Positions 1-64,000 of a stretch of 64,000 nt of DNA are shown here, in pieces. Positions within the stretch are counted from its first letter, which is position 1. Each line of letters starts with the position of its first letter. A program made the position numbers and the translations under genes. The stretch comes from Colwellia sp. (lineage in GTDB: Bacteria > Pseudomonadota > Gammaproteobacteria > Enterobacterales > Alteromonadaceae), in NCBI RefSeq assembly GCF_013214175.1, contig NZ_JABSPA010000001.1, positions 398,409-462,408 of the forward strand. Direction: 5' to 3'. The notes beneath the pieces are model-generated. The model saw only the letters and a list, made by a program, of their open reading frames with translations. It was not told where the DNA came from and did no database searches.

Positions 1-630
1 AGGCGAAAGGGTGATGGTATTGATAAGTTACGCCTTTATTTGGATGATGCTTTTAATGCCAAGCGCGTAGTAACAACACTTGAACAACAGCAAAAAGACT
101 CACAACAAAATACTCAGCAAAGTACGCAGCAAAACAATCCACTGCATTCCGTTAGTTTTAGTACTTGGGATGAAAGCCAAGGGGCATTATTTTCAGCGGT
201 AAAAATGGAAAAAAACATGATGTGGCTCATGCTTAGTTTAATTATTGCCGTTGCCGCTTTTAATATTGTTTCGGCACTGGTGATGGTTGTTGTAGAAAAA
301 CAAGCTGAAATAGGCATATTGCAAACATTAGGTTTAGCACGTATTGATGTCATTAAAATTTTTATTACTCAGGGTATGGTGAATGGTTTGTGGGGCGTTA
401 CCCTTGGCGGCCTGCTTGGACTGATTCTAGCCCTTAATCTGAACGATATAATGCAGGTGGTCGGTGTTAATTTATTTGGCTTTGGCATGCAAGATTTACC
501 GGTAAAGCTTGAGTGGCTTGATGTGTTAACTATTATTTTCTCAGCACTCATCATGAGTTTTCTTGCCACGCTTTATCCCGCATACCAAGCTTCGACTACC
601 CAGCCAGCACAGGTGCTACGCAATGAATAA
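1..630 (+). CDS. lolC: LolC-type lipoprotein-releasing ABC transporter permease, C-terminal part
   Basis: Inner-membrane permease of the LolCDE complex, which extracts outer-membrane lipoproteins from the inner membrane and passes them to LolA. The reading frame is open to base 1, so only about 209 C-terminal residues are present. The TTG start at 40 in the ORF track is not a real start. Three hydrophobic segments (near MMWLMLSLIIAVAAFNIVS, VNGLWGVTLGGLLGLILAL and LTIIFSALIMSFLATLYPA) are the usual C-terminal FtsX-type membrane block, and the end ...PAQVLRNE is typical of the family. lolD follows after 11 nt, giving the lolCDE order. The choice of LolC over LolE rests on that order. Confidence 0.9.
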   Translation, partial: RRKGDGIDKLRLYLDDAFNAKRVVTTLEQQQKDSQQNTQQSTQQNNPLHSVSFSTWDESQGALFSAVKMEKNMMWLMLSLIIAVAAFNIVSALVMVVVEKQAEIGILQTLGLARIDVIKIFITQGMVNGLWGVTLGGLLGLILALNLNDIMQVVGVNLFGFGMQDLPVKLEWLDVLTIIFSALIMSFLATLYPAYQASTTQPAQVLRNE

Positions 631-641
631 GGTCTATATTA

Positions 642-1406
642 ATGAGTAAAGTATTACAGTGTTGTCAGTTAACTAAATCATATAAGCAAGGTGATATTGA
701 AACTAAGGTATTAAAAAACTTAGATCTCAGTGTTGAGAAAGGAGAGCTTATTGCTGTTGTTGGTAGCTCTGGTTGCGGAAAAAGTACCTTCTTACATCTT
801 GCCGGCGCTTTAGATACACCAAGTTCAGGCAAGGTGCTTATCAATGGTATTGATATTCATCAATTATCTGATAAAGAAAGAGCCAAATTTCGAAATCAGC
901 ATATTGGCTTTATTTATCAATTTCACCATTTGATGATGGAATTTACCGCGCAAGAAAATGTTGCTATGCCATTGATGATCCGAGGTGAAAAACCCAAGCA
1001 AGCACTGTTGGCCGCTAAAAGCATGCTTGATCAGGTTGGCTTAAGCCACAGAATTGATTACCGACCTTCACAATTATCTGGCGGCGAACGTCAACGTGTG
1101 GCAATTGCTCGAGCATTAGTTACCAAGCCGTCTTTAGTGTTAGCAGATGAACCAACGGGTAATTTAGATAGCGATACCGCAGAGCAAATTTATCAACTGA
1201 TTCGTAGTTTGAATAAGACTGCTCAGACAAGTTTTGTTATTGTGACCCATGATTTAGTCTTGGCGAGTCGCATGGATAGGCAAGTGAAATTAGTGCAGGG
1301 TCAAATATCACCTTGGTTAGATGAGAGCAAAGAAGCACTAATTACAGACAATGCTAACAGTGAATTAAGTCAAGATATCCCACAAGTAAGCGAAAAGCAT
1401 GTTTAA
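642..1406 (+). CDS. lolD: LolD, ATPase of the lipoprotein-releasing complex
   Basis: Cytoplasmic ATPase that powers LolCE-mediated lipoprotein release. At 254 aa it has Walker A (GSSGCGKST, near residue 43), the ABC signature (LSGGERQRVAIARAL) and Walker B (LVLADEPTGNLD). The C-terminal tail after about residue 225 is longer than in E. coli LolD and rich in acidic and polar residues. The end overlaps the lolE start by 8 nt, so the two are translationally coupled. Confidence 0.95.
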   Translation: MSKVLQCCQLTKSYKQGDIETKVLKNLDLSVEKGELIAVVGSSGCGKSTFLHLAGALDTPSSGKVLINGIDIHQLSDKERAKFRNQHIGFIYQFHHLMMEFTAQENVAMPLMIRGEKPKQALLAAKSMLDQVGLSHRIDYRPSQLSGGERQRVAIARALVTKPSLVLADEPTGNLDSDTAEQIYQLIRSLNKTAQTSFVIVTHDLVLASRMDRQVKLVQGQISPWLDESKEALITDNANSELSQDIPQVSEKHV

Positions 1407-2667
1407 ACCGTTAAGTATCTTTTTAGGTTGGCGTTATGTGCGCAGTCGACACGGTAATGGTTTTTCAGCTTTCATCTCTGCTTCTTCTACTATTGGTATT
1501 GCCTTAGGGGTAACTGTACTTATTGTTGTGCTTAGTGCTATGAATGGTTTTGAACGAGAGTTATCACAAAAGCTGCTTTCGATAGTACCTCACGTTGAAT
1601 TGGTTAGTGTCAATGAGCCGATAAAAAATTGGCGGCAAAGCATAAAGAAAGTACAAAATGAGCAAGCCGTATTAGCTGCTGCGCCAGTCATCAAAATGAC
1701 CGGAATGTTACAACATGGTTTGCAGCTCAAAGCAGTGGAAGTACGTGGTGTTGATACCCAACTTGAAATGCAGGTGTCGAGTATTGATGATTATATTATT
1801 GCTGGTAAGTGGCAGGGTCTGAGCGCCCCTAAGCAAAATAATAATACTATTATTATCGGTAGTGGCGTAGCAAAAAAACTATCAGTAGAGCTGGGTGATA
1901 AAATACAGTTGTTGTTACCTCCGCCAGGAGGGGGTAATGATGTTAAACAAGTGTTTTCTGCCCCTATCACTCGTCATGTCGAAGTGGTTGGCATTTTTAA
2001 ATTTGGCGGCACAATAGACGAAACATTAGCTTATGTCCCACTGACCCTAGCCAGTGAGGTTATGGGCTATAAAAGTAATGAAACACAAAGTATACGTTTG
2101 AAAGTTACCGATGTGTTTTCTGCACCTAAAATAGCGAGACAAGTAGCCTATAATTTTGACCATTATGTTTATATCAATAATTGGACCCGTACCCAAGGGC
2201 ATTTATTTAATGATATTCAGTTGGTGCGCATGGTGATGTTTATTGTCTTAGTACTGGTGATCGCGGTAGCTAGCTTTAATATTGTCTCAACCTTGATTAT
2301 GGCGGTTAATGAGAGGCAGGGCGATATTGCGATTTTAAAAACCATGGGTGCAAGCTCACAAACAATAATGTTGGCTTTTATTGCTCAAGGTTTGGTTAAT
2401 GGCGTAGTTGGTAGTCTGTTAGGAGCACTTTGTGGCGTTTATTTGGCATTAAACCTTACTGATATTATTAGCAGCATAGAGCAGTTGCTGGGGATTACTT
2501 TCTTATCAGGCGATGTCTATTTTATTAACTACCTGCCAAGTGTTTTACACCTTAGTGATGTTTATGCCACCGTTATCACGGCACTCATTATGAGCCTGTT
2601 GGCGACTTTATATCCCGCATGGCGAGCAACAAAAATTGAGCCTGCACAAGTGTTAGGACAACAATAA
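1399..2667 (+). CDS. lolE: LolE-type lipoprotein-releasing ABC transporter permease
   Basis: Second permease of LolCDE, 422 aa. It has an N-terminal cytoplasmic stretch with FLGWRYVRSRHGNGF, one membrane helix near residues 27-50, a periplasmic MacB/Lol domain, and three C-terminal membrane helices from about residue 275. It overlaps lolD by 8 nt. The stop codon lies at the left edge of an ATACCAAT-type inverted repeat, which is probably the last structure in the transcript. Confidence 0.92.
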   Translation: MFKPLSIFLGWRYVRSRHGNGFSAFISASSTIGIALGVTVLIVVLSAMNGFERELSQKLLSIVPHVELVSVNEPIKNWRQSIKKVQNEQAVLAAAPVIKMTGMLQHGLQLKAVEVRGVDTQLEMQVSSIDDYIIAGKWQGLSAPKQNNNTIIIGSGVAKKLSVELGDKIQLLLPPPGGGNDVKQVFSAPITRHVEVVGIFKFGGTIDETLAYVPLTLASEVMGYKSNETQSIRLKVTDVFSAPKIARQVAYNFDHYVYINNWTRTQGHLFNDIQLVRMVMFIVLVLVIAVASFNIVSTLIMAVNERQGDIAILKTMGASSQTIMLAFIAQGLVNGVVGSLLGALCGVYLALNLTDIISSIEQLLGITFLSGDVYFINYLPSVLHLSDVYATVITALIMSLLATLYPAWRATKIEPAQVLGQQ

Positions 2668-2771
2668 TACCAATCCGTATAAAGAATAGAATAACATTCT
2701 CTTCAATCAATGCCTTGCCTCCAAGGCTTTAAATTCTAGCTAAGCGAGCACTTACTTATGCGGATTGGTAT
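2667..2771. repeat. Inverted-repeat element with ATACCAATCCG termini
   Basis: About 105 bp bounded by ATACCAATCCGTAT (2667-2680) and ATGCGGATTGGTAT (2758-2771), which are complementary at 13 of 14 positions. It contains the inner hairpin CCTTGCCTCCAAGG. The same kind of terminus bounds copies at 38738 and 57082, but the inner sequence here differs from those two. It looks like a small non-autonomous, MITE- or REP-like dispersed element placed right at the lolE stop. Confidence 0.7.
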
Positions 2772-3108
2772 AATCACCGCTAATACAAGTTCCTCGAATA
2801 GCTTATTTCTAGCTGAAAAAAAGACAAAAAATACCGTAAACAGACATAAGTATAGACATACCTTGAAGGCACCATAGAGAGGTGCTTTCAGAGGTTTTTA
2901 AAATGTCTATAGATTTATTGTTATTCAAGGCATTACACTCGTAATTATGTCTATGAATATTAAGCTTATTCTGAAAACTATTTAGTGGCCTTAATTCCGT
3001 ACGTCATAGTCGTAATTGACTAGACAGGTTGGGGCTCAGTGATGAATAAAATTAACCGATAGTTAAAGGGAAGCCAAAAGGTGCTTCCAGCATAGGAATT
3101 AACTTAAT
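2772..3108. other. Non-coding stretch between lolE repeat and GIY-YIG ORF
   Basis: No gene seen. It holds a terminator-like hairpin AAGGCACC-atagaga-GGTGCTTT at about 2873-2895 followed by T-rich sequence. Direct repeats of the word GTCTAT(A/G) are scattered through it. This is the left edge of the accessory region. Confidence 0.5.
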
Positions 3109-3906
3109 ATTGCTTATAAGAAGACAGTTGCTTATTTATATCGTATAACATGTATTCACCCAACCAAATGCTGTGGCATGATTTATTACGGCAAGCATCA
3201 AAGTAATAATCCTGAAAGCAGAGCATATTTGGGTGGTGGTGAACTATTAATTTTTGCGCAGTACAAGCTAGGTAGGAAGTATTTTACTAAAGAAGTAGTT
3301 AAAACTTTTTCTGATGTTGAATACGCTGAAGAAGCTGAAGAAATGATAGTTGATGCTGATTTTATAGGAAGTTTAAATAACTTTAATTTAGCACTAGGCA
3401 GTCACCAAGTTAGTGTTCAACCTAGTTTGGCTCATCCATTAAAAATAAGGCTATTGGAATGGGCACGCGATTTAAAAAAGGCTGATTGGGATGGTGTACC
3501 TGTATGGCTTTATAGAAAAAGGGTAGTAGACAGTAACAAAGTATTTAAAGATGTAATGCTCATTAGTGTGCTTAAAGGTAAATTACGTTATAAAGAAGGA
3601 GTTATGCAGATAGAGGCCTTTATTAGTTCTTCAGTTAACCTTGAAATCATCAAAAATTCACTACATAAACATCAAGGTAACGACATCCGAGTTTATGTAG
3701 TGAATTTTAAAAATCCATACGAGGTTATTTGTGAATTGATTGATGTTGTTAAAATATCAGGTTTTATTTCCAGCGTAAGGGTTAAATTTAGAGGTAGTTC
3801 TGAGACTCAATTTCGACTTAGTTATTCCAATAACGTTTACTTTAGCAGAAATGGTAAGCTCATAAAGAAAGAAATAGCGACTAACTTAATTAAATGTTTT
3901 AACTGA
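3109..3906 (+). CDS. GIY-YIG nuclease-like protein without a normal start codon
   Basis: The track ORF begins at ATG 3178, but the same frame is open back to 3103 and encodes YLYRITCIHPTKCCGMIYYG. With the following GKHQS...YLGGGELL this matches the N-terminal layout of a GIY-YIG nuclease: a GIY-like YLYRI strand, a YIG-like IYYGKHQ strand, then the conserved glycine loop. No ATG, GTG or TTG precedes the motif. The start must therefore be an unusual codon such as ATT at 3109, or the gene is decayed at its 5' end. Starting at 3178 would remove half of the nuclease core. The C-terminal 130 residues are unrecognised. Such proteins act as homing-type or repair endonucleases; the assignment is by motif reading only. 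Confidence 0.55.
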   Translation: MAYKKTVAYLYRITCIHPTKCCGMIYYGKHQSNNPESRAYLGGGELLIFAQYKLGRKYFTKEVVKTFSDVEYAEEAEEMIVDADFIGSLNNFNLALGSHQVSVQPSLAHPLKIRLLEWARDLKKADWDGVPVWLYRKRVVDSNKVFKDVMLISVLKGKLRYKEGVMQIEAFISSSVNLEIIKNSLHKHQGNDIRVYVVNFKNPYEVICELIDVVKISGFISSVRVKFRGSSETQFRLSYSNNVYFSRNGKLIKKEIATNLIKCFN

Positions 3907-4025
3907 AATAAGTGTTGGGATTTTAAGTTCTTTATACTTTTATCAATAAATTACAGAGAAATAAATTAATGTAGTGATTAAAGTAAAGTGGCGAAAAATA
4001 CGTATATATTTATTCATTAAAACAG

Positions 4026-4566
4026 ATGAAGAGAACGAATTATGAATTTTCGTTGACCATTTTAGGTGTTGATGAAAGTACACCCAATATTGACGATTTA
4101 TTGTATGAGTCAGCCTGTTGTGATGGGCTAATTTGCTACTACGGAAAAGCTATATATATTGATTTCCATAGAAAAGCCGATAATTACTTAGAAGCTATTA
4201 CCTCAGCGATTAAAGATATTGAAGCTGCACACATTGATGCAAGAGTATCATGCGTAGATGCGGGTGATTATGTAGGGCTTGCAGATATTGCCGAGTTATC
4301 AGACGTAACTAGATCCTCTATAAAGCAATTAATAGATGGTATCCGCGGTAGCTGTGGTTTTCCTGACCCTGTACAGCGCTTGCAAGGTAAGCACCCTTTA
4401 TGGCGCTGGAGTGGTATCTCAATGGTTATCAACTGAAAACATACTACCTAAAGAGTTTGCTGAAAATGCTGAAATAACAGAGCTTATGAATATAGCGCTA
4501 GAACTTCGTAACCAAAAGAAAAAGCAACCAGTAGAAGCACTTGTAGAGCAGCTAAGCGTACCTTAA
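4026..4566 (+). pseudogene. Frameshifted HTH DNA-binding protein
   Basis: Two track ORFs (4026-4436 and the tail of 4336-4566) join into one protein if a single base is restored near 4415. Frame 1 reads ...VQRLQGKHPLWRWS and the +1 frame continues VSQWLSTENILPKEF and ends ...EALVEQLSVP. The piece LADIAELSDVTRSSIKQLIDG followed by GFPDPVQRLQG..PLWRW is the pattern of AlpA/excisionase-like helix-turn-helix proteins, in which an HTH is followed by F-P-x-P...LWRW. The intact form would be about 180 aa and probably a regulator of a mobile element. The break could also be a sequencing error. Confidence 0.65.
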
Positions 4567-4837
4567 TGCGCAAGGCACGAGCGCATCCGACTGTAATATT
4601 TGCGTTTGAGTGCCTTGCTAGCACTTGGACTTTTATAGCTTCTTTCACGTTGAAAAGTGATTCTAGACTCTGCTTTATCTGACTTACTTGAACTCATTGA
4701 AAATACCAATATGTGATTATAAAATTAGAGTGCTAATGCCGCACCAAGAAGTCATTAGCTGAAATCACTCAATAATAAGTGTGCTATTGATATATAAGCT
4801 GACATGAAGTTTAGACTCTGTTGTATTCAGAAAAATA

Positions 4838-4858
4838 GCGCACCAGCTAAAGGTGCGC
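4838..4858 (-). terminator. Terminator of the 1265-aa gene
   Basis: GCGCACC/GGTGCGC stem with a 7-nt loop. On the minus strand it is followed by TATTTTT. It lies 4 bp beyond the stop codon of the minus-strand gene. Confidence 0.7.
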
Positions 4859-4862
4859 CCTA

Positions 4863-7800
4863 TTATAATGGTTGTTTTTTTTGCAGAGGCAAAGTTAAAT
4901 CAATTAAGATATGGTAAATATAGATCTCTTTACCACCACGATATCTAGACTCTACTACACTGTAATAATCTGAACTATAATCAAGTCGTTTAAGTTGATG
5001 ATTAACTATATCTACTTTATCAAACCCCAAATACTGCATTCCTTTTATATGTTTACAGTAATCATGTCTTTTATTAATGAAATCATCAAAGTAACAATAA
5101 GACACAATGAATATAGGAGATAAACTTTCACGGTCATACTTTGTGATCTTATTAACGTGCTTATTTATAACTACTTTATTAATATAATTTAGATTCATAG
5201 CTTCAAACATTGATATCGAAGAGTTAAGCCTGTCGCTAATCAATCCGTCAGTTTCACCTACCCCCTTATTACTTTCTGCTGAGCCTATTCGAGCTTGGTC
5301 AGATAACCTAATTGAAAAAGTAGACATTTTTTGATTGAAAAGAGACGTAAACCAGTCATTAATAGCATTTTCATCTTTTTTATCTATTAACTTTTCTAAA
5401 TTTCTCCCTCTTTTTAAAATTTCTTTCAAGCAAGAAAAAACTTGATTATATAGGAAACTTTCTAATCTAATATCTGAATCATTTGAGATTATCTTTACCA
5501 AGTCAGAAATTGATTTGTTAACAATTTCATTGTAAATGGTTCGTAGTTCATCATTAGATTTATTAGAAACTAAAACCTGACTTCTTATTTTCTCTCTTTG
5601 TAATGGACTTGTGGAATTTTCAATTTCAATCTCTATATCTTTAATCTCTTGAGTCAACTCGTCATCATCTAGCTCAACAGAGTGATAGGACTTATAGTCC
5701 TGAAGAAGTTTAGAGGCTGGCTTTAAGTTATCCTTTTTCCGCAGAGCTTTACTATATGTGATCGTAATTGAACGGTGAAACTTTTCAGAACGTATCAACT
5801 TTGAACATTCAGCATCCACCTCGTTATAATTACCCGCAAGGTAAAGAGCGTATAGATAATCGGACTTGTTGTTTAAGGATAAAGTATCAATGCTAAAGTT
5901 ATCTTGGTTCGCTTTGTATTCTTTTATTAATATTTTGTACTTTTCACTATCTGATTCATTTTTTAATAAAGCCTGAAGCTTTGATGTAAATATAAGGTGA
6001 GCAAAAATTGAGGATTTGTATTCTTTATTCAATTGTTCGAATATCAACTTTGATTTCCCTGGTTCATTTTCAAGTTTAATCAAACCAATGATATACCGCT
6101 TAAATAAATCCACTTCTTTATGCCAGTCTGTTCTAATTTGTTGATATTGCTTCTTTACTTCTAATTTAGGCTCAGATACATCATTTACCAATGTAACTTT
6201 GTCTTTACTCTTGTCAGGAGAATAATAAATAGTTAATAGCTGATACTTATATTCAAAAACTGACCATTTTTGTATATATTCTTTGAAATGTTCGCTTGCT
6301 CGCCAAGAATGGCTATTTAAAAAATCTTTTGCTGCGTTTAGCGATACTTTAGCAATATCTAGTTTATTTTTATCTAGAGCTAATAAAAATGACTTTTCAA
6401 TTGCAGGTAAACTGTCTTTATTTAACTCCCAATTATCACGATGTTCAATCTTTTCAATTATTTTGTTTTTTCTATCTTGTTTAGATGCATTGGAGTATAA
6501 AGACATCATTGTATCTAATGGGGCAGAGTCAGAAATGCTTGATACGATTTCATCAAAGGCAGCTTCGTCAAAGTCGTTAATTGTTTCTGTAAACTTATTC
6601 CATAAATCGTACTTATCATCCGAAAAATGGCAGTCGAATAAAGGAAATTCAACATCTTCAGACTTGAAGCCAGCTGTTTTTAATATATCTAATAATACCC
6701 TTTGGATTTCGTTCTTAGGGGCATTTGATAATGGGTACAAGTTAATTAGAACTTGAACGAAAGATCTAACCGATTTCATATAATAAATTGAATTATTATT
6801 TTCTTTGAAAAAGAAACCTTGAATTAACTTTCTAGGGGATGGCTTTAACTTGACGAATTTACTTATTAAATTTATTTCATTACATACTTCCCAGTTAAGA
6901 TTGTCGTAGAAATGATCTGAATTTAAACAATGAGAATCATGACTTAAACTAAACTCAAAATATCTTTTATACTCAGAAAATATTTTCTCTCTAATCTTTA
7001 CTAATAAAACCTTTAAGCTATCACTGTTTTTCTGCTCACACAAATCAGCAAGTAGGAATAATAAATAAGTTGTATATTTAGACCAAATCCCAGAAATATC
7101 AATTTTTTCAATTTCATCTATTAAAACATAAGTTAATTTTTTGAACTCCTTAGAGGTCAAGTCACTTATTATATTCTCAACTAATTTTTGTTCAAAGGAG
7201 TCATTTCCTTGGCTATTTCCAATATAACCTTTAGCTAATTTAATAAGGAGCAAAGACAACATTTGTTCCTTATTATTGTTCATCGAAATTTTAATCAATG
7301 CATCAGATAATATTGTGGATACATTGCTTTTAGCCCCACTATAGTTAACTTCTCTTGAAGTATATTTACAGTTAACTTCGCTTATTAACTGTATCGCAGC
7401 AATATCAAATTCATTTGGTTTCGATAGTAAATATAGGCTATAGGTGATGTTATTTAATAAGTTTGGAATCACACAGAGCAAGTAAAATCGTAATGCTTGA
7501 TTTTCTATTGATTCATTAAGTAAACTTTCTATATTGCCTTTGCTACTTACTACCTGATAATCAATAAAAAGATCATTTTTAATTAGGTATATCAGAGAAG
7601 GAAATACTTCAGTATCGTAAAACATTAAATGTTCTAAGCGTCCCCCTCTATTTATGAACTCTAAATTTCCAGTAGTTTTTTGCTGTTTTATTAAACTATA
7701 ATTTTTAACTACTTCGACTATTGATAAAGGAGTTGAAGTAGTTGTCTCGCTTTTAGTTTTTTCGGCCTGATTTGGAACTGGAGTTAAGCAGACGTTAATA

Positions 7801-8660
7801 GAGGTTTTTTGTCTAATAAGTTCATCTCCGAAATTTCGATGTGAGTGCAAAATGTTTTGAAACTGTTCAAAAGGCATATTTAACAAACTAGAGTTTCTTA
7901 TTCTTTCCATACAGATAGTAGAAAATATTATTATTTCATCAGGACTGAATATGGATGAATTAGGTATTGAAATTAAGTCAGACAGTAATGGTTTTAAACT
8001 ATAAAACCTGTCTAATATCTCCGTTCTTTGAGGGGATTTAATGACCTTTTTCCAATAATAATCTGATATTAGACTTTTAATATCTCTATTTTCTGTTCTC
8101 AATGTAATAGAGCAAGTGTTAGTTATTTTATCAATATCGACATTAAGCTTTTCAAACTGATAGTTATCGGGAACAATTCGTTCGTAAGTTCCACTATCAA
8201 TTTCCATTTCTAAAGACTGAAAATTATTTCTAGAGTAAAGTATATCTTTTAGTGATCTAACGAATGCCAATATTGGTTTGACTGTTTTGTGTATATATTC
8301 ATTATGCTGACTACTAGGTAGCATTGTGCTGACTTGAAGCCAATCACATTCAAAAAAAACAATGCCTAACTTTTCTAACAACTCGAAATCAAAATCTTCA
8401 TTTATGTACCTTTCTTTACCGTCAACTGTCTTCCAACAAGCATCACCTAACTGCAATTTTTTAACAAACTCACGAGTCAACCTCGGGCTTTTCAACTCCA
8501 TGTACAAAAGCAATTCTGAAACATAATTTGCTTCTATGTGTGTAACTATATCCAGAATTGGCATATCAGTATTATGCTGATTATATTGGTCAACTTCTGT
8601 TAAAAGCTCATTTAGCTCTTTTATGGGTAATTGATAGTTCTGGTACAAGTATTTCTCCAT
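4863..8660 (-). CDS. Large protein of unknown function (1265 aa) with helical repeats and a possible C-terminal nuclease-like domain
   Basis: I do not recognise the family. The protein is AT-rich in codon use, has no signal peptide or membrane segments, and is mostly alpha-helical. Residues about 900-1000 resemble TPR-type helical pairs (for example DYLYALYLAGNYNEVDAECSKLI). Near residues 1110-1160 the text SDQARIGSAESNKGVGETDG followed by ISMFEAMNL resembles the G-E-x-D ... E-A-hydrophobic pattern seen at the C-terminus of some large defence-type proteins with PD-(D/E)XK-like folds. That link is inference only. It is a single gene with its own terminator between a broken HTH gene and an IS4 element. 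No clear ribosome binding site precedes the ATG. A stand-alone defence protein is one possibility among several. Confidence 0.5.
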   Translation of the reverse strand: MEKYLYQNYQLPIKELNELLTEVDQYNQHNTDMPILDIVTHIEANYVSELLLYMELKSPRLTREFVKKLQLGDACWKTVDGKERYINEDFDFELLEKLGIVFFECDWLQVSTMLPSSQHNEYIHKTVKPILAFVRSLKDILYSRNNFQSLEMEIDSGTYERIVPDNYQFEKLNVDIDKITNTCSITLRTENRDIKSLISDYYWKKVIKSPQRTEILDRFYSLKPLLSDLISIPNSSIFSPDEIIIFSTICMERIRNSSLLNMPFEQFQNILHSHRNFGDELIRQKTSINVCLTPVPNQAEKTKSETTTSTPLSIVEVVKNYSLIKQQKTTGNLEFINRGGRLEHLMFYDTEVFPSLIYLIKNDLFIDYQVVSSKGNIESLLNESIENQALRFYLLCVIPNLLNNITYSLYLLSKPNEFDIAAIQLISEVNCKYTSREVNYSGAKSNVSTILSDALIKISMNNNKEQMLSLLLIKLAKGYIGNSQGNDSFEQKLVENIISDLTSKEFKKLTYVLIDEIEKIDISGIWSKYTTYLLFLLADLCEQKNSDSLKVLLVKIREKIFSEYKRYFEFSLSHDSHCLNSDHFYDNLNWEVCNEINLISKFVKLKPSPRKLIQGFFFKENNNSIYYMKSVRSFVQVLINLYPLSNAPKNEIQRVLLDILKTAGFKSEDVEFPLFDCHFSDDKYDLWNKFTETINDFDEAAFDEIVSSISDSAPLDTMMSLYSNASKQDRKNKIIEKIEHRDNWELNKDSLPAIEKSFLLALDKNKLDIAKVSLNAAKDFLNSHSWRASEHFKEYIQKWSVFEYKYQLLTIYYSPDKSKDKVTLVNDVSEPKLEVKKQYQQIRTDWHKEVDLFKRYIIGLIKLENEPGKSKLIFEQLNKEYKSSIFAHLIFTSKLQALLKNESDSEKYKILIKEYKANQDNFSIDTLSLNNKSDYLYALYLAGNYNEVDAECSKLIRSEKFHRSITITYSKALRKKDNLKPASKLLQDYKSYHSVELDDDELTQEIKDIEIEIENSTSPLQREKIRSQVLVSNKSNDELRTIYNEIVNKSISDLVKIISNDSDIRLESFLYNQVFSCLKEILKRGRNLEKLIDKKDENAINDWFTSLFNQKMSTFSIRLSDQARIGSAESNKGVGETDGLISDRLNSSISMFEAMNLNYINKVVINKHVNKITKYDRESLSPIFIVSYCYFDDFINKRHDYCKHIKGMQYLGFDKVDIVNHQLKRLDYSSDYYSVVESRYRGGKEIYIYHILIDLTLPLQKKQPL

Positions 8661-8727
8661 TAATACAATACGATGATATGCATTTAGTATCTTACTATGT
8701 ATTCACTTTTAACCCAGTAGACTATTC

Positions 8728-8753
8728 GGGGTTTTGTGCCCATCCCCTCGAAA
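8728..8753 (-). repeat. 26-bp word, inverted copy of 22840-22865
   Basis: The minus strand reads TTTCGAGGGGATGGG and continues CACAAAACCCC. The identical 26 bp occur on the + strand at 22840-22865. The pair brackets about 14.1 kb holding IS4, the + cassette array and IS91. Origin unknown; it could be a terminal sequence of an IS91-type element. Confidence 0.6.
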
Positions 8754-8792
8754 TTGCTAATGCGGCCTTTTTAGTGGTCGCTTTGTGCGCAT

Positions 8793-10202
8793 CAATGTCA
8801 TTAACTTAAGGATTTAACACATACGTTTATAATTCATTGGGTACTTATTTGTCTTGTTTCTACGGTCTTGTCGAACAAACTTACGATTGGGTCGAATAAC
8901 ACTTAAACTCTTCGATATTTTACTTATCAGTAGTTCGTATAACTCAAGCTCAGCTAGCTTCATTGTGAACCGAACAACATTGTCTTTAAGCTGATTTATC
9001 GCAAAGGTAAAATTGATTTTATATTCATAGAGCCTCTTGCTTTTAGGCTTCTTTATTTTTCGTTTTGCATCATGGATTGCAGAAGCTGCAAGGTTTTTAG
9101 TCAATAGCTTAGCGTGTAAGTCTTGTAAAATACCTTCAACAGAAACACTAGAGTAATTCTCAATGTTGAGACGACTTTTTAATACTTTGTAATCTTCTTC
9201 AACTCCCCAGCGTTGGTGATATAAATTAGCGAAAAGAGAAGTAGGATAAGCTTTCAAGTCTGTTAATGATGAGACCAAAACCTCTGGCTCTCCTGATGGC
9301 AGGTCAACTCGTACTAATCTTAAACAAAGTGACTCAGTCGATATTTTGTCTTTTCTACATCGACGGAGAGACTTCTCAATACAAGGAAAATCAACGATAT
9401 CACTATATTTCCCACTTTCTAAGAAGGCTTTAACAACATTAGAGCTTTTAACAATACGCATGCAGAAATCAACCTTTTTTAGCCTATGGTATTTATAAAA
9501 CCAAACGGCAGGATAACCTCTGTCATAAAGGACTAAGTCGCCTTTTTGAGTTTTATTTAAATGCTTTAGCGCCATTTCACGCTCTCCTGTTGAATGGCTT
9601 TCTACCTGTAAATCTAGGGTAATATTATTCTTAACATCATAAAGTTGTGAAAGACGAACATGGGGCATAGCAGCATGTGGGCGAGCTTTACCAAAATGTT
9701 CAAGTAGTTCGTTAGAGATAGGTAATTGTGTGACTGAGCCATCAACCGCTAGCAGTCTATGGCCTTGCCATTTATCGATGGTTGCAGCTTTATAGAACGC
9801 TTGAACTAAATCATCATTTAACTCAATAAATGCCTGATGAGATAGTTTCTTTCTGGCTTTACAGAAGGCAGCAGTGCTAACTGACTTTGTCGACAAGTAG
9901 CTATCATCGATAACATTAAAAAACCGAACGAGTTCTGCCTGAATTGAACCATTGAGAGCATTCAACATAAAACTCATTAAACGAGGAAAAGTAAGGGTGA
10001 AATTTCGAGTAAAATCGGTTGGTCTTTTACGGTGATTTTCTAAAAACTCAGTTGAATGAATTTTATTGGTTAACTTTTGTACTATTTGAATTAAATACTG
10101 AACAGCTCATTGGTGATTTCTCTCTATTTTTAATTCATAGCTAGGTTAGCAACTAGCTAACTTATTGTAAATGCGTAAATTAACCTTAAGTTAATGACAT
10201 TG
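8793..10202 (-). mobile_element. IS4-family insertion sequence with 10-bp target duplication
   Basis: A 1410-bp element bounded by perfect 19-bp inverted repeats CAATGTCATTAACTTAAGG (8793-8811) and its complement (10184-10202). It is flanked by the direct repeat TTGTGCGCAT at 8783-8792 and 10203-10212. Duplications of this length are normal for the IS4 family. Both ends and the target duplication are intact, so it arrived as one transposition event. The target, rejoined, reads ...GGTCGCTTTGTGCGCATTCCGGACGTTAGCC. Confidence 0.93.
8814..9977 (-). CDS. IS4-family DDE transposase, probably 5'-broken
   Basis: Transposase inside the IS4 element. The first D lies in LLAVDGSVTQLP, the second in LVLYDRGYP, and the E in the YREK signature YHQRWGVEEDYKVLKSRL. 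Family-like coding sequence continues in frame upstream of this ATG (...QIVQKLTNKIH...DFTRNFTLTFPRL) back to about 10105 but has no in-frame start. An ATG at 10110 lies one base out of frame with it. The N-terminal 40 or so residues therefore seem to be lost by a frameshift, and the protein may be inactive or made from an internal start. Confidence 0.85.
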   Translation of the reverse strand: MSFMLNALNGSIQAELVRFFNVIDDSYLSTKSVSTAAFCKARKKLSHQAFIELNDDLVQAFYKAATIDKWQGHRLLAVDGSVTQLPISNELLEHFGKARPHAAMPHVRLSQLYDVKNNITLDLQVESHSTGEREMALKHLNKTQKGDLVLYDRGYPAVWFYKYHRLKKVDFCMRIVKSSNVVKAFLESGKYSDIVDFPCIEKSLRRCRKDKISTESLCLRLVRVDLPSGEPEVLVSSLTDLKAYPTSLFANLYHQRWGVEEDYKVLKSRLNIENYSSVSVEGILQDLHAKLLTKNLAASAIHDAKRKIKKPKSKRLYEYKINFTFAINQLKDNVVRFTMKLAELELYELLISKISKSLSVIRPNRKFVRQDRRNKTNKYPMNYKRMC

Positions 10203-10270
10203 TTGTGCGCATTCCGGACGTTAGCCTTTAATTTTTTGCCTTATATTTTCTAATGAATATTTTATGTCAT

Positions 10271-10502
10271 GTTACTGAGCTGGCTCAGTAACACTCCTAA
10301 AAAACACCAATAAACGTCTATTTAATTGATCTTAGTGTAATTTATAGCCTTTCTATGATGGGTATTACTGAGCGGGCTTAGTAACATCCTATCTTTTATT
10401 AAATAGTTGGTTGCAGTGGTTTCTAATTCTTTGAATTTGTGGGACATTAATGTAAATTAAATTTTAATTATGGAACGGACATTACTGAGCCGGCTACATA
10501 AT
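10271..10502. repeat. Three copies of a palindromic 22-bp site
   Basis: The palindrome GTTACTGAGC-TG-GCTCAGTAAC at 10271-10292 recurs as ATTACTGAGC-GG-GCTTAGTAAC at 10364-10385 and, with a weaker right arm, as ATTACTGAGC-CG-GCTACATAAT at 10481-10502. Spacings are 93 and 117 bp. The last copy ends about 40 bp before the first cassette ORF. It could be a set of operators, a recombination-site cluster or a plasmid-type iteron remnant; nothing in the sequence decides this. Confidence 0.7.
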
Positions 10503-10540
10503 AAGCTGTTAGGCTGTAAAACAAATTGGAGAGTAGAATT

Positions 10541-10882
10541 TTGGAAGACGCTAGTATTTTTACACCGTATTATATTCTAGATATTTTAATGTCTGTCATA
10601 GCTGTTATCGTTAATTTCTTTGCTTATTTTTCATTGAAAAAAACATTTAAGCTTAAAAATGATAGTTACATATCTCATTTTTCAAAAGCGTTCCTTTTTT
10701 TCGGAATATCTACCTTGTTTAGTTTACTTTCTTTTATCACAATAATTATTCTCGTGGGAATTGCTGGGGACAGTCAATATTTTGATTTCTACGTTGACGT
10801 ACCTTATAACTTGGCATTTGCTGTTGGTTTATTTTATTTATTTCGAGGTGTAAAAAATACCCGCGTACTTAGAACAGCCTAA
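10541..10882 (+). CDS. Small membrane protein, first cassette
   Basis: Unrecognised 113-aa protein with three predicted membrane helices (ILDILMSVIAVIVNFFAYF, AFLFFGISTLFSLLSFITIII, LAFAVGLFYLF). I prefer the TTG at 10541 because GGAGAG lies 7 nt upstream; the track start at 10526 lies on that ribosome binding site. The stop codon is inside the left arm of the following attC. Confidence 0.7.
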   Translation: MEDASIFTPYYILDILMSVIAVIVNFFAYFSLKKTFKLKNDSYISHFSKAFLFFGISTLFSLLSFITIIILVGIAGDSQYFDFYVDVPYNLAFAVGLFYLFRGVKNTRVLRTA

Positions 10883-10978
10883 CAAGGGTTTTCAAGTCGG
10901 ACAAATTACAGTTGGCTTTTTGTTCGTACCTCACTTATTTTAGCCAACTACAATCTGCCGCTTAAAACGGCGTTATGT
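10877..10978 (+). repeat. attC site 1
   Basis: Starts GCCTAACAAGG and ends GGCGTTATGT. Inner arms CAGTTGGCT and AGCCAACTAC pair; the outer arms GGACAAATTA and AATCTGCCG pair loosely. Confidence 0.9.
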
Positions 10979-11023
10979 GTTTTTGTAGTTTGGGTGAAAA
11001 TCTCAATATTTAAGGATTAATTT

Positions 11024-11266
11024 ATGCTGGAAGCAATAGTAGAAGGTTTCTTTTATACGCTAGGTGAAATATTAGCGTACACCTTATGGCCTTTACTTTA
11101 TTACTCTGGTTGGCTTGTATTAAAAGTTATAACCTTTGGCAGTTATCCTCCTAAATCAGATCCGATGTCTTTTAATCCAAACAATCACTCAAAAGTTTTT
11201 GTGCGTTTCGTTGGGTTCTTATTATGGTGCGCTGTCGGGTTTGTTGTGTTTAAATATGTTCTGTAA
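11024..11266 (+). CDS. Small membrane protein in a cassette
   Basis: Unrecognised 80-aa protein with two hydrophobic segments (ILAYTLWPLLYYSGWLVLKVI and FVGFLLWCAVGFVVFKYVL). It begins 45 bp after attC 1 with AAGGATT upstream, and ends a few bases before attC 2. Similar two-helix proteins are common in cassettes; no function can be read from it. Confidence 0.75.
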   Translation: MLEAIVEGFFYTLGEILAYTLWPLLYYSGWLVLKVITFGSYPPKSDPMSFNPNNHSKVFVRFVGFLLWCAVGFVVFKYVL

Positions 11267-11275
11267 ATCAAACAC

Positions 11276-11375
11276 ATAACAAGCTGTTCAAGTGGGACAA
11301 ATTACAGTTGGCTGGTTCCGCTCCGCTGCACATTTTAGCCAACTACAATTTGCCCCTTAACAGGGCGTTATGCAT
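11276..11375 (+). repeat. attC site 2
   Basis: ACATAACAAGC at the left, GGGCGTTATGC at the right, inner arms CAGTTGGCT/TAGCCAAC. The track ORF starting at 11308 begins inside this site. Confidence 0.92.
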
Positions 11376-11406
11376 ATACTCATTTACCGGTAGGAAGTTT
11401 GAATCA

Positions 11407-11949
11407 ATGAATATTTGGTTTCTTAGGATGGATAAAGATGGTTGGAGTGAGCTAGACCTCAATCAAGATTACAAGTTTATTCACAGTGCACACGGTAGTT
11501 GTGGCGGTGTAGATGTAGCTAAAAGATATAAGCACATGTTATTTCCAGAGTTAACTCTTAAAGGCAAAGAATTAGCGAAATTTATCCGTACAATTAAACA
11601 AAAATTAATTGTAAATGGTCTTTTTGATCTAGAGCAGTCGGGAAAGCGTCGATGTGATATTGCTCTGCGGTATTGGTTGTCAGAAATGAAGTTGGGTGAT
11701 TTAGTTTTTGTGAGAAATAAACAAGGAAAGGTAATACTCTGTAAAATTACAGGCTATATATCAGAGGAGTTCTTTGATAAGCGCGGTTGTTTTCAACGAC
11801 CCGTTGAAATTTTAAGTGAAATTGATGAATCTATGGTTCCTTCTGAAATATGGAATAGAACTCAAGGCCGTAAAACGATAGAAAGAAATGCCAAAAAGCA
11901 TATTACAGATTGGGTTACTAGTAATTACAAATCATTGGTTTGCTCATAA
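11407..11949 (+). CDS. Hypothetical cassette protein, possibly PUA/EVE-like
   Basis: 180 aa from the ATG at 11407, which follows GGTAGGAAG. The earlier track start lies inside attC 2 and is rejected. The N-terminus MNIWFLRMDKDGW and the central text MKLGDLVFVRN..GKVILCKITGYI recall the small beta-barrel of EVE/PUA-like domains, which bind modified bases or RNA (weak, inferred). There is no signal peptide and no membrane helix. Confidence 0.65.
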   Translation: MNIWFLRMDKDGWSELDLNQDYKFIHSAHGSCGGVDVAKRYKHMLFPELTLKGKELAKFIRTIKQKLIVNGLFDLEQSGKRRCDIALRYWLSEMKLGDLVFVRNKQGKVILCKITGYISEEFFDKRGCFQRPVEILSEIDESMVPSEIWNRTQGRKTIERNAKKHITDWVTSNYKSLVCS

Positions 11950-11959
11950 TAAATAATAT

Positions 11960-12060
11960 GCCTAACAAGCTGTTAAACAAGGACAAAAAACAGTTAGTTT
12001 TTGCTCCTTCGTCGCTTATTTTAACCAACTATTTTATTGCCTGTTAACAGGGCGTTATGT
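11960..12060 (+). repeat. attC site 3
   Basis: GCCTAACAAGC ... GGGCGTTATGT. The inner arms carry a paired change relative to neighbours: CAGTTAGTT on the left with AACCAACTA on the right. Confidence 0.9.
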
Positions 12061-12067
12061 GGTCCCC

Positions 12068-12841
12068 ATGAAGTTAAGCCTATACAAATATTTAGCCTAT
12101 GATGACGGCGCCAAAGCTTTACTAGAAAATAGTACATTAAAGTATAGTCATTTTAGTGAGTTCAATGATCCGTTTGACTGCGTTGTGTCTTATGATGTTG
12201 AAGATTCTCTTGTGTACTACCAATCTAGAAAAGACTTGATTAAAGCAGTAGGAGATAATCTAGGTTACAGTCCCTCAGAAAGAATCGAAAAGATGCCTAA
12301 ATTATTAAAAAATCTCGAAAAATCAATTGAGAGTGGTGATTTTCATAAAAGCATATTAAGTCGAATTGGTATTTGTTGTTTATCAAGTGTATCTGACAGT
12401 ATTTTAATGTGGTCGCATTATGCTGACCACCATAAAGGTATCGTCGTTGAATTCGATACTTTTCAAGATGAATACACAGAATTACATGACGTTGAGCAAA
12501 CATTATTAGGCTATCCAATTGTTTATCAGAATCAAATGCCCAGAATTAGTGCTCGCAATAGTCACGATGGTTTTTCAGCAGTACAAAGTTCAATTCTAAC
12601 TAAGTCACTTAGTTGGGAGTATGAAAATGAGGTGCGAGTTCTCTCAACTCGTTTAGGACCAGGTATTCATAAATTTGATCACACCCTCATATCCAGAGTT
12701 ATTACGGGTGTAAAAATGATAGATAAGGATCACTTAGATTTAGTTCAACGTGTTGCAAAAATAAATAAATCTAATGGGTTGTCAATAAAAGTGGTTAAAG
12801 CCAAAATGAGCAACGATAGCTATAGCGTAATCACCACATAA
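12068..12841 (+). CDS. DUF2971 domain protein
   Basis: 257 aa. It has the family marks KLSLYKYL at the N-terminus, FSEFNDPFDC near residue 36, and SILMWSHYADHHKGIVVEFD near residue 118, followed by a WEYENEVRV block. DUF2971 proteins are soluble, of unknown biochemistry, and frequent in mobile and defence-rich regions. Start ATG 12068 is preferred; the track GTG start lies within the attC 3 core. The stop codon sits in the attC 4 left arm. Confidence 0.88.
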   Translation: MKLSLYKYLAYDDGAKALLENSTLKYSHFSEFNDPFDCVVSYDVEDSLVYYQSRKDLIKAVGDNLGYSPSERIEKMPKLLKNLEKSIESGDFHKSILSRIGICCLSSVSDSILMWSHYADHHKGIVVEFDTFQDEYTELHDVEQTLLGYPIVYQNQMPRISARNSHDGFSAVQSSILTKSLSWEYENEVRVLSTRLGPGIHKFDHTLISRVITGVKMIDKDHLDLVQRVAKINKSNGLSIKVVKAKMSNDSYSVITT

Positions 12842-12933
12842 CAAGCTAATTAATAAGGACAAAAAACAGTTGGCTGTTTTCGTTCCTCAACATTTTAGCC
12901 AACAATTTTTTGCCCATTATTAGGGCGTTATGT
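12836..12933 (+). repeat. attC site 4
   Basis: ACATAACAAGCTAATTAATA ... TTATTAGGGCGTTATG. Inner arms CAGTTGGCTG and TAGCCAAC. Nearly the same as attC 5, with matched changes in both arms. Confidence 0.93.
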
Positions 12934-12954
12934 TGTTCAAGGAAGTCTGAGTCC

Positions 12955-13332
12955 ATGGAGAGGTCTGTATCAACTATCATCATTTTTTTACTACTGTTAC
13001 CTATTTCAGCTCATGCTGAAGTTATGGATAAAGAGCCATCACTTCAATTTAATTTTATTTGGGGCATTGGCGGCTCTATAGCCACGCTACTTTGTGCTAG
13101 ATACAAACCTAAATTCTTACCTTTAATTACCTTACTCCCACTATTTTACTTTTATGCACTGTGGGAAGAAATAAATGATCCACATGTTGGCCCACAGATT
13201 TTGAGAGAGGCTGGTGAATTTTACATTCACAGTGCATACGCTCTTGGTATATCTGTTATTTCTTGTATACCTATTGGGCTATTATGGTTTTGGTGGTATA
13301 AACAACATAACAAGCTAATAAATAAGGACTGA
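12955..13332 (+). CDS. Small membrane protein with signal peptide, cassette
   Basis: Unrecognised, 125 aa from ATG 12955 (AAGGAAG nine nt upstream). A signal peptide (STIIIFLLLLPISAHA) is followed by hydrophobic segments and a C-terminal helix (ALGISVISCIPIGLLWFWWY). The last codons and stop run about 25 nt into attC 5, so the cassette site encodes the C-terminus. Confidence 0.72.
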   Translation: MERSVSTIIIFLLLLPISAHAEVMDKEPSLQFNFIWGIGGSIATLLCARYKPKFLPLITLLPLFYFYALWEEINDPHVGPQILREAGEFYIHSAYALGISVISCIPIGLLWFWWYKQHNKLINKD

Positions 13333-13402
13333 AAATAGTTTGCTGTTTTCGTTCCTCAACATTTTAGCAAACAATTTTTAGCCCATTATTAGGGCGTTAT
13401 AA
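13305..13402 (+). repeat. attC site 5
   Basis: ACATAACAAGCTAATAAATA ... TTATTAGGGCGTTATAA. Inner arms TAGTTTGCTG and TAGCAAACAA keep pairing although both differ from attC 4. Confidence 0.93.
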
Positions 13403-13419
13403 GCACCGGAAGCTTGAGT

Positions 13420-13752
13420 ATGATTCATAGGATAGTGGCAATCTCATTAATCTTTATTTTCTTATTAATTTTCACTGGGAAATTTGAGTATTATAGTGGT
13501 TTTAACACTTCACAAGCCGCTGTAAGTGAGTTTGATTCGGAAGTATCAGAAGATGCAGCAGGTGGCATTTTATATGTATATTTAATTGCTGCGTTTAGTT
13601 GTTACTGTTTATTATTCCCTAATTCAGTATCTGAGAAATTATCACCTCGTACAGGTAATATGCAAACACTACTGCTTAAAGACGACTTTTGGCTTATTGT
13701 CGGTTACTTTTCAGTTGCAGTAACCTTTTTAGTATTAGAGGCTTTCAGGTAA
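13420..13752 (+). CDS. Small membrane protein in a cassette
   Basis: Unrecognised 110-aa protein with three hydrophobic stretches (IVAISLIFIFLLIF, ILYVYLIAAFSCYCLLF, FWLIVGYFSVAVTFLVL). Start ATG 13420 follows CCGGAAG; the TTG six nt earlier is less likely. It lies alone between attC 5 and attC 6. Confidence 0.7.
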   Translation: MIHRIVAISLIFIFLLIFTGKFEYYSGFNTSQAAVSEFDSEVSEDAAGGILYVYLIAAFSCYCLLFPNSVSEKLSPRTGNMQTLLLKDDFWLIVGYFSVAVTFLVLEAFR

Positions 13753-13756
13753 TGTG

Positions 13757-13861
13757 CTTATAACAAGCCAATTAAAGTGGACAAATAACAGCTTGGCTTT
13801 TTGTTCACTTCGTTCACTAATTTTAGCCAAGTATTATTTGCCCGTTATTGGGGCGTTAGTT
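13757..13861 (+). repeat. attC site 6
   Basis: GCTTATAACAAGCC ... GGGGCGTTAGT. Inner arms CAGCTTGGCT and AGCCAAGTA are again a paired variant of the usual GTTGGCT/AGCCAAC. Confidence 0.9.
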
Positions 13862-13880
13862 ACCAAGGAAAGGTTAGAGT

Positions 13881-14372
13881 ATGATTCGTAGTTTTATTAA
13901 TAAATTTGGTTCGATTTTGTATGTCCAGATATGGGAAAACCGTATCAGAGTTGTTGATTTAAAAACTAATGAAGTGTTTGATGAGAAACCTTTACTTCAA
14001 ATCGAAACAGGAAAGAATGGAAGTAAAGTAGTTACAGCCTTTGGTAACAGCGCTTATATTAGTACAGTAAATCCCTTTTCTCACCCCAGGGCATTACTTA
14101 ATGACTTTTATATTGGGGAACGTTTACTTCAACTAATCGTAAAAAAACTTATTGGCAAAAAATTTATAACTTCGGCTCCTCAAATAATTATTCATCCAAT
14201 GGAAAAAACAGATGGTGGTTTAACCATGATAGAAGTTAGAGCATTTAGAGAAATGGCGTTGGGAGCTGGTGCAAGTGAAGTTGCAATACATCAAGGTAAA
14301 GATACATTGGAGTTATCAAAAATAATTTTCAAAGATCTTATAAAAGATGATGAACATTTAGTATTTAAATAA
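13881..14372 (+). CDS. MreB-like actin-fold fragment protein
   Basis: 163 aa resembling the first part of MreB: a short beta start (GSILYVQIWENRIRV), an AFGNSAYI / FSHPRALLNDF block in the place of MreB's VGxxAKxM...RPLxxGVIADF, and a piece reading IIIHPMEKTDGGLTMIEVRA followed by FREMALGAGASEV, which matches MreB's ...TxVExRAxxEaaxxAGAxxV. It is less than half the length of MreB and lacks the C-terminal phosphate-binding motif, so it cannot be a normal filament protein. Short relatives are known as stand-alone genes. Start ATG follows AAAGGTTAG. Confidence 0.7.
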   Translation: MIRSFINKFGSILYVQIWENRIRVVDLKTNEVFDEKPLLQIETGKNGSKVVTAFGNSAYISTVNPFSHPRALLNDFYIGERLLQLIVKKLIGKKFITSAPQIIIHPMEKTDGGLTMIEVRAFREMALGAGASEVAIHQGKDTLELSKIIFKDLIKDDEHLVFK

Positions 14373-14377
14373 TTGGC

Positions 14378-14480
14378 AACTAACAAGTAAATCAACAAGG
14401 ACACGTAACAGTTGGCTACGTTTCGCTTCGCTACACAATTTTAGCCAACCATTACTTAGCCTGTTATTTGGGCGTTAGCT
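14378..14480 (+). repeat. attC site 7
   Basis: CTAACAAG ... GGGCGTTAGCT. Inner arms CAGTTGGCT and TAGCCAACCA. Differs from attC 8 at only about three positions. Confidence 0.93.
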
Positions 14481-14498
14481 ATTCAATCAAGGATGTGT

Positions 14499-15104
14499 AT
14501 GTACTCTAAAATATTAACTACTTTTTTCTTAATCTTTTCATTTCATGCAGTTGCCGGTGTTTCAATCACAACAGTGAGTAAAACAAAGAATGAATTGAAA
14601 ATTAAAAGCTCTCTTGAGTCTCTACAAGAAAAGTATGATCTAACTCCTTGGATTATTACTGATGTCATCGAGGTCGATGAAAAAGCAAGAATGCCTCGAA
14701 GCCATCCAGTTTTAACGATGAGTACAAAGGATGAATATTTAAAAAGCGATATTAAGCTTCTTTCATCTTTTCTTCATGAGCAATCTCACTGGCATGTAAT
14801 TAAAAATGGTCGTGGTAGTAAGTCAGAGTTCAGAGCTGCAATAAAGGCTAATTTTCCAAATGTTCAATTTGAACGGCCATTAGGCAGTGGTACTGAAGGT
14901 GGCACCCTTAGTCATATAATTGTTTGCTATCTAGAGTATGTTGCACTTTCGGAGCTTATTGGTAAAGAAAAAGCTATTCAAAACCTATCAACAAACGACT
15001 ATTACACTTGGGTCTATCAAACAATTATTAACTCAGAAAATCATGATAAATTAGATCGTCTTGTTCAAAAGTTTGGCTTAGGTTTTGGCGTAAATAATAG
15101 CTAA
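14499..15104 (+). CDS. Secreted HExxH putative metalloprotease-like protein
   Basis: 201 aa with a signal peptide (ILTTFFLIFSFHAVAG). The zinc-metallopeptidase signature HEQSH (in LSSFLHEQSHWHV) lies near residue 95. A conserved-looking acidic region (CYLEYVALSEL) about 55 residues later could give a third zinc ligand. Start ATG 14499 is chosen because AAGGA lies directly before the ATG at 14493. The family is not recognised; protease activity is inferred from the motif. Confidence 0.68.
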   Translation: MYSKILTTFFLIFSFHAVAGVSITTVSKTKNELKIKSSLESLQEKYDLTPWIITDVIEVDEKARMPRSHPVLTMSTKDEYLKSDIKLLSSFLHEQSHWHVIKNGRGSKSEFRAAIKANFPNVQFERPLGSGTEGGTLSHIIVCYLEYVALSELIGKEKAIQNLSTNDYYTWVYQTIINSENHDKLDRLVQKFGLGFGVNNS

Positions 15105-15201
15105 CAAGAAAATCAACAAGGACACGTAACAGTTGGCTACGTTTCGCTTCGCTACACAATTATAGCCAACCATTACTTAGCCTGTTATTTGGGCGTTATC
15201 G
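15099..15201 (+). repeat. attC site 8
   Basis: AGCTAACAAG ... GGGCGTTATCG. Almost identical to attC 7, including the loop CTACGTTTCGCTTCGCTACAC. The stop codon of the preceding gene is in its left arm. Confidence 0.93.
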
Positions 15202-15627
15202 ATACAAAATCTAATCCTAATCACCGCTACTGATTAAATGCTAATGTCCGCAATGTGGTAAAAGTGAGCCTTAGCTTTTAACCAATGAATAGTGAAAGAC
15301 AGTTCAATGCTAATGACTTCTTGGTGCGCAAAGTTGAAGTTAACTTCAAAATATTTGCGATATATTTTCTAATGAATGTTTATTTTATTGTTAGTGTGTT
15401 CCTATACAGTAGGCTGTGATTCCTGCTTTCTACAAGAAAGAGCGGATATTTCCTCCTTTCACACATCGAACAGTTGATTGGTTATTTTTAACTCATTGAT
15501 CTACAGACAACAATCAAGTAATCTCGCATGATTATAAATTATTGACGATTAACTCCACCTTGTAGAAAAAAGGGATTTTTCCTCATAATAAAGCTGTTGA
15601 TTCGACCCCGAAAATGTAGAGATTAAT
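15202..15627 (+). other. Non-coding leader after attC 8 with repeated block and palindromes
   Basis: No ORF. Contains ATACAAAATCTAATCC directly after the attC, then TAATGTCCGCAATGTGG (15242-15258); both words recur next to the minus-strand attC at 23629, and the first also after the site at 20088. A perfect 16-bp palindrome TTGAAGTTAACTTCAA lies near 15333. Words TTCTACAAG and CTTGTAGAA, each followed by GGATwTTTCCTC, form an inverted/direct pair in the last 200 bp before the HEPN gene and may be its promoter region. Confidence 0.6.
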
Positions 15628-16893
15628 ATGAGAAAAATCCTATTAGGTGAATTGTTTGGTATTGCTGTAAGTCGACCAATCGAATTGGATAATATTGTTC
15701 AAATAGTTGAAATTATTCCAGAGGTAGCTATAGAACAAGCGAATCTAGATGGTAAAACCTTTGATGATGCTATGAACAATATTATAAGTGAGGTTTTAGA
15801 TTTTGCAGAACGACTTGAGCCAGAAGAATCTGAAATATTCTTAGAACTATTTGAAAACGAGTGCTCTACTAGAATGACAAAATCAGTTGATAATGACTTT
15901 GAAATTATTGACCCATCAGAAACAAAGTGGAATTTTTATATCCGGTTCAAAGTTTCCGAACCTTTAGGTTTGGATCAGAACGTCATAGACTTCCTCGGAA
16001 AATATATAATCAAGCCAGCTAAAAAACAGTCATTAAAAGACGATAATATCCTGATTCTGACAAGCTTAGATAGTATGACCTATCGTGAGATAATGTTTGA
16101 GTCAAAAAAGGTTGAGCAAGCTTTAATATTAGGCCTTGCGGAGTTAGGTATTGGGGTTGCTTACCCCGAAAACTTAGCTTCAGAAGCTACGCTTGAAAAA
16201 GTAAAGAGAGAAGCTGAAATTCAGTTCTTAGAACAACACACTAAACTATATGATTCATATTATGAAAGACCCTTGTTTCATTTCAGTGATAAGTTTGGTG
16301 TGGTTTTGTTTCAAGAAGGATCATTTCCTTGGGATAGCAACGCTAATGAAGAAAAAGAACCAGTAGATGTAACTAAGCTTGATGCGATATTTTCTACTGC
16401 CTATGACAACCTGAAAGGCTTGCAGATCATAGGAAGGAAGTTTAATAAAATCGAGATCGCCACATCCATACTAACTACATCTATTTTTGAAGATTCACTT
16501 ATTAATAAGATAATACTCTCAATGACAGTTATAGAAGTATTGTCGGATAAAGTATCTAGGAGTGATAAAGAGCTCAGAGTTCTGGATTATCTAACCAATG
16601 TGTTGGATGAGAAGTCTGATATTGCACAGAGTGAAAAGGAAGCTATCACTAAAGCCCTAACTTCATTGAGGTATCAATCAATTAGTAAGAATTGTAAGGT
16701 TTTAGTAAAGGAGCTACTTAGTGGGAAAGACGCAAAATTATTTTACAAGCTTTATAATTACAGATCTCAGTTAGTTCACGCTGGTGTTTTAGAAAGTAAT
16801 CGTGATGAAATGTTGAAGATATATTATGACTCTTATAGTTTGGCAAAAAGAGTGCTATCGGCATATATAAATCGACTAGATGAATCTGATTAA
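15628..16893 (+). CDS. Apea-like HEPN domain protein
   Basis: 421 aa, soluble. The C-terminal third reads as an Apea-type HEPN domain: helix SMTVIEVLSDK, long helices, then LYNYRSQLVHAGVL near residue 381. The RSQLVH core is the R-x4-H motif of HEPN RNases. The N-terminal 270 residues are unrecognised. HEPN proteins of this kind often serve in RNA-targeting toxin or anti-phage systems; that role is inferred. It sits between attC 8 and attC 9 with an unusually long upstream region that may hold its own promoter. Confidence 0.72.
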   Translation: MRKILLGELFGIAVSRPIELDNIVQIVEIIPEVAIEQANLDGKTFDDAMNNIISEVLDFAERLEPEESEIFLELFENECSTRMTKSVDNDFEIIDPSETKWNFYIRFKVSEPLGLDQNVIDFLGKYIIKPAKKQSLKDDNILILTSLDSMTYREIMFESKKVEQALILGLAELGIGVAYPENLASEATLEKVKREAEIQFLEQHTKLYDSYYERPLFHFSDKFGVVLFQEGSFPWDSNANEEKEPVDVTKLDAIFSTAYDNLKGLQIIGRKFNKIEIATSILTTSIFEDSLINKIILSMTVIEVLSDKVSRSDKELRVLDYLTNVLDEKSDIAQSEKEAITKALTSLRYQSISKNCKVLVKELLSGKDAKLFYKLYNYRSQLVHAGVLESNRDEMLKIYYDSYSLAKRVLSAYINRLDESD

Positions 16894-16948
16894 TGCTTTG
16901 TTAAATCTTACAATGACTTTTATCCAATAAACAGTGTAGCGTATAATC

Positions 16949-17046
16949 ACATAACAAGGCAATTAAACGGAACTAAAACAGTTGGTTAAGTTTCGTGCCT
17001 CAACATTATAACCAACAATTTTAGTCCGCTTATTGCGGCGTTGGTG
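16949..17046 (+). repeat. attC site 9
   Basis: ACATAACAAGGC ... TTGCGGCGTTGGTG. Inner arms CAGTTGGTTA and TAACCAAC pair with changes on both sides. The outer arm ends TCCGCTTATTGCGGC. Confidence 0.9.
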
Positions 17047-17102
17047 AGCAAATCAAAATCCAGGCTGTAAAGTAGCGATTAATGAGCAGTAAGGTGAATT
17101 AT

Positions 17103-17708
17103 ATGAATCCATTCTTGGAAGAACTTTTTGATATCATTGCTATTGATGCTGAGTATCTAAATGGGTACTTAACACCAGGTGAGATGAAATATCTAAATAT
17201 CACTTTGAAGTCTATAGAAGATTTGAATAGCGATTTCTACACAGCAGAACATGGTTTAAACCTAGAAGTTTTACTTTTCTTTTTATTGAAACATTTGAAG
17301 GATATTACACTAATTTGGGAAGATCGTAGTAAAAAGGAAATTCTGCTTAGGTTATATACATCAAACATAATCTCTGGCTATGATTGCTTCCGTTTTGATC
17401 TGTCTAAATTTGAGCAAACATTTAACCCAAGTGGACAAGAGTTGACTTTATATCGAATTGGTCGTGCGAATGAGACTATAGAAAGCCTCGGGAATTCATG
17501 GGCTAAAGACTTCACAGGACTAAAAAATTATGTTCAAGCATCAGCTATAGAGGTGGATACCCGACCTATATTTTCTATAAAAATTAGTGATTCAGAGGTT
17601 TTGTGTCAAGGGCAATCGCAAGAAAGTGAATTTATCTTAAATAAAAATTTCAAATGTAGTGGTATTAGATTACTAAGGGCTGAAGAGCGTAGTAAAATTT
17701 TTATTTAG
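17103..17708 (+). CDS. Possible ADP-ribosyltransferase-fold cassette protein
   Basis: 201 aa from ATG 17103, which has AAGGTG six nt upstream (the track ATG at 17082 has no such site). The C-terminal half carries, in order, LTLYRIGR, SLGNSWAKDF and GQSQESEFIL. This resembles the R / S-T-(S) / E-x-E order of R-S-E type ADP-ribosyltransferases. The N-terminal half is helical and unrecognised. The assignment is inferred from motif order and spacing only. The attC that should follow is reduced to about 20 bp. Confidence 0.5.
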   Translation: MNPFLEELFDIIAIDAEYLNGYLTPGEMKYLNITLKSIEDLNSDFYTAEHGLNLEVLLFFLLKHLKDITLIWEDRSKKEILLRLYTSNIISGYDCFRFDLSKFEQTFNPSGQELTLYRIGRANETIESLGNSWAKDFTGLKNYVQASAIEVDTRPIFSIKISDSEVLCQGQSQESEFILNKNFKCSGIRLLRAEERSKIFI

Positions 17709-17732
17709 TAAATAGTGCTAAGAAATGCTTCA

Positions 17733-17752
17733 CCTAACAAGGCATTATGTAT
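17733..17752 (+). repeat. Collapsed attC remnant
   Basis: CACCTAACAAGGCATTATGT joins the left simple site of an attC directly to the end of its right site; about 80 bp between them are missing. The genes on either side would now move as one cassette. Confidence 0.6.
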
Positions 17753-17770
17753 TACAACGGAGTTTTGAGC

Positions 17771-18118
17771 ATGATGAAAAAATATTTTATTTCCCTGTTC
17801 GTTTTTTTTGTTCTTCAGGGCTGTGGAACTCTCGATAATAAAACTATTTTAATCGATGCTGGAGACCCTAAAGAGAAGGTTATTGAAATACTTGGAATAC
17901 CATACGACCGACAATTTCAAGGACAACAGGAAGCATGGCAATATTGTGTTTCAGGTGCAGGATTTGGCTATAACGACCACAAAATAATTTGGTTTACTGA
18001 TAAAAAAGTAACTGGTATCACTACATATAGAACAACTCGAAGTGGCTGTACTGGCTCTGTAAAAACAATAAAATGGGAAGATGCTCCTGACTTTACAATT
18101 GAAGTGCGTGATAGGTAA
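17771..18118 (+). CDS. Small lipoprotein, SmpA/BamE-like
   Basis: 115 aa from ATG 17771 (ACGGAG upstream). The signal peptide ends in a lipobox, LQGC. The mature part, GDPKEKVIEILGIPYDRQFQGQQEAW, has the G-x-x-x-x-V...LG-x-P pattern of SmpA/OmlA-type domains, and IIWFTDKKVTGI gives a later strand. Membrane-anchored; the partner is unknown. The gene shares a cassette with the ART-like gene because the attC between them has collapsed. Confidence 0.72.
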   Translation: MMKKYFISLFVFFVLQGCGTLDNKTILIDAGDPKEKVIEILGIPYDRQFQGQQEAWQYCVSGAGFGYNDHKIIWFTDKKVTGITTYRTTRSGCTGSVKTIKWEDAPDFTIEVRDR

Positions 18119-18215
18119 TGCATAAGCCAATCAAGCAGGACGAAAAAACAGTTGGCTGTTTTTGTTTCTCAACATTTGAGCCAACTATTTTTTGCCTGTT
18201 AACAGGGCGTTAGTA
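18119..18215 (+). repeat. attC site 10 (degenerate left end)
   Basis: Left end reads TGCATAAGCC instead of xxTAACAAGC; the rest is normal (CAGTTGGCTG / GAGCCAAC, GGGCGTTAGTA). Confidence 0.82.
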
Positions 18216-18262
18216 GTCAATTTGTATCGACCACCGCATATTCAAAAAGAGAAGAAGTAGAA

Positions 18263-19225
18263 ATGGAACCTACAGTATTTATATCTTATTCCCATGATGA
18301 TGAATCACATAAAGATTGGGTATTACAGCTTGCTACAAGGCTGAGATCTAACGGACTTAATGTCTTATTAGACCGTTGGAATCTGAAGTTAGGTCAAGAT
18401 TTAGCTTCATTTATGGAAAGAGGGTTATCTGCATCAAATAGAATAGTTAGCATTTGTTCAGAAAGTTATGTTCAAAAAGCCAATGATGGATATGGCGGTG
18501 TCGGATATGAAAAGCAAATAATGACGGCAGAATTGATGTCTGATTTAAATACAAACTGGGTAGTACCAGTAATCAGAAATAATAGCACAGCTAAAAAGGC
18601 GCCTATTTTTTTAGCTGGGAGGCTATATGTTAGCTTTGAAAATGAATCTTTATATGAAAATTCTTATGAAGAGTTATTACGTGAATTGCTAGATGAACCA
18701 GTACTTCCTATACCACTAATAGGAGAAAACCCATTTAAAACGGCTAAATATTTTGCAGAGCAAAAATTTATACCTGCCTCGGAAAAGTATGTTTCACCTG
18801 CGGTTAAAGGGACTGTAACTTTTGATTACTCAAACAACAATGGGCATTATTTTATTGGGCAAGGCCAATTGGCATTCGAGTTAGATTTTTCTAAATCAAG
18901 TGACAGGTGTATACAGCTTTATAATGATCCACAGAATATAAGAACGGTTGCTGTAGTAAAGGATCGTCACTCTATCTCCGATATCGATGATGCAAGAGTT
19001 TATGATGGTTCATCTAGAGTTCGAAGACCAAACCTTAATCAAATAGCAGTAGTACAAAATGTAAATGGCTTTTTTGCAGCAATAAAAATTATAGACATAA
19101 AAGATGATACTCGTGGCAGTGAATCTGACGAGGTGTCGTTCGAATATGTGATACAAACAAATGGTAGCCCAGATTTCACATCTACTGGTCAAGACTGCAT
19201 ACAAGGCGTTCAAACGGACAAATAA
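18263..19225 (+). CDS. SEFIR/TIR domain protein
   Basis: 320 aa. Residues 4-150 form a SEFIR (TIR-related) domain: FISYSHDDESHKDWV at the start, LDRWNLKLGQDL, and YGGVGYEKQIMTAEL. The C-terminal 170 residues are beta-rich and unrecognised; they include a Trp-free repeat-like text GTVTFDYSNNNGHYFIGQGQ. TIR-family domains in bacteria commonly act in anti-phage signalling or NAD+ depletion; whether this one is catalytic cannot be read. The ORF ends about 28 nt inside attC 11. Confidence 0.85.
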   Translation: MEPTVFISYSHDDESHKDWVLQLATRLRSNGLNVLLDRWNLKLGQDLASFMERGLSASNRIVSICSESYVQKANDGYGGVGYEKQIMTAELMSDLNTNWVVPVIRNNSTAKKAPIFLAGRLYVSFENESLYENSYEELLRELLDEPVLPIPLIGENPFKTAKYFAEQKFIPASEKYVSPAVKGTVTFDYSNNNGHYFIGQGQLAFELDFSKSSDRCIQLYNDPQNIRTVAVVKDRHSISDIDDARVYDGSSRVRRPNLNQIAVVQNVNGFFAAIKIIDIKDDTRGSESDEVSFEYVIQTNGSPDFTSTGQDCIQGVQTDK

Positions 19226-19296
19226 CAGCTGGCTTTTGCTCCTTCGTCGCTAATTTTTAGCCAACTATTTTATTGCCCGTTAACAGGGCGTTGGTC
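19197..19296 (+). repeat. attC site 11
   Basis: Left end GCATACAAGGC (ATACAAG instead of TAACAAG), right end GGGCGTTGGTC. Inner arms CAGCTGGCT / AGCCAAC. Confidence 0.85.
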
Positions 19297-19314
19297 TCAA
19301 GGGAAACTTCGTCT

Positions 19315-20022
19315 ATGCCTAAATATGAAAGTATCGCAGAAGCACCATTTTCGGTAAGAAAGAGATACTTTCAAATAAAGTACAGCAAGTACTTTATGAG
19401 TGTTACTCGTTTTTATTCTAGAGTGTCGCTTACTATCAAGGAAAGGAAGAAAAACCGTGTGTTAACTGATACGTTGAAAACGCTTAAAAAAGAAATAATC
19501 AGGGCACGAAATACTGATAATGAATGCGTACAAGTTTTAATGAATTTAGGGCTATTCTTTCTAATTGCTGAAAAAGATATCCAAACAGTTAAAATTGATG
19601 CTCTTACACACCATGACGAGTGGAAGAGATTACTCTCCTTGAGAATTATTCTTCTCACTATCTACGAATGGGATATGAGTAAGGCGAGTAGTAAAAATTT
19701 AAAAGAGCTACTTATTCAGTCTTCTGTCGAAGAGAAACTACAGAAAGAATTGTTTAAATCACTAAGGTTGTTGCGTAAATCAAGAGATAAGGCTGCGACA
19801 CAACTGCATTTTGAAAGAAATAATATTATAGCTCATCGTAATTCGGATGCTTTATTACAGCTAAATACGATCCAGCATTTAAATACAAAATTGGTATTTA
19901 ATGTTGTTACCGATTTTTATGAATCATCAGCGATTTTTATGCAAGTATTACCGAAAGTTCTACTACAGGCAGGAAGCCTAGAAGGTCTATTTTCTTATTT
20001 ACTTAAGAGTAAAGAGACCTAA
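19315..20022 (+). CDS. HEPN-like helical cassette protein
   Basis: 235 aa from ATG 19315 (AAGGGAAA upstream); the earlier track start lies inside attC 11. The protein is all helical and basic. HFERNNIIAHRN near residue 180 is the type of R-N-x-x-x-x-H motif found in HEPN/AbiV-like proteins, so an RNase or toxin role is possible. It is the last gene of the + array. Confidence 0.6.
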   Translation: MPKYESIAEAPFSVRKRYFQIKYSKYFMSVTRFYSRVSLTIKERKKNRVLTDTLKTLKKEIIRARNTDNECVQVLMNLGLFFLIAEKDIQTVKIDALTHHDEWKRLLSLRIILLTIYEWDMSKASSKNLKELLIQSSVEEKLQKELFKSLRLLRKSRDKAATQLHFERNNIIAHRNSDALLQLNTIQHLNTKLVFNVVTDFYESSAIFMQVLPKVLLQAGSLEGLFSYLLKSKET

Positions 20023-20094
20023 CACATATGAGCCTATCTCACGTCCATAGCCAATAGTGTTATTTTGCTGCCGTTAGGCAGCAAGTTGTTATCA
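20016..20094 (+). repeat. attC site 12 (divergent, short)
   Basis: Begins GACCTAACACA and ends AAGTTGTTATCA. The inner structure differs from the other sites (hairpin GCTGCC-gtta-GGCAGC). It is followed by ATACAAAATCTAATCC, the same block as after attC 8. Confidence 0.6.
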
Positions 20095-20463
20095 ATACAA
20101 AATCTAATCCAAATATACTATTCATATAAATGACTAATGTCTTCTTTGTTAAGGTTTTCAGATATCAGCCAATACACAAAACCTATCAACAACTCTTCAA
20201 CTGAAGGCTGATGTCTGAAAGGCTCACAATGAAGAAACCGCGGGAAGCTAGCGCTGTGCTATGGGGATTGCTCTGTTATCTTTTGGTCTTGGTGGGTAAA
20301 ATACTTTATCAATATTAATTTACGTTGCTTCAACGTGTTTTTCACTGTGATATTTCTCCTAATGCTATTTTATCTTAGTCCTTATTCGGCAATTGTGGGT
20401 AAACCGAACAAGGCTAGCCCTTATCTCCATTTCCGATAATTTAACTTTTGCCAATCTGAACTA
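20095..20463. other. Non-coding stretch with long hairpin, then IS91 left end
   Basis: No gene. TTTCAGATATCAGCC and GGCTGATGTCTGAAA (about 20157-20221) form a 15-bp stem with one G-T pair and a 29- to 35-nt loop. From about 20375 the sequence CCTTATTCGGCAATT begins what is likely the IS91 replication-origin end. Confidence 0.55.
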
Positions 20464-21660
20464 CTAATTCAACATTAAGGGCGGTGCACGAGGCAAATAC
20501 AAGTGCGGTAAGACTTCAGTGACTTCCATGCCTGCGCCACAGCAAGGACACACAAAGGTAGCTGCTGGCTCATGCGTTTTTGTCTCACCCGATATCTCTT
20601 TATCCAATGGCACTATCGGGACTTTAACGTTTAATAACTGTCGTGCTTTATCCAAGTTCTTCTTACGACCTGTATTCGCTGTCAAACCGTAATGACGAAT
20701 ACGGTGAAAACCACTGGGTAACACATGCAGCAAAAAACGTCGGATAAACTCATCGTGAGTCAGCATCATGGTGCGGTGTCTATTCTGCTCTTTAACGCGA
20801 TAGTTCTTCCACTTGAAACTGACCGTTTGTTTATCCATAGCAACCAATCGTGAGTTTGCGATAGCAACCCGATGTGTGTATCTCGATAGATAAGCCAATA
20901 CAGCTTGTGGCCCTGCAAAGGGTCGTTTGGCATAAACCACCCATTCAACGTTACGTTGATTGTTTAGCCACGCCAAAAAAGGTATTTCTTCCTCAATAGG
21001 CAAACACTTACCAAAGAACAGTAACTCATTATGCTCAAAGGCTTCGCGTAACATCTCAAGATATAATCGTCGAAATAAACGTGATAACACGCGTACAGGT
21101 AAGAAGAATCCTGCTTTACACGACACCCAGTTTTCACCATCAAGCGATAAGCCACCACCCGGTACAATGCCATGCACATGGGGATGATGCGTCATGGCAC
21201 TGCCCCACGTATGCAAGACAAAAGTCACACCTAAGCGAGCACCTAAATGTTTAGTATCCGCGCCAATCGTTAACAGTGTTTTGGCAGCGGCTTTGAGTAA
21301 CAAAGCATACATTACCGACTTATTGTAATAAGCCAACTCACTAATGGCGTTGGGTAACGTAAATACCACATGATAGTAATCCACTGGCAATAACTCAGTT
21401 TGTCTAGCAGTTAACCAACGTTTCGCTGCGCTGGCTTGGCACTTTGGGCAATGACGATTGCGACACGAGTTATAGGCAATTTGAGTATGCTCACACGCAG
21501 GGCAATGTAAAACATGACCACCGAGCACTTCACTGCGGCAATGCTCAACGGCAGACATCACTTTGAGTTGCGCTAAACTGACATGGCCTACATGACTATC
21601 ACGCCAACGTTGGCCGTGTGCTCGAAAGACATCGGCGACTTCCCGTGTTGGGCGAGGCAT
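20464..21660 (-). CDS. IS91-family HUH (Y2) transposase
   Basis: 398 aa. It has an N-terminal zinc finger CPACEHTQ...CRNRHCPKC (residues 57-80), the HUH metal site HHPHVHGIVPGGG, and the tyrosine pair in YLSRYTHRVAI. It catalyses rolling-circle transposition. The C-terminus has a CPCCGAGM pair that may bind a second zinc. It appears full-length. Confidence 0.93.
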   Translation of the reverse strand: MPRPTREVADVFRAHGQRWRDSHVGHVSLAQLKVMSAVEHCRSEVLGGHVLHCPACEHTQIAYNSCRNRHCPKCQASAAKRWLTARQTELLPVDYYHVVFTLPNAISELAYYNKSVMYALLLKAAAKTLLTIGADTKHLGARLGVTFVLHTWGSAMTHHPHVHGIVPGGGLSLDGENWVSCKAGFFLPVRVLSRLFRRLYLEMLREAFEHNELLFFGKCLPIEEEIPFLAWLNNQRNVEWVVYAKRPFAGPQAVLAYLSRYTHRVAIANSRLVAMDKQTVSFKWKNYRVKEQNRHRTMMLTHDEFIRRFLLHVLPSGFHRIRHYGLTANTGRKKNLDKARQLLNVKVPIVPLDKEISGETKTHEPAATFVCPCCGAGMEVTEVLPHLYLPRAPPLMLN

Positions 21661-21667
21661 GAGCGGC

Positions 21668-22546
21668 TCAATGCTTTATCGACAATGAATCTAATGGGCT
21701 GATAACTTGTCTGAGTAGATCAGTGGCCACTTGCGTATACCGCGCCGTGGTATTCAGTTGAGCATGCCCTAGTAATACCTGAATCACGCGAATATCTACA
21801 CCCGCTTCAAGTAAGTGCGTAGCAAAACTATGACGTAACGTGTGCATTGATACATTCTTGTCAATGGCCGCGGCCTTAGCGGTTTGTTTACATATTCTAC
21901 TGAGATGGCGAGAGGTCATATGATCGATAGGGTTCAAGCCAGGAAATAACCAACTACCTTCAAACATTTGGCCTTCATTGTTCGCAAAACGCCACCAATC
22001 CCGAAGATGCTCAACCAGTGCGGGTGATAACAGCGCATAGCGATCACGACTGCCTTTACCTTGCTCAATACGCAGGATCATACGCTCACTATCGATATCA
22101 CTCACTTTTAAAGCCACCACTTCACTGACACGTAATCCCGAGCCATAACCGACGGCTAACGCGGCTTTGAATTTAGGATGCATGGTACAAGACATAAAGC
22201 GCTTAGCCTCGTCTAGACTCAGCACCACAGGTAACTTACGTGCAACCGTCACAGGACAAACCCGTGCGATGACTTCAGGTTTATCGAGTGTTATTTTGAA
22301 TAAGAACTTAAGTGCGGTTAGCGTGGCATTGACGGTGATACCAGAAACACCGTGAGTGACCATGAAAAGTTGGAACTCACGCAACTCTTCTTGGGTGGAT
22401 GTTTCAGGAGAGTGTTGTAAAAATTCACAGAATTTATTAACACCACGGATATAAGAAATTTGTGTGTTAGTGGCGAGTTTACGCAGGATCATGTCTTCGT
22501 TGATGCGCTGACGCAGTGGTACTGAAAAGTATGGGCTGATGTTCAT
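21668..22546 (-). CDS. Tyrosine recombinase associated with IS91 element
   Basis: 292 aa with a SAM-like N-terminal domain and a complete catalytic set: R in YGSGLRVSEV, K in GKGSRDR, H-x-x-R in MHTLRHSFATHLLEAG, H in LLGHAQLNTTARY with the Y. It lies directly upstream of the IS91 transposase. The IntI-specific stretch between the catalytic boxes is absent, so it is not an integron integrase. Confidence 0.92.
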   Translation of the reverse strand: MNISPYFSVPLRQRINEDMILRKLATNTQISYIRGVNKFCEFLQHSPETSTQEELREFQLFMVTHGVSGITVNATLTALKFLFKITLDKPEVIARVCPVTVARKLPVVLSLDEAKRFMSCTMHPKFKAALAVGYGSGLRVSEVVALKVSDIDSERMILRIEQGKGSRDRYALLSPALVEHLRDWWRFANNEGQMFEGSWLFPGLNPIDHMTSRHLSRICKQTAKAAAIDKNVSMHTLRHSFATHLLEAGVDIRVIQVLLGHAQLNTTARYTQVATDLLRQVISPLDSLSIKH

Positions 22547-22700
22547 GGGGTATTCTCCAAGCTAAGGTGAGGCTACATGCCTCAAGACTTAGTTTAGGAA
22601 TAAGTGAAGGTGTTAAAGGGGTGAACGGTGCTTGCCAAACACACCATTACCGCGGAGCGGTTTAGTTCAATGTGGTAAAAGCTGAAACTGGTTAACCGAG

Positions 22701-22920
22701 TTTGGAGTATGACACTTATTACTTATGAGAGTACTTTTGATCGGTATTTGTTGCCAATATAATTATGTACACATTTTGATAATGGCTAATTGCGGCCTTA
22801 ATGCCGATTCCGAGGGAATGGGCAACTCCCTAATAGCATTTTCGAGGGGATGGGCACAAAACCCCTATTCTCTAATGCTTTTAAAAATCATTAAACTTAA
22901 TTTAGTGGTAGATCCGCTTT
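22701..22920. other. Repeat-rich non-coding stretch right of IS91
   Basis: Contains two similar tandem words: GATTCCGAGGGAATGGGCA (about 22806) and TTTTCGAGGGGATGGGCA (22839-22856). The second is the inverted partner of 8728-8753. It may be the IS91 terminus or an older repeat. Confidence 0.5.
22840..22865 (+). repeat. 26-bp word, inverted copy of 8728-8753
   Basis: TTTCGAGGGGATGGGCACAA and the six bases after it are identical to the reverse complement of 8728-8753. Confidence 0.6.
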
Positions 22921-23271
22921 CTCTTACACATATGCACCAGAAAAGTCGAATATCCAATAGAGCGTTTTACCATGGAAATCAAGCAGCAACTTGATGTACT
23001 TGATCAACATTTTGCGAATAACAAATATATGTATGGTGACCAATACACAATTGCTGATATGGCTATATGGCCTTGGTATGGTGATCTGGTACAAAATAGA
23101 ATATATGAAGCTACCCAATTTCTACAAACTAAAACTTATAAAAACCTAGTGCACAGGACTGAAGAAATTGGACAACGAGCAGCGGTTAAACGTGGGGGAA
23201 TGGTCAATCGTACCAGGGGTGAATTGAAGCATGAGCGGCATGATGCTAGTGATTTTGAATTAAAAACATAA
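22921..23271 (+). pseudogene. YghU/YfcG-type glutathione S-transferase, C-terminal fragment with frameshift
   Basis: The track ORF at 22972 reads MEIKQQLDVLDQHFANNKYM, YTIADMAIWPWYG and ends RHDASDFELKT, a clear match to the C-terminal half of YghU-type glutathione transferases, including the HERHDASDFE tail. In-frame sequence continues upstream as VEYPIERFT, and before that the family text YAPEK appears one base out of frame (near 22940). The thioredoxin-like N-terminal domain is missing. This is a truncated, frameshifted relic between IS91 and the inverted cassette segment. Confidence 0.85.
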
Positions 23272-23628
23272 AACAAAGTGCTCGATACCGAAAAACATTA
23301 CACCAAATAATGAATTAGCTTAGATTTGACATGAATAGATATTAGCATTGACTTAATCATATTATTGGTTAGTCAACGTTAGAATGCGGACTAATATACC
23401 CTAATGTCTGTTAGTGAATTTTTGTAGACCATCAGTACCATGAGCTACAAAAATTCACATATTTAATGCTCAAGAGACATCCATCAATGACCGCTATGAG
23501 CCTTGAAACGGACGTTAGAAATAACGGTGGTGTAACTTCCGCTTAGCGTTACATTCACCATTTGAACTCAAGCCACATTGCGGACATTATGAAATAAAAT
23601 AAACCACAGTTTCGGATTAGGTTTTGTA
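23272..23628. other. Non-coding stretch with perfect hairpin and repeated words
   Basis: No gene. A perfect 14-bp stem GTGAATTTTTGTAG (23414-23427) / CTACAAAAATTCAC (23445-23458) with a 17-nt loop. CCACATTGCGGACATTA (23573-23589) is the complement of a word at 15242. Motif TGACCGCTATGAGCC followed by CGGACGTTAG is also present. Confidence 0.6.
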
Positions 23629-23724
23629 TCGATTACGCCCCACTATGGTGCGAGTAATAGTTGGCTTAAATGTGTAGCGAAACTGAATCAACTGTTATTT
23701 GCCCGTTTGAACGTCTTAATAGCA
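23629..23724 (-). repeat. attC site 13, minus orientation, mutated cores
   Basis: Read on the minus strand: degenerate left site TATTAAGACG, arms CAACTGTTATT..., AGCCAACTATTACT, right end GGGGCGTAATCG (GTAATCG in place of GTTATCG). Followed by ATACAAAACCTAATCC, as after attC 8 and 12. Confidence 0.78.
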
Positions 23725-23730
23725 TTTTAT

Positions 23731-24375
23731 TTACGATGTACTATCTGCTGTACTTAGTGTGTTTGACAATAACTTTTTAAAATCGCAATTGTTTTTATCA
23801 ATTGATTTTCTTAGTTTTTCTGCCCCAGAACTATCACCTATTTCTTTATTAACTAATTTAATTATTTGATACCTAATAACATTTAATTGAGATAGTAGAT
23901 CTTCTTTTAGTAGCCATTGGATTAGTACCATTTTATCATCTCCAGCTTCATGACTTTTTTTATTCATTTTGATCATGATACTGATGATTTCAAAGTTTTT
24001 TAATTCGATTTCGGCAGAAATATCATCTTTAGCAATAACGTGAAATTGGTCTAAAGCACCAACCATATTTCTAGTGGAGTTAAGTAAATTTGAATGAAAC
24101 TCTTCAGACTTTACATATGGATCAATGATACTGATTAACGCTGACCTGTATTCACTCATAAATTTTATAAAGTTAAGTGATACATCTTTCTTACGAGTTA
24201 AGTTTAAATCGTCTAGATGTTTAAGCCAAGTAAATAAAATTCCTAAAAGGACAACTATCACTGATAAAAATGGAATAGTAATCGTTGATGACAAATCAGT
24301 TTTAACTAATTCACTTGCTGTAAAACCACACAAAAAGAGCAGTAAAAAGAGCAGTAATAACGCTCGTGTCTTCAT
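23731..24375 (-). CDS. Membrane-anchored hypothetical protein, cassette
   Basis: Unrecognised, 214 aa. Two N-terminal hydrophobic helices (RALLLLFLLLFLCGFTAS and ITIPFLSVIVVLLGILFTWL) are followed by a long helical, charged cytoplasmic domain. Start ATG follows AAGGATATTTT on the minus strand, directly after attC 14. Confidence 0.7.
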   Translation of the reverse strand: MKTRALLLLFLLLFLCGFTASELVKTDLSSTITIPFLSVIVVLLGILFTWLKHLDDLNLTRKKDVSLNFIKFMSEYRSALISIIDPYVKSEEFHSNLLNSTRNMVGALDQFHVIAKDDISAEIELKNFEIISIMIKMNKKSHEAGDDKMVLIQWLLKEDLLSQLNVIRYQIIKLVNKEIGDSSGAEKLRKSIDKNNCDFKKLLSNTLSTADSTS

Positions 24376-24424
24376 CGTGAAAATATCCTTATTTAAAAAT
24401 AACAGTTAATTATGGATCAACAAA

Positions 24425-24520
24425 TGCTAACGCCGCAATAAGCGGCATGTAATTGTTGGCTAAAATGTGAAGAGAATCTGAAGTTGGCCTACTGCTACAT
24501 GTCCGAATTCATTAGCTTGT
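24425..24520 (-). repeat. attC site 14, interrupted by IS110
   Basis: On the minus strand this piece runs from ACAAGCTAATGAATTCGGAC to GCGGCGTTAGCA. Its first bases are separated by the IS110 element from the rest of the left site, GTGCCTTAACAAG, at 25724-25736. Removing the element restores a continuous GCCTTAACAAGCTAATG. Confidence 0.85.
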
Positions 24521-24579
24521 ATGGATAATACATCCATCTTTTTATTCTTTTCAAAACCAGTTTAGGTAAAGTGAGGCCC

Positions 24580-24715
24580 AAGCTTTGGCTGCAACCAAAG
24601 CCTTTTTATACGGTGTTCGATTGATTGCAGGCTCCTCTATTGAGAGACCGATAACAAGATGGAACGCCGTATAAAACTCCAAGCACTAAACTCGGATAGT
24701 CAACTGGGCCTCGAG
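24580..24715 (+). ncRNA. Candidate IS110 bridge RNA
   Basis: Located between the left tip and the transposase. Hairpin GCTTTGG/CCAAAGC (24582-24601) is followed by a long stem TTTTATACGGTGTTC (24604-24618) pairing with GAACGCCGTATAAAA (24662-24676) around a 43-nt internal loop, then GGGC-ctcga-GCCC near 24706. A stem with internal loops in this position is what is known for IS110 bridge RNAs. Exact ends are not determined. Confidence 0.55.
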
Positions 24716-24744
24716 CCCGAATAGCAAGGCAGAGTCAGCTTATT

Positions 24745-25698
24745 ATGAATACACAAAATAATCAAAATTAAATTAACGTCGGTGTCGATACCGGTAAAAC
24801 TCAACTCGACATTTACATACGTCCCTTAGATATTTATTTCAACGTTTCGAACGATGAAACTGGTATTAAAGAGGCCATTAAAACAATCAAAAAATACAAT
24901 GTTACCCGTGTGGTTATTGAAGCCACTGGCCGATTAGAACAGCCTTTTATAATGGCGTGTGCAAAAGCTAATATACCGTTTATTATTGCCAATCCTGTCA
25001 ACACCAAAAGGTTTGCAGGTGCCATTAATCAAAGAGCCAAAACAGATAAATTAGATGCACAATTAATTGCCCATTATGCAGAAGTTATCAAACCTAAGTT
25101 ATCACAATTAAAGCCAGAGCAGATAAGGCTGATGAGTGATTTACTATCACGTAGACGTCAGCTTATGGAAATGCAAACCATGGAGAAAAACCGTCTGCAA
25201 ATAATGCCCAAAGAAATAACTTCTTCTATTAAGCCTATGCTTACAGTGATAAAAAATCAGTTAGAAAAAACAGATAATAAATTACATAAACTCATCGAAA
25301 GCTGTGAAGAATATAAAACTAAAAATGACATTGTTCAAAGCATCCCTGGTGTTGGAAATGTCGTGGCCTTTAACTTAATTAGTGAAATGCCCGAGCTCGG
25401 CTATATCAACAATAAAGAGGCGGCATCATTAGTCGGTGTCGCTCCTTTTAATAGGGACAGTGGCTCGTATAAAGGCAAACGAATGATACGAGGTGGACGA
25501 TCACAAATTAGAACAGCCATTTACATGGCAATGATGTCCGCGATTCAATGTAATCCAACATTTAAAGCAACATATCAACGATTAGTTGCTGCAGGGAAAC
25601 CTAAAAAAGTAGCGATAATAGCGTGTATCAGAAAGCTTGTTATCACGCTAAATTCTATGGTGAGAGATGGTGTCTATTGGGATCCTAAAATGAATTAA
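24745..25698 (+). pseudogene. IS110-family transposase with early in-frame stop
   Basis: Reading from ATG 24745 gives MNTQNNQN, then TAA (24769-24771), then INVGVDTGKTQLDIYI and the full RuvC-like DEDD domain (IEATG, KTDKLDAQLIAHYA). The Tnp20 domain follows, with the conserved serine region PFNRDSGSYKGKR. The track start GTG 24910 would omit the first catalytic Asp (VDTGK). The gene is therefore either inactivated by one stop codon, read through, or started at a non-ATG codon such as ATT 24772. Otherwise full length. Confidence 0.85.
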
Positions 25699-25727
25699 AT
25701 ATTAGGGTTTGACACCATAGTAACTTG

Positions 25728-26225
25728 TTAAGGCACTTTTTTCTCTACATCAAGAACTTTTAAATAAGAGTCCAAATCAGTTTTGGTTATTTTTTTGTCT
25801 TTTATGAGCTTTGTAAATTTATCATCGAAGTTTATGGTTTTTAAATTTGATGATGAATTATCTTTGTAGTACATCAACCCCGTGGCTAAAACATTAAACT
25901 GATTTGAGTTAAGAGATTGAAGTTTTACTGAAGCTGTTAGAGAAATATGATCTCTATTAGGGTGAGCTGCAACAACAAAAAGTTTTAATGAATCTATTGT
26001 TGAACGGCTCTCACCGATACTCGATTTGATACCGTTATAATGAATATCTAACTTTTTAGAAATTTCAGTAATGCTTTTCGCCATCGATTCGGACTCTTTG
26101 GTAAGACTTTTCTCAAGTTGCGCTATTTTTATTTGATTTTCCTTAACAACAAAGGTGTAACCAAAAAAACCTAGAATTACTGCGGTAATTACTGCGACTA
26201 ATACTTGTTTAGTAACATCATTCAT
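25728..26225 (-). CDS. Membrane-anchored hypothetical protein, cassette
   Basis: 165 aa from the ATG at 26225, which has AAGGAG nine nt upstream; the track start 84 nt earlier is rejected. One N-terminal membrane helix (QVLVAVITAVILGFFGYTFVV), then a coiled-coil stretch (NQIKIAQLEKSLTKESESMA) and an unrecognised domain. The stop codon lies in the left site of attC 14. Confidence 0.7.
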   Translation of the reverse strand: MNDVTKQVLVAVITAVILGFFGYTFVVKENQIKIAQLEKSLTKESESMAKSITEISKKLDIHYNGIKSSIGESRSTIDSLKLFVVAAHPNRDHISLTASVKLQSLNSNQFNVLATGLMYYKDNSSSNLKTINFDDKFTKLIKDKKITKTDLDSYLKVLDVEKKVP

Positions 26226-26235
26226 TGGGAGTCTC

Positions 26236-26262
26236 CTTGTGCCCAAACAGCTTATTGTTAGG
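26236..26262 (-). repeat. Collapsed attC remnant, minus orientation
   Basis: Minus strand GCCTAACAATAAGCTGTTTG followed by GGC: an attC left site running almost directly into the right arm of another, with the final GTTA missing. Confidence 0.5.
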
Positions 26263-26541
26263 CAAAAAACCTTGTTTAAATATTGGCTTTTGCGCTCTTT
26301 CATAAACATAGATAAATACTAAAAACAAATTATTAGAATATTTACTAATTTAATAAAAACATGAAAGCGAGGCTTTTGCCATTTGAGTCAGACACTATTA
26401 TCATATAGCCCCAGAAAGGGGAGGTGGTGTAACTATTGCAGAATTTCAACCTCCTACATCAAACACACATTTAAGTTCATTTAATTCCATTTGTCACCTC
26501 TCTTTTTTATCAAATCAATTTAAAAGTTTGACCAATCACAT
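26263..26541. other. Non-coding stretch downstream of the recombinase operon
   Basis: No gene. CCCC-agaaa-GGGG hairpin at about 26412-26424 could terminate the minus-strand operon. The left boundary of an SE-type element could be here or further left; no repeat matching the right side was found by eye. Confidence 0.4.
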
Positions 26542-26943
26542 TTAATATTTGATTTTTGGTAAGTAGGTCTGCTTTGAAGTGCCATTTTTATAGTCGGTGA
26601 TATCATCTTGCAATGCCTCGATAACATTAAGTTGTGCTTCGCAAATAGACGCCAGTTGGTCGCGCTCTTTCTTGCAGGCTTCATAGCGTTCCTCAATGGT
26701 TCGTTTCTTGCGAAGCGCTTTCTTTTTAATATCAACTTCGCTGTCAATATTTTGTAGCTTCAGATAATCTTGAATCTCCAAAACAAGCAGTGGGAAACGG
26801 TCCTTCTTAAGCGCCGTTGGATGCTTACCTGCCTCTTTAGCTACGTTGTTTTGGCTAACTGCAGTACCTTTAGCCACGTTGAGTGGAGTATTACTTTTTA
26901 GTCGCTTATACGCCTCTCTAAATATATTCTCGGCTTTACTCAT
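26542..26943 (-). CDS. srap: Small recombination auxiliary protein (Srap/TnpC-like)
   Basis: 133 aa. The N-terminus has the HTH-like text AVSQNNVAKEAGKHPTALKK, and the C-terminal half is a charged coiled coil (KKRTIEERYEACKKERDQLA). Tn554 TnpC and the Srap proteins of SE elements share this plan and assist recombination. Its ATG overlaps the stop of the 659-aa gene by 4 nt, so it is translationally coupled. Confidence 0.65.
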   Translation of the reverse strand: MSKAENIFREAYKRLKSNTPLNVAKGTAVSQNNVAKEAGKHPTALKKDRFPLLVLEIQDYLKLQNIDSEVDIKKKALRKKRTIEERYEACKKERDQLASICEAQLNVIEALQDDITDYKNGTSKQTYLPKIKY

Positions 26944-28919
26944 TTTACATTCCCTTTTTTAGAATCAATGACAGCTAATACTCTTTCATAACCTCTCATT
27001 TCCGCTTTTAACGAACTGTATTTAGGTGAATCTTTAGGGAAATCATTCATTTGGTTTTCATAGTATTGTTTATCTTCCGTAAATTCCTGACGCTTAGAAC
27101 CATCAATAATTAAGTCAGTACACATGTTGCTGCTATTCCCGCCAGAGCAGTGAGTAACAGTTTCAAAACCACCATACTCACAGGAACCTTGCTTCATACA
27201 GCCACCAAGTAAGTTTTTGCGATAACCAATAGCGCCATTTTTTTGAGCTGCTCTGAGTTTTTTATGTTCGCCATTTGTTACAAAATGCACTATCTCGGCC
27301 TTGACGGGGGCTTTACTATGCGGAAGCACTTTACCGTCATCCCCTTCAGTTACCGCAATGATTTCTCTTGCCATTTCATTGTAAAATTCGAGTGTAACCT
27401 CTTGGCTTGCTAATATATTTAATTTTAATCGACCATGATTATTCATATAATGAAACTGTTGCTCACGAGTACCATGCTTCATTTGGAATTGCCCTGTTGC
27501 GGCAGAGACGTCATTCAACGCAAACATGACAGCTAATGTCCGCCTGAACTGGTGATAACCAAAAGCCCAAATACCTCCTACTTTAAACCATTTTTCTCTT
27601 TCAAGCGATGGCGTTAATGCAATCGCCTTATCAAAGTCATCTTGTGTGATTTTGTACTTTTCTACCCCCCAAAATGTAGCGTGACGACTCATAATGTTGT
27701 GCGCATTGCGAGTATTTAAGGCTTTATAATTGTGTACAGATTCAACCCAAACATCGACGCGTTGGAATAGATATGGAGATTCACTGTCATTTGTCAATTT
27801 TAAATGACTCTGCTTCCACTCAACCAATGTTTTAGCAACCTCCACCGCCTTCTGAACTCGATGATTGACTATCCACCTAGCATCGGATTCTGGGTCTGTT
27901 TTTGTGGTTTCACCAACAAGCATAAAGAAATTGCCGAGTCGTTCATCCTTTTCAACAATCAAGCAATCGGTTCTTAATGACTTAGCCTCACTCATTCTCA
28001 TAAGAGAATAAAACAGGACGTAAAAATAACAAGCAGTTACCGTCGCATTTAAACGGGCACCAAACTTTTTTATCGTATAGTCACGCAAGGTTCCTTCAAT
28101 AATATGATGTTTTTCGTACCATTCACTAAGGCCATGGTCTCTTAGGAATGACTTGAAAGAAGCGTATTTAGTCAAATAGTTCGGAGTCTTTTCAGCAAAA
28201 GGAGATATCGAACACGATGCACTTTTCGCGTTTTTTTTATTTTGAATCAGAGTGCGGGTAATCCAATGATAAGCCTTTTCAAGTTTGTCTTTATTTTCTA
28301 TAAAATCATCGAGAACCCCATCTAAATGGTGAATGAAATTATTCCAAATTGCAGGGGGGATGTAGGCAATTTGCCCTAATTCGTATTCGGGGTTAAATAG
28401 GGAAAAGTGAGCGATGGACTTTGCATCCAGCAAATGAAATCCGATTTGCTCTTGGTTTTTCAATAGACTGGTAAACAACCAAACAGCACTTTTAAATTCA
28501 GACTTTGCTTGAGAGTTCGCAATCTGCTCAATGACCCGTGGGAACTGCCTCAATTCATCGGCACAAATACCTTGCTCGCTACACGCTTTAAATACTTTTT
28601 GTAAAATTTTGTATGGGGCTATTAGAGAAAGGTATTTACCAGGAAATAAATGACTATAAATTTTATAAAACATGATTTTCTTGAATAGTGTTTTATTTAC
28701 ATCGTCATATTTTTTGAAGTGCATTTTACGAGTTGAACCAAACACGCTAAAATCCCACACGTCATCCCCATATCGCGATATCACTGTACCATCTTCATTA
28801 ATCGACATTGCAAAGTCATCATTAGGAGGGTAGGCAATAGATTTAAAGCATGAAGATTTTTCTGTGACAAATTCAAACTCAGCTCTAAATTGGAGGTTTT
28901 CAATCGTGTTTTGTTGCAT
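26940..28919 (-). CDS. intB: Tyrosine recombinase IntB-like (659 aa)
   Basis: Catalytic set in order: R in FYSLMRMSEAKSLR, H-x-x-R in FGYHQFRRTLA, H and Y in MKHGTREQQFHYM. A C-terminal cysteine cluster (GGCMKQGSCEYGG...HCSGGNSSNMC) probably binds metal. The length suits the IntB/TnpB group. It acts with the small protein and the 431-aa recombinase to excise or circularise the element. It starts 2 bp after the 552-aa gene ends. Confidence 0.75.
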   Translation of the reverse strand: MQQNTIENLQFRAEFEFVTEKSSCFKSIAYPPNDDFAMSINEDGTVISRYGDDVWDFSVFGSTRKMHFKKYDDVNKTLFKKIMFYKIYSHLFPGKYLSLIAPYKILQKVFKACSEQGICADELRQFPRVIEQIANSQAKSEFKSAVWLFTSLLKNQEQIGFHLLDAKSIAHFSLFNPEYELGQIAYIPPAIWNNFIHHLDGVLDDFIENKDKLEKAYHWITRTLIQNKKNAKSASCSISPFAEKTPNYLTKYASFKSFLRDHGLSEWYEKHHIIEGTLRDYTIKKFGARLNATVTACYFYVLFYSLMRMSEAKSLRTDCLIVEKDERLGNFFMLVGETTKTDPESDARWIVNHRVQKAVEVAKTLVEWKQSHLKLTNDSESPYLFQRVDVWVESVHNYKALNTRNAHNIMSRHATFWGVEKYKITQDDFDKAIALTPSLEREKWFKVGGIWAFGYHQFRRTLAVMFALNDVSAATGQFQMKHGTREQQFHYMNNHGRLKLNILASQEVTLEFYNEMAREIIAVTEGDDGKVLPHSKAPVKAEIVHFVTNGEHKKLRAAQKNGAIGYRKNLLGGCMKQGSCEYGGFETVTHCSGGNSSNMCTDLIIDGSKRQEFTEDKQYYENQMNDFPKDSPKYSSLKAEMRGYERVLAVIDSKKGNVK

Positions 28920-28921
28920 CG

Positions 28922-30580
28922 TTATGCCTCATACTTCTGTATTTTTCGTTCCCAACTGGGGTGATATTCGCCTTCGTCAATTCGCATTTTCGCTTCTTCA
29001 ATCCATTCTTTATGTACTGAGTTTTCAGATCTATTGAACCAATTTATTTTTGAGTTCACCCAGTCAATCGCGATGTTCGACGGTTTTTGTCCATCGTCCA
29101 GATATGAGCTTGATTCAATGACCTTTAAGTATCGGAAGCTAAAAAGGTTCCATACGTATACTAATGAATCATCGTCTCTATAATTCTTACACCCCATACA
29201 GCCGCTTGGGGTTAAACAGTCAGGCTTTGCGAGTTTATCGGTTGCATCATCAAAGGGTACTGGTTCACCTGTACAAGCAGTACTGAATAAGGACAACTTG
29301 GGCTCTCCATGCTCTAGTGGGTCATTAGCCTCCCAGAAACGTGTAAGCTCAACCGCTGCTCGCTGTTGGGAAGGAAATTCATAGGACTCTCGAAAAATCT
29401 CCAAGCTATGATTGCCGTGGTCTGCTGTGGCTTGTTCATCAGATGACAGTCTTAATAATATATTTAGACCTATCTTCCTAAAGTTTTTCGGTGCAATAGT
29501 GGGGATACTATAAGTTCTTGCTAATTTTGTACCTGTAGCCCAATCAGAATCCCTTCTTTTCCTATAAGCACCTTCATGGGTGAGCATAGGAAATAGATGT
29601 CCATTGCTCTCGGCATACTCGCGTATGAACGTTAAATATGCCTCAAACGACTTTCTGTATGGTTTGGGGATTTTAAAAAGCACTTCGCCGCCTCTACGGT
29701 TTTTAAATGCTCGCACTTCATAATTTTCACCCATCGGTTTAAAATCACAATCTTGCATTCTTAAGCTGAACGTTGGGGCGGGGTTTTGCATGGTCATCGC
29801 TAGAAACATTAAACACTCAAAGGCCACTCTATTATTAAAGGCATGTCTTGCGGCAGTCTCTGTATAATCGCCAGAGACAACAGTGTCATCTTTAATAACG
29901 GGGGTGAGATTTATTTCTGTTGCGGTTAATTCCTTTCGCACATTAACTAAGATGGGTAATTTTTTGCTATTTAGTAATTTGGGGTCAAAGTTGTTACATA
30001 TATCATAAGCGAACTTAGCAAACTTAGCCGCATCTTCAAGATTCGTTTTATCAGCCTCGCGACTTATAGCTCTGCGTGAGTTTCTCTTTGGCTTTAACCG
30101 TGTCGATTTAATATCAATACTGTCTAGTTCAGTGATTGCTGATAACAATTTGGATAAGTGGTAACAAGCTTTATAACCAGAGCCTTGTTTAAATTTTATT
30201 TTATTTTGCTGCTCACGAATAAACTCATATTCAGCGAACGTATAAAAAGCGGTTTGAATATCGTTAGCTATATCAATTGATATATTTTTTTTATCACAAA
30301 AAGAGATGAATACTTTTAAAAATTGGATGCGGCCTTTAGCGCTCGATGAGGCCATTTCGCCGATGTCCAAGCACCCTTCGATATGTTCCTTTGCTTTAAC
30401 TAGCCATTTAACTCGATGTTCAACGACTGAAAGTTTATAAACATTATTAAGATATTTTTTACTTCTATGCACCTTCCCTCCGCCATTAAAGGCCATAGGT
30501 GTTAAGTCCCAAGCACCTGACTCTGGCTGCTCAATTCTTCGATGCACAACTATTAAGTTTGGTAGCTTTTCATCCATCAT
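28922..30580 (-). CDS. tfp: Tyrosine recombinase-fold protein without full active site (Tfp-like)
   Basis: 552 aa. In the place of catalytic box I it reads MTMQNPAPTFSLRMQD, without the T-G-x-R arginine. Box II-like FRKIGLNIL lacks the usual H-x-x-R histidine, and DHGNHSLEIFRESYEF keeps a histidine and a tyrosine. A cysteine cluster CLTPSGCMGC precedes the C-terminus. It is probably a structural subunit rather than a catalyst, as for Tfp of SE elements. Its start overlaps the end of the 431-aa gene by 11 nt. Confidence 0.7.
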   Translation of the reverse strand: MMDEKLPNLIVVHRRIEQPESGAWDLTPMAFNGGGKVHRSKKYLNNVYKLSVVEHRVKWLVKAKEHIEGCLDIGEMASSSAKGRIQFLKVFISFCDKKNISIDIANDIQTAFYTFAEYEFIREQQNKIKFKQGSGYKACYHLSKLLSAITELDSIDIKSTRLKPKRNSRRAISREADKTNLEDAAKFAKFAYDICNNFDPKLLNSKKLPILVNVRKELTATEINLTPVIKDDTVVSGDYTETAARHAFNNRVAFECLMFLAMTMQNPAPTFSLRMQDCDFKPMGENYEVRAFKNRRGGEVLFKIPKPYRKSFEAYLTFIREYAESNGHLFPMLTHEGAYRKRRDSDWATGTKLARTYSIPTIAPKNFRKIGLNILLRLSSDEQATADHGNHSLEIFRESYEFPSQQRAAVELTRFWEANDPLEHGEPKLSLFSTACTGEPVPFDDATDKLAKPDCLTPSGCMGCKNYRDDDSLVYVWNLFSFRYLKVIESSSYLDDGQKPSNIAIDWVNSKINWFNRSENSVHKEWIEEAKMRIDEGEYHPSWERKIQKYEA

Positions 30581-31865
30581 AACGGCCTGTTAAGCCTTCG
30601 ACTAATTCGTCAGTTTGTTCAACACTACCTGTGAACATTGCCCATAATGATTCATAGAACGCTTTATCTTGCGGCACTTTATTGATAAACGCCACATACT
30701 TCCAAGTCGTTGAAGCGTCTTTATGGAGCATGGCATCTCGCACAAATTCAATCGCACCACTACTTGAGATAGCCTTTGAATTTAAACAATGTTCCATCGT
30801 CATCGTTCCGAAAGTCGCTCTTAATTGATGGAATTTGAAACGACCAAATTCGGTATGACCTAGCTCGACCAATTCAGCTCTCAATCTACCGATAATCGTT
30901 GAGAACGATGCTCTTGTATATAGGTTGCCACAAGAGGTTAAGAATATGTTTTTTATATGTTCGTTGGACGCTTTAGAACGCCTGAGTATTGCTTCAGCCG
31001 AATCATAGTAATCAACAAGCTCTTGAAGTAATACCTGAGGAAACATGATCGGTCCGCTCACATCGAACTTAGTTTTAACAGCCGTTGATGGGCCAACACT
31101 TACTCTCATTATGTGTTTCATGTTGGGATCTTGATAAGCGTTTTTTAACGCTTCAGAGGTCAGCGTTGAAATTGTTTCGTAACGACAACCTGTTTGAATA
31201 GCAACTTTATGAAATAAATATAGTTCATAGTTACTATGATTTGTAAGGTGTAGCATTAGGGTGTCTAATGATTCTTTGTTCAATGGGAGCAGCCCATCCT
31301 CTAATGTTACCCCCGTTCTTCTTTTATTAGGTATGAATAGTTCCGAAGACATAACGTTCATCGTTCTTGAAAATCCAGTCCTATCAAAGAACTTAACTGC
31401 CTTGGATTTTTCTTCCCACATATCATACCTGCATTGAGCAAGCATTTCTCGTGAGGCCCAGCGGTAGAAATTTAAAGTTGAATTCATTACAGCAGATACT
31501 GTTGATGGTGCTAAATGATGATTCTCTCGACATTCAATCAAGAAGCCTTTAAACCGAAACAAGCAACGCTCTCGCTTCTTCTTTGGGAAGTGAAGCCAGT
31601 GAATATTCCCTTTCTCAAGCCAATCAGCATATCTGGCAATGTGACTCATTTCACGGCTTACTGTGTTTAATTTCATTCGTGAATCGTAGAAACGGCTAAA
31701 GGCATACTGGTTGGCTTCTTTCCAAGGCTCCCCATCTGCTGAGTATATTTGTGGAAATGACTTAACAAGCTTGGACTTAGGTTTTGGGATAAACCCATGC
31801 TTAGCATCTGGAGACAAAGGACTATATATCATTGATTGATGATATATGGTTTCTAGGACTGACAT
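30570..31865 (-). CDS. intA: Tyrosine recombinase IntA-like (431 aa)
   Basis: First gene of the operon. Catalytic residues: R in IQTGCRYETISTL, H-x-x-R in FKFHQLRATFGTM, and H then Y in MLHKDASTTWKYV. The DNA-binding N-terminal domain spans about residues 45-170. In SE elements intA lies next to one end of the element, so that end is expected in the 700 bp to the right. A terminator-like hairpin (31982-32002) shields the operon from outside minus-strand transcription. Confidence 0.75.
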   Translation of the reverse strand: MSVLETIYHQSMIYSPLSPDAKHGFIPKPKSKLVKSFPQIYSADGEPWKEANQYAFSRFYDSRMKLNTVSREMSHIARYADWLEKGNIHWLHFPKKKRERCLFRFKGFLIECRENHHLAPSTVSAVMNSTLNFYRWASREMLAQCRYDMWEEKSKAVKFFDRTGFSRTMNVMSSELFIPNKRRTGVTLEDGLLPLNKESLDTLMLHLTNHSNYELYLFHKVAIQTGCRYETISTLTSEALKNAYQDPNMKHIMRVSVGPSTAVKTKFDVSGPIMFPQVLLQELVDYYDSAEAILRRSKASNEHIKNIFLTSCGNLYTRASFSTIIGRLRAELVELGHTEFGRFKFHQLRATFGTMTMEHCLNSKAISSSGAIEFVRDAMLHKDASTTWKYVAFINKVPQDKAFYESLWAMFTGSVEQTDELVEGLTGRYDG

Positions 31866-32622
31866 AATTCATATCCAAAGTTATTAAGTTATAACAACAT
31901 TAGTATATGTATATTAAAGTATCTATAGGTGGTAAGTATATATGTAGTGGGTATGGTTGATAAGTTGACTGTAAAAAAAAAGCCCGCAAACTAAGTGCGG
32001 GCCAACTCAAATATCAAGTTGATATAAGGAAGTTAAATTCCAAGAAACATGTCAGAGAGAAAAGATAGAAATCTATCAGTTCAAGTAATCCGGTTAATGA
32101 TATCTCTTTGGGAGAAAGAGGAAGTATCATTGCGCTAACTCAGAAAACAAAGCTATCATAATAGCGATACAGCCTTCCGACAAACTAAAAAAAATACAGC
32201 TTTGTCATTAGAAAAACTAATGCGAAGCTATTGGTTTGATTGTTAAATAAATATAATGAATAATTATTCAAGGATACTGTTAATACGCCAATTAACGGCT
32301 TTTGTTGTGATTATTTATGCAACTCTTAATAAGTCTCTTTAATTAACACTGCTTTATTAATGAAGATTTAATCAATAAATTATTTGTAATTTTAGTATTT
32401 ACTTAAAAAATCTAATGTTGTTCTGCGGAGTTTTATGCCTGTCTGGGCAAAATCATGGTTTAAGGTCAGATGTTCTAATGCGCGTTTGATAGGTGTTGAT
32501 GGTGCAAATTGTTGATAGTTACTATATAGGTAAATTAAATGCAGGCAAAATTCAATATCGGGGATTTATTGGAGTCTTTGGATTTAAAATGAAGTTGGTA
32601 GCTATTGTTCTGTGTTGAAAGT
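31866..32622. other. Non-coding 750 bp between recombinase operon and sodB
   Basis: No gene seen. Expected to hold the right attachment end of the recombinase element and the old chromosome flank. Very AT-rich, with TATA-rich words (GTATATGTATATT, AAGTATATATG) just upstream of intA that may be its promoter. Confidence 0.5.
31973..32002 (-). terminator. Terminator upstream of intA
   Basis: GCCCGCA/TGCGGGC stem; on the minus strand it is followed by nine T. It would stop minus-strand transcripts coming from the sodB side before they reach intA. Confidence 0.75.
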
Positions 32623-32648
32623 GCCTAGCAAAGGAAACTTTGCTAGGC
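32623..32648 (-). terminator. sodB terminator
   Basis: Perfect 11-bp stem GCCTAGCAAAG-gaaa-CTTTGCTAGGC about 20 bp beyond the sodB stop. The T-run is weak (TTTCAACA). Confidence 0.65.
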
Positions 32649-32668
32649 ATATGCGGATTTACTCTTTA

Positions 32669-33250
32669 CTAGCTAAAGTTAGCTTGAGCAAAATCCCAGT
32701 TAGCTAATGCCCAAAAACCGTTAAGGTAATTTGGTCTTACATTGCGGTAATCAATGTAGTAAGCATGTTCCCATAAATCTACAGTCATAAGTGGCGTAAC
32801 ACCTTCGTCTGTTAATGGTGTTGCTGCATTAGAAGTATTTACAATCGCTAAGCTGCCGTCAGCGTTTTTCACTAACCAAGTCCAGCTAGAGCCAAAGTTA
32901 TTAATAGCGCTATCAGTGAACTTAGCTTTGAATTCATCAAATGAACCGAAGTTACTGTTAATAGCTGCTAGTAAATCACCTGATGGCTCACCGCCACCAT
33001 TTGGACTTAAGCTGTTCCAGTAAAAAGTATGGTTCCAGATTTGTGCTGCGTTGTTAAAAATACCCGCTGAAGAGCTTTTAACAATCTCTTCTAAGCTTTT
33101 ATTTTCGAACTCAGTACCGCCAATTAAGCCATTAAGCTTAACAACGTATGTATTGTGGTGCTTGCCATAATGAAATGATAAAGTTTCTGCTGAAATGTGT
33201 GGCTCTAAAGCATTTTGCTCGTAAGGTAATGCCGGTAATTCAATGGCCAT
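32669..33250 (-). CDS. sodB: Iron superoxide dismutase SodB
   Basis: 193 aa, cytoplasmic; converts superoxide to peroxide and oxygen. Metal ligands are visible: H in [10 protein letters not shown] in [12 protein letters not shown] and H in [13 protein letters not shown]. The Gly-rich text GGGEPSG and AAQ in [10 protein letters not shown] fit the iron type. GAGAGT precedes the ATG on the minus strand. It marks the return to ordinary chromosome; grxD and a peroxiredoxin lie next, divergently, so oxidative-stress genes cluster here. Confidence 0.95.
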
Positions 33251-33537
33251 GATACTCTCCTAGTTATAATTCTAATTTTCCACCAAAAATAGGTGTGTTT
33301 TCATATAAACTTGAGTAAAATACTCAAGTATTATTTATTCAGGTCATAAAGTTATATAGGGGCTGTTAGGGCAAGTTTCAAGGCTATATATTTTAAAAAT
33401 CAATAGTTAATATACTTTTATGCTAGTACTTATTCTATTACCTTGTATTGAACAGAGTTGAAAATTTATTTTTTATCTCCATATGGTAGATATTGCAGAC
33501 AAATTAATAGAATAAGCATTAATTAATAGAGGGTGTT

Positions 33538-33888
33538 ATGGATACAATTGAGCGTATTAAAGAACAAATTAGCGAAAATACAATCTTGCTATATATGAAA
33601 GGGTCTCCTAAATTACCAAACTGTGGCTTTTCATCACAAGCTTCACAAGCATTGATTTCTTGTGAAGAGAAATTTGCTTATGTTGATATCTTACAGAACC
33701 CAGACATTCGTGCTGAATTACCTAAATATGCTGATTGGCCAACCTTCCCACAATTATGGGTTGAAGGCGAGTTAGTCGGTGGTTGTGATATTATTATGGA
33801 AATGTTTCAACAAGGTGAATTACAAACCTTAGTGAAAGAAGCCGCGGCAAGAAATGCCTCAGCAGACGATAGTTCAGCAGAAGCATAA
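33538..33888 (+). CDS. grxD: Monothiol glutaredoxin GrxD
   Basis: 116 aa. The single-cysteine active site CGFS is preceded by KGSPKLPNCGFS, and the glutathione/Fe-S binding text WPTFPQLWVEGELVGGCDI is present. It carries [2Fe-2S] clusters and hands them on to targets with BolA-type partners. Start ATG follows AGAGGGTG. Divergent from sodB. Confidence 0.95.
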   Translation: MDTIERIKEQISENTILLYMKGSPKLPNCGFSSQASQALISCEEKFAYVDILQNPDIRAELPKYADWPTFPQLWVEGELVGGCDIIMEMFQQGELQTLVKEAAARNASADDSSAEA

Positions 33889-33974
33889 TCTTAACTGATT
33901 GATATTTAACTATCCGCGACACTTTTTGTCGGCAGATAATTAAACTTTTAACACAAATAAAAATGGAGTATAAA

Positions 33975-34580
33975 ATGAGCGTATTAGTTGGTCGTCAAGC
34001 ACCAGATTTCACTGCTGCAGCAGTACTAGGTAACGGCGAGATTGTAGATAGCTTTACATTAAGCGAAGCTATTAAAGGTAAAAAAGCAGTAGTATTTTTC
34101 TATCCTTTAGATTTTACTTTTGTTTGTCCATCTGAGCTTTTAGCTTTTGATCACCGCATGGAAGAATTTAAAAGCCGTGGCGTAGAAGTAATTGGTGTTT
34201 CAATTGATTCACAATTTTCTCATAACGCATGGCGTAACACTCCAGTAAATGAAGGTGGTATTGGTCCAGTACAATACACTTTAGTTGCTGATGTTAAACA
34301 TGAAATTTGTAAAGCTTACGATGTTGAGCATCCTGAAGCTGGCGTTGCTTTCCGTGGTTCTTTCTTAATTGATGAAGAAGGTAACGTACGTCACCAAGTA
34401 ATCAACGATTTGCCACTAGGCCGTGATGTAGATGAAATGTTACGTATGGTTGACGCATTACAATTCCACCAAGACCATGGCGAAGTTTGTCCTGCAGGTT
34501 GGAAGAAAGGCGATAAAGGTATGACAGCGTCTACTGAAGGCGTAGCTGCTTACCTTACTGATAATGCAGATAAGTTATAA
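33975..34580 (+). CDS. Typical 2-Cys peroxiredoxin (AhpC/Prx1 group)
   Basis: 201 aa from ATG 33975. The track start 12 nt earlier overlaps the GGAG ribosome site. Peroxidatic cysteine in DFTFVCPSEL; resolving cysteine in HGEVCPAGW. The length and the C-terminal KKGDKGM tail suit the thioredoxin-dependent Prx1 type. It reduces hydrogen peroxide and organic peroxides in the cytoplasm. It lies 86 bp after grxD. Confidence 0.93.
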   Translation: MSVLVGRQAPDFTAAAVLGNGEIVDSFTLSEAIKGKKAVVFFYPLDFTFVCPSELLAFDHRMEEFKSRGVEVIGVSIDSQFSHNAWRNTPVNEGGIGPVQYTLVADVKHEICKAYDVEHPEAGVAFRGSFLIDEEGNVRHQVINDLPLGRDVDEMLRMVDALQFHQDHGEVCPAGWKKGDKGMTASTEGVAAYLTDNADKL

Positions 34581-34636
34581 TTTTTGCTTAATCGTTAACT
34601 TGGTTGTTAAAATTAGTTAACGAGAAAGTAAAAACA

Positions 34637-34661
34637 AAAAAACCGCGCAAGCGGTTTTTTT
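34637..34661. terminator. Bidirectional terminator
   Basis: AAAAAACCGC-gcaa-GCGGTTTTTT serves both the peroxiredoxin gene (+) and the rnt side (-). Confidence 0.85.
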
Positions 34662-34681
34662 ATGTCTTAAATTCAATGAAG

Positions 34682-34786
34682 TCAGCTTGGGATTTTTTCC
34701 TGTGCTTCAGCTTCAGATTCACTCTCTGCCTCGGCTAACGGCCAACCACCTAGTGCCCGCCACTTATTAACAATGTGACAAAAATA
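34682..34786 (-). pseudogene. Duplicated 3' end of rnt
   Basis: On the minus strand this encodes [17 protein letters not shown] followed by a different acidic tail ending in EKIPS and a stop. The first part repeats the C-terminus of the intact rnt directly upstream ([17 protein letters not shown]...DETQ). The DNA is clearly similar over about 75 bp but not identical. A relic of recombination or tandem duplication. Confidence 0.85.
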
Positions 34787-34808
34787 TATTGATTTAGCCG
34801 GCAGTTTT

Positions 34809-35525
34809 CTACTGTGTTTCATCTTTCGTTTCAGTATCAGCTTCTATCTCAGCTAACGGCCAACCACCTAAAGCTCGCCACTTGTTTACAATGTGACAAA
34901 ATAGCTCAGCAGTCTTCTCTGTATCATAAAGCGCGCTGTGTGCTTCATTATTATTAAAGTCTATATTGGCCGCCATGCAGGCTTTGGCTAGTACAGTTTG
35001 ACCTAAGGCAAGGCCGGCTAAGGTTGTAGTATCAAAACTAACAAAGCTATGAAAAGGGCTACGTTTAATTTTACAGCGCTCGGTAGCGGCATTTAAAAAG
35101 CCTAAATCAAAGGCTGCATTGTGGGCAACAATAATCGCTCGCTGACAACCGGCAGCTTTCATTTTTTTTCGAACTAATTTAAAAAGCCCTTTAAGCGCTA
35201 CATCTTCCTCAACAGCGCCACGTAATGGATTCGTCGGATCAATGCCAGTAAATTCCAATGCTTTGGGTTCAAGATTAGCCCCTTCAAAAGGTTCAATGTT
35301 AAATTGTATGGTTTCATCGATAGAGAAATCACCGGTGGCTTCATCTAAATGCAGCATTGAGGCGGCAAGCTCAAGTAACGCATCCGTTTGAGAGTTAAAA
35401 CCTGCTGTTTCAACATCGATAACGACGGGGAAGTAGCCACGAAATCTTTGAGCAAAGGCGCTTTTAACGTTTTCAGTATTGGCTTGAGTTTTTTTCTGGC
35501 TATCTATTGAGCTTGATTCAGACAT
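34809..35525 (-). CDS. rnt: Ribonuclease T
   Basis: 238 aa; a 3'-5' exoribonuclease that trims tRNA and rRNA ends. DEDD residues: D and E in [11 protein letters not shown] in [13 protein letters not shown], and D in [17 protein letters not shown] with its H. The first 25 residues are a polar extension. The C-terminus is followed downstream by a duplicated copy of itself. Confidence 0.95.
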
Positions 35526-35755
35526 TGGTCACTGTGTAATGAAGAGAGAAAAGTAATGTTGTTGATTATCGCAGAAAGTTAATTTAAAAACGACAGTGAA
35601 CATTGTATCTGACTCATTAAGTCTATTTTTTAGGGTGAAAAGCGATATTTCACCGATAAAATGCTAAAGTTATCTCAGTTTAGGACGATAACTTTATATA
35701 TCTAATACGGGCTAAAGTGTAATGCTCGTTACCGCTTTCAATATTGTGCATAATT

Positions 35756-36652
35756 ATGAAACCAATAATCGCAGCAATGAGTTCATCTTTTTTTGTCATA
35801 GCTAGCTTAACGGCTAGTTTATTTGCCAGTGATGCCCGCGCGGGTATCCGACAATATAGTGCTGACATCCATAACTCACAATGGCAATTATCGGATGATT
35901 CTCGCCTGCAATGTACCTTGTCACATCAAATTCCTCGCTATGGTGAAGCGCGTTTTTCAGCAAAAGCTAGCCGCAAACTTAATATGGAATTTGAGCTCGA
36001 TATGATGTTATTACCGGATAACTACTCATTAGCGGAAGTTCGCAGTGTTGCACCTAACTGGCAACCAGGTGTTGGCTCTCGCACCTTAGCGACGATGAAA
36101 TTACATAAACAGTTTAACCCGAGTTTACCCAAAAAAGTTGCTTGGACTATGTTAAGTGAACTAGAGCAGGGCATGAGTCCTACCTTTTACTATAACGACT
36201 GGTATAGCGAGCAAGATAAAATATCGGTTGGTTTATCAACAGCACGCTTTCAAAAAGCCTATAAAGATTTTGTTGGCTGTGTTGGTAACCTGCTTAATTA
36301 CAGTTTTGATGATATTGCCTATACCGTACTTAACTATCAATCGAGCAGTGATAAATTTACTAAGGCATCACAAAGACGTATCGATATGATTCGTCAGTAT
36401 TTGAGTCTAGATCCTGATTTAGAGTTGGTATTGATTGATGCTTATTCTGATAGTTATGGTGGCCGTTGGTCAAACTTAAAGTTATCCGAGCGTCGCGCAG
36501 CAAAAATCAGAGATTATTTTGTTAAAAATGGTATCGATGTAAGTCGAATTGCCGCGAAAGGCTACGGTGAAAAACGTCATATAGCCTCGAATGACACTAC
36601 TCTAGGTAGAGGAAAAAACCGCCGAGTGGTTATTCAAATGCAAAAACCTTAA
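35756..36652 (+). CDS. motY: MotY-like sodium-motor T-ring protein
   Basis: About 298 aa from ATG 35756; ATG 35744 is possible. It has a signal peptide (SSSFFVIASLTASLFASDARA), an N-terminal MotY-type domain (IHNSQWQLSDDSRLQCTLSH, IPRYGEARF), and a C-terminal OmpA-like peptidoglycan-binding domain (LIDAYSDSYGGRWSNLKLSE, KGYGEKRHIASND, GKNRRVVI). In Vibrio, MotY forms the T ring around sodium-driven flagella. Single gene with its own terminator. Confidence 0.85.
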   Translation: MKPIIAAMSSSFFVIASLTASLFASDARAGIRQYSADIHNSQWQLSDDSRLQCTLSHQIPRYGEARFSAKASRKLNMEFELDMMLLPDNYSLAEVRSVAPNWQPGVGSRTLATMKLHKQFNPSLPKKVAWTMLSELEQGMSPTFYYNDWYSEQDKISVGLSTARFQKAYKDFVGCVGNLLNYSFDDIAYTVLNYQSSSDKFTKASQRRIDMIRQYLSLDPDLELVLIDAYSDSYGGRWSNLKLSERRAAKIRDYFVKNGIDVSRIAAKGYGEKRHIASNDTTLGRGKNRRVVIQMQKP

Positions 36653-36740
36653 GCAGTTAAGTGCTTATAGACAGAGTTTTGTAAATAATACTTGCTAATA
36701 ACTCAACCAAAACTAAAAAATATCTCAAGTAAAGTATTGA

Positions 36741-36777
36741 ACAGGCCTGTAGATTCAAAGTAATCTACAGGCCTGTT
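36741..36777 (+). terminator. Strong hairpin between motY and the M1 peptidase gene
   Basis: Perfect 15-bp stem ACAGGCCTGTAGATT / AATCTACAGGCCTGT followed by TTTT. Confidence 0.8.
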
Positions 36778-36829
36778 TTCGTCTGTGCTCTATTTGAGTG
36801 CGACTTTTTATTTTAAAGGGTTAAATGTC

Positions 36830-38719
36830 ATGAAACATTTTTCAAAACTTTGCTTGTTACTTGGCTGTTTTACAGCGTCTGTAGCACCGATTACGTGGGC
36901 GCATGATGGAGAGCAACATCAACACACTAAGGTATCTAAGTTAACAGATGCATATACTTACGCTAATTATGATCAAGTTAAAGCGACGCATGTGTATCTT
37001 GATCTTAATGTTGATTTTGATAAAAAATCTTTGTCTGGTTTTGCTGAGTTATCACTCGATTGGGCTAGCAAAAACAAAACACCATTAATTTTAGATACCC
37101 GCGATCTTGTCATTCACCGTATCATGGCAAAAAATAGCCAAGGCCAGTGGGTGAAGGTGAATTATGAGCTAGCTAAGCGTGATGACGTTTTAGGTAGCAA
37201 GCTAACTATAGATACTCAATTTAACGCTGAAAAAGTGCGTATTTATTATCACTCCACTGAAAAAGCGTCAGGATTACAATGGTTATCGGCTGAGCAAACG
37301 GCGGGTAAAGAAAAGCCGTTTCTATTTAGTCAAAACCAAGCAATCCACGCTCGTTCTTGGATTCCAATTCAGGATACGCCAAGTGTTCGTGTTACTTACA
37401 CTGCGCGTATAACTACCGATAAAGACTTATTAGCGGTAATGAGTGCAAACAATGAACTAGGCACTGAACGTGATGGAGATTACTTCTTCACCATGCCACA
37501 AGCTATTCCGCCTTATTTAATCGCTATTGGTGTTGGTGACCTGCAGTTCAAAGCAATGAGTCATCAAACCGGTATTTATGCCGAGTCTTATATTTTAGAT
37601 GCAGCCGTTGCTGAATTTGATGATACTCAAGCGATGATTGATAAAGCTGAAGACATGTATGGCAAATATCGTTGGGGTCGTTACGACTTATTGATGTTAC
37701 CACCAAGCTTTCCTTTTGGAGGCATGGAAAACCCACGTCTTTCCTTTATCACACCAACGGTTGTTGCTGGTGATAAAAGTTTAGTTAACTTAATTGCGCA
37801 TGAACTTGCTCATTCTTGGTCAGGTAACTTGGTTACTAATGAAAGCTGGCGTGATCTTTGGTTAAACGAAGGTTTTACCAGTTATGTTGAAAATCGCATT
37901 ATGGAAGCCGTTTTTGGTACCGAACGTGCGGTAATGGAACAAGCACTTGGTGCACAAGATTTAAATGCTGAATTATTAGAACTTGCTCCAGGCGATACTA
38001 AACTTTATATCGATTTAGAAGGTCGTGATCCTGATGATGCTTTCTCAGGTGTACCCTATGTTAAAGGTCAGTTGTTCTTAATGTACCTAGAACAGAAGTT
38101 TGGTCGTGAACGTTTTGATGCTTTTGTACTAGAATATTTTGACAGTCATGCCTTTGAAAGTTTAGGTACAGTCAACTTTATTAAATACTTAAAAGCGAAC
38201 TTAACGGACAAGTACCCAAATATTGTTAGTGATAGTGAGATCAATGAGTGGATCTTTGATGCTGGTTTACCTAGCTATGCACCACAGCCTACTTCGAACG
38301 CTTTCACCATTATTGATCGACAAATCAAGCAATTAACTGCTAACGAGATAACACTAGCTCAATTACCTACCGCTCAATGGACTTTGCATGAATGGTTACA
38401 CTTTATCAATAACTTACCTCTTGATACTAAGCAAGAGCGTATGGTCAACCTAGATAAAGCTTTTGATTTAACTAATAGTACTAATGCCGAAATTACCCAC
38501 GCTTGGTACTTGCTATCAATTCGTGTTGGTTATAATGAAGTATATCCGGCAATGGGCAAGTATCTGAAAAGTATTGGTCGCCGTAAACTGATTGTGCCTT
38601 TGTATAAAGAATTAGCGAAGCAAGCAGAAAGTAAAGCATGGGCTCTTGACGTTTATCAACAAGCACGCCCTGGCTACCATGGCTTAGCACAAGGCAGTGT
38701 TGATGCTGTGTTAAAATAA
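36830..38719 (+). CDS. Exported M1-family metallopeptidase
   Basis: 629 aa from ATG 36830; the track start 45 nt earlier lacks a ribosome site. A signal peptide ends near ITWAHDG and is followed by a His-rich start. [10 protein letters not shown] is the substrate-binding loop. HELAHSW plus LWLNEGFT gives HEXXH-x18-E for zinc. The C-terminal half is the leukotriene-A4-hydrolase-type helical domain. It is probably a periplasmic aminopeptidase. The product name is certain only to family level. Confidence 0.9.
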
Positions 38720-38737
38720 TTGCGCAAAGTCATTCTA

Positions 38738-38896
38738 ATACCAATCCCATTAAATTATTGCCTACTTGTGCTGGTTAAAATATGCTAAAGCGGCATTGCT
38801 CTCAATCCTAATAGCCAGCTATTGGTCAATCGAGCGCCTTGCTTTGATTTATTTTTCCTATGCACAACAAGATCACAAACTTAATGGAATTGGTAT
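38738..38896. repeat. ATACCAAT inverted-repeat element, copy 2
   Basis: 159 bp with termini ATACCAATCCCATTAA and TTAATGGAATTGGTAT. The inner sequence (TTGCCTACTTGTGCTGGTTA..., CAATCGAGCGCCTTG...) is shared with the copy at 57082 at high identity. Probably a non-autonomous transposable repeat. Confidence 0.8.
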
Positions 38897-38927
38897 AATA
38901 AAGATGGCATGATAATTAAGCGATATA

Positions 38928-38962
38928 AAAAGGGCTCAATGTGAAAACATTGAGCCCTTTTA
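38928..38962. terminator. Terminator between convergent genes
   Basis: AAAAGGGCTCAATGT-gaaa-ACATTGAGCCCTTTT; usable from both sides. Confidence 0.85.
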
Positions 38963-39014
38963 TTTATTTTAGGTATGAATCTATTCGTTAGTAATTACAT
39001 AACCATCAAGGTGA

Positions 39015-39470
39015 TTACAGTTTACTTTCAATAATCACATCAACTTGACGTTTTTTATTTTGTTGTGAAATGACCACACGCATTGTTTCTTCAGCTTCTT
39101 GGTATTTCAGCGTTAATCGCTCGCGTTTACGTTCTTGTGAATAAGCTTCACCGAAGGCTTGTTGATAAAAGTTGATAATCTGTGCTTCACTTGCGTGAGT
39201 GAAGTAGTTAATTACTGCAGGCAGTGCATCACTAAACTCAGCAAAAATTTGCGCATCTTCTAAAACAGGGATGTCAATTACGCCGTTATTAATCACGGCA
39301 CTGATAGTTTCTTCAGGCTCTTCAATGAGCATCTCTTCAATGATAGGCTCAAAAACAGCAGAAGCTTGAGCAGGTTGCTCTGCAATCTCTTGTGTTGAAG
39401 AGCAAGCACTAACGCCAATTGCTATCATACTGAGTAAGGTAAAATGCTTAACAGCTTGTTTTACTCTCAT
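39015..39470 (-). CDS. Small predicted lipoprotein
   Basis: 151 aa, unrecognised. Signal peptide with lipobox VSAC (TLLSMIAIGVSACSST), an acidic linker (EPIIEEMLIEEPEETI), and a C-terminal domain with YQQAFGEAYSQERKRERLTL. Likely membrane-anchored in the periplasm. Confidence 0.75.
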   Translation of the reverse strand: MRVKQAVKHFTLLSMIAIGVSACSSTQEIAEQPAQASAVFEPIIEEMLIEEPEETISAVINNGVIDIPVLEDAQIFAEFSDALPAVINYFTHASEAQIINFYQQAFGEAYSQERKRERLTLKYQEAEETMRVVISQQNKKRQVDVIIESKL

Positions 39471-39613
39471 TTAAGTCACTTCCATTCATGTTTGTTTTTT
39501 ATATTATTTAAATATATACGATTTTTAGTATTAACGCGATATCCGTATAAAAAATAGCATAAATAAACTTACAAATTCGCGGCATAGCGCAATGAGTTTG
39601 ATTGTTATAGGGT

Positions 39614-40369
39614 TTATACCTTGTCTTGGTAATAATCCACCCATAAAGCGGTAGCGCCACAAATGGCGACTGGCATTACCACTAAATTGACAATGGGAAT
39701 CATGGAGAATACCGCGACCGTGATGCCAAAACTATAACTAACGCTCTGATTTTGTTTTAATATTGCTTTCATTTGAGCAAAGGGTATTTTGTGATTATCA
39801 AACGGATAATCTTTATATTGTATTGCCATCATCCAAGCAACAAATAAAAACCAAATGATTTGGCCAATAATGGGTAAAACCCACAAAATAATGAAAAAAC
39901 CAAAAGCACGGGGTAAATAGTAACTCAGCTTTTGCCATTCTCTACTTAGTGTCCTAGGCACATCTTTAACTATGTCGAGCATATTGCCTTTCGGCGCTTC
40001 TTGACCAGATAGAATAGCCTCCATTTTTTCGGACAATAAGCCATTAAAAGGGGCGGCTAGCCAATTTGCCACGGTACTAAATACAAATGAAAAAATGACC
40101 AGAATAGTAAGTACCGCTAAAGGCCATAGTATGACACTTAACCAATCAAGCCAGCTGGGTAACCAGGCCATAATGCGGGTCATATAGTTATTAAGCTCTA
40201 AATAGACAAAATAAAAGGCAACACTAAACAGTAGAGCGTTGATTGCTAGAGGGATAAAGACAAAGCGACGTACACCTTTTTGTCTAATCAGGCTAAAGCC
40301 TTTAAAAAAGTAACTGGCACCACTGTGAACTATAGTGGCATTTTTAGCTTTTTTAGATGAATGAGGCAT
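39614..40369 (-). CDS. cysZ: CysZ sulfate transporter
   Basis: 251 aa inner-membrane protein with about four hydrophobic blocks. Family text includes GASYFFKGFSLIRQKGVRRFV, FSTVANWLAAPFNGLLSEKM and WMMAIQYKDYPFDNHK. It takes up sulfate for cysteine synthesis. Divergent from zipA, as in other gammaproteobacteria where cysZ and zipA are neighbours. Confidence 0.9.
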   Translation of the reverse strand: MPHSSKKAKNATIVHSGASYFFKGFSLIRQKGVRRFVFIPLAINALLFSVAFYFVYLELNNYMTRIMAWLPSWLDWLSVILWPLAVLTILVIFSFVFSTVANWLAAPFNGLLSEKMEAILSGQEAPKGNMLDIVKDVPRTLSREWQKLSYYLPRAFGFFIILWVLPIIGQIIWFLFVAWMMAIQYKDYPFDNHKIPFAQMKAILKQNQSVSYSFGITVAVFSMIPIVNLVVMPVAICGATALWVDYYQDKV

Positions 40370-40836
40370 TACGTTAAGGGAATCCTAAGTGACTGATATT
40401 TTTCAGGTGAGTATATACCTGTTTCACCTGAATATGCAGGATTCAGCTGGAATTAAAATGACTTTAGGCAAGTCATTCTATGCTTTGATTAGTTAACGCT
40501 GGATAAAGCCATTTTAAACCCATCGAAGAAGCGTTTGAATAGCATCTACTTCATCGTTACTGTAGCTTATAATGACGCTACATGGATGTAGTCTATTAGA
40601 GAATGCAGGAGCATATTCTCCTGAATAAACCAATATTTCATCACAACGCCATGAATTGAAATAGCTCAAGCACTATGAAACATGCATCTTGATTGCTTAC
40701 TGCTATAAAAAGTTCTTTCATGCTTTTACCACATTAACTTGTTACAAATTCACTGAATTTCTGGTAAAGTTTCTTGTTAATATATCGCGATAATATTCGC
40801 ATGAAAAATAGTAATTAGAGAGTAAATAGGCTCGAA
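40370..40836. other. Intergenic region between cysZ and zipA
   Basis: No gene seen. Several small hairpins (for example GACGCTACATGGATGTAGTC near 40573 and CAGGAG-catatt-CTCCTG near 40610). Promoters of both divergent genes should lie here; none is clear enough to mark. Confidence 0.4.
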
Positions 40837-42036
40837 ATGGAAGATAACTTCAGAAACGTCTTAATTATACTTAGCGCCATTGTCATTACCGCAATATTTC
40901 TCCATGGCTTATGGACAATAAGAAAACAAAAAAATCCCTACAAACTCAAAACATCTAAAAATAAGATTGACCCGATCACTCGAGATTTTGATGGTAAGGG
41001 TTTTGATCAAGATGGTGTCGGACAAGTAAAAGTTAAGCCTAGTGTAGTAAGTGGCAGTAAAAACCTTGCAGAGGAGGTTGTTACTGAACATATTTTGACC
41101 ACTGGTGTGCAGCTACCCGATGACCTATCTAAAAGCCAAATATTAATTAAAAAAGATGTTTTAGGTGATCTTGCTAGTCAGACTAGTCAAGGCGAAGTTG
41201 AACAAGTTGATAATATCTCAGTTCAGCCATTGGATAGCAGCCTTGAAGATGACTGGTTCAAAGACGATATTCAAGCAGGCTTTCAACAAGACTCCTTTGA
41301 AGCTTCCCCTGAAGAAAGCAGCAGCCAATTTACTAAAGATGAATTAGGTGACGAGTTAACACCTACTAAGAATACTGCCAATGCTAGGGTTGTTAAAACA
41401 CCGGTAGCACCCAAGCCAGTCATTCATTTTGAACCTTTATATGAGCAACCGGTAACTCAAGCTAAGCCAGCACGCACGCCAATTAAAAAAATTACCAAAA
41501 CACCATCACCGGCGACATTGAAACGTGACCAGATGGATATTGATTTAGATATACAGGCAAGCGAACGAGTTACTGAGCCTAAGCAGGCTGCAACTCAACT
41601 AGAGCCACAAGTCATTATTTTATCAGTGGTAATGCCCGCTAATCAGCAGATGCTTGGTGCAGTATTATTACCAAGTCTACTGACCCTAGGTCTCAAATAT
41701 GGCGAAATGAATATTTTTCATCGTCATGAAGATAATGCCGGTAACGGTAAAGTGACCTTTAGTTTGGCTAACATCATGAATCCAGGCTCATTCGATTTAG
41801 ATAGTATGGAAATTTTTGCCACCCGCGGCGTCAGTTTATTTATGACCTTACCTAATGCTGGCGATGCTTTCTATGTCTTTGAGCAAATGCTTAATGCCGC
41901 CAAGCAGCTGGCGCAAGAGTTTAATGCCCAAGTGCTTGATGATAAACGTAATGTTATGACTAAACAAACTGAGCAACACTACTTAAGTAAAATACGAGAG
42001 TTCGATCGTAAAAGCCATGTTGCCCTAGTGGAGTAA
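40837..42036 (+). CDS. zipA: Cell division protein ZipA
   Basis: 399 aa. N-terminal membrane helix (VLIILSAIVITAIFLHGLW), a short basic stretch, a long Gln/Pro/acidic linker, and a C-terminal FtsZ-binding domain (from about residue 255: PQVIILSVVMPANQQMLGAV ... DDKRNVMTKQTEQHY). It anchors FtsZ to the membrane at the division site. It lies upstream of ligA, as is usual. Confidence 0.92.
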   Translation: MEDNFRNVLIILSAIVITAIFLHGLWTIRKQKNPYKLKTSKNKIDPITRDFDGKGFDQDGVGQVKVKPSVVSGSKNLAEEVVTEHILTTGVQLPDDLSKSQILIKKDVLGDLASQTSQGEVEQVDNISVQPLDSSLEDDWFKDDIQAGFQQDSFEASPEESSSQFTKDELGDELTPTKNTANARVVKTPVAPKPVIHFEPLYEQPVTQAKPARTPIKKITKTPSPATLKRDQMDIDLDIQASERVTEPKQAATQLEPQVIILSVVMPANQQMLGAVLLPSLLTLGLKYGEMNIFHRHEDNAGNGKVTFSLANIMNPGSFDLDSMEIFATRGVSLFMTLPNAGDAFYVFEQMLNAAKQLAQEFNAQVLDDKRNVMTKQTEQHYLSKIREFDRKSHVALVE

Positions 42037-42078
42037 GTACTAACTTTTGCTCTTATCCTCGCATTATTTACATATTAC

Positions 42079-42096
42079 AACGGGCTTATGCCCGTT
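42079..42096 (+). terminator. zipA terminator
   Basis: AACGGGC-ttat-GCCCGTT followed by TTTATTTTC. Confidence 0.8.
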
Positions 42097-42207
42097 TTTA
42101 TTTTCTTTATTGCGAGATTTCTTCTCGTTTAAAGCCACTCAACTATTTGTGTCGTTTTCTTATTAATATTAAAAGATGGCACAAGGTACATTATTAACCT
42201 TTAGTGA

Positions 42208-44286
<2,079 letters not shown>

Positions 44287-44356
44287 ATCTCTTGGTAATG
44301 GCCTAATAATCTGAGCTACTTGAGAAGTAATAAAAAATAGAGAAGTAATAACAAGC

Positions 44357-44692
44357 ATGAGTTCATTTATTATCGCTACGTTAACAGACGTTGGTCAATG
44401 GTTCCGTCCTTATCAGTACCAAGCTGCTTTAGCCCTCATTGCTACGGCTTTGGTTATTTTTGGTAATGAAATTAATTGTGCGATTAAAAAGTTAGTTGTT
44501 AGGCAGCACTTTATCATTCGCACCTTGGTATTTGTGCTTGTTTGCGCTTTTGGTTATGGCTTATTAACGGTTTGGTTAACCAATGTTTTGGCACAGCAGT
44601 TAGCTAAAATTCCTACTCCGTATTTATTACCGAGTGTTACTGTTATTTTCTTTGTTCTGGGCATGTACGCACAAAAACAACGCCATATTTAA
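44357..44692 (+). CDS. DUF3392-like small membrane protein
   Basis: 111 aa with three hydrophobic segments (YQAALALIATALVIFGNEI, LVFVLVCAFGYGLLTVWL, YLLPSVTVIFFVLGMYA). Small membrane proteins of this kind (DUF3392) follow ligA in related bacteria. Function unknown. Confidence 0.65.
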   Translation: MSSFIIATLTDVGQWFRPYQYQAALALIATALVIFGNEINCAIKKLVVRQHFIIRTLVFVLVCAFGYGLLTVWLTNVLAQQLAKIPTPYLLPSVTVIFFVLGMYAQKQRHI

Positions 44693-44747
44693 AAGCCGCA
44701 TGATGAGTTCAATAATGCATAAAGCATAAATAGAATACTAGGTAAGG

Positions 44748-44770
44748 GCGGTATTATAAAAAAATACCGC
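44748..44770 (-). terminator. Terminator of antiporter gene
   Basis: GCGGTATT/AATACCGC stem downstream of the minus-strand gene. Confidence 0.6.
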
Positions 44771-44875
44771 TTAACACCTCTCAATGCCTTGGTTTTCTTT
44801 AGCTTAAATGGTTACTTGCTATCATGTGTTAGTGCTGTTGTAAGAGTAAAGAAGCACTAAAACATCAACTATTCT

Positions 44876-46210
44876 TTACACGGTCTTGTTACGGGTTAAT
44901 CGCCAAAATGCAAAGCTGGCAACAAAAAATAACACCATGGGATAAAAGGCATGGCTTGCTACAGCCAGTGGTGATATTTGTAAAGTCGCGCCAAGTAATA
45001 GCGCTTGAGCGCCATAAGGTAATATACCTTGGTTAATACAAGCGAAAACATCGAGTAAACTGGCTGACTCAGCCGGTGATAAGCCACCATCAGTAGCGAG
45101 GTTTTTAGCGGTATCACCAGTAACTATAATTGATACTGTATTGTTGGCAGTAAAGAAATTACAAACAAAGGCCAAGCCGGCAATACCTATGCCCGCAGCC
45201 CGTTTGTTATTATTAGGCGCTAGTTTTCTTGCAAGATTCTTTATCACTCGTGTTAACGCGGATAAACCACCTTGCTGACGAACCAACTCACTTAAACCAC
45301 CGATAAAGAGAGATAATATAAAGATGTCTTGCATGCTGGCGAAACCTGCTGTGATATCTTTTAGCCAAGCAGATAACTGATAGCCATTGCTAATCATGCC
45401 AATGGCTGCCGCTAGAACTATGCCTAAGGTTAATACCACAAAAACATTCACGCCCATCAAGGCTAAGACCAGAATAACCACGTAAGGAATTAAACCAACT
45501 ACAGCAGTTTCACTGTTTAACTCATGGTTTACTTCGCCACCTAACACGGTAAATATCACCAAGCAGATAAGCGCGGCAGGTACAGCAAATTTAAAGTTTA
45601 CCCGAAATTTATCCTTCATGTGCGCACCTTGACTGCGTGTTGATGCAATAGTGGTATCAGAAATAATAGATAGGTTGTCACCAAAAATGGCACCAGATAC
45701 TAAACAGCCAGCAACCAGTGCAGCATCTAAATTTGCCGTTTCAATAAAGCCAAGCGCAACCGGCGCAATAGCAGCAATGGTGCCCATTGATGTGCCCATA
45801 GCGGTAGATAAGAAAGCGGCGACCAGGAATAGTCCGGGCAATAATAGGTAATCAGGGAACATGGCTAAGCCAAGTTGCACACTGGCATCAACACTACCCG
45901 TTGATTTTGCTACCACGGCAAAGGCGCCCGCAAGTAAATAGATAATGCACATGGTGGTTATGTTGGCATGACCGGCGCCACTAACAAATTGTGTAATCTG
46001 TTTATCGATAGGGCTTTTATTTAATAGTTTCCCTAGGCCAATGGAGACGATAATGGCGGGGATAATGGCAATACTTGCTGGTAGTTGATAAAAAGCAAAA
46101 TCAACACCCTGAAGGGTGAGAATAATACCGGTACCGAGAAAAAGCCCTAAAAAAACGGCAAAAGGCAGTAGGGCAAATATATTTTCTTGGGGGGCATCTT
46201 TATTGGTCAT
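44876..46210 (-). CDS. NhaC-family Na+/H+ antiporter
   Basis: 444 aa with about twelve membrane helices. Family text includes STAMGTSMGTIAAIAPVALG, GAIFGDNLSIISDTTIASTR and CINQGILPYGAQALLL, matching NhaC/ArsB-type sodium/proton antiporters. Suited to a marine cell. Single gene with its own terminator. Confidence 0.85.
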   Translation of the reverse strand: MTNKDAPQENIFALLPFAVFLGLFLGTGIILTLQGVDFAFYQLPASIAIIPAIIVSIGLGKLLNKSPIDKQITQFVSGAGHANITTMCIIYLLAGAFAVVAKSTGSVDASVQLGLAMFPDYLLLPGLFLVAAFLSTAMGTSMGTIAAIAPVALGFIETANLDAALVAGCLVSGAIFGDNLSIISDTTIASTRSQGAHMKDKFRVNFKFAVPAALICLVIFTVLGGEVNHELNSETAVVGLIPYVVILVLALMGVNVFVVLTLGIVLAAAIGMISNGYQLSAWLKDITAGFASMQDIFILSLFIGGLSELVRQQGGLSALTRVIKNLARKLAPNNNKRAAGIGIAGLAFVCNFFTANNTVSIIVTGDTAKNLATDGGLSPAESASLLDVFACINQGILPYGAQALLLGATLQISPLAVASHAFYPMVLFFVASFAFWRLTRNKTV

Positions 46211-46319
46211 AAGTGAGCTATATAAAATAAGTTTATGACAGCATTATAAAAGCAAAATCTCTCTTGTCAATATAGATGTTTAGATGGCTAAATGGTTTAT
46301 TGAAAGATAGGCAATAAAA

Positions 46320-46346
46320 AAGGCCAACTACGCAATAGTTGGCCTT
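46320..46346 (-). terminator. Terminator of EAL/HDOD gene
   Basis: Minus strand AAGGCCAACTA-ttgcg-TAGTTGGCCTT followed by TTTTATTG. Confidence 0.8.
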
Positions 46347-46413
46347 GTCGCATCGATAAAATACCTAGCTAAAATAACAGTCCTGAATTAGATGAAAATT
46401 CTTACTGCTATTT

Positions 46414-47634
46414 TTAAGGTGCGGGTTGTGTTTGTTCATCCGCCCAAGCAACCGCTTGGTTGTAATGCTCAACTACTTTATCTTTGTCGAGTTTTAATTT
46501 TTCCATAACCAAGGTGGTTTTATCCCATTGGGCTTGTTCGATAAATTCAACCAACTTAATTATTGCCGCCATAACCCCTTTTTTAGTCAGTAGTGGCTCT
46601 TTAATATCCTGCGATAGCGGGAGTTTTTCTAATACGCTAGCCATCTCTTCATCTAATATGGCATCAATCATGGATAATAACCCAGTTAAAAAGGCTATTG
46701 AAACATCAAGTTGTGCGTGAATATCATGGGCGACTAACTCACAAAACTTTGCTCTGGTCATGGCCATGTTAATTAATTCGGATGGTTTATCCGGGTTTGC
46801 TGTTACCGCAAACATTAAGCCGATAAAGCGCTTTAATTCACCTGAGCCTAAAATGACTAAGGCTTGTTTAATGGTCGATATTTCGTTGCGGCGCTTAAAA
46901 ATTGCTGAGTTAGCATAACGTAATAATTTATAAGATAGCGATACGTCACGCTCAAACACGCTAGTAATACTGTTTAAATCTAAATCGGTTTTAGAGGTTT
47001 CATAAAGTAACTCGGCCATGGCTATCTGTGAAGGTGATAAGGTTTTAGTTTTTATCATTTCTGGTTTGGCGAAGAAGTAACCTTGGAAGTAGTCAAAGCC
47101 GAGTTGCAGCATTTGATCATATTCTTCATAGGTTTCTACTTTTTCAGCTAACATTTTAATATGGGGATGATCTTTAATGGCAATAAGGACTTCTTTAATA
47201 TCATCGATACTGCTTTGTTGAATATCAATTTTTATAATTTTAATAAAAGGGTAGAAATGTGCCCAAACGTTTTTGTGTTCATAATCATCTAACGCCAGAG
47301 TGTAGCCTTTCGTATGTAAATCTTTACATAGCGCCAGTAACTTCTTACCGGGTTTAACAGTCTCCAGAATTTCAACCACTACCTCTTCGGGAGTAAGCAT
47401 TTCAGGGTAGCCTTTCTCCATGGTTTCAAGAGTAAAGTTGATAAAGGCCGCTTTATTTCCGGTAAACTCACTAATGCCCATATTGAATTGGCTAGCTTCA
47501 ATCATTTTGCTCGTGGCTTCATCGCCATCTATATCAGGGAATACATTGTCTATGCTGTCACGAAAAAGTAACTCATAAGCAAATAATTTTTTACTCTTAT
47601 CTAAAATCGGTTGTCTTGCAGCGTAAAAGTTCAT
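46414..47634 (-). CDS. EAL-HDOD signalling protein (CdgJ/YuxH-like)
   Basis: 406 aa. The N-terminal EAL-type domain has YELLFRD in place of EAL and lacks several metal ligands, so it is probably not an active c-di-GMP phosphodiesterase. The HDOD domain follows from about residue 200 (DVSLSYKLLRYANSAIF). Related proteins affect motility and surface behaviour in Vibrio. Transcribed alone. Confidence 0.88.
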   Translation of the reverse strand: MNFYAARQPILDKSKKLFAYELLFRDSIDNVFPDIDGDEATSKMIEASQFNMGISEFTGNKAAFINFTLETMEKGYPEMLTPEEVVVEILETVKPGKKLLALCKDLHTKGYTLALDDYEHKNVWAHFYPFIKIIKIDIQQSSIDDIKEVLIAIKDHPHIKMLAEKVETYEEYDQMLQLGFDYFQGYFFAKPEMIKTKTLSPSQIAMAELLYETSKTDLDLNSITSVFERDVSLSYKLLRYANSAIFKRRNEISTIKQALVILGSGELKRFIGLMFAVTANPDKPSELINMAMTRAKFCELVAHDIHAQLDVSIAFLTGLLSMIDAILDEEMASVLEKLPLSQDIKEPLLTKKGVMAAIIKLVEFIEQAQWDKTTLVMEKLKLDKDKVVEHYNQAVAWADEQTQPAP

Positions 47635-47887
47635 ATATGTCGTTAACTAGCTCAGGCTCTATAGGTTAATTACCATTAAATATATGGTATAGCGGATTTT
47701 ATTGCATTAGTTTTTTTTAATTTGTTTGCGCTTTCATCTTCATTTTTCTTTTTGTTTACTTGTTATTAACCTTAGCAGTAACTTAAAAGCAAAAACCAGT
47801 AAACAGACTAAGGTTTATTTATTTGGTGATTTTTGCTAGTTTAGCGAGCTTAATCACTCACTAGCTCACAATTAGCAGGTAATCACT

Positions 47888-49375
47888 TTGGCTATCGGTA
47901 CCTTAATCTCTTTAACACTCTACTTCATCGTTATGCTCTTAATTGGCTTATACGCTTATAAAAAATCTACCAGTGATGTCGCTGGCTATATGTTAGGTGG
48001 CCGTAGTTTGTCGCCAAGTGTCGCTGCTCTGTCTGCGGGGGCCTCTGATATGAGTGGCTGGATGTTGATGGGTTTACCCGGTGCTATGTACCTTACCGGT
48101 GTCAGTAGTATTTGGATTGCCATCGGCTTGGTTATTGGCGCATTTCTTAATTACTTAGTGGTTGCACCACGTTTAAGAACTTACACCGAAATAGCCAATG
48201 ACTCTATCACCTTACCTGATTTCTTTGAAAATCGCTTTAACGATAAGTCACGCTTATTAAGAATCGTATCATCGCTGGTTATCGTGGTATTTTTTACCCT
48301 TTATACCTCAAGTGGTATTGTTGCTGGCGGCAAACTATTTGAAAGCTCTTTTGGCTTAAATTATGAAGTCGGCTTATATGTTACTGCTGGAGTAGTGGTT
48401 GCTTATACCTTATTTGGCGGGTTTTTAGCGGTAAGTTTAACTGACTTTGTGCAGGGTTGTATTATGTTTATCGCCTTAGTTTTAGTGCCTATTGTTGCGA
48501 TAAGTGAAGTAGGCGGCATCGCTGAAATGCAAACGACTATTGAAACAATAAATCCGGAATTATTAAATATCTTTAGTGGCGTCAGTGCTATTGGTATTAT
48601 ATCTGCCATGGCTTGGGGCTTAGGTTACTTTGGTCAGCCGCATATAATAGTGCGCTTTATGGCGATTCGTAACGTTAAAGATATGCCAACCGCGCGTCGT
48701 ATTGGTATGACTTGGATGATAGTGGCTATTATTGGCGCTATGGCAACAGGTTTTGCTGGTATCGCTTATGTAGCGAAAACAGGTATAAAACTTGATGATG
48801 CCGAAACCATTTTTATCGTTTTATCACAGTTATTATTTAGCCCGTTAATTGCTGGCTTTTTATTAGCGGCCATTTTAGCGGCAATAATGAGCACCATCTC
48901 TTCACAATTACTGGTTACCTCTAGTTCACTTACCGGCGATTTTTATCAAGCCTTTTTACACCGTGATGCCAGTGAAAAACAATTGGTGCTAGTTGGCCGA
49001 ATCTCTGTGTTTCTAGTTGCCTTGGTAGCCATTTATTTAGCTTACGATCGTAATAGCAGTATCTTGAGCTTAGTTAGTAATGCTTGGGCAGGCTTTGGCG
49101 CCGCCTTTGGACCGGTTGTAATTGGTTGTTTGTATTGGAAAGGTATGACGCGAAATGGCGCTTTAGCCGGTATTATTAGTGGCGCGGTAACTGTACTTAT
49201 CTGGATATATGCACCTATCACTATTAATGGTCAGTCTTTGAGTGCATGGATGTATGAGATAGTCCCTGGCTTTATTGTTTGTTCATTAGCTATTTATGTA
49301 TTCAGTAAGCTATCGCCTAAAGTTGAAGATAGCATCTCTACCAAGTTTGATGAAATGTTAACGCATCATAAATAA
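47888..49375 (+). CDS. putP: Sodium/proline symporter PutP
   Basis: 495 aa SSS-family transporter. Marks include GGRSLSPSVAALSAGASDMSGW, LLMGLPGAM-type loop, GYFGQPHIIVRFMA and AIMSTISSQLLVTSS. Starts at TTG 47888 with AGGT upstream; the next residues AIGTLISLTLYF fit the PutP N-terminus. It couples proline uptake to sodium, for nutrition and osmotic balance. Confidence 0.92.
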   Translation: MAIGTLISLTLYFIVMLLIGLYAYKKSTSDVAGYMLGGRSLSPSVAALSAGASDMSGWMLMGLPGAMYLTGVSSIWIAIGLVIGAFLNYLVVAPRLRTYTEIANDSITLPDFFENRFNDKSRLLRIVSSLVIVVFFTLYTSSGIVAGGKLFESSFGLNYEVGLYVTAGVVVAYTLFGGFLAVSLTDFVQGCIMFIALVLVPIVAISEVGGIAEMQTTIETINPELLNIFSGVSAIGIISAMAWGLGYFGQPHIIVRFMAIRNVKDMPTARRIGMTWMIVAIIGAMATGFAGIAYVAKTGIKLDDAETIFIVLSQLLFSPLIAGFLLAAILAAIMSTISSQLLVTSSSLTGDFYQAFLHRDASEKQLVLVGRISVFLVALVAIYLAYDRNSSILSLVSNAWAGFGAAFGPVVIGCLYWKGMTRNGALAGIISGAVTVLIWIYAPITINGQSLSAWMYEIVPGFIVCSLAIYVFSKLSPKVEDSISTKFDEMLTHHK

Positions 49376-49407
49376 TTAAACGATTTTTTAAAAATCGATT
49401 CAATTTG

Positions 49408-49440
49408 AAAAGCTAGTGACTTCAAGTCACTAGCTTTTTT
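49408..49440 (+). terminator. putP terminator
   Basis: AAAGCTAGTGACTT-CAAGTCACTAGCTTT stem followed by TTT. Confidence 0.85.
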
Positions 49441-49652
49441 GTTTTTAAATTCCTGTAATTAACCCATTAGCTTTTGGTTGAAGACTAGAGCGAATCTAAT
49501 GGTTACTGGCTAATTTCAAGTTGTTCGCTTTAGAGCTTTTATGCTAGAATCTCGCTAATTTTTAAACCTTCGATTAATTTGGTTTGCTTTATAGAAAAGT
49601 TTACTGCAAATTAATCATTTAAAAGACTATTTAAAGTCTGGAGTTTATATCA

Positions 49653-50264
49653 ATGAGTTTTGATACTACTGAACAACGTGTTAGCTATGGTGTAGGTCGT
49701 CAATTAGGTGACCAACTTCGCAACAACCCTTTTAAAGATTTTGATATCACTGCTGTACAAGCAGGTATCGCTGATGCATTAGCTGAAGCCGATAGTAAGG
49801 TTTCGGATGAAGATCTAAACGAAGCTTTTTCTGTAGTTTCTAAAAAAATACAAGAGCAAGAGCAAGCTGCTGCTAAAGAAGCTTCTGCTGAAGGCGAAAA
49901 ATTCTTAGCTGATAACGCTAAGCGTGATGAAGTAACAGTTACTGAGTCTGGTTTACAATACGAAGTATTAGTAACTGGTGAAGGCGAAAAGCCATCAGCA
50001 GATAGCACAGTATCTGTTCATTACCACGGTACATTTACCAACGGTGAAGTTTTTGATAGTTCTGTTGACCGTGGTCAACCGGCTGAGTTCCCAGTTAAAG
50101 GCGTTATCGCTGGTTGGACTGAAGCATTACAACTAATGACTGAAGGTTCAAAGTGGAAGTTAACTATCCCTTATGACCTAGCTTACGGTGAACGTGGTTC
50201 ACAGGGTGCTATTCCTGCTTATGCTACGTTAGTATTTGAAGTTGAATTATTAAGCATCAAGTAA
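49653..50264 (+). CDS. fklB: FKBP-type peptidyl-prolyl isomerase FklB
   Basis: 203 aa. The N-terminal helical dimerisation domain (RVSYGVGRQLGDQLRNNPF) and C-terminal FKBP domain (VSVHYHGTFTNGEVFDSSVD, AYGERGSQGAIPAYATLVF) match FklB/FkpA. No signal peptide, so the cytoplasmic FklB type is preferred. Followed by a strong terminator. Confidence 0.9.
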   Translation: MSFDTTEQRVSYGVGRQLGDQLRNNPFKDFDITAVQAGIADALAEADSKVSDEDLNEAFSVVSKKIQEQEQAAAKEASAEGEKFLADNAKRDEVTVTESGLQYEVLVTGEGEKPSADSTVSVHYHGTFTNGEVFDSSVDRGQPAEFPVKGVIAGWTEALQLMTEGSKWKLTIPYDLAYGERGSQGAIPAYATLVFEVELLSIK

Positions 50265-50280
50265 ATATCGTATTATAATA

Positions 50281-50307
50281 AAAGCCCTCAATTGAGGGCT
50301 TTTTTTT
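50281..50307 (+). terminator. fklB terminator
   Basis: AAAGCCCTCAA-TTGAGGGCTTT with a following T-run. Confidence 0.88.
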
Positions 50308-50332
50308 AAGCTAAAACTAATAGATTGAAGCT

Positions 50333-50749
50333 ATGTCAAAAATAAAGTTACAAGAGCTCTTTAAGCACTATCAAAATGCATTTTTACAATGTGATATTGA
50401 TGAAGTAAGCCGTTGTTATCACTTACCATGTACACTGAATACACCTGATAAAATAGTGCTGCTCAAAAATGCAACTGATTGCCAGCAAGAATTTGGTGCT
50501 ATTTTCACCCAACTCAAAGACGCCAGTACCAGTAATATTATTGCTAAACAAGCTTCTTTTGAGCAGGTGAGTAAACAGTTATATTTAGTGTGCATAGAAT
50601 GGGATTTTATCGATGGCCAAGGGCAAGTTTTTGCTGACTTTGCTGCTATTTATCATGTATTAGACCATGATGGCACATTGAAAATAGTGAATGTAGTTTC
50701 TCATGAACTTGAGAGTGCGTTAACGTTAGCAGAGTCACTTTGTTGGTAA
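50333..50749 (+). CDS. Hypothetical protein, possibly NTF2-like
   Basis: 138 aa, soluble. LQELFKHYQNAFLQCDIDEV at the start and the later strands resemble a SnoaL/NTF2-like cone fold (weak). Lies between fklB and dapB; start ATG 50333 has TTGAAGC upstream. Confidence 0.6.
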   Translation: MSKIKLQELFKHYQNAFLQCDIDEVSRCYHLPCTLNTPDKIVLLKNATDCQQEFGAIFTQLKDASTSNIIAKQASFEQVSKQLYLVCIEWDFIDGQGQVFADFAAIYHVLDHDGTLKIVNVVSHELESALTLAESLCW

Positions 50750-50829
50750 ACGTATTTTATTACTATTAGATATTTTATCCGTATTTTAGGCGGTTTTCCG
50801 CGATTTCTTTAAGAACAGTAGAGAACAAT

Positions 50830-51636
50830 ATGAAAGTAAAAGTAGCTATTTTAGGTTGCAGTGGTCGTATGGGGCGTAATTTGATTCAGGCAGCACATGA
50901 GCATGCAAGCGTTGAATTGGTTGGTGGTAGCGTACGTACTAGTTCATCTTTTGTCGATTTTGATTTAGGGGAATTAGCGGGCATTGGTGCTATTGACATT
51001 AAAACTTCAACCCAGTTATCACAACTGGCTGCAGCCGATGTTTTTATTGATTTTACTTCAATAGAAACGACCCTAGAAAACCTTGCTTGGTGTAACGAAA
51101 ACAAAAAAGCTTTAGTTATCGGCACTACCGGATTTTCAGATGAACAAGTAAAAGTGATAGAACAAGCGGGTAAAACTATGCCAGTGATATTAGCGCCCAA
51201 TACATCAGTTGGCGTTAATTTAATGTTTAAGTTACTGCAAGTCACTGCAAAAGCAATTGGCGACTATACTGATATAGAAATTTTTGAGGCACATCACCGA
51301 TTTAAAAAAGATGCACCTTCAGGCACCGCGGTAAAAATGGGACAAGTTATTGCTGATACCTTAGGGCGAGATCTTAACAAAGTTGCCGTTTATGGCCGTG
51401 AAGGTATTACAGGTGAGCGTAAAAGAGAAACTATTGGTTTTGCCACTGTGAGAGCAGGGGATATTGTTGGTGAGCACACCGCCATTTTTGCAGATCTTGG
51501 TGAACGTCTTGAAATTACTCATAAAGCGAGTTCTCGAATGACCTTTGCACTAGGGGCTATGCGTGCAGCATTTTGGTTAAATGATGCTGAAGCCGGCTAT
51601 TATGATATGCAAGATGTATTGGGTTTAAAAGATTAA
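50830..51636 (+). CDS. dapB: 4-hydroxy-tetrahydrodipicolinate reductase DapB
   Basis: 268 aa; an NAD(P)H-dependent step of lysine and diaminopimelate synthesis. Nucleotide motif [11 protein letters not shown]; catalytic/substrate text [15 protein letters not shown]. It precedes carAB. Confidence 0.96.
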
Positions 51637-51654
51637 AATTAATACCTAAGTATT

Positions 51655-51915
51655 GGTTAATTTTAACAAGAGATAACTAGTCTTTTTGGCCATTTGGTCA
51701 GGAAATGATACGGAAGACTAGAAAAACTATGTTTTTACATTTTATTAGTAGACGAATTCACTGCACAAGCGTAAAATAAGTGGATTTTGTCAAAAATTTA
51801 GCTGAAAAGTGGTTTTTGATATCTGTTTTTGTACGGGAACTACAGTAAAAAGCAATTGCACAGAGCAGTTGCTGTTATATGCGCGTTTACGTTTATTTCT
51901 TCTTTGGAGGTTACA
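51655..51915 (+). promoter_or_regulatory. Leader and likely promoter region of carAB
   Basis: 260 bp upstream of the TTG start. Contains the inverted pair CTAGTCTT ... AAGACTAG (about 51678-51722) with inner GGCCATTTGGTC. It could be the dapB terminator or part of carAB control. No ArgR box could be identified with confidence. Confidence 0.4.
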
Positions 51916-53088
51916 TTGGCTACATCTGCTATTTTAGTGCTTGAAGACGGCACTGTTTTTAAAGGCACCGCAATTGGTGCACAAGGTTCGGCTGTTGGTG
52001 AGGTCGTTTTTAACACCTCAATGACAGGTTATCAGGAAATCCTTACCGATCCATCATATGCAGAGCAAATTATTACCCTGACTTACCCACATATTGGTAA
52101 TACCGGTACTAATAGCGAAGATAAAGAGTCTGATAGCATTGTTGCTAAAGGTCTAGTTATTCGCGACTTGCCTTTAATGGCTAGTAACTTTCGAAATGAA
52201 CAGAATTTAAGTGATTATTTAATCGAACACAATATTTTAGGTATCGCTGATATTGATACCCGTAAATTAACGCGTATTTTACGTGAGAAAGGTGCTCAAA
52301 ACGGCTGTATCTTAACACTTGATGATGTTAACGATGATAGCCAACAAGCAACTGCTCTTAGCCAAGCGAAAGCATTTCCAGGTCTTAAAGGCATGGATTT
52401 AGCTAAAGTAGTTTCTACCAAAGAAAAATATGAGTGGACGAGCGGTAGTTGGACTCTTGATTTAAGCAATGGTGCTAACACCGGCACAGGTTTTACGAAA
52501 CCAGAGAAATTTGAATTCCATGTTGTTGCTTATGATTTTGGCGCAAAAAGAAATATCTTACGTATGTTAGTTGACCGTGGTTGTAAATTAACTGTGGTAC
52601 CTGCGCAAACTCCGGCAAGTGAAGTACTAGCGATGAACCCAGATGGTATTTTCTTATCTAATGGACCTGGTGACCCAGAGCCATGTGACTACGCTATCAC
52701 GGCCATTAAAGAATTCCTTGAAACAGAAATCCCAGTATTTGGTATTTGTTTAGGTCACCAATTACTTGGTTTAGCCAGTGGTGCTAAAACAGTTAAAATG
52801 AAGTTTGGTCATCATGGTGCAAACCACCCAGTGAAAGACTTCGCTCGTGACGTAGTAATGATTACTTCACAAAACCACGGTTTCGCTGTTGATGAAGATA
52901 CCTTGCCAAGCAACTTAACAGTTACCCATAAATCACTATTTGATGATTCTTTACAAGGTATTCATCGCACAGACAAACCAGCGTTTAGCTTCCAAGGTCA
53001 TCCTGAAGCAAGCCCTGGTCCAACTGATGCTGCGCCGTTATTTGATCACTTTATTGACTTGATCAAAATTTATAAAAACGCTAAATAA
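51916..53088 (+). CDS. carA: Carbamoyl-phosphate synthase small subunit CarA
   Basis: 390 aa from TTG 51916, chosen because GGAGG lies five nt upstream and [16 protein letters not shown] is the normal CarA N-terminus. The ORF track start at 51829 adds 29 foreign residues. The class I glutaminase triad is visible: C in [12 protein letters not shown], and H with E in [11 protein letters not shown]. It supplies ammonia from glutamine to CarB for arginine and pyrimidine synthesis. Confidence 0.95.
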
Positions 53089-53120
53089 TTCAGCCTAGAG
53101 AAAGATAAGAGAGAAAAGAA

Positions 53121-56100
53121 ATGGGAAAACGTACTGATATAAAAAGTATCTTGATCTTAGGTGCTGGACCAATTGTTATTGGTCAAGCCTGTGAGTTCGA
53201 TTACTCTGGCGCGCAAGCATGTAAAGCATTACGTGAAGAAGGTTATCGAGTTATATTAGTTAACTCTAACCCGGCAACGATAATGACTGACCCAGAGATG
53301 GCCGATGCGACTTACATCGAGCCCATTCATTGGGAAGTAGTACGCAAAATTATTGAAAAAGAACGTCCTTGTGCGGTATTACCAACAATGGGCGGTCAAA
53401 CCGCATTAAACTGTGCTTTAGAACTTGAAGCTAAAGGCGTATTAAAAGAGTTTAATGTTGAAATGATCGGCGCAACAGCTGATGCCATAGATAAAGCAGA
53501 AAACCGTAGTCGTTTTGATAAAGCGATGAAAGCTATTGGCCTTGATACACCACGTGCTGAAATTGTTCATACACTAGAAGAAGCACATGCAGCGGTTAAA
53601 CACTTAGGTTTCCCGTGTATTATTCGCCCATCATTCACCATGGGTGGCTCAGGTGGCGGTATTGCTTATAACACCGAAGAGTTTGATGAAATTTGTACGC
53701 GCGGTTTAGACCTTTCACCAACAACTGAATTATTGATTGATGAATCATTGATTGGTTGGAAAGAGTATGAAATGGAAGTGGTTCGCGACAAAAATGATAA
53801 CTGTATCATTATTTGTTCGATTGAAAACTTTGACCCTATGGGCATTCATACGGGTGATTCAATCACTGTTGCTCCAGCGCAAACGTTAACAGATAAAGAA
53901 TACCAAATCATGCGTAATGCCTCTCTGGCAGTATTGCGTGAAATTGGTGTTGAAACCGGTGGTTCAAACGTACAATTTGGTATCTGTCCAGATACAGGTC
54001 GTATGGTTATTATTGAAATGAATCCACGTGTATCTCGCTCATCGGCATTAGCTTCAAAAGCAACGGGTTTCCCAATTGCTAAAATAGCGGCCAAGTTAGC
54101 GGTAGGCTATACCCTAGATGAGTTAACAAATGATATTACTGGTGGCAAAACACCGGCATCATTTGAACCGACTATCGATTATGTTGTTACTAAGATCCCA
54201 CGTTTTAACTTTGAAAAATTTGCAGGCGCAGACGATAGACTAACTACGCAAATGAAATCAGTTGGTGAAGTGATGGCTATTGGCCGTAACCAACAAGAGT
54301 CATTACAAAAAGCTTTACGCGGCTTAGAAGTTGGCGTGAATGGTTTTGATTCTATTGTTGATGTTACTCAGCCAGGCGCTAAAACCAAAATCATGCATGA
54401 ATTGCAAGAAGCTGGTGCCGACCGTATTTGGTATATTGGTGATGCTTTCCGTTTAGGTTTAACGGTAGATGAAGTCTTTAACTTAACTATGGTTGACCGC
54501 TGGTTCCTAGTACAAATTGAAGATATCATTTTAGAAGAAGCGAAAGTTGCTGATGGCGGCTTAACTATTCTAACACCAGAATACTTACGCAAACTTAAAC
54601 GTAAAGGTTTTGCCGATTCTCGTTTATCTGATCTAATTGGTGTTTCTGAAGCGGAAGTACGTAAAAAACGTCACGCGGCGGATATATACCCAGTATACAA
54701 ACGTGTTGATACCTGTGCGGCAGAGTTTAGCTCTGATACTGCTTACATGTACTCAACATACGATGAAGAGTGTGAAGCTAACCCTACAGATAATAAAAAA
54801 ATCATGATCTTAGGTGGAGGCCCCAACCGTATTGGTCAAGGCATTGAGTTTGATTACTGTTGTGTACATGCAGCATTAGCGCTTCGTGAAGATGGCTTTG
54901 AAACTATCATGGTTAACTGTAACCCTGAAACTGTTTCTACCGATTATGATACTTCAGACCGTTTATACTTTGAATCTATCACCTTTGAAGATGTTCTTGA
55001 AATTGTACGCATTGAAAAACCTGTCGGTGTTATCGTGCAATACGGTGGTCAAACACCACTTAAATTAGCACGTTCACTTGAAGCTGCTGGCGTACCTATT
55101 ATCGGTACTTCTCCAGATGCGATTGACAGAGCAGAAGATAGAGAACGTTTCCAACAAGCGGTTGACCGTTTAGGTTTATTACAACCTGAAAATGCTACAG
55201 TAACTTCAGTAGACGAAGCGATGGCAAAAGCTGAAGGTATTGGCTTCCCATTAGTTGTTCGTCCATCTTATGTACTAGGTGGTCGCGCGATGGAAATCGT
55301 TTATGACCTAGATGATTTACGTCGTTATATGACTGAAGCAGTAAGTGTTTCTAACGACTCGCCAGTATTACTTGATCGCTTCCTTGATGATGCGATAGAA
55401 GTTGATATTGACTTGATTTGTGACGGCACTGACGTAGTCATTGGCGCAATCATGCAACATATTGAACAAGCGGGTGTTCATTCAGGTGATAGTGCCTGTT
55501 CATTACCGGCTTATAGTTTAAGCCAAGAAATTCAAGATGTGATGCGTGAGCAAGTCACCGCTCTTGCTTTTGAGTTAGGTGTTGTTGGTTTAATGAATAC
55601 ACAAATGGCAGTTAAAGACGGCAAGGTTTACTTAATTGAAGTTAACCCACGTGCCGCTCGTACCGTTCCTTTTGTATCTAAAGCAACCGCTGTACCGCTA
55701 GCTAAAATTGGCGCACGGGTAATGGCGGGTAAAACCTTAAAAGAGTTAGGTGTTACCAAAGAAGTCATTCCACCGTACTACTCGGTAAAAGAAGTGGTTA
55801 TTCCATTTAACAAGTTCCTTGGTAGTGATCCTCTTGTTGGCCCTGAAATGCGCTCAACCGGTGAAGTGATGGGCGTTGGCGATACCTTTGAAGAAGCTTA
55901 TGCTAAAGCTAGTTTAGGTGCCGGTGTTAGTGTACCTAAGACAGGTAGAGCGTTGATTTCTGTGCGTGATAGTGATAAGAAACGTGTATTAGAATTAGCT
56001 AAAATCATGGTTGATTTAGGTTATGATTTAGATGCCACCCATGGTACTGAAATTATTTTACGAGAAGCTGGTGTACCGGTTCGTCGTGTTAATAAAGTAC

Positions 56101-56336
56101 ATGAAGGTCGTCCACATATTCTTGATAGAATTAAGAATAGTGAGTACAGTTATATCATCAATACTACCGAAGGCCGTAAAGCCATCGAAGATTCCAAAGT
56201 ATTACGTGGTGGTGCCTTACGTTATAAAGTAGCTTATACCACAACCTTAAACGCGGCTTTTGCTACTTGTATGTCACATGCGGCTGATGACAGAAGTAAA
56301 GTCACCTCTATTCAAGAGTTACACAAAAGACTCTAA
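53121..56336 (+). CDS. carB: Carbamoyl-phosphate synthase large subunit CarB
   Basis: 1071 aa with two homologous ATP-grasp halves ([13 protein letters not shown] and [13 protein letters not shown]), an oligomerisation domain between, and a C-terminal allosteric MGS-like domain. 32 nt downstream of carA, so co-transcribed. Confidence 0.97.
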
Positions 56337-56382
56337 ATAGTTTTTTTACAGAATAAGTTTAACGCTTATCTAAAACTTTTTT

Positions 56383-56420
56383 AAAGGTGGTTATCTCCTA
56401 TTTATAGGTTGACCACCTTT
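56383..56420 (+). terminator. carB terminator
   Basis: AAAGGTGGT ... ACCACCTTT with a 20-nt loop. It leaves greA to its own promoter, or allows partial read-through. Confidence 0.65.
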
Positions 56421-56443
56421 ATTGTTAGAATGAGAAGATAATA

Positions 56444-56920
56444 ATGACTAAATATCCAATGACCGTTCGTGGTGCTGAGCAATTACAAGCAGAGCTTAAA
56501 ATCTTAAAACAAGAGAAACGCCCACGTATTGTAAAAGACATTGCTACTGCACGTGAGCACGGCGATTTAAAAGAAAATGCTGAATACCATGCTGCTAAAG
56601 AAGAGCAGGGCTTTTGTGAAGGCCGTATCCAAGACATTGAAGGCCGATTATGTAATGCGCAAGTGATTGATGTAACGTCAATTCCTAACCGCGGCAAAGT
56701 TATTTTCGGAACTACAGTTAAATTATTAAATATTGAAACTGAAGTTGAAGTGACTTACCAGATTGTTGGTGATGATGAAGCTGACTTTAAAACCGGAAGG
56801 ATTTCTCTTAACTCCCCTATCGCTCGTGGTTTGATTGGCAAAGAAGTTGATAGTGAAATTGAAATAACTATTCCTGGTGGCGTAGTTGAGTATGAAATCA
56901 TCTCTGTTGAACATATCTAA
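56444..56920 (+). CDS. greA: Transcription elongation factor GreA
   Basis: 158 aa. N-terminal coiled coil with acidic tip ([38 protein letters not shown]) and C-terminal FKBP-like domain. It stimulates RNA cleavage by stalled RNA polymerase. Often follows carAB in gammaproteobacteria. Confidence 0.96.
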
Positions 56921-56986
56921 AGACACCTAACTGTAAGTAGTTGTTGCAGAGGTTTCTGCCGCACGTCTTGCACTAAGTGTTTAGGT

Positions 56987-57019
56987 AAAAGCCGCAAACT
57001 TAATGTTTGCGGCTTTTTT
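56987..57019 (+). terminator. greA terminator
   Basis: AAAAGCCGCAAAC-ttaat-GTTTGCGGCTTTTTT. Confidence 0.9.
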
Positions 57020-57081
57020 GTGCCTGCTCAGTAACAGGTTTCGCAAAAAACATCCTCAATAAAAGTAAACTTTGGCTAGTT

Positions 57082-57228
57082 ATACCAATTTCATTAAATT
57101 ATTGCCCACTTGTGCTGGTTAAAATACGCCATGTCAGCGTTGCTCTCAATCCCAATAGCTCGCTATTGCTCAATCGAGCGCCTTGGCCTGTTTTATTTTT
57201 CCTATACACAACAAGAACACAAACTTAA
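57082..57228. repeat. ATACCAAT inverted-repeat element, copy 3
   Basis: Starts ATACCAATTTCATTAA. The inner sequence matches the copy at 38738 nearly throughout (CCACTTGTGCTGGTTAAAAT, CAATCGAGCGCCTTG). The right terminus has decayed to ACTTAAAAAAATG, so it is probably fixed. Confidence 0.78.
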
Positions 57229-57298
57229 AAAAATGTATTACTTAATTGTTTACTGCGAAGTAAACTTGCAAATTCAATATTATAGTAGTAGTCTTTTT

Positions 57299-57329
57299 GA
57301 TATCAAAGTGATATCACTTTTGTGATATG
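57299..57329. promoter_or_regulatory. Candidate operator of the SPFH/Arc operon
   Basis: Three phased boxes: TGATATCA (57299-57306), AGTGATATCACT (57307-57318, perfect palindrome) and GTGATATG (57322-57329), ending 23 bp before the SPFH start. The Arc-type protein encoded in the same operon is a natural candidate for binding them (inference). Confidence 0.55.
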
Positions 57330-57352
57330 TTTAGGTTTTAAAAGGAGTTCGT

Positions 57353-58198
57353 ATGAATGAGAAAATAGGTTTTTCGATTAGTGGTTATGTTGTTTTTACT
57401 ATCTTGTTAGCGGCAGCAGTATTTATTGTTAGCCAAGCTGCGATGGGTAACATTGAAATACTGACTGTACTGGTCTTTATACTGACGGTGTCAGCAATGC
57501 CCGGTTTTTTTATGGTGCAGCCAAACCAAGCGAAAGTGATGACTTTCTTTGGTAGTTATGTCGGCACGGTAAAGGCGGGCGGTTTACGCTGGACTATTCC
57601 ATTATTTATGCGCAGAGTTATTTCATTAAGGATTCGAAACTTTGAATCGAATCAAATGAAAGTGAATGATAATCACGGTAATCCTATTGAAATTGCCACT
57701 GTGGTGGTTTGGTCGGTAGATGATACCGCTGAAGCGGTCTTTGAAGTGGATGATTATATCAGCTTTGTAAATATTCAAAGTGAATCTGCATTACGTAATA
57801 TGGCGACCAGTTACCCGTATGATCAACACGAAGGTGATGACATAGCCTTACGTAGTCACCCACAAGAAGTATCAGAAGCGTTAAAGATAGAAATACAACA
57901 ACGACTAGGGAAAGCAGGCGTCATAGTTCATGAAGCACGTATTAGTCATCTCGCTTATGCACCAGAAATCGCCAATGCAATGCTGCAAAGGCAACAAGCA
58001 TCGGCAATTATTGCAGCACGAAGACTTATCGTTGATGGCGCTGTCGGCATGGTTGAAATGGCACTTAAACAGCTGTCAGAGAAAGGCATAGTTGAATTAG
58101 ATGAAGAGCGTAAAGCTGCCATGGTCAGTAACTTACTGGTGGTCTTATGTAGTGATAAAAGCACACAGCCGGTAGTGAACACTGGTAGTTTGTATTAA
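57353..58198 (+). CDS. SPFH (band 7/stomatin) domain membrane protein
   Basis: 281 aa. Two N-terminal membrane helices ([18 protein letters not shown] and [19 protein letters not shown]) are followed by the SPFH domain ([40 protein letters not shown]). [23 protein letters not shown] is the usual helical end. It forms membrane microdomain scaffolds. It precedes an Arc-type repressor gene and carries GTGATATCAC boxes upstream. Confidence 0.88.
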
Positions 58199-58346
58199 AA
58201 TATAACCCTGAATCTTTATCATTCCCGTAGGTTACTAAACAGAACTATTAGTTACCGTCACTCCGAAGTGTTTTGTCGGGAGTCTAGTGGAGGGGTTTTA
58301 CTTTTGTTTACTTATTTTTTGTTTTTGTTAAATTTTGGAGGTAGCA

Positions 58347-58568
58347 GTGGCTGCTAAAAAAAGCTTCCCACTTAGGATAAACCCAGATGTTTTGGCGGCA
58401 ATGCAGCGTTGGTCAGATGATGAACTGCGCAGCGTTAATGCTCAAATTGAATATGTATTAAGAAAAGCCTTGGTTGATTCAGGGCGAGTTAAATTGACGC
58501 AAAAAGTAGTCACTTCTCTGGTTGAGGGTGAAGAGCAAGGCAAAAAGCCTGATGCTACAGAAAAATAA
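58347..58568 (+). CDS. Arc-family ribbon-helix-helix DNA-binding protein
   Basis: 73 aa from GTG 58347, which has GGAGG five nt upstream; the track start includes that site. KKSFPLRINPDVLAAMQRWS then LRSVNAQIEYVLRKAL is the ribbon-helix-helix pattern. Probably the regulator of its own operon with the SPFH gene. Confidence 0.82.
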   Translation: MAAKKSFPLRINPDVLAAMQRWSDDELRSVNAQIEYVLRKALVDSGRVKLTQKVVTSLVEGEEQGKKPDATEK

Positions 58569-58594
58569 TCACTTGGATTAATTGCTACAAACAA

Positions 58595-58622
58595 AAAATG
58601 ACAGCCATGGCTGTCATTTTTA
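58595..58622. terminator. Bidirectional terminator between arc-like gene and yhbY
   Basis: AAAATGACAGCC-ATGGCTGTCATTTT stem with T-runs in both directions. Confidence 0.85.
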
Positions 58623-58664
58623 TAACTATTAATCTTATCAATAGTTAGCAAAGCAAAAGTAAAA

Positions 58665-58961
58665 TTAGCTCTTAGGAATTCTAATTTTCTTTTCTGCACT
58701 CTCGCGATAAATAACTAAAGTCTTACCAATCAATTGTACTTGAGTCGCATTCGTTTCACGACAAATAGCTTCAACGATTAACGCTTTGTTTTCTTTATCA
58801 TCTGTTGGGATTTTTACCTTGATTAGCTCATGGTGATTAAGTGCATAATCAATCTCAGCAACAACAGCTTCTGTTAAGCCATTATTACCCAATAAAACTA
58901 CTGGTTTAAGAGGGTGTGCAACACCTTTAAGGTGCTGAATTTGTTTTTTGTTTAAGCTCAT
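58665..58961 (-). CDS. yhbY: Ribosome-associated RNA-binding protein YhbY
   Basis: 98 aa CRM domain: LKGVAHPLKPVVLLGNNGLT with the GxxG loop, HELIKVKIP, and QLIGKTLVIYRES. It binds the precursor of the 50S subunit. Divergent from rlmE, as in E. coli. Confidence 0.95.
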   Translation of the reverse strand: MSLNKKQIQHLKGVAHPLKPVVLLGNNGLTEAVVAEIDYALNHHELIKVKIPTDDKENKALIVEAICRETNATQVQLIGKTLVIYRESAEKKIRIPKS

Positions 58962-59187
58962 TACTAAATTTCGTTATCTGTTGCCTTGAATTGCCGTCAT
59001 TTTACCCTTATCTAGAGATTAATACTAATACCAATCTTACTAATTTTATAATCATCTGTAAGTAATGCTGCTAACAGGGGCTATTTACATTTTTTGTTTT
59101 CGCTTTTTATGCTGAAAGTGAATACTTAACAAGCCTCAGTGGTATAATCCTATAATAATGAATGATCTTTTTTGAGTAAGCAAAAAC

Positions 59188-59817
59188 ATGGCAAATAAAA
59201 AACACAAAGCGAGCAGTCAGCGTTGGTTAGACGAGCACTTTGATGATGAATTCGTAAAAAAAGCAAAACGTTTAGGCTTACGTTCACGTGCTGTTTTTAA
59301 ATTGGAAGAAATTAATTTAAAAGATAAATTGATCAAACCCGGTATGAAAGTGGTTGATTTGGGTGCAGCGCCAGGTGGTTGGTCGGAATACGCAGTTAAA
59401 GTGGTCGGTGACAAAGGCCAGGTTATTGCTTGTGATATCTTGCCAATGGATGCCATTGCGGGTGTTGATTTTCTCGAAGGGGACTTTAGAGAAGAAGAAG
59501 TACTCGATGCCTTATTAAATCGAATCAATGGCAAGAATATTGACGTGGTTATGTCTGACATGGCGGCGAACATGACCGGCAATGAAAGTGCAGATTCAGC
59601 CCGCAGCATGTACCTAGTTGAGTTAGCATTAGAGATGTGTAGCGAAGTCTTAAAACCTAATGGCGCCTTTGTAGTAAAAGTTTTCCAAGGTGCGGGTTTT
59701 GAAGATTACATGAAAGCGACGCGCGCAGTATTTAAAACGGTTAAAACCCGTAAGCCGGAGTCATCAAGAGCACGTTCAAGAGAAGTTTATCTGGTCGGCA
59801 CGGGTTACAAGGGCTAA
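59188..59817 (+). CDS. rlmE: 23S rRNA 2'-O-methyltransferase RlmE (FtsJ)
   Basis: 209 aa; methylates U2552 of 23S rRNA. SAM motif [15 protein letters not shown] and catalytic D/K text ([20 protein letters not shown]) are present. It precedes ftsH, as is usual. Confidence 0.96.
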
Positions 59818-60107
59818 TTAGTTTTATGAAGTTAAAGGCTGTTCATTGCCGTATAGTGAAATTTAAGGGCTAAGCCGCACTGAGAGTTCATATCTCAGGC
59901 TGTCCTTCCTATGACTCTATACTGCTTTACACTAGCCGGTTAGCAATTTAAATGTTTCATCTGTTTAATGTAACTAGTTGTTACACACGGCTAAAGTTAA
60001 ATAGCGACAAGCCTTGAATTGTAGTAGATTAAGCACCATAACTGTAACAAGCATTATTACGGTTCTATTTTTTATAAATTTACCAAGCACCACAAGAGGT
60101 CATTAAG
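59818..60107. other. Intergenic region before ftsH
   Basis: 290 bp without a gene. Expected to hold the ftsH promoter; no clear sigma-32 type boxes could be assigned. Confidence 0.4.
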
Positions 60108-62093
60108 TTGAGCGATATGGCGAAAAATCTAATTTTATGGTTAGTTATTGCAGTTGTTTTGATGAGTGTATTTCAGAGTTTTTCTCCGAGTACCACACAA
60201 GAACAACAAATGGATTACACCCGATTTATTAAGGATGTACGTCAAGGACAAATTCGTGATGCGAATGTCGATAGAAATGGCGTAATTACGGGTGAAAAGC
60301 GTAGCGGTGAAGAATATAAAACCGTTATCCCTGGTGGCTATGACCGTGATTTAATTAACGATCTAGTTAAGCAAGGCGTACGTGCCCAAGGTAAATTACC
60401 AGAAGAAACTAGTTTCCTAACGACTATTTTTGTTTCTTGGTTCCCAATGATCCTACTTATTGGTGTATGGATTTTCTTCATGCGTCAAATGCAAGGTGGT
60501 GGTGGTAAAGGCGCTATGTCATTTGGTAAGTCTAAAGCCCGTCAATTAAGTGAAGAGCAAATTAAAACGACTTTCGCCGATGTTGCTGGTTGTGATGAAG
60601 CCAAAGCAGAAGTTGAAGAGCTGGTTGATTACTTAAGAGAACCAGACCGCTTTCAAAAACTTGGTGGTCGAATTCCATCAGGTATTTTACTTGTTGGTCA
60701 GCCAGGTACAGGTAAAACGTTATTAGCAAAAGCGATTGCTGGTGAAGCGAAAGTACCTTTCTTTACCATTTCAGGCTCTGACTTTGTTGAAATGTTTGTT
60801 GGTGTTGGTGCATCTCGTGTACGTGACATGTTCGAACAAGCGAAAAAAGCGGCTCCTTGTATTATCTTTATCGATGAAATCGATGCCGTTGGTCGCCAAC
60901 GTGGTGCCGGCATGGGTGGTGGACACGATGAGCGTGAACAAACATTAAACCAAATGTTAGTGGAAATGGATGGTTTTGAAGGTAATGAAGGTGTAATCGT
61001 TATTGCCGCGACTAACCGTCCAGACGTATTAGATCCTGCGTTACTTCGTCCAGGTCGTTTTGACCGTCAAGTAACTGTTGGTTTACCTGATATTCGTGGT
61101 CGCGAACAAATACTTAAAGTACATATGCGTAAAGTGCCGTTAGGTGATGATGTTAAAGCATCAGTAATTGCCCGTGGTACGCCTGGTTTCTCAGGTGCAG
61201 ATTTAGCCAACCTTGTTAACGAAGCTGCTTTAGGTGCCGCACGTGCTGCACTTCGCGTAGTTGGTATGAAAGAGTTTGATCAAGCTAAAGATAAAATCAT
61301 GATGGGCTCAGAACGTAAGTCTATGGTGATGAACGAGTCAGAAAAAGAAATGACTGCATACCATGAAGCCGGACATGCCTTAATTGGTCGTTTGGTACCT
61401 GATCATGACCCTGTTTATAAAGTAAGTATTATTCCTCGTGGCCGTGCCCTTGGTGTAACTATGTACTTACCAGAGCAAGACAGATTCAGTCATTCTAAGC
61501 AACATTTAGAAAGTAATATTTCTTCTTTATACGGCGGACGTATTGCCGAGGAAGTTATTTACGGTAGTGATAAAGTTTCTACTGGCGCTTCAAACGATAT
61601 AGAACGTGCAACCAATATTGCTCGTAAAATGGTTACGCAATGGGGTTTATCTGAAAAGCTAGGACCTATGTTGTTTGCTGAAGAAGAAGGTGAAGTTTTC
61701 TTAGGCCGTTCTTCTGCTAAGTCATTACATATGTCAGAAGAAACCGCTAAATTGATTGATGAAGAGATCAAGGCATTAATTAATCGTAACTACAAACGTG
61801 CGGAAACATTAATCAAAGACAATGTTGATATTCTTCATGCGATGAAAGATTGTTTGATGAAGTATGAAACTATTGATGCTTTACAAATCGATGACTTGAT
61901 GGCGAGAACTACAGTTCGTCCACCAGCAGATTGGGATGATAAAGATAACTCTAAATCAAACAAAAAGAACGGCAATGGTGATAGCGAAGTAGAAGTAAAG
62001 AGTAAAGACGCTGAGCCAGCTAAGGATACTGAGCAAGCTAGCCCAGTAGAACCTGACACTAGCAAACCAAGCGAAGATACTCCTTCAAGCTAA
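60108..62093 (+). CDS. ftsH: ATP-dependent membrane zinc protease FtsH
   Basis: 661 aa. Two N-terminal membrane helices, an AAA+ domain and the zinc site HEAGH. It degrades membrane and short-lived regulatory proteins. Start TTG 60108 has AGAGGT eight nt upstream; ATG 60117 is the alternative and gives the E. coli-like start MAKNLILWL. Walker A reads VGQPGTGKT rather than the usual VGPPGTGKT, an unusual substitution at the second position. The acidic, Ser/Lys-rich C-terminal tail is longer than a minimal FtsH. Confidence 0.97.
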
Positions 62094-62110
62094 GACGTTT
62101 TTAATAAATA

Positions 62111-62149
62111 AAAAAGCCTCGATATTCCTTGTGAATATCGAGGCTTTTT
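62111..62149 (+). terminator. ftsH terminator
   Basis: 17-bp stem AAAAAGCCTCGATATTC / GAATATCGAGGCTTTTT, strong. Confidence 0.92.
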
Positions 62150-62215
62150 CTTATCTTATTTATATTTTAAACAAAGTATAAATAAGATAAGAAAAGATTA
62201 ACTAGATGATTACAA

Positions 62216-63043
62216 ATGATGCAACAAATATTTAAAGTTGAAAATTTCACCAAACCACAAGTGATGGCGATATTAAATGTAACCCCTGACTCATTTTCTG
62301 ATGGTGGTAAGTTTGCCAGTTTTGATAAAGCACTGACCCAAGTTGAACAGATGATTAGCGACGGTGCTGATATTATCGATATCGGTGGTGAATCTACGCG
62401 TCCAGGTGCGGTTGAGGTAAGTGAAGTAGATGAGTTGACACGCGTTATCCCTCTGCTTAAAGCGATTAAAGCAAAGTTTACTATCAAGGTATCAATCGAT
62501 ACCAGCAAAGCCGAGGTGATGGCACAAGCTATCGCTCATGGCGCTGATATTATTAATGATGTGCGCGCATTACAAAATGAGGGTTGTTTAGCTGTATTAG
62601 CACAGAGTAATGTACCTGTATGTTTAATGCATATGCAGGGCTTACCGCGTTCAATGCAAGAAAATCCGCACTACGATGAAGTAATTGGTGACATTAAGCA
62701 GTATTTCATCGAACGTATTAATGTTTGTGAACAGGCAGGTATCAAACGAGAACGGTTAATTTTAGATCCAGGTTTTGGCTTTGGTAAAACTCTAGAGCAA
62801 AACTATCAGTTACTGGCTCAGTTACATCAGTTTAGTGACTTAGGTTTACCTTTACTTTCAGGTACATCGAGAAAATCAATGATAGGTAACTTATTAGCGC
62901 GTAAGGTCGATGAACGCCTTGCAGGTAGTTTAACTACCGCTATAATAGCCGCACAGCAAAATGTGAGTATTATTCGGGTACATGACGTTAAAGAAACAGT
63001 TGATGCCCTAAAAGTCTTAGCCATGACAGTTAAATACCAGTAA
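62216..63043 (+). CDS. folP: Dihydropteroate synthase FolP
   Basis: 275 aa; condenses p-aminobenzoate with the pterin diphosphate in folate synthesis. Motifs VMAILNVTPDSFSDGG, IIDIGGESTRPGA, LDPGFGFGKTLEQNY and SGTSRKSMIG. A second ATG three nt downstream could also serve. Followed by glmM. Confidence 0.96.
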   Translation: MMQQIFKVENFTKPQVMAILNVTPDSFSDGGKFASFDKALTQVEQMISDGADIIDIGGESTRPGAVEVSEVDELTRVIPLLKAIKAKFTIKVSIDTSKAEVMAQAIAHGADIINDVRALQNEGCLAVLAQSNVPVCLMHMQGLPRSMQENPHYDEVIGDIKQYFIERINVCEQAGIKRERLILDPGFGFGKTLEQNYQLLAQLHQFSDLGLPLLSGTSRKSMIGNLLARKVDERLAGSLTTAIIAAQQNVSIIRVHDVKETVDALKVLAMTVKYQ

Positions 63044-63160
63044 TTACTACTGTCAGTATGAACAAACTAATGTTAGCAATATCATAATTTAAGTTAGTAA
63101 AACTAACAAAGCTAGCAGTGAAGCAAAGCTGCTATAGAGTAAAATATATAAGGAAAAACT

Positions 63161-64000
63161 ATGTCTGATCGTAAATATTTTGGCACCGATGGTATACGTG
63201 GTTTAGTTGGCAAAGCTCCAATAACCCCTGAGTTTGTAATGAAGCTCGGTTACGCCGCCGGTAAAGTGCTAGCAGCGCAGGGAACCAAAAAAGTTTTAAT
63301 CGGTAAAGATACCCGCATTTCGGGTTACATGCTTGAATCTGCCCTCGAAGCGGGCTTTTCTGCTGCGGGAGTAGACATAGGTCTACTTGGCCCTATGCCA
63401 ACCCCAGGTATTGCTTATCTAACTAAAACATTTAGAGCCGAAGCCGGTATTGTTATTAGTGCCTCTCACAACCCATTTTATGATAATGGCATTAAATTCT
63501 TTTCACAATCGGGTGAGAAACTGCCTGATGATGTTGAATTAGCAATTGAAGCAGAGCTTGATAAACCAATGGGTTGTGTTGAATCAGCTCAATTAGGTAA
63601 AGCCACACGTATCAACGATGCAGCAGGGCGTTACATTGAATTTTGTAAAAGTAACTTTCCAAGTCGAATTTCATTAAAAGATTTAACCATAGTGGTTGAT
63701 TGTGCCAATGGCGCAACATATCACATAGCGCCAAATGTATTTCGTGAATTAGGCGCAAATGTTATCGAAATTGGCACATCACCTGACGGTTTTAATATCA
63801 ATAAAGATTGTGGTGCTACCTCTATGGACGCCATCAGTAAAGCCGTTGTTGAACACAAAGCCGATTTAGGTATCGCGCTAGATGGTGATGGAGACCGTAT
63901 TATGATGGTCGATCATACCGGTTATGTTCTTGATGGCGATGAAATTATCTATATCATCGCGTGTAACGACCTAAAAACAGGTCGTAAAGAGGGTGGTGTT
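63161..64000 (+). CDS. glmM: Phosphoglucosamine mutase GlmM, N-terminal part
   Basis: Runs off the window after 280 codons, which is why it is not in the ORF track. ATG 63161 follows [16 protein letters not shown] at the start, the phosphoserine site VISASHNPF, and the metal loop [13 protein letters not shown] are all present. It makes glucosamine-1-phosphate for peptidoglycan and lipopolysaccharide. It closes the rlmE-ftsH-folP-glmM order known from E. coli. Confidence 0.97.

Follow-up and report, generated by a model that had tools for sequence, protein, structure and literature searches.

A structurally complete 29-kb SE of a marine gammaproteobacterium with cassette arrays headed by attI-type sites among its cargo

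Background

Integrons are a major gene-capture system of bacteria, and SEs are a recently defined class of elements known for moving resistance genes. A stretch of 64,000 nucleotides from Colwellia sp. (contig NZ_JABSPA010000001.1, positions 398,409 to 462,408; hereafter the window) raises the question of whether the two systems meet in one element. A first-pass annotation, made by a model from the letters and their open reading frames, read four coupled genes as an SE recombinase operon and noticed integron cassettes to their left, which might be its cargo. We asked whether the operon belongs to an SE, where that element ends, and on which side of its border the cassettes lie.

The recombinase genes and their relatives

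The four genes occupy one end of the element and share one strand (minus), in the order intA-tfp-intB-srap, with the start of intA about 0.1 kb from position 31973. intA (30570..31865) encodes a tyrosine recombinase of 431 aa, 34.7% identical to IntA of SE-PaeBT2436 (1.9e-81); tfp (28922..30580) a 552-aa protein with a predicted recombinase fold (28.1% to Tfp, 2.6e-63); intB (26940..28919) a large tyrosine recombinase of 659 aa (27.8% to IntB, 5e-80); and srap (26542..26943) a protein of 133 aa (45.1% to Srap, 1.5e-28). All the open reading frames are intact, and successive pairs are joined by an 11 bp overlap, a 2 bp gap and a 4 bp overlap. The layout read from the letters is borne out by homology to a published SE. 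Both IntA and IntB display the R..HxxR..H..Y pattern, that is, the RHRY residues expected of SE recombinases, and in IntB R308, K340, H456, R459, H482 and Y491 are identical in 82/82 homologues. None of the four proteins reached the curated cut-offs of Pfam and NCBIfam.

A single-query search with Tfp against genome contigs and viral contigs recovered no relatives, whereas a search with an IntB alignment found some: about 80 further loci, nearly all of which encode the core genes in conserved order, the exceptions being contig ends or short loci. One Tfp match lies on a Klebsiella plasmid that also encodes WP_034039553.1 and WP_023443007.1, the Tfp/Srap pair of SE-PaeBT2436 (PMC10214605). The IntB tree, which has no GInt outgroup, places the window gene among SE cores, on a long branch within a group (SH-aLRT 99) that includes Kangiella, an Aeromonas plasmid and a Pseudomonas MAG; the phylogeny thus agrees with the class assignment of the first-pass annotation. 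That the core might instead represent another trio system, such as a GInt, a RIT or a gamma-mobile-trio, is suggested by the similar layouts of those systems and by the IntB relatives in Betaproteobacteria, from which GInts and not SEs have been reported, SEs being described only from Gammaproteobacteria (PMC10214605). We regard this reading as very improbable, given the strong matches to the published SE Tfp/Srap pair, to which GinC gives none (PMC10214605), and the lack of any match in the window to the GmtY and GmtZ models.

Complete SE-like cores with Srap are encoded by Betaproteobacteria in 27 rows of the IntB tree (L149, L151, L153-L158, L174, L176, L203, L204, L207, L208, L222 and others). 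An SE-type IntB is also encoded by MT835978.1 (L242), an unverified 14.3-kb scaffold from human faeces named 'Bacteriophage sp.', which is possibly an SE labelled as a phage.

The active site of Tfp

The absence of the first catalytic arginine from the middle protein, remarked on in the first-pass annotation, proves to be a property of the family, as the Arg I position is occupied by Asn266 in 78/78 homologues (L146-L225). The His of the HxxR motif is likewise lost across homologues. K293, R368 and Y400 are invariant in the 78 homologues and H391 is present in 77/78 of them; this residue pattern holds for the whole family, SE-PaeBT2436 included. In a weak alignment to the XerD profile (E 0.43) R368, H391 and Y400 coincide with Arg II, the second His and the catalytic Tyr, and the predicted fold of Tfp (mean pLDDT 82) matches those of XerH, IntI and Cre. 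Tfp has been described as devoid of the RHRY motif (PMC10214605). As R368, H391 and Y400 are kept family-wide, they call into question this description of Tfp rather than the SE membership of the window element. Given the conserved residues and the modelled recombinase fold, Tfp may be catalytic or have a regulated function, and the invariance of Tyr and of further active-site residues suggests that the published non-catalytic view deserves re-examination. The cysteine clusters noticed in two of the proteins are also conserved: C436, C455, C461 and C464 are invariant among Tfp homologues, as are C574, C580, C591 and C600 among those of IntB, and these two sets of four suggest that both proteins may bind metal.

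Ends, spacers and target site

Comparison with the window revealed an empty site in 15 genomes of the same genus. In these genomes homology to the window restarts at 31974 (31976 in one), and a separate stretch spans sodB; in the nearest strain (sodB 99% identical; L006) the sequence beyond lolE continues uninterrupted into the sodB-side stretch. Read in the direction of the SE, attB is ..GCGGGC-TTTTTTTT-GTC.., the intA-side border of the window is ..GCGGGC-TTTTTTTT-TACAGTCAAC.. and its far border is ..GTTTACGGTA-TTTTTT-GTC... The comparison of attB with these two borders delimits an element at 2832-31973 (minus strand; 29,142 bp), with its attL (intA-proximal) end at 31973, its attR (distal) end at 2832 and a 6-bp T spacer beside each end. 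The spacers (T6/A6) were placed at 31974..31979 by the attB/attL alignment and at 2826..2831 by the attB/attR alignment, so that the 6-bp spacing characteristic of SEs is found in both attL and attR relative to attB. As both spacers are T6, the SE fingerprint rule is not readable here.

The end sequences that the first-pass annotation had proposed to seek were located as well. Motif C (TACAGTCAACTTATCAACC; 31955..31973, minus) forms the SE end at the empty-site boundary, and motif C' (TACCGTAAACAGACATAAG; 2832..2850, plus) reads ..GTA in the SE direction. C' matches C at 8/10 of the first bases, a score reached by 0.065% of random pairs, and at 10/19 positions overall; the element is thus bounded by imperfect inverted repeats in the 13-19 bp range of SEs, with a modest match. 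Immediately before the target T-run lies a terminator-like hairpin (GCCCGC..GCGGGC; 31982..32002, minus) that is conserved in the empty sites; the insertion occupies this T-run, between lolE and sodB, in what resembles a terminator. No tRNA was found within the 64-kb window, and an Rfam search of it returned no match. The G+C content of the element is 35.9% against 39-40% in its flanks, and a G+C content below that of the flanks is usual in SEs (PMC10214605).

The strain comparison thus moves the far end to 2832 rather than 26.3 kb, and since the empty site puts it there the cassette arrays lie inside the SE borders and count as cargo. Were the core alone the SE, the stretch from 2.8 to 26.3 kb would be an independent hot-spot island; the recognition of C' indeed depends on a repeat that is short and imperfect, and several mobile elements of unrelated kinds occur in the region. 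We judge this highly unlikely, because host sequence resumes at one target on both sides with the 6-bp T spacer and the GTA end, the fifteen relatives have no insert at the site, and the genome has no second Tfp gene. On the evidence of its sequence, the 29-kb element is a real and structurally complete SE with unusual cargo. Its movement is predicted from the core genes and their layout, the ends and the insertion footprint; no circular joint was seen, and no second copy of the SE core was found in the genus.

Cassette arrays and other cargo

Beginning at the attR end, the cargo comprises a homing-endonuclease-like ORF (3178..3906, plus; PHROG 314, 1e-10), a PDC-M06B-like candidate defence ORF (4026..4436, plus; PADLOC 2e-20), an ORF of 1265 aa with no match in Pfam, PHROGs or PADLOC (4863..8660, minus) and an IS4-family transposase (8814..9977, minus; NCBIfam). 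These are followed by cassette array 1 (10876..15200, plus; eight attC, a1-a8, cmsearch 85-107 bits), which includes a DUF2971/PDC-S31 cassette gene (12059..12841, plus; 1e-46), and by array 2 (16948..19295, plus; three attC, a9-a11, 80-92 bits) with a bSEFIR candidate defence gene (18263..19225, plus; 1.2e-71). Between the arrays and the core are an IS91-family transposase with a Xer-like integrase that is not an intI by cut-off (20464..22546, minus), a cassette remnant on the minus strand (23631..24526) with two attC (23631-23725 and 24426-24526; 44 and 91 bits), and an IS110-family transposase (24910..25698, plus; NCBIfam 7e-52), which brings the insertion sequences to three. A further cassette gene matches the PDC-S02 model (2.7e-7); the defence functions of the cassettes are candidates, resting on model matches.

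The attC sites were detected with a covariance model built from 12 sites. A scan with the strict attC consensus (RYYYAAC/GTTRRRY) yielded nothing useful, because the window sites deviate at R''. The presence of cassettes left of the core, and with it the suspected link between two mobility systems, is upheld by 13 attC within the mapped SE ends. The supposed common direction of the left-hand genes applies only to the two minus-strand sites of the remnant, as 11 of the 13 attC and their ORFs lie on the plus strand, opposite to the core. A pair of 32-bp inverted repeats (97%) occurs at 8728-8759 and 22834-22865, 14 kb apart, and flanks the IS4, both plus-strand arrays and the IS91; the arrangement suggests that the intervening 14 kb may have been inverted, which would account for the mixed strands, as turning it back would place all cassettes on one strand. 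A scan limited to the window attC type found none in the flanks examined at 80 other SE loci.

Each of the two plus-strand arrays is headed by a putative attI, homologous to sequences that adjoin intI in relatives. The attI-A-type site (10205..10510, plus; core ..AATAAGCTGTT) heads array 1 and has copies in 18 genomes, one of which adjoins intI. Within the source genome it shares 93-99% identity with three further copies and 85-88% with a fourth, and its 96-99% identity to the copy on contig C18 suggests capture within this lineage. The attI-B-type site (15387..15598, plus; core ..AATAAAGCTGTT) heads array 2 and is found beside intI in 10 genomes. Directly upstream of the resident intI on C18 lies a sequence with the end ..TTAATAAACTGTT that shares 76% identity with window 15392-15598. 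The genus has 65 other attI-B copies, and in 46 of them homology breaks off exactly at window 15598. This is the final T of GTT and adjoins the point, G^TT, at which IntI is known to cut; in the copies that were read the first cassette differs each time. The C18 gene is the sole full-length intI found in the assembly (456 bits), and none was found within the SE. The cargo thus combines attC arrays with attI-type sites, and its arrays are attI-headed and integrase-less; in the absence of intI in cis they do not constitute an integron. The first-pass idea of an integron fragment as SE cargo holds insofar as the arrays lie within the borders, and falls short in that there are two arrays, each with its own attI-type site, which is more than a fragment.

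A third attI-like site (AATAAGCTGTT) is seen near 26245 (window 26201-26440, minus) and possibly heads the minus-strand cassettes; the sequence upstream of it shows conservation in three genomes. The short flanks available in the three genomes contain no attC, and we do not claim this site.

Arrays across the genus

Two genomes of the genus are single contigs (G214 and G205; loci L226-L241), and in these 16/16 attI copies of either type are followed by a same-strand attC within 0.3-2.0 kb, whereas only about 1% of random positions have a same-strand attC within 2.5 kb. A lone intI occurs in one of the two genomes, where it adjoins one of five attI copies, and no intI was found in the other at E <= 1e-60. 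Arrays that are headed by an attI and lack intI are thus common in the genus, and the SE carries two of them. We found no description of such arrays in the literature searched, the coverage of which was incomplete; this pattern is the more novel part of the findings and is worth separate study. Arrays often close with a common tail, GTTATCGATACAAAATCTAATCC, which follows the last attC core directly. At window 15196-15597, L237 3074-3578 and L068 5973-6311 the tail after the last attC core gives way to an attI, which extends to the next GTT, and such a core-to-core piece resembles a cassette in which attI replaces attC. A distributed integron, in which a chromosomal IntI would serve many dispersed, attI-bearing and often tail-sharing arrays devoid of intI, and elements such as this SE would transport the arrays whole, attI included, from one genomic location to another, is a tentative reading that we rate as somewhat short of probable.

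A model for the origin and movement of the element

The attC and attI types of the SE cargo are the same as those of the host's own arrays, and it is probable that the SE acquired arrays of this host type within the genus. The SE inserted site-specifically into the T-run that separates lolE from sodB. Its movement most likely follows the course published for SEs: attL and attR would exchange a single strand under the action of IntA, Tfp, IntB and Srap, and the circle that is copied out, retaining the 6-bp left spacer, would insert at another T-rich site. The chromosomal IntI could load and shuffle the SE arrays in trans, and the SE would then carry them to new sites. We consider it very likely that site-specific T-run insertion, SE-type movement and the carriage of host-type arrays inside the borders together account for this locus.

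It is conceivable, though we lean somewhat against it, that a small SE arrived first and that arrays and insertion sequences accumulated later, as passengers that never moved with it. Repeated insertion is evident from the three insertion sequences and from the arrays in both orientations; the arrays match those of the host in type, and a search for a further copy of the loaded SE found none. No direct evidence counters such later accumulation; the arrays are nevertheless enclosed by intact ends and would travel with the SE if it moves. The preferred model of a loaded, mobile SE has wider implications, as a bounded SE with attI-headed arrays offers a concrete route by which cassettes might leave a sedentary integron, one that would need neither conjugation genes nor intI. 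SE-borne arrays also make testable the loading by IntI of arrays located elsewhere in the genome.

Comparison with known systems

The window element shares with SE-PaeBT2436, the tmexCD-toprJ SE (PMC10214605), the order intA-tfp-intB-srap and homology of all four proteins along most of their length, but the identity between the two cores is just 28-45%, and target and cargo differ. GInts likewise have a four-gene module with a recombinase-like third protein; their protein clusters are reported as separate from those of SEs (PMC10214605). With SE-6945 and SE-6283 of Vibrio alfacsensis (PMC9345347) the element has in common the 6-bp spacer and imperfect inverted repeats. The resemblance is closer for SE-6945, the C' of which also ends in GTA and which occupies a T-rich target after a putative terminator, a putative termination motif being marked at its attL (PMC9345347), much as the window target is a T-run after a hairpin. 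Compared by description, the cargo of these two SEs consists of a beta-lactamase or of little, with no cassette arrays described (PMC9345347). CALINs, as attC arrays with no intI in cis, resemble the window arrays, which differ from them in being attI-headed and in lying inside an SE.
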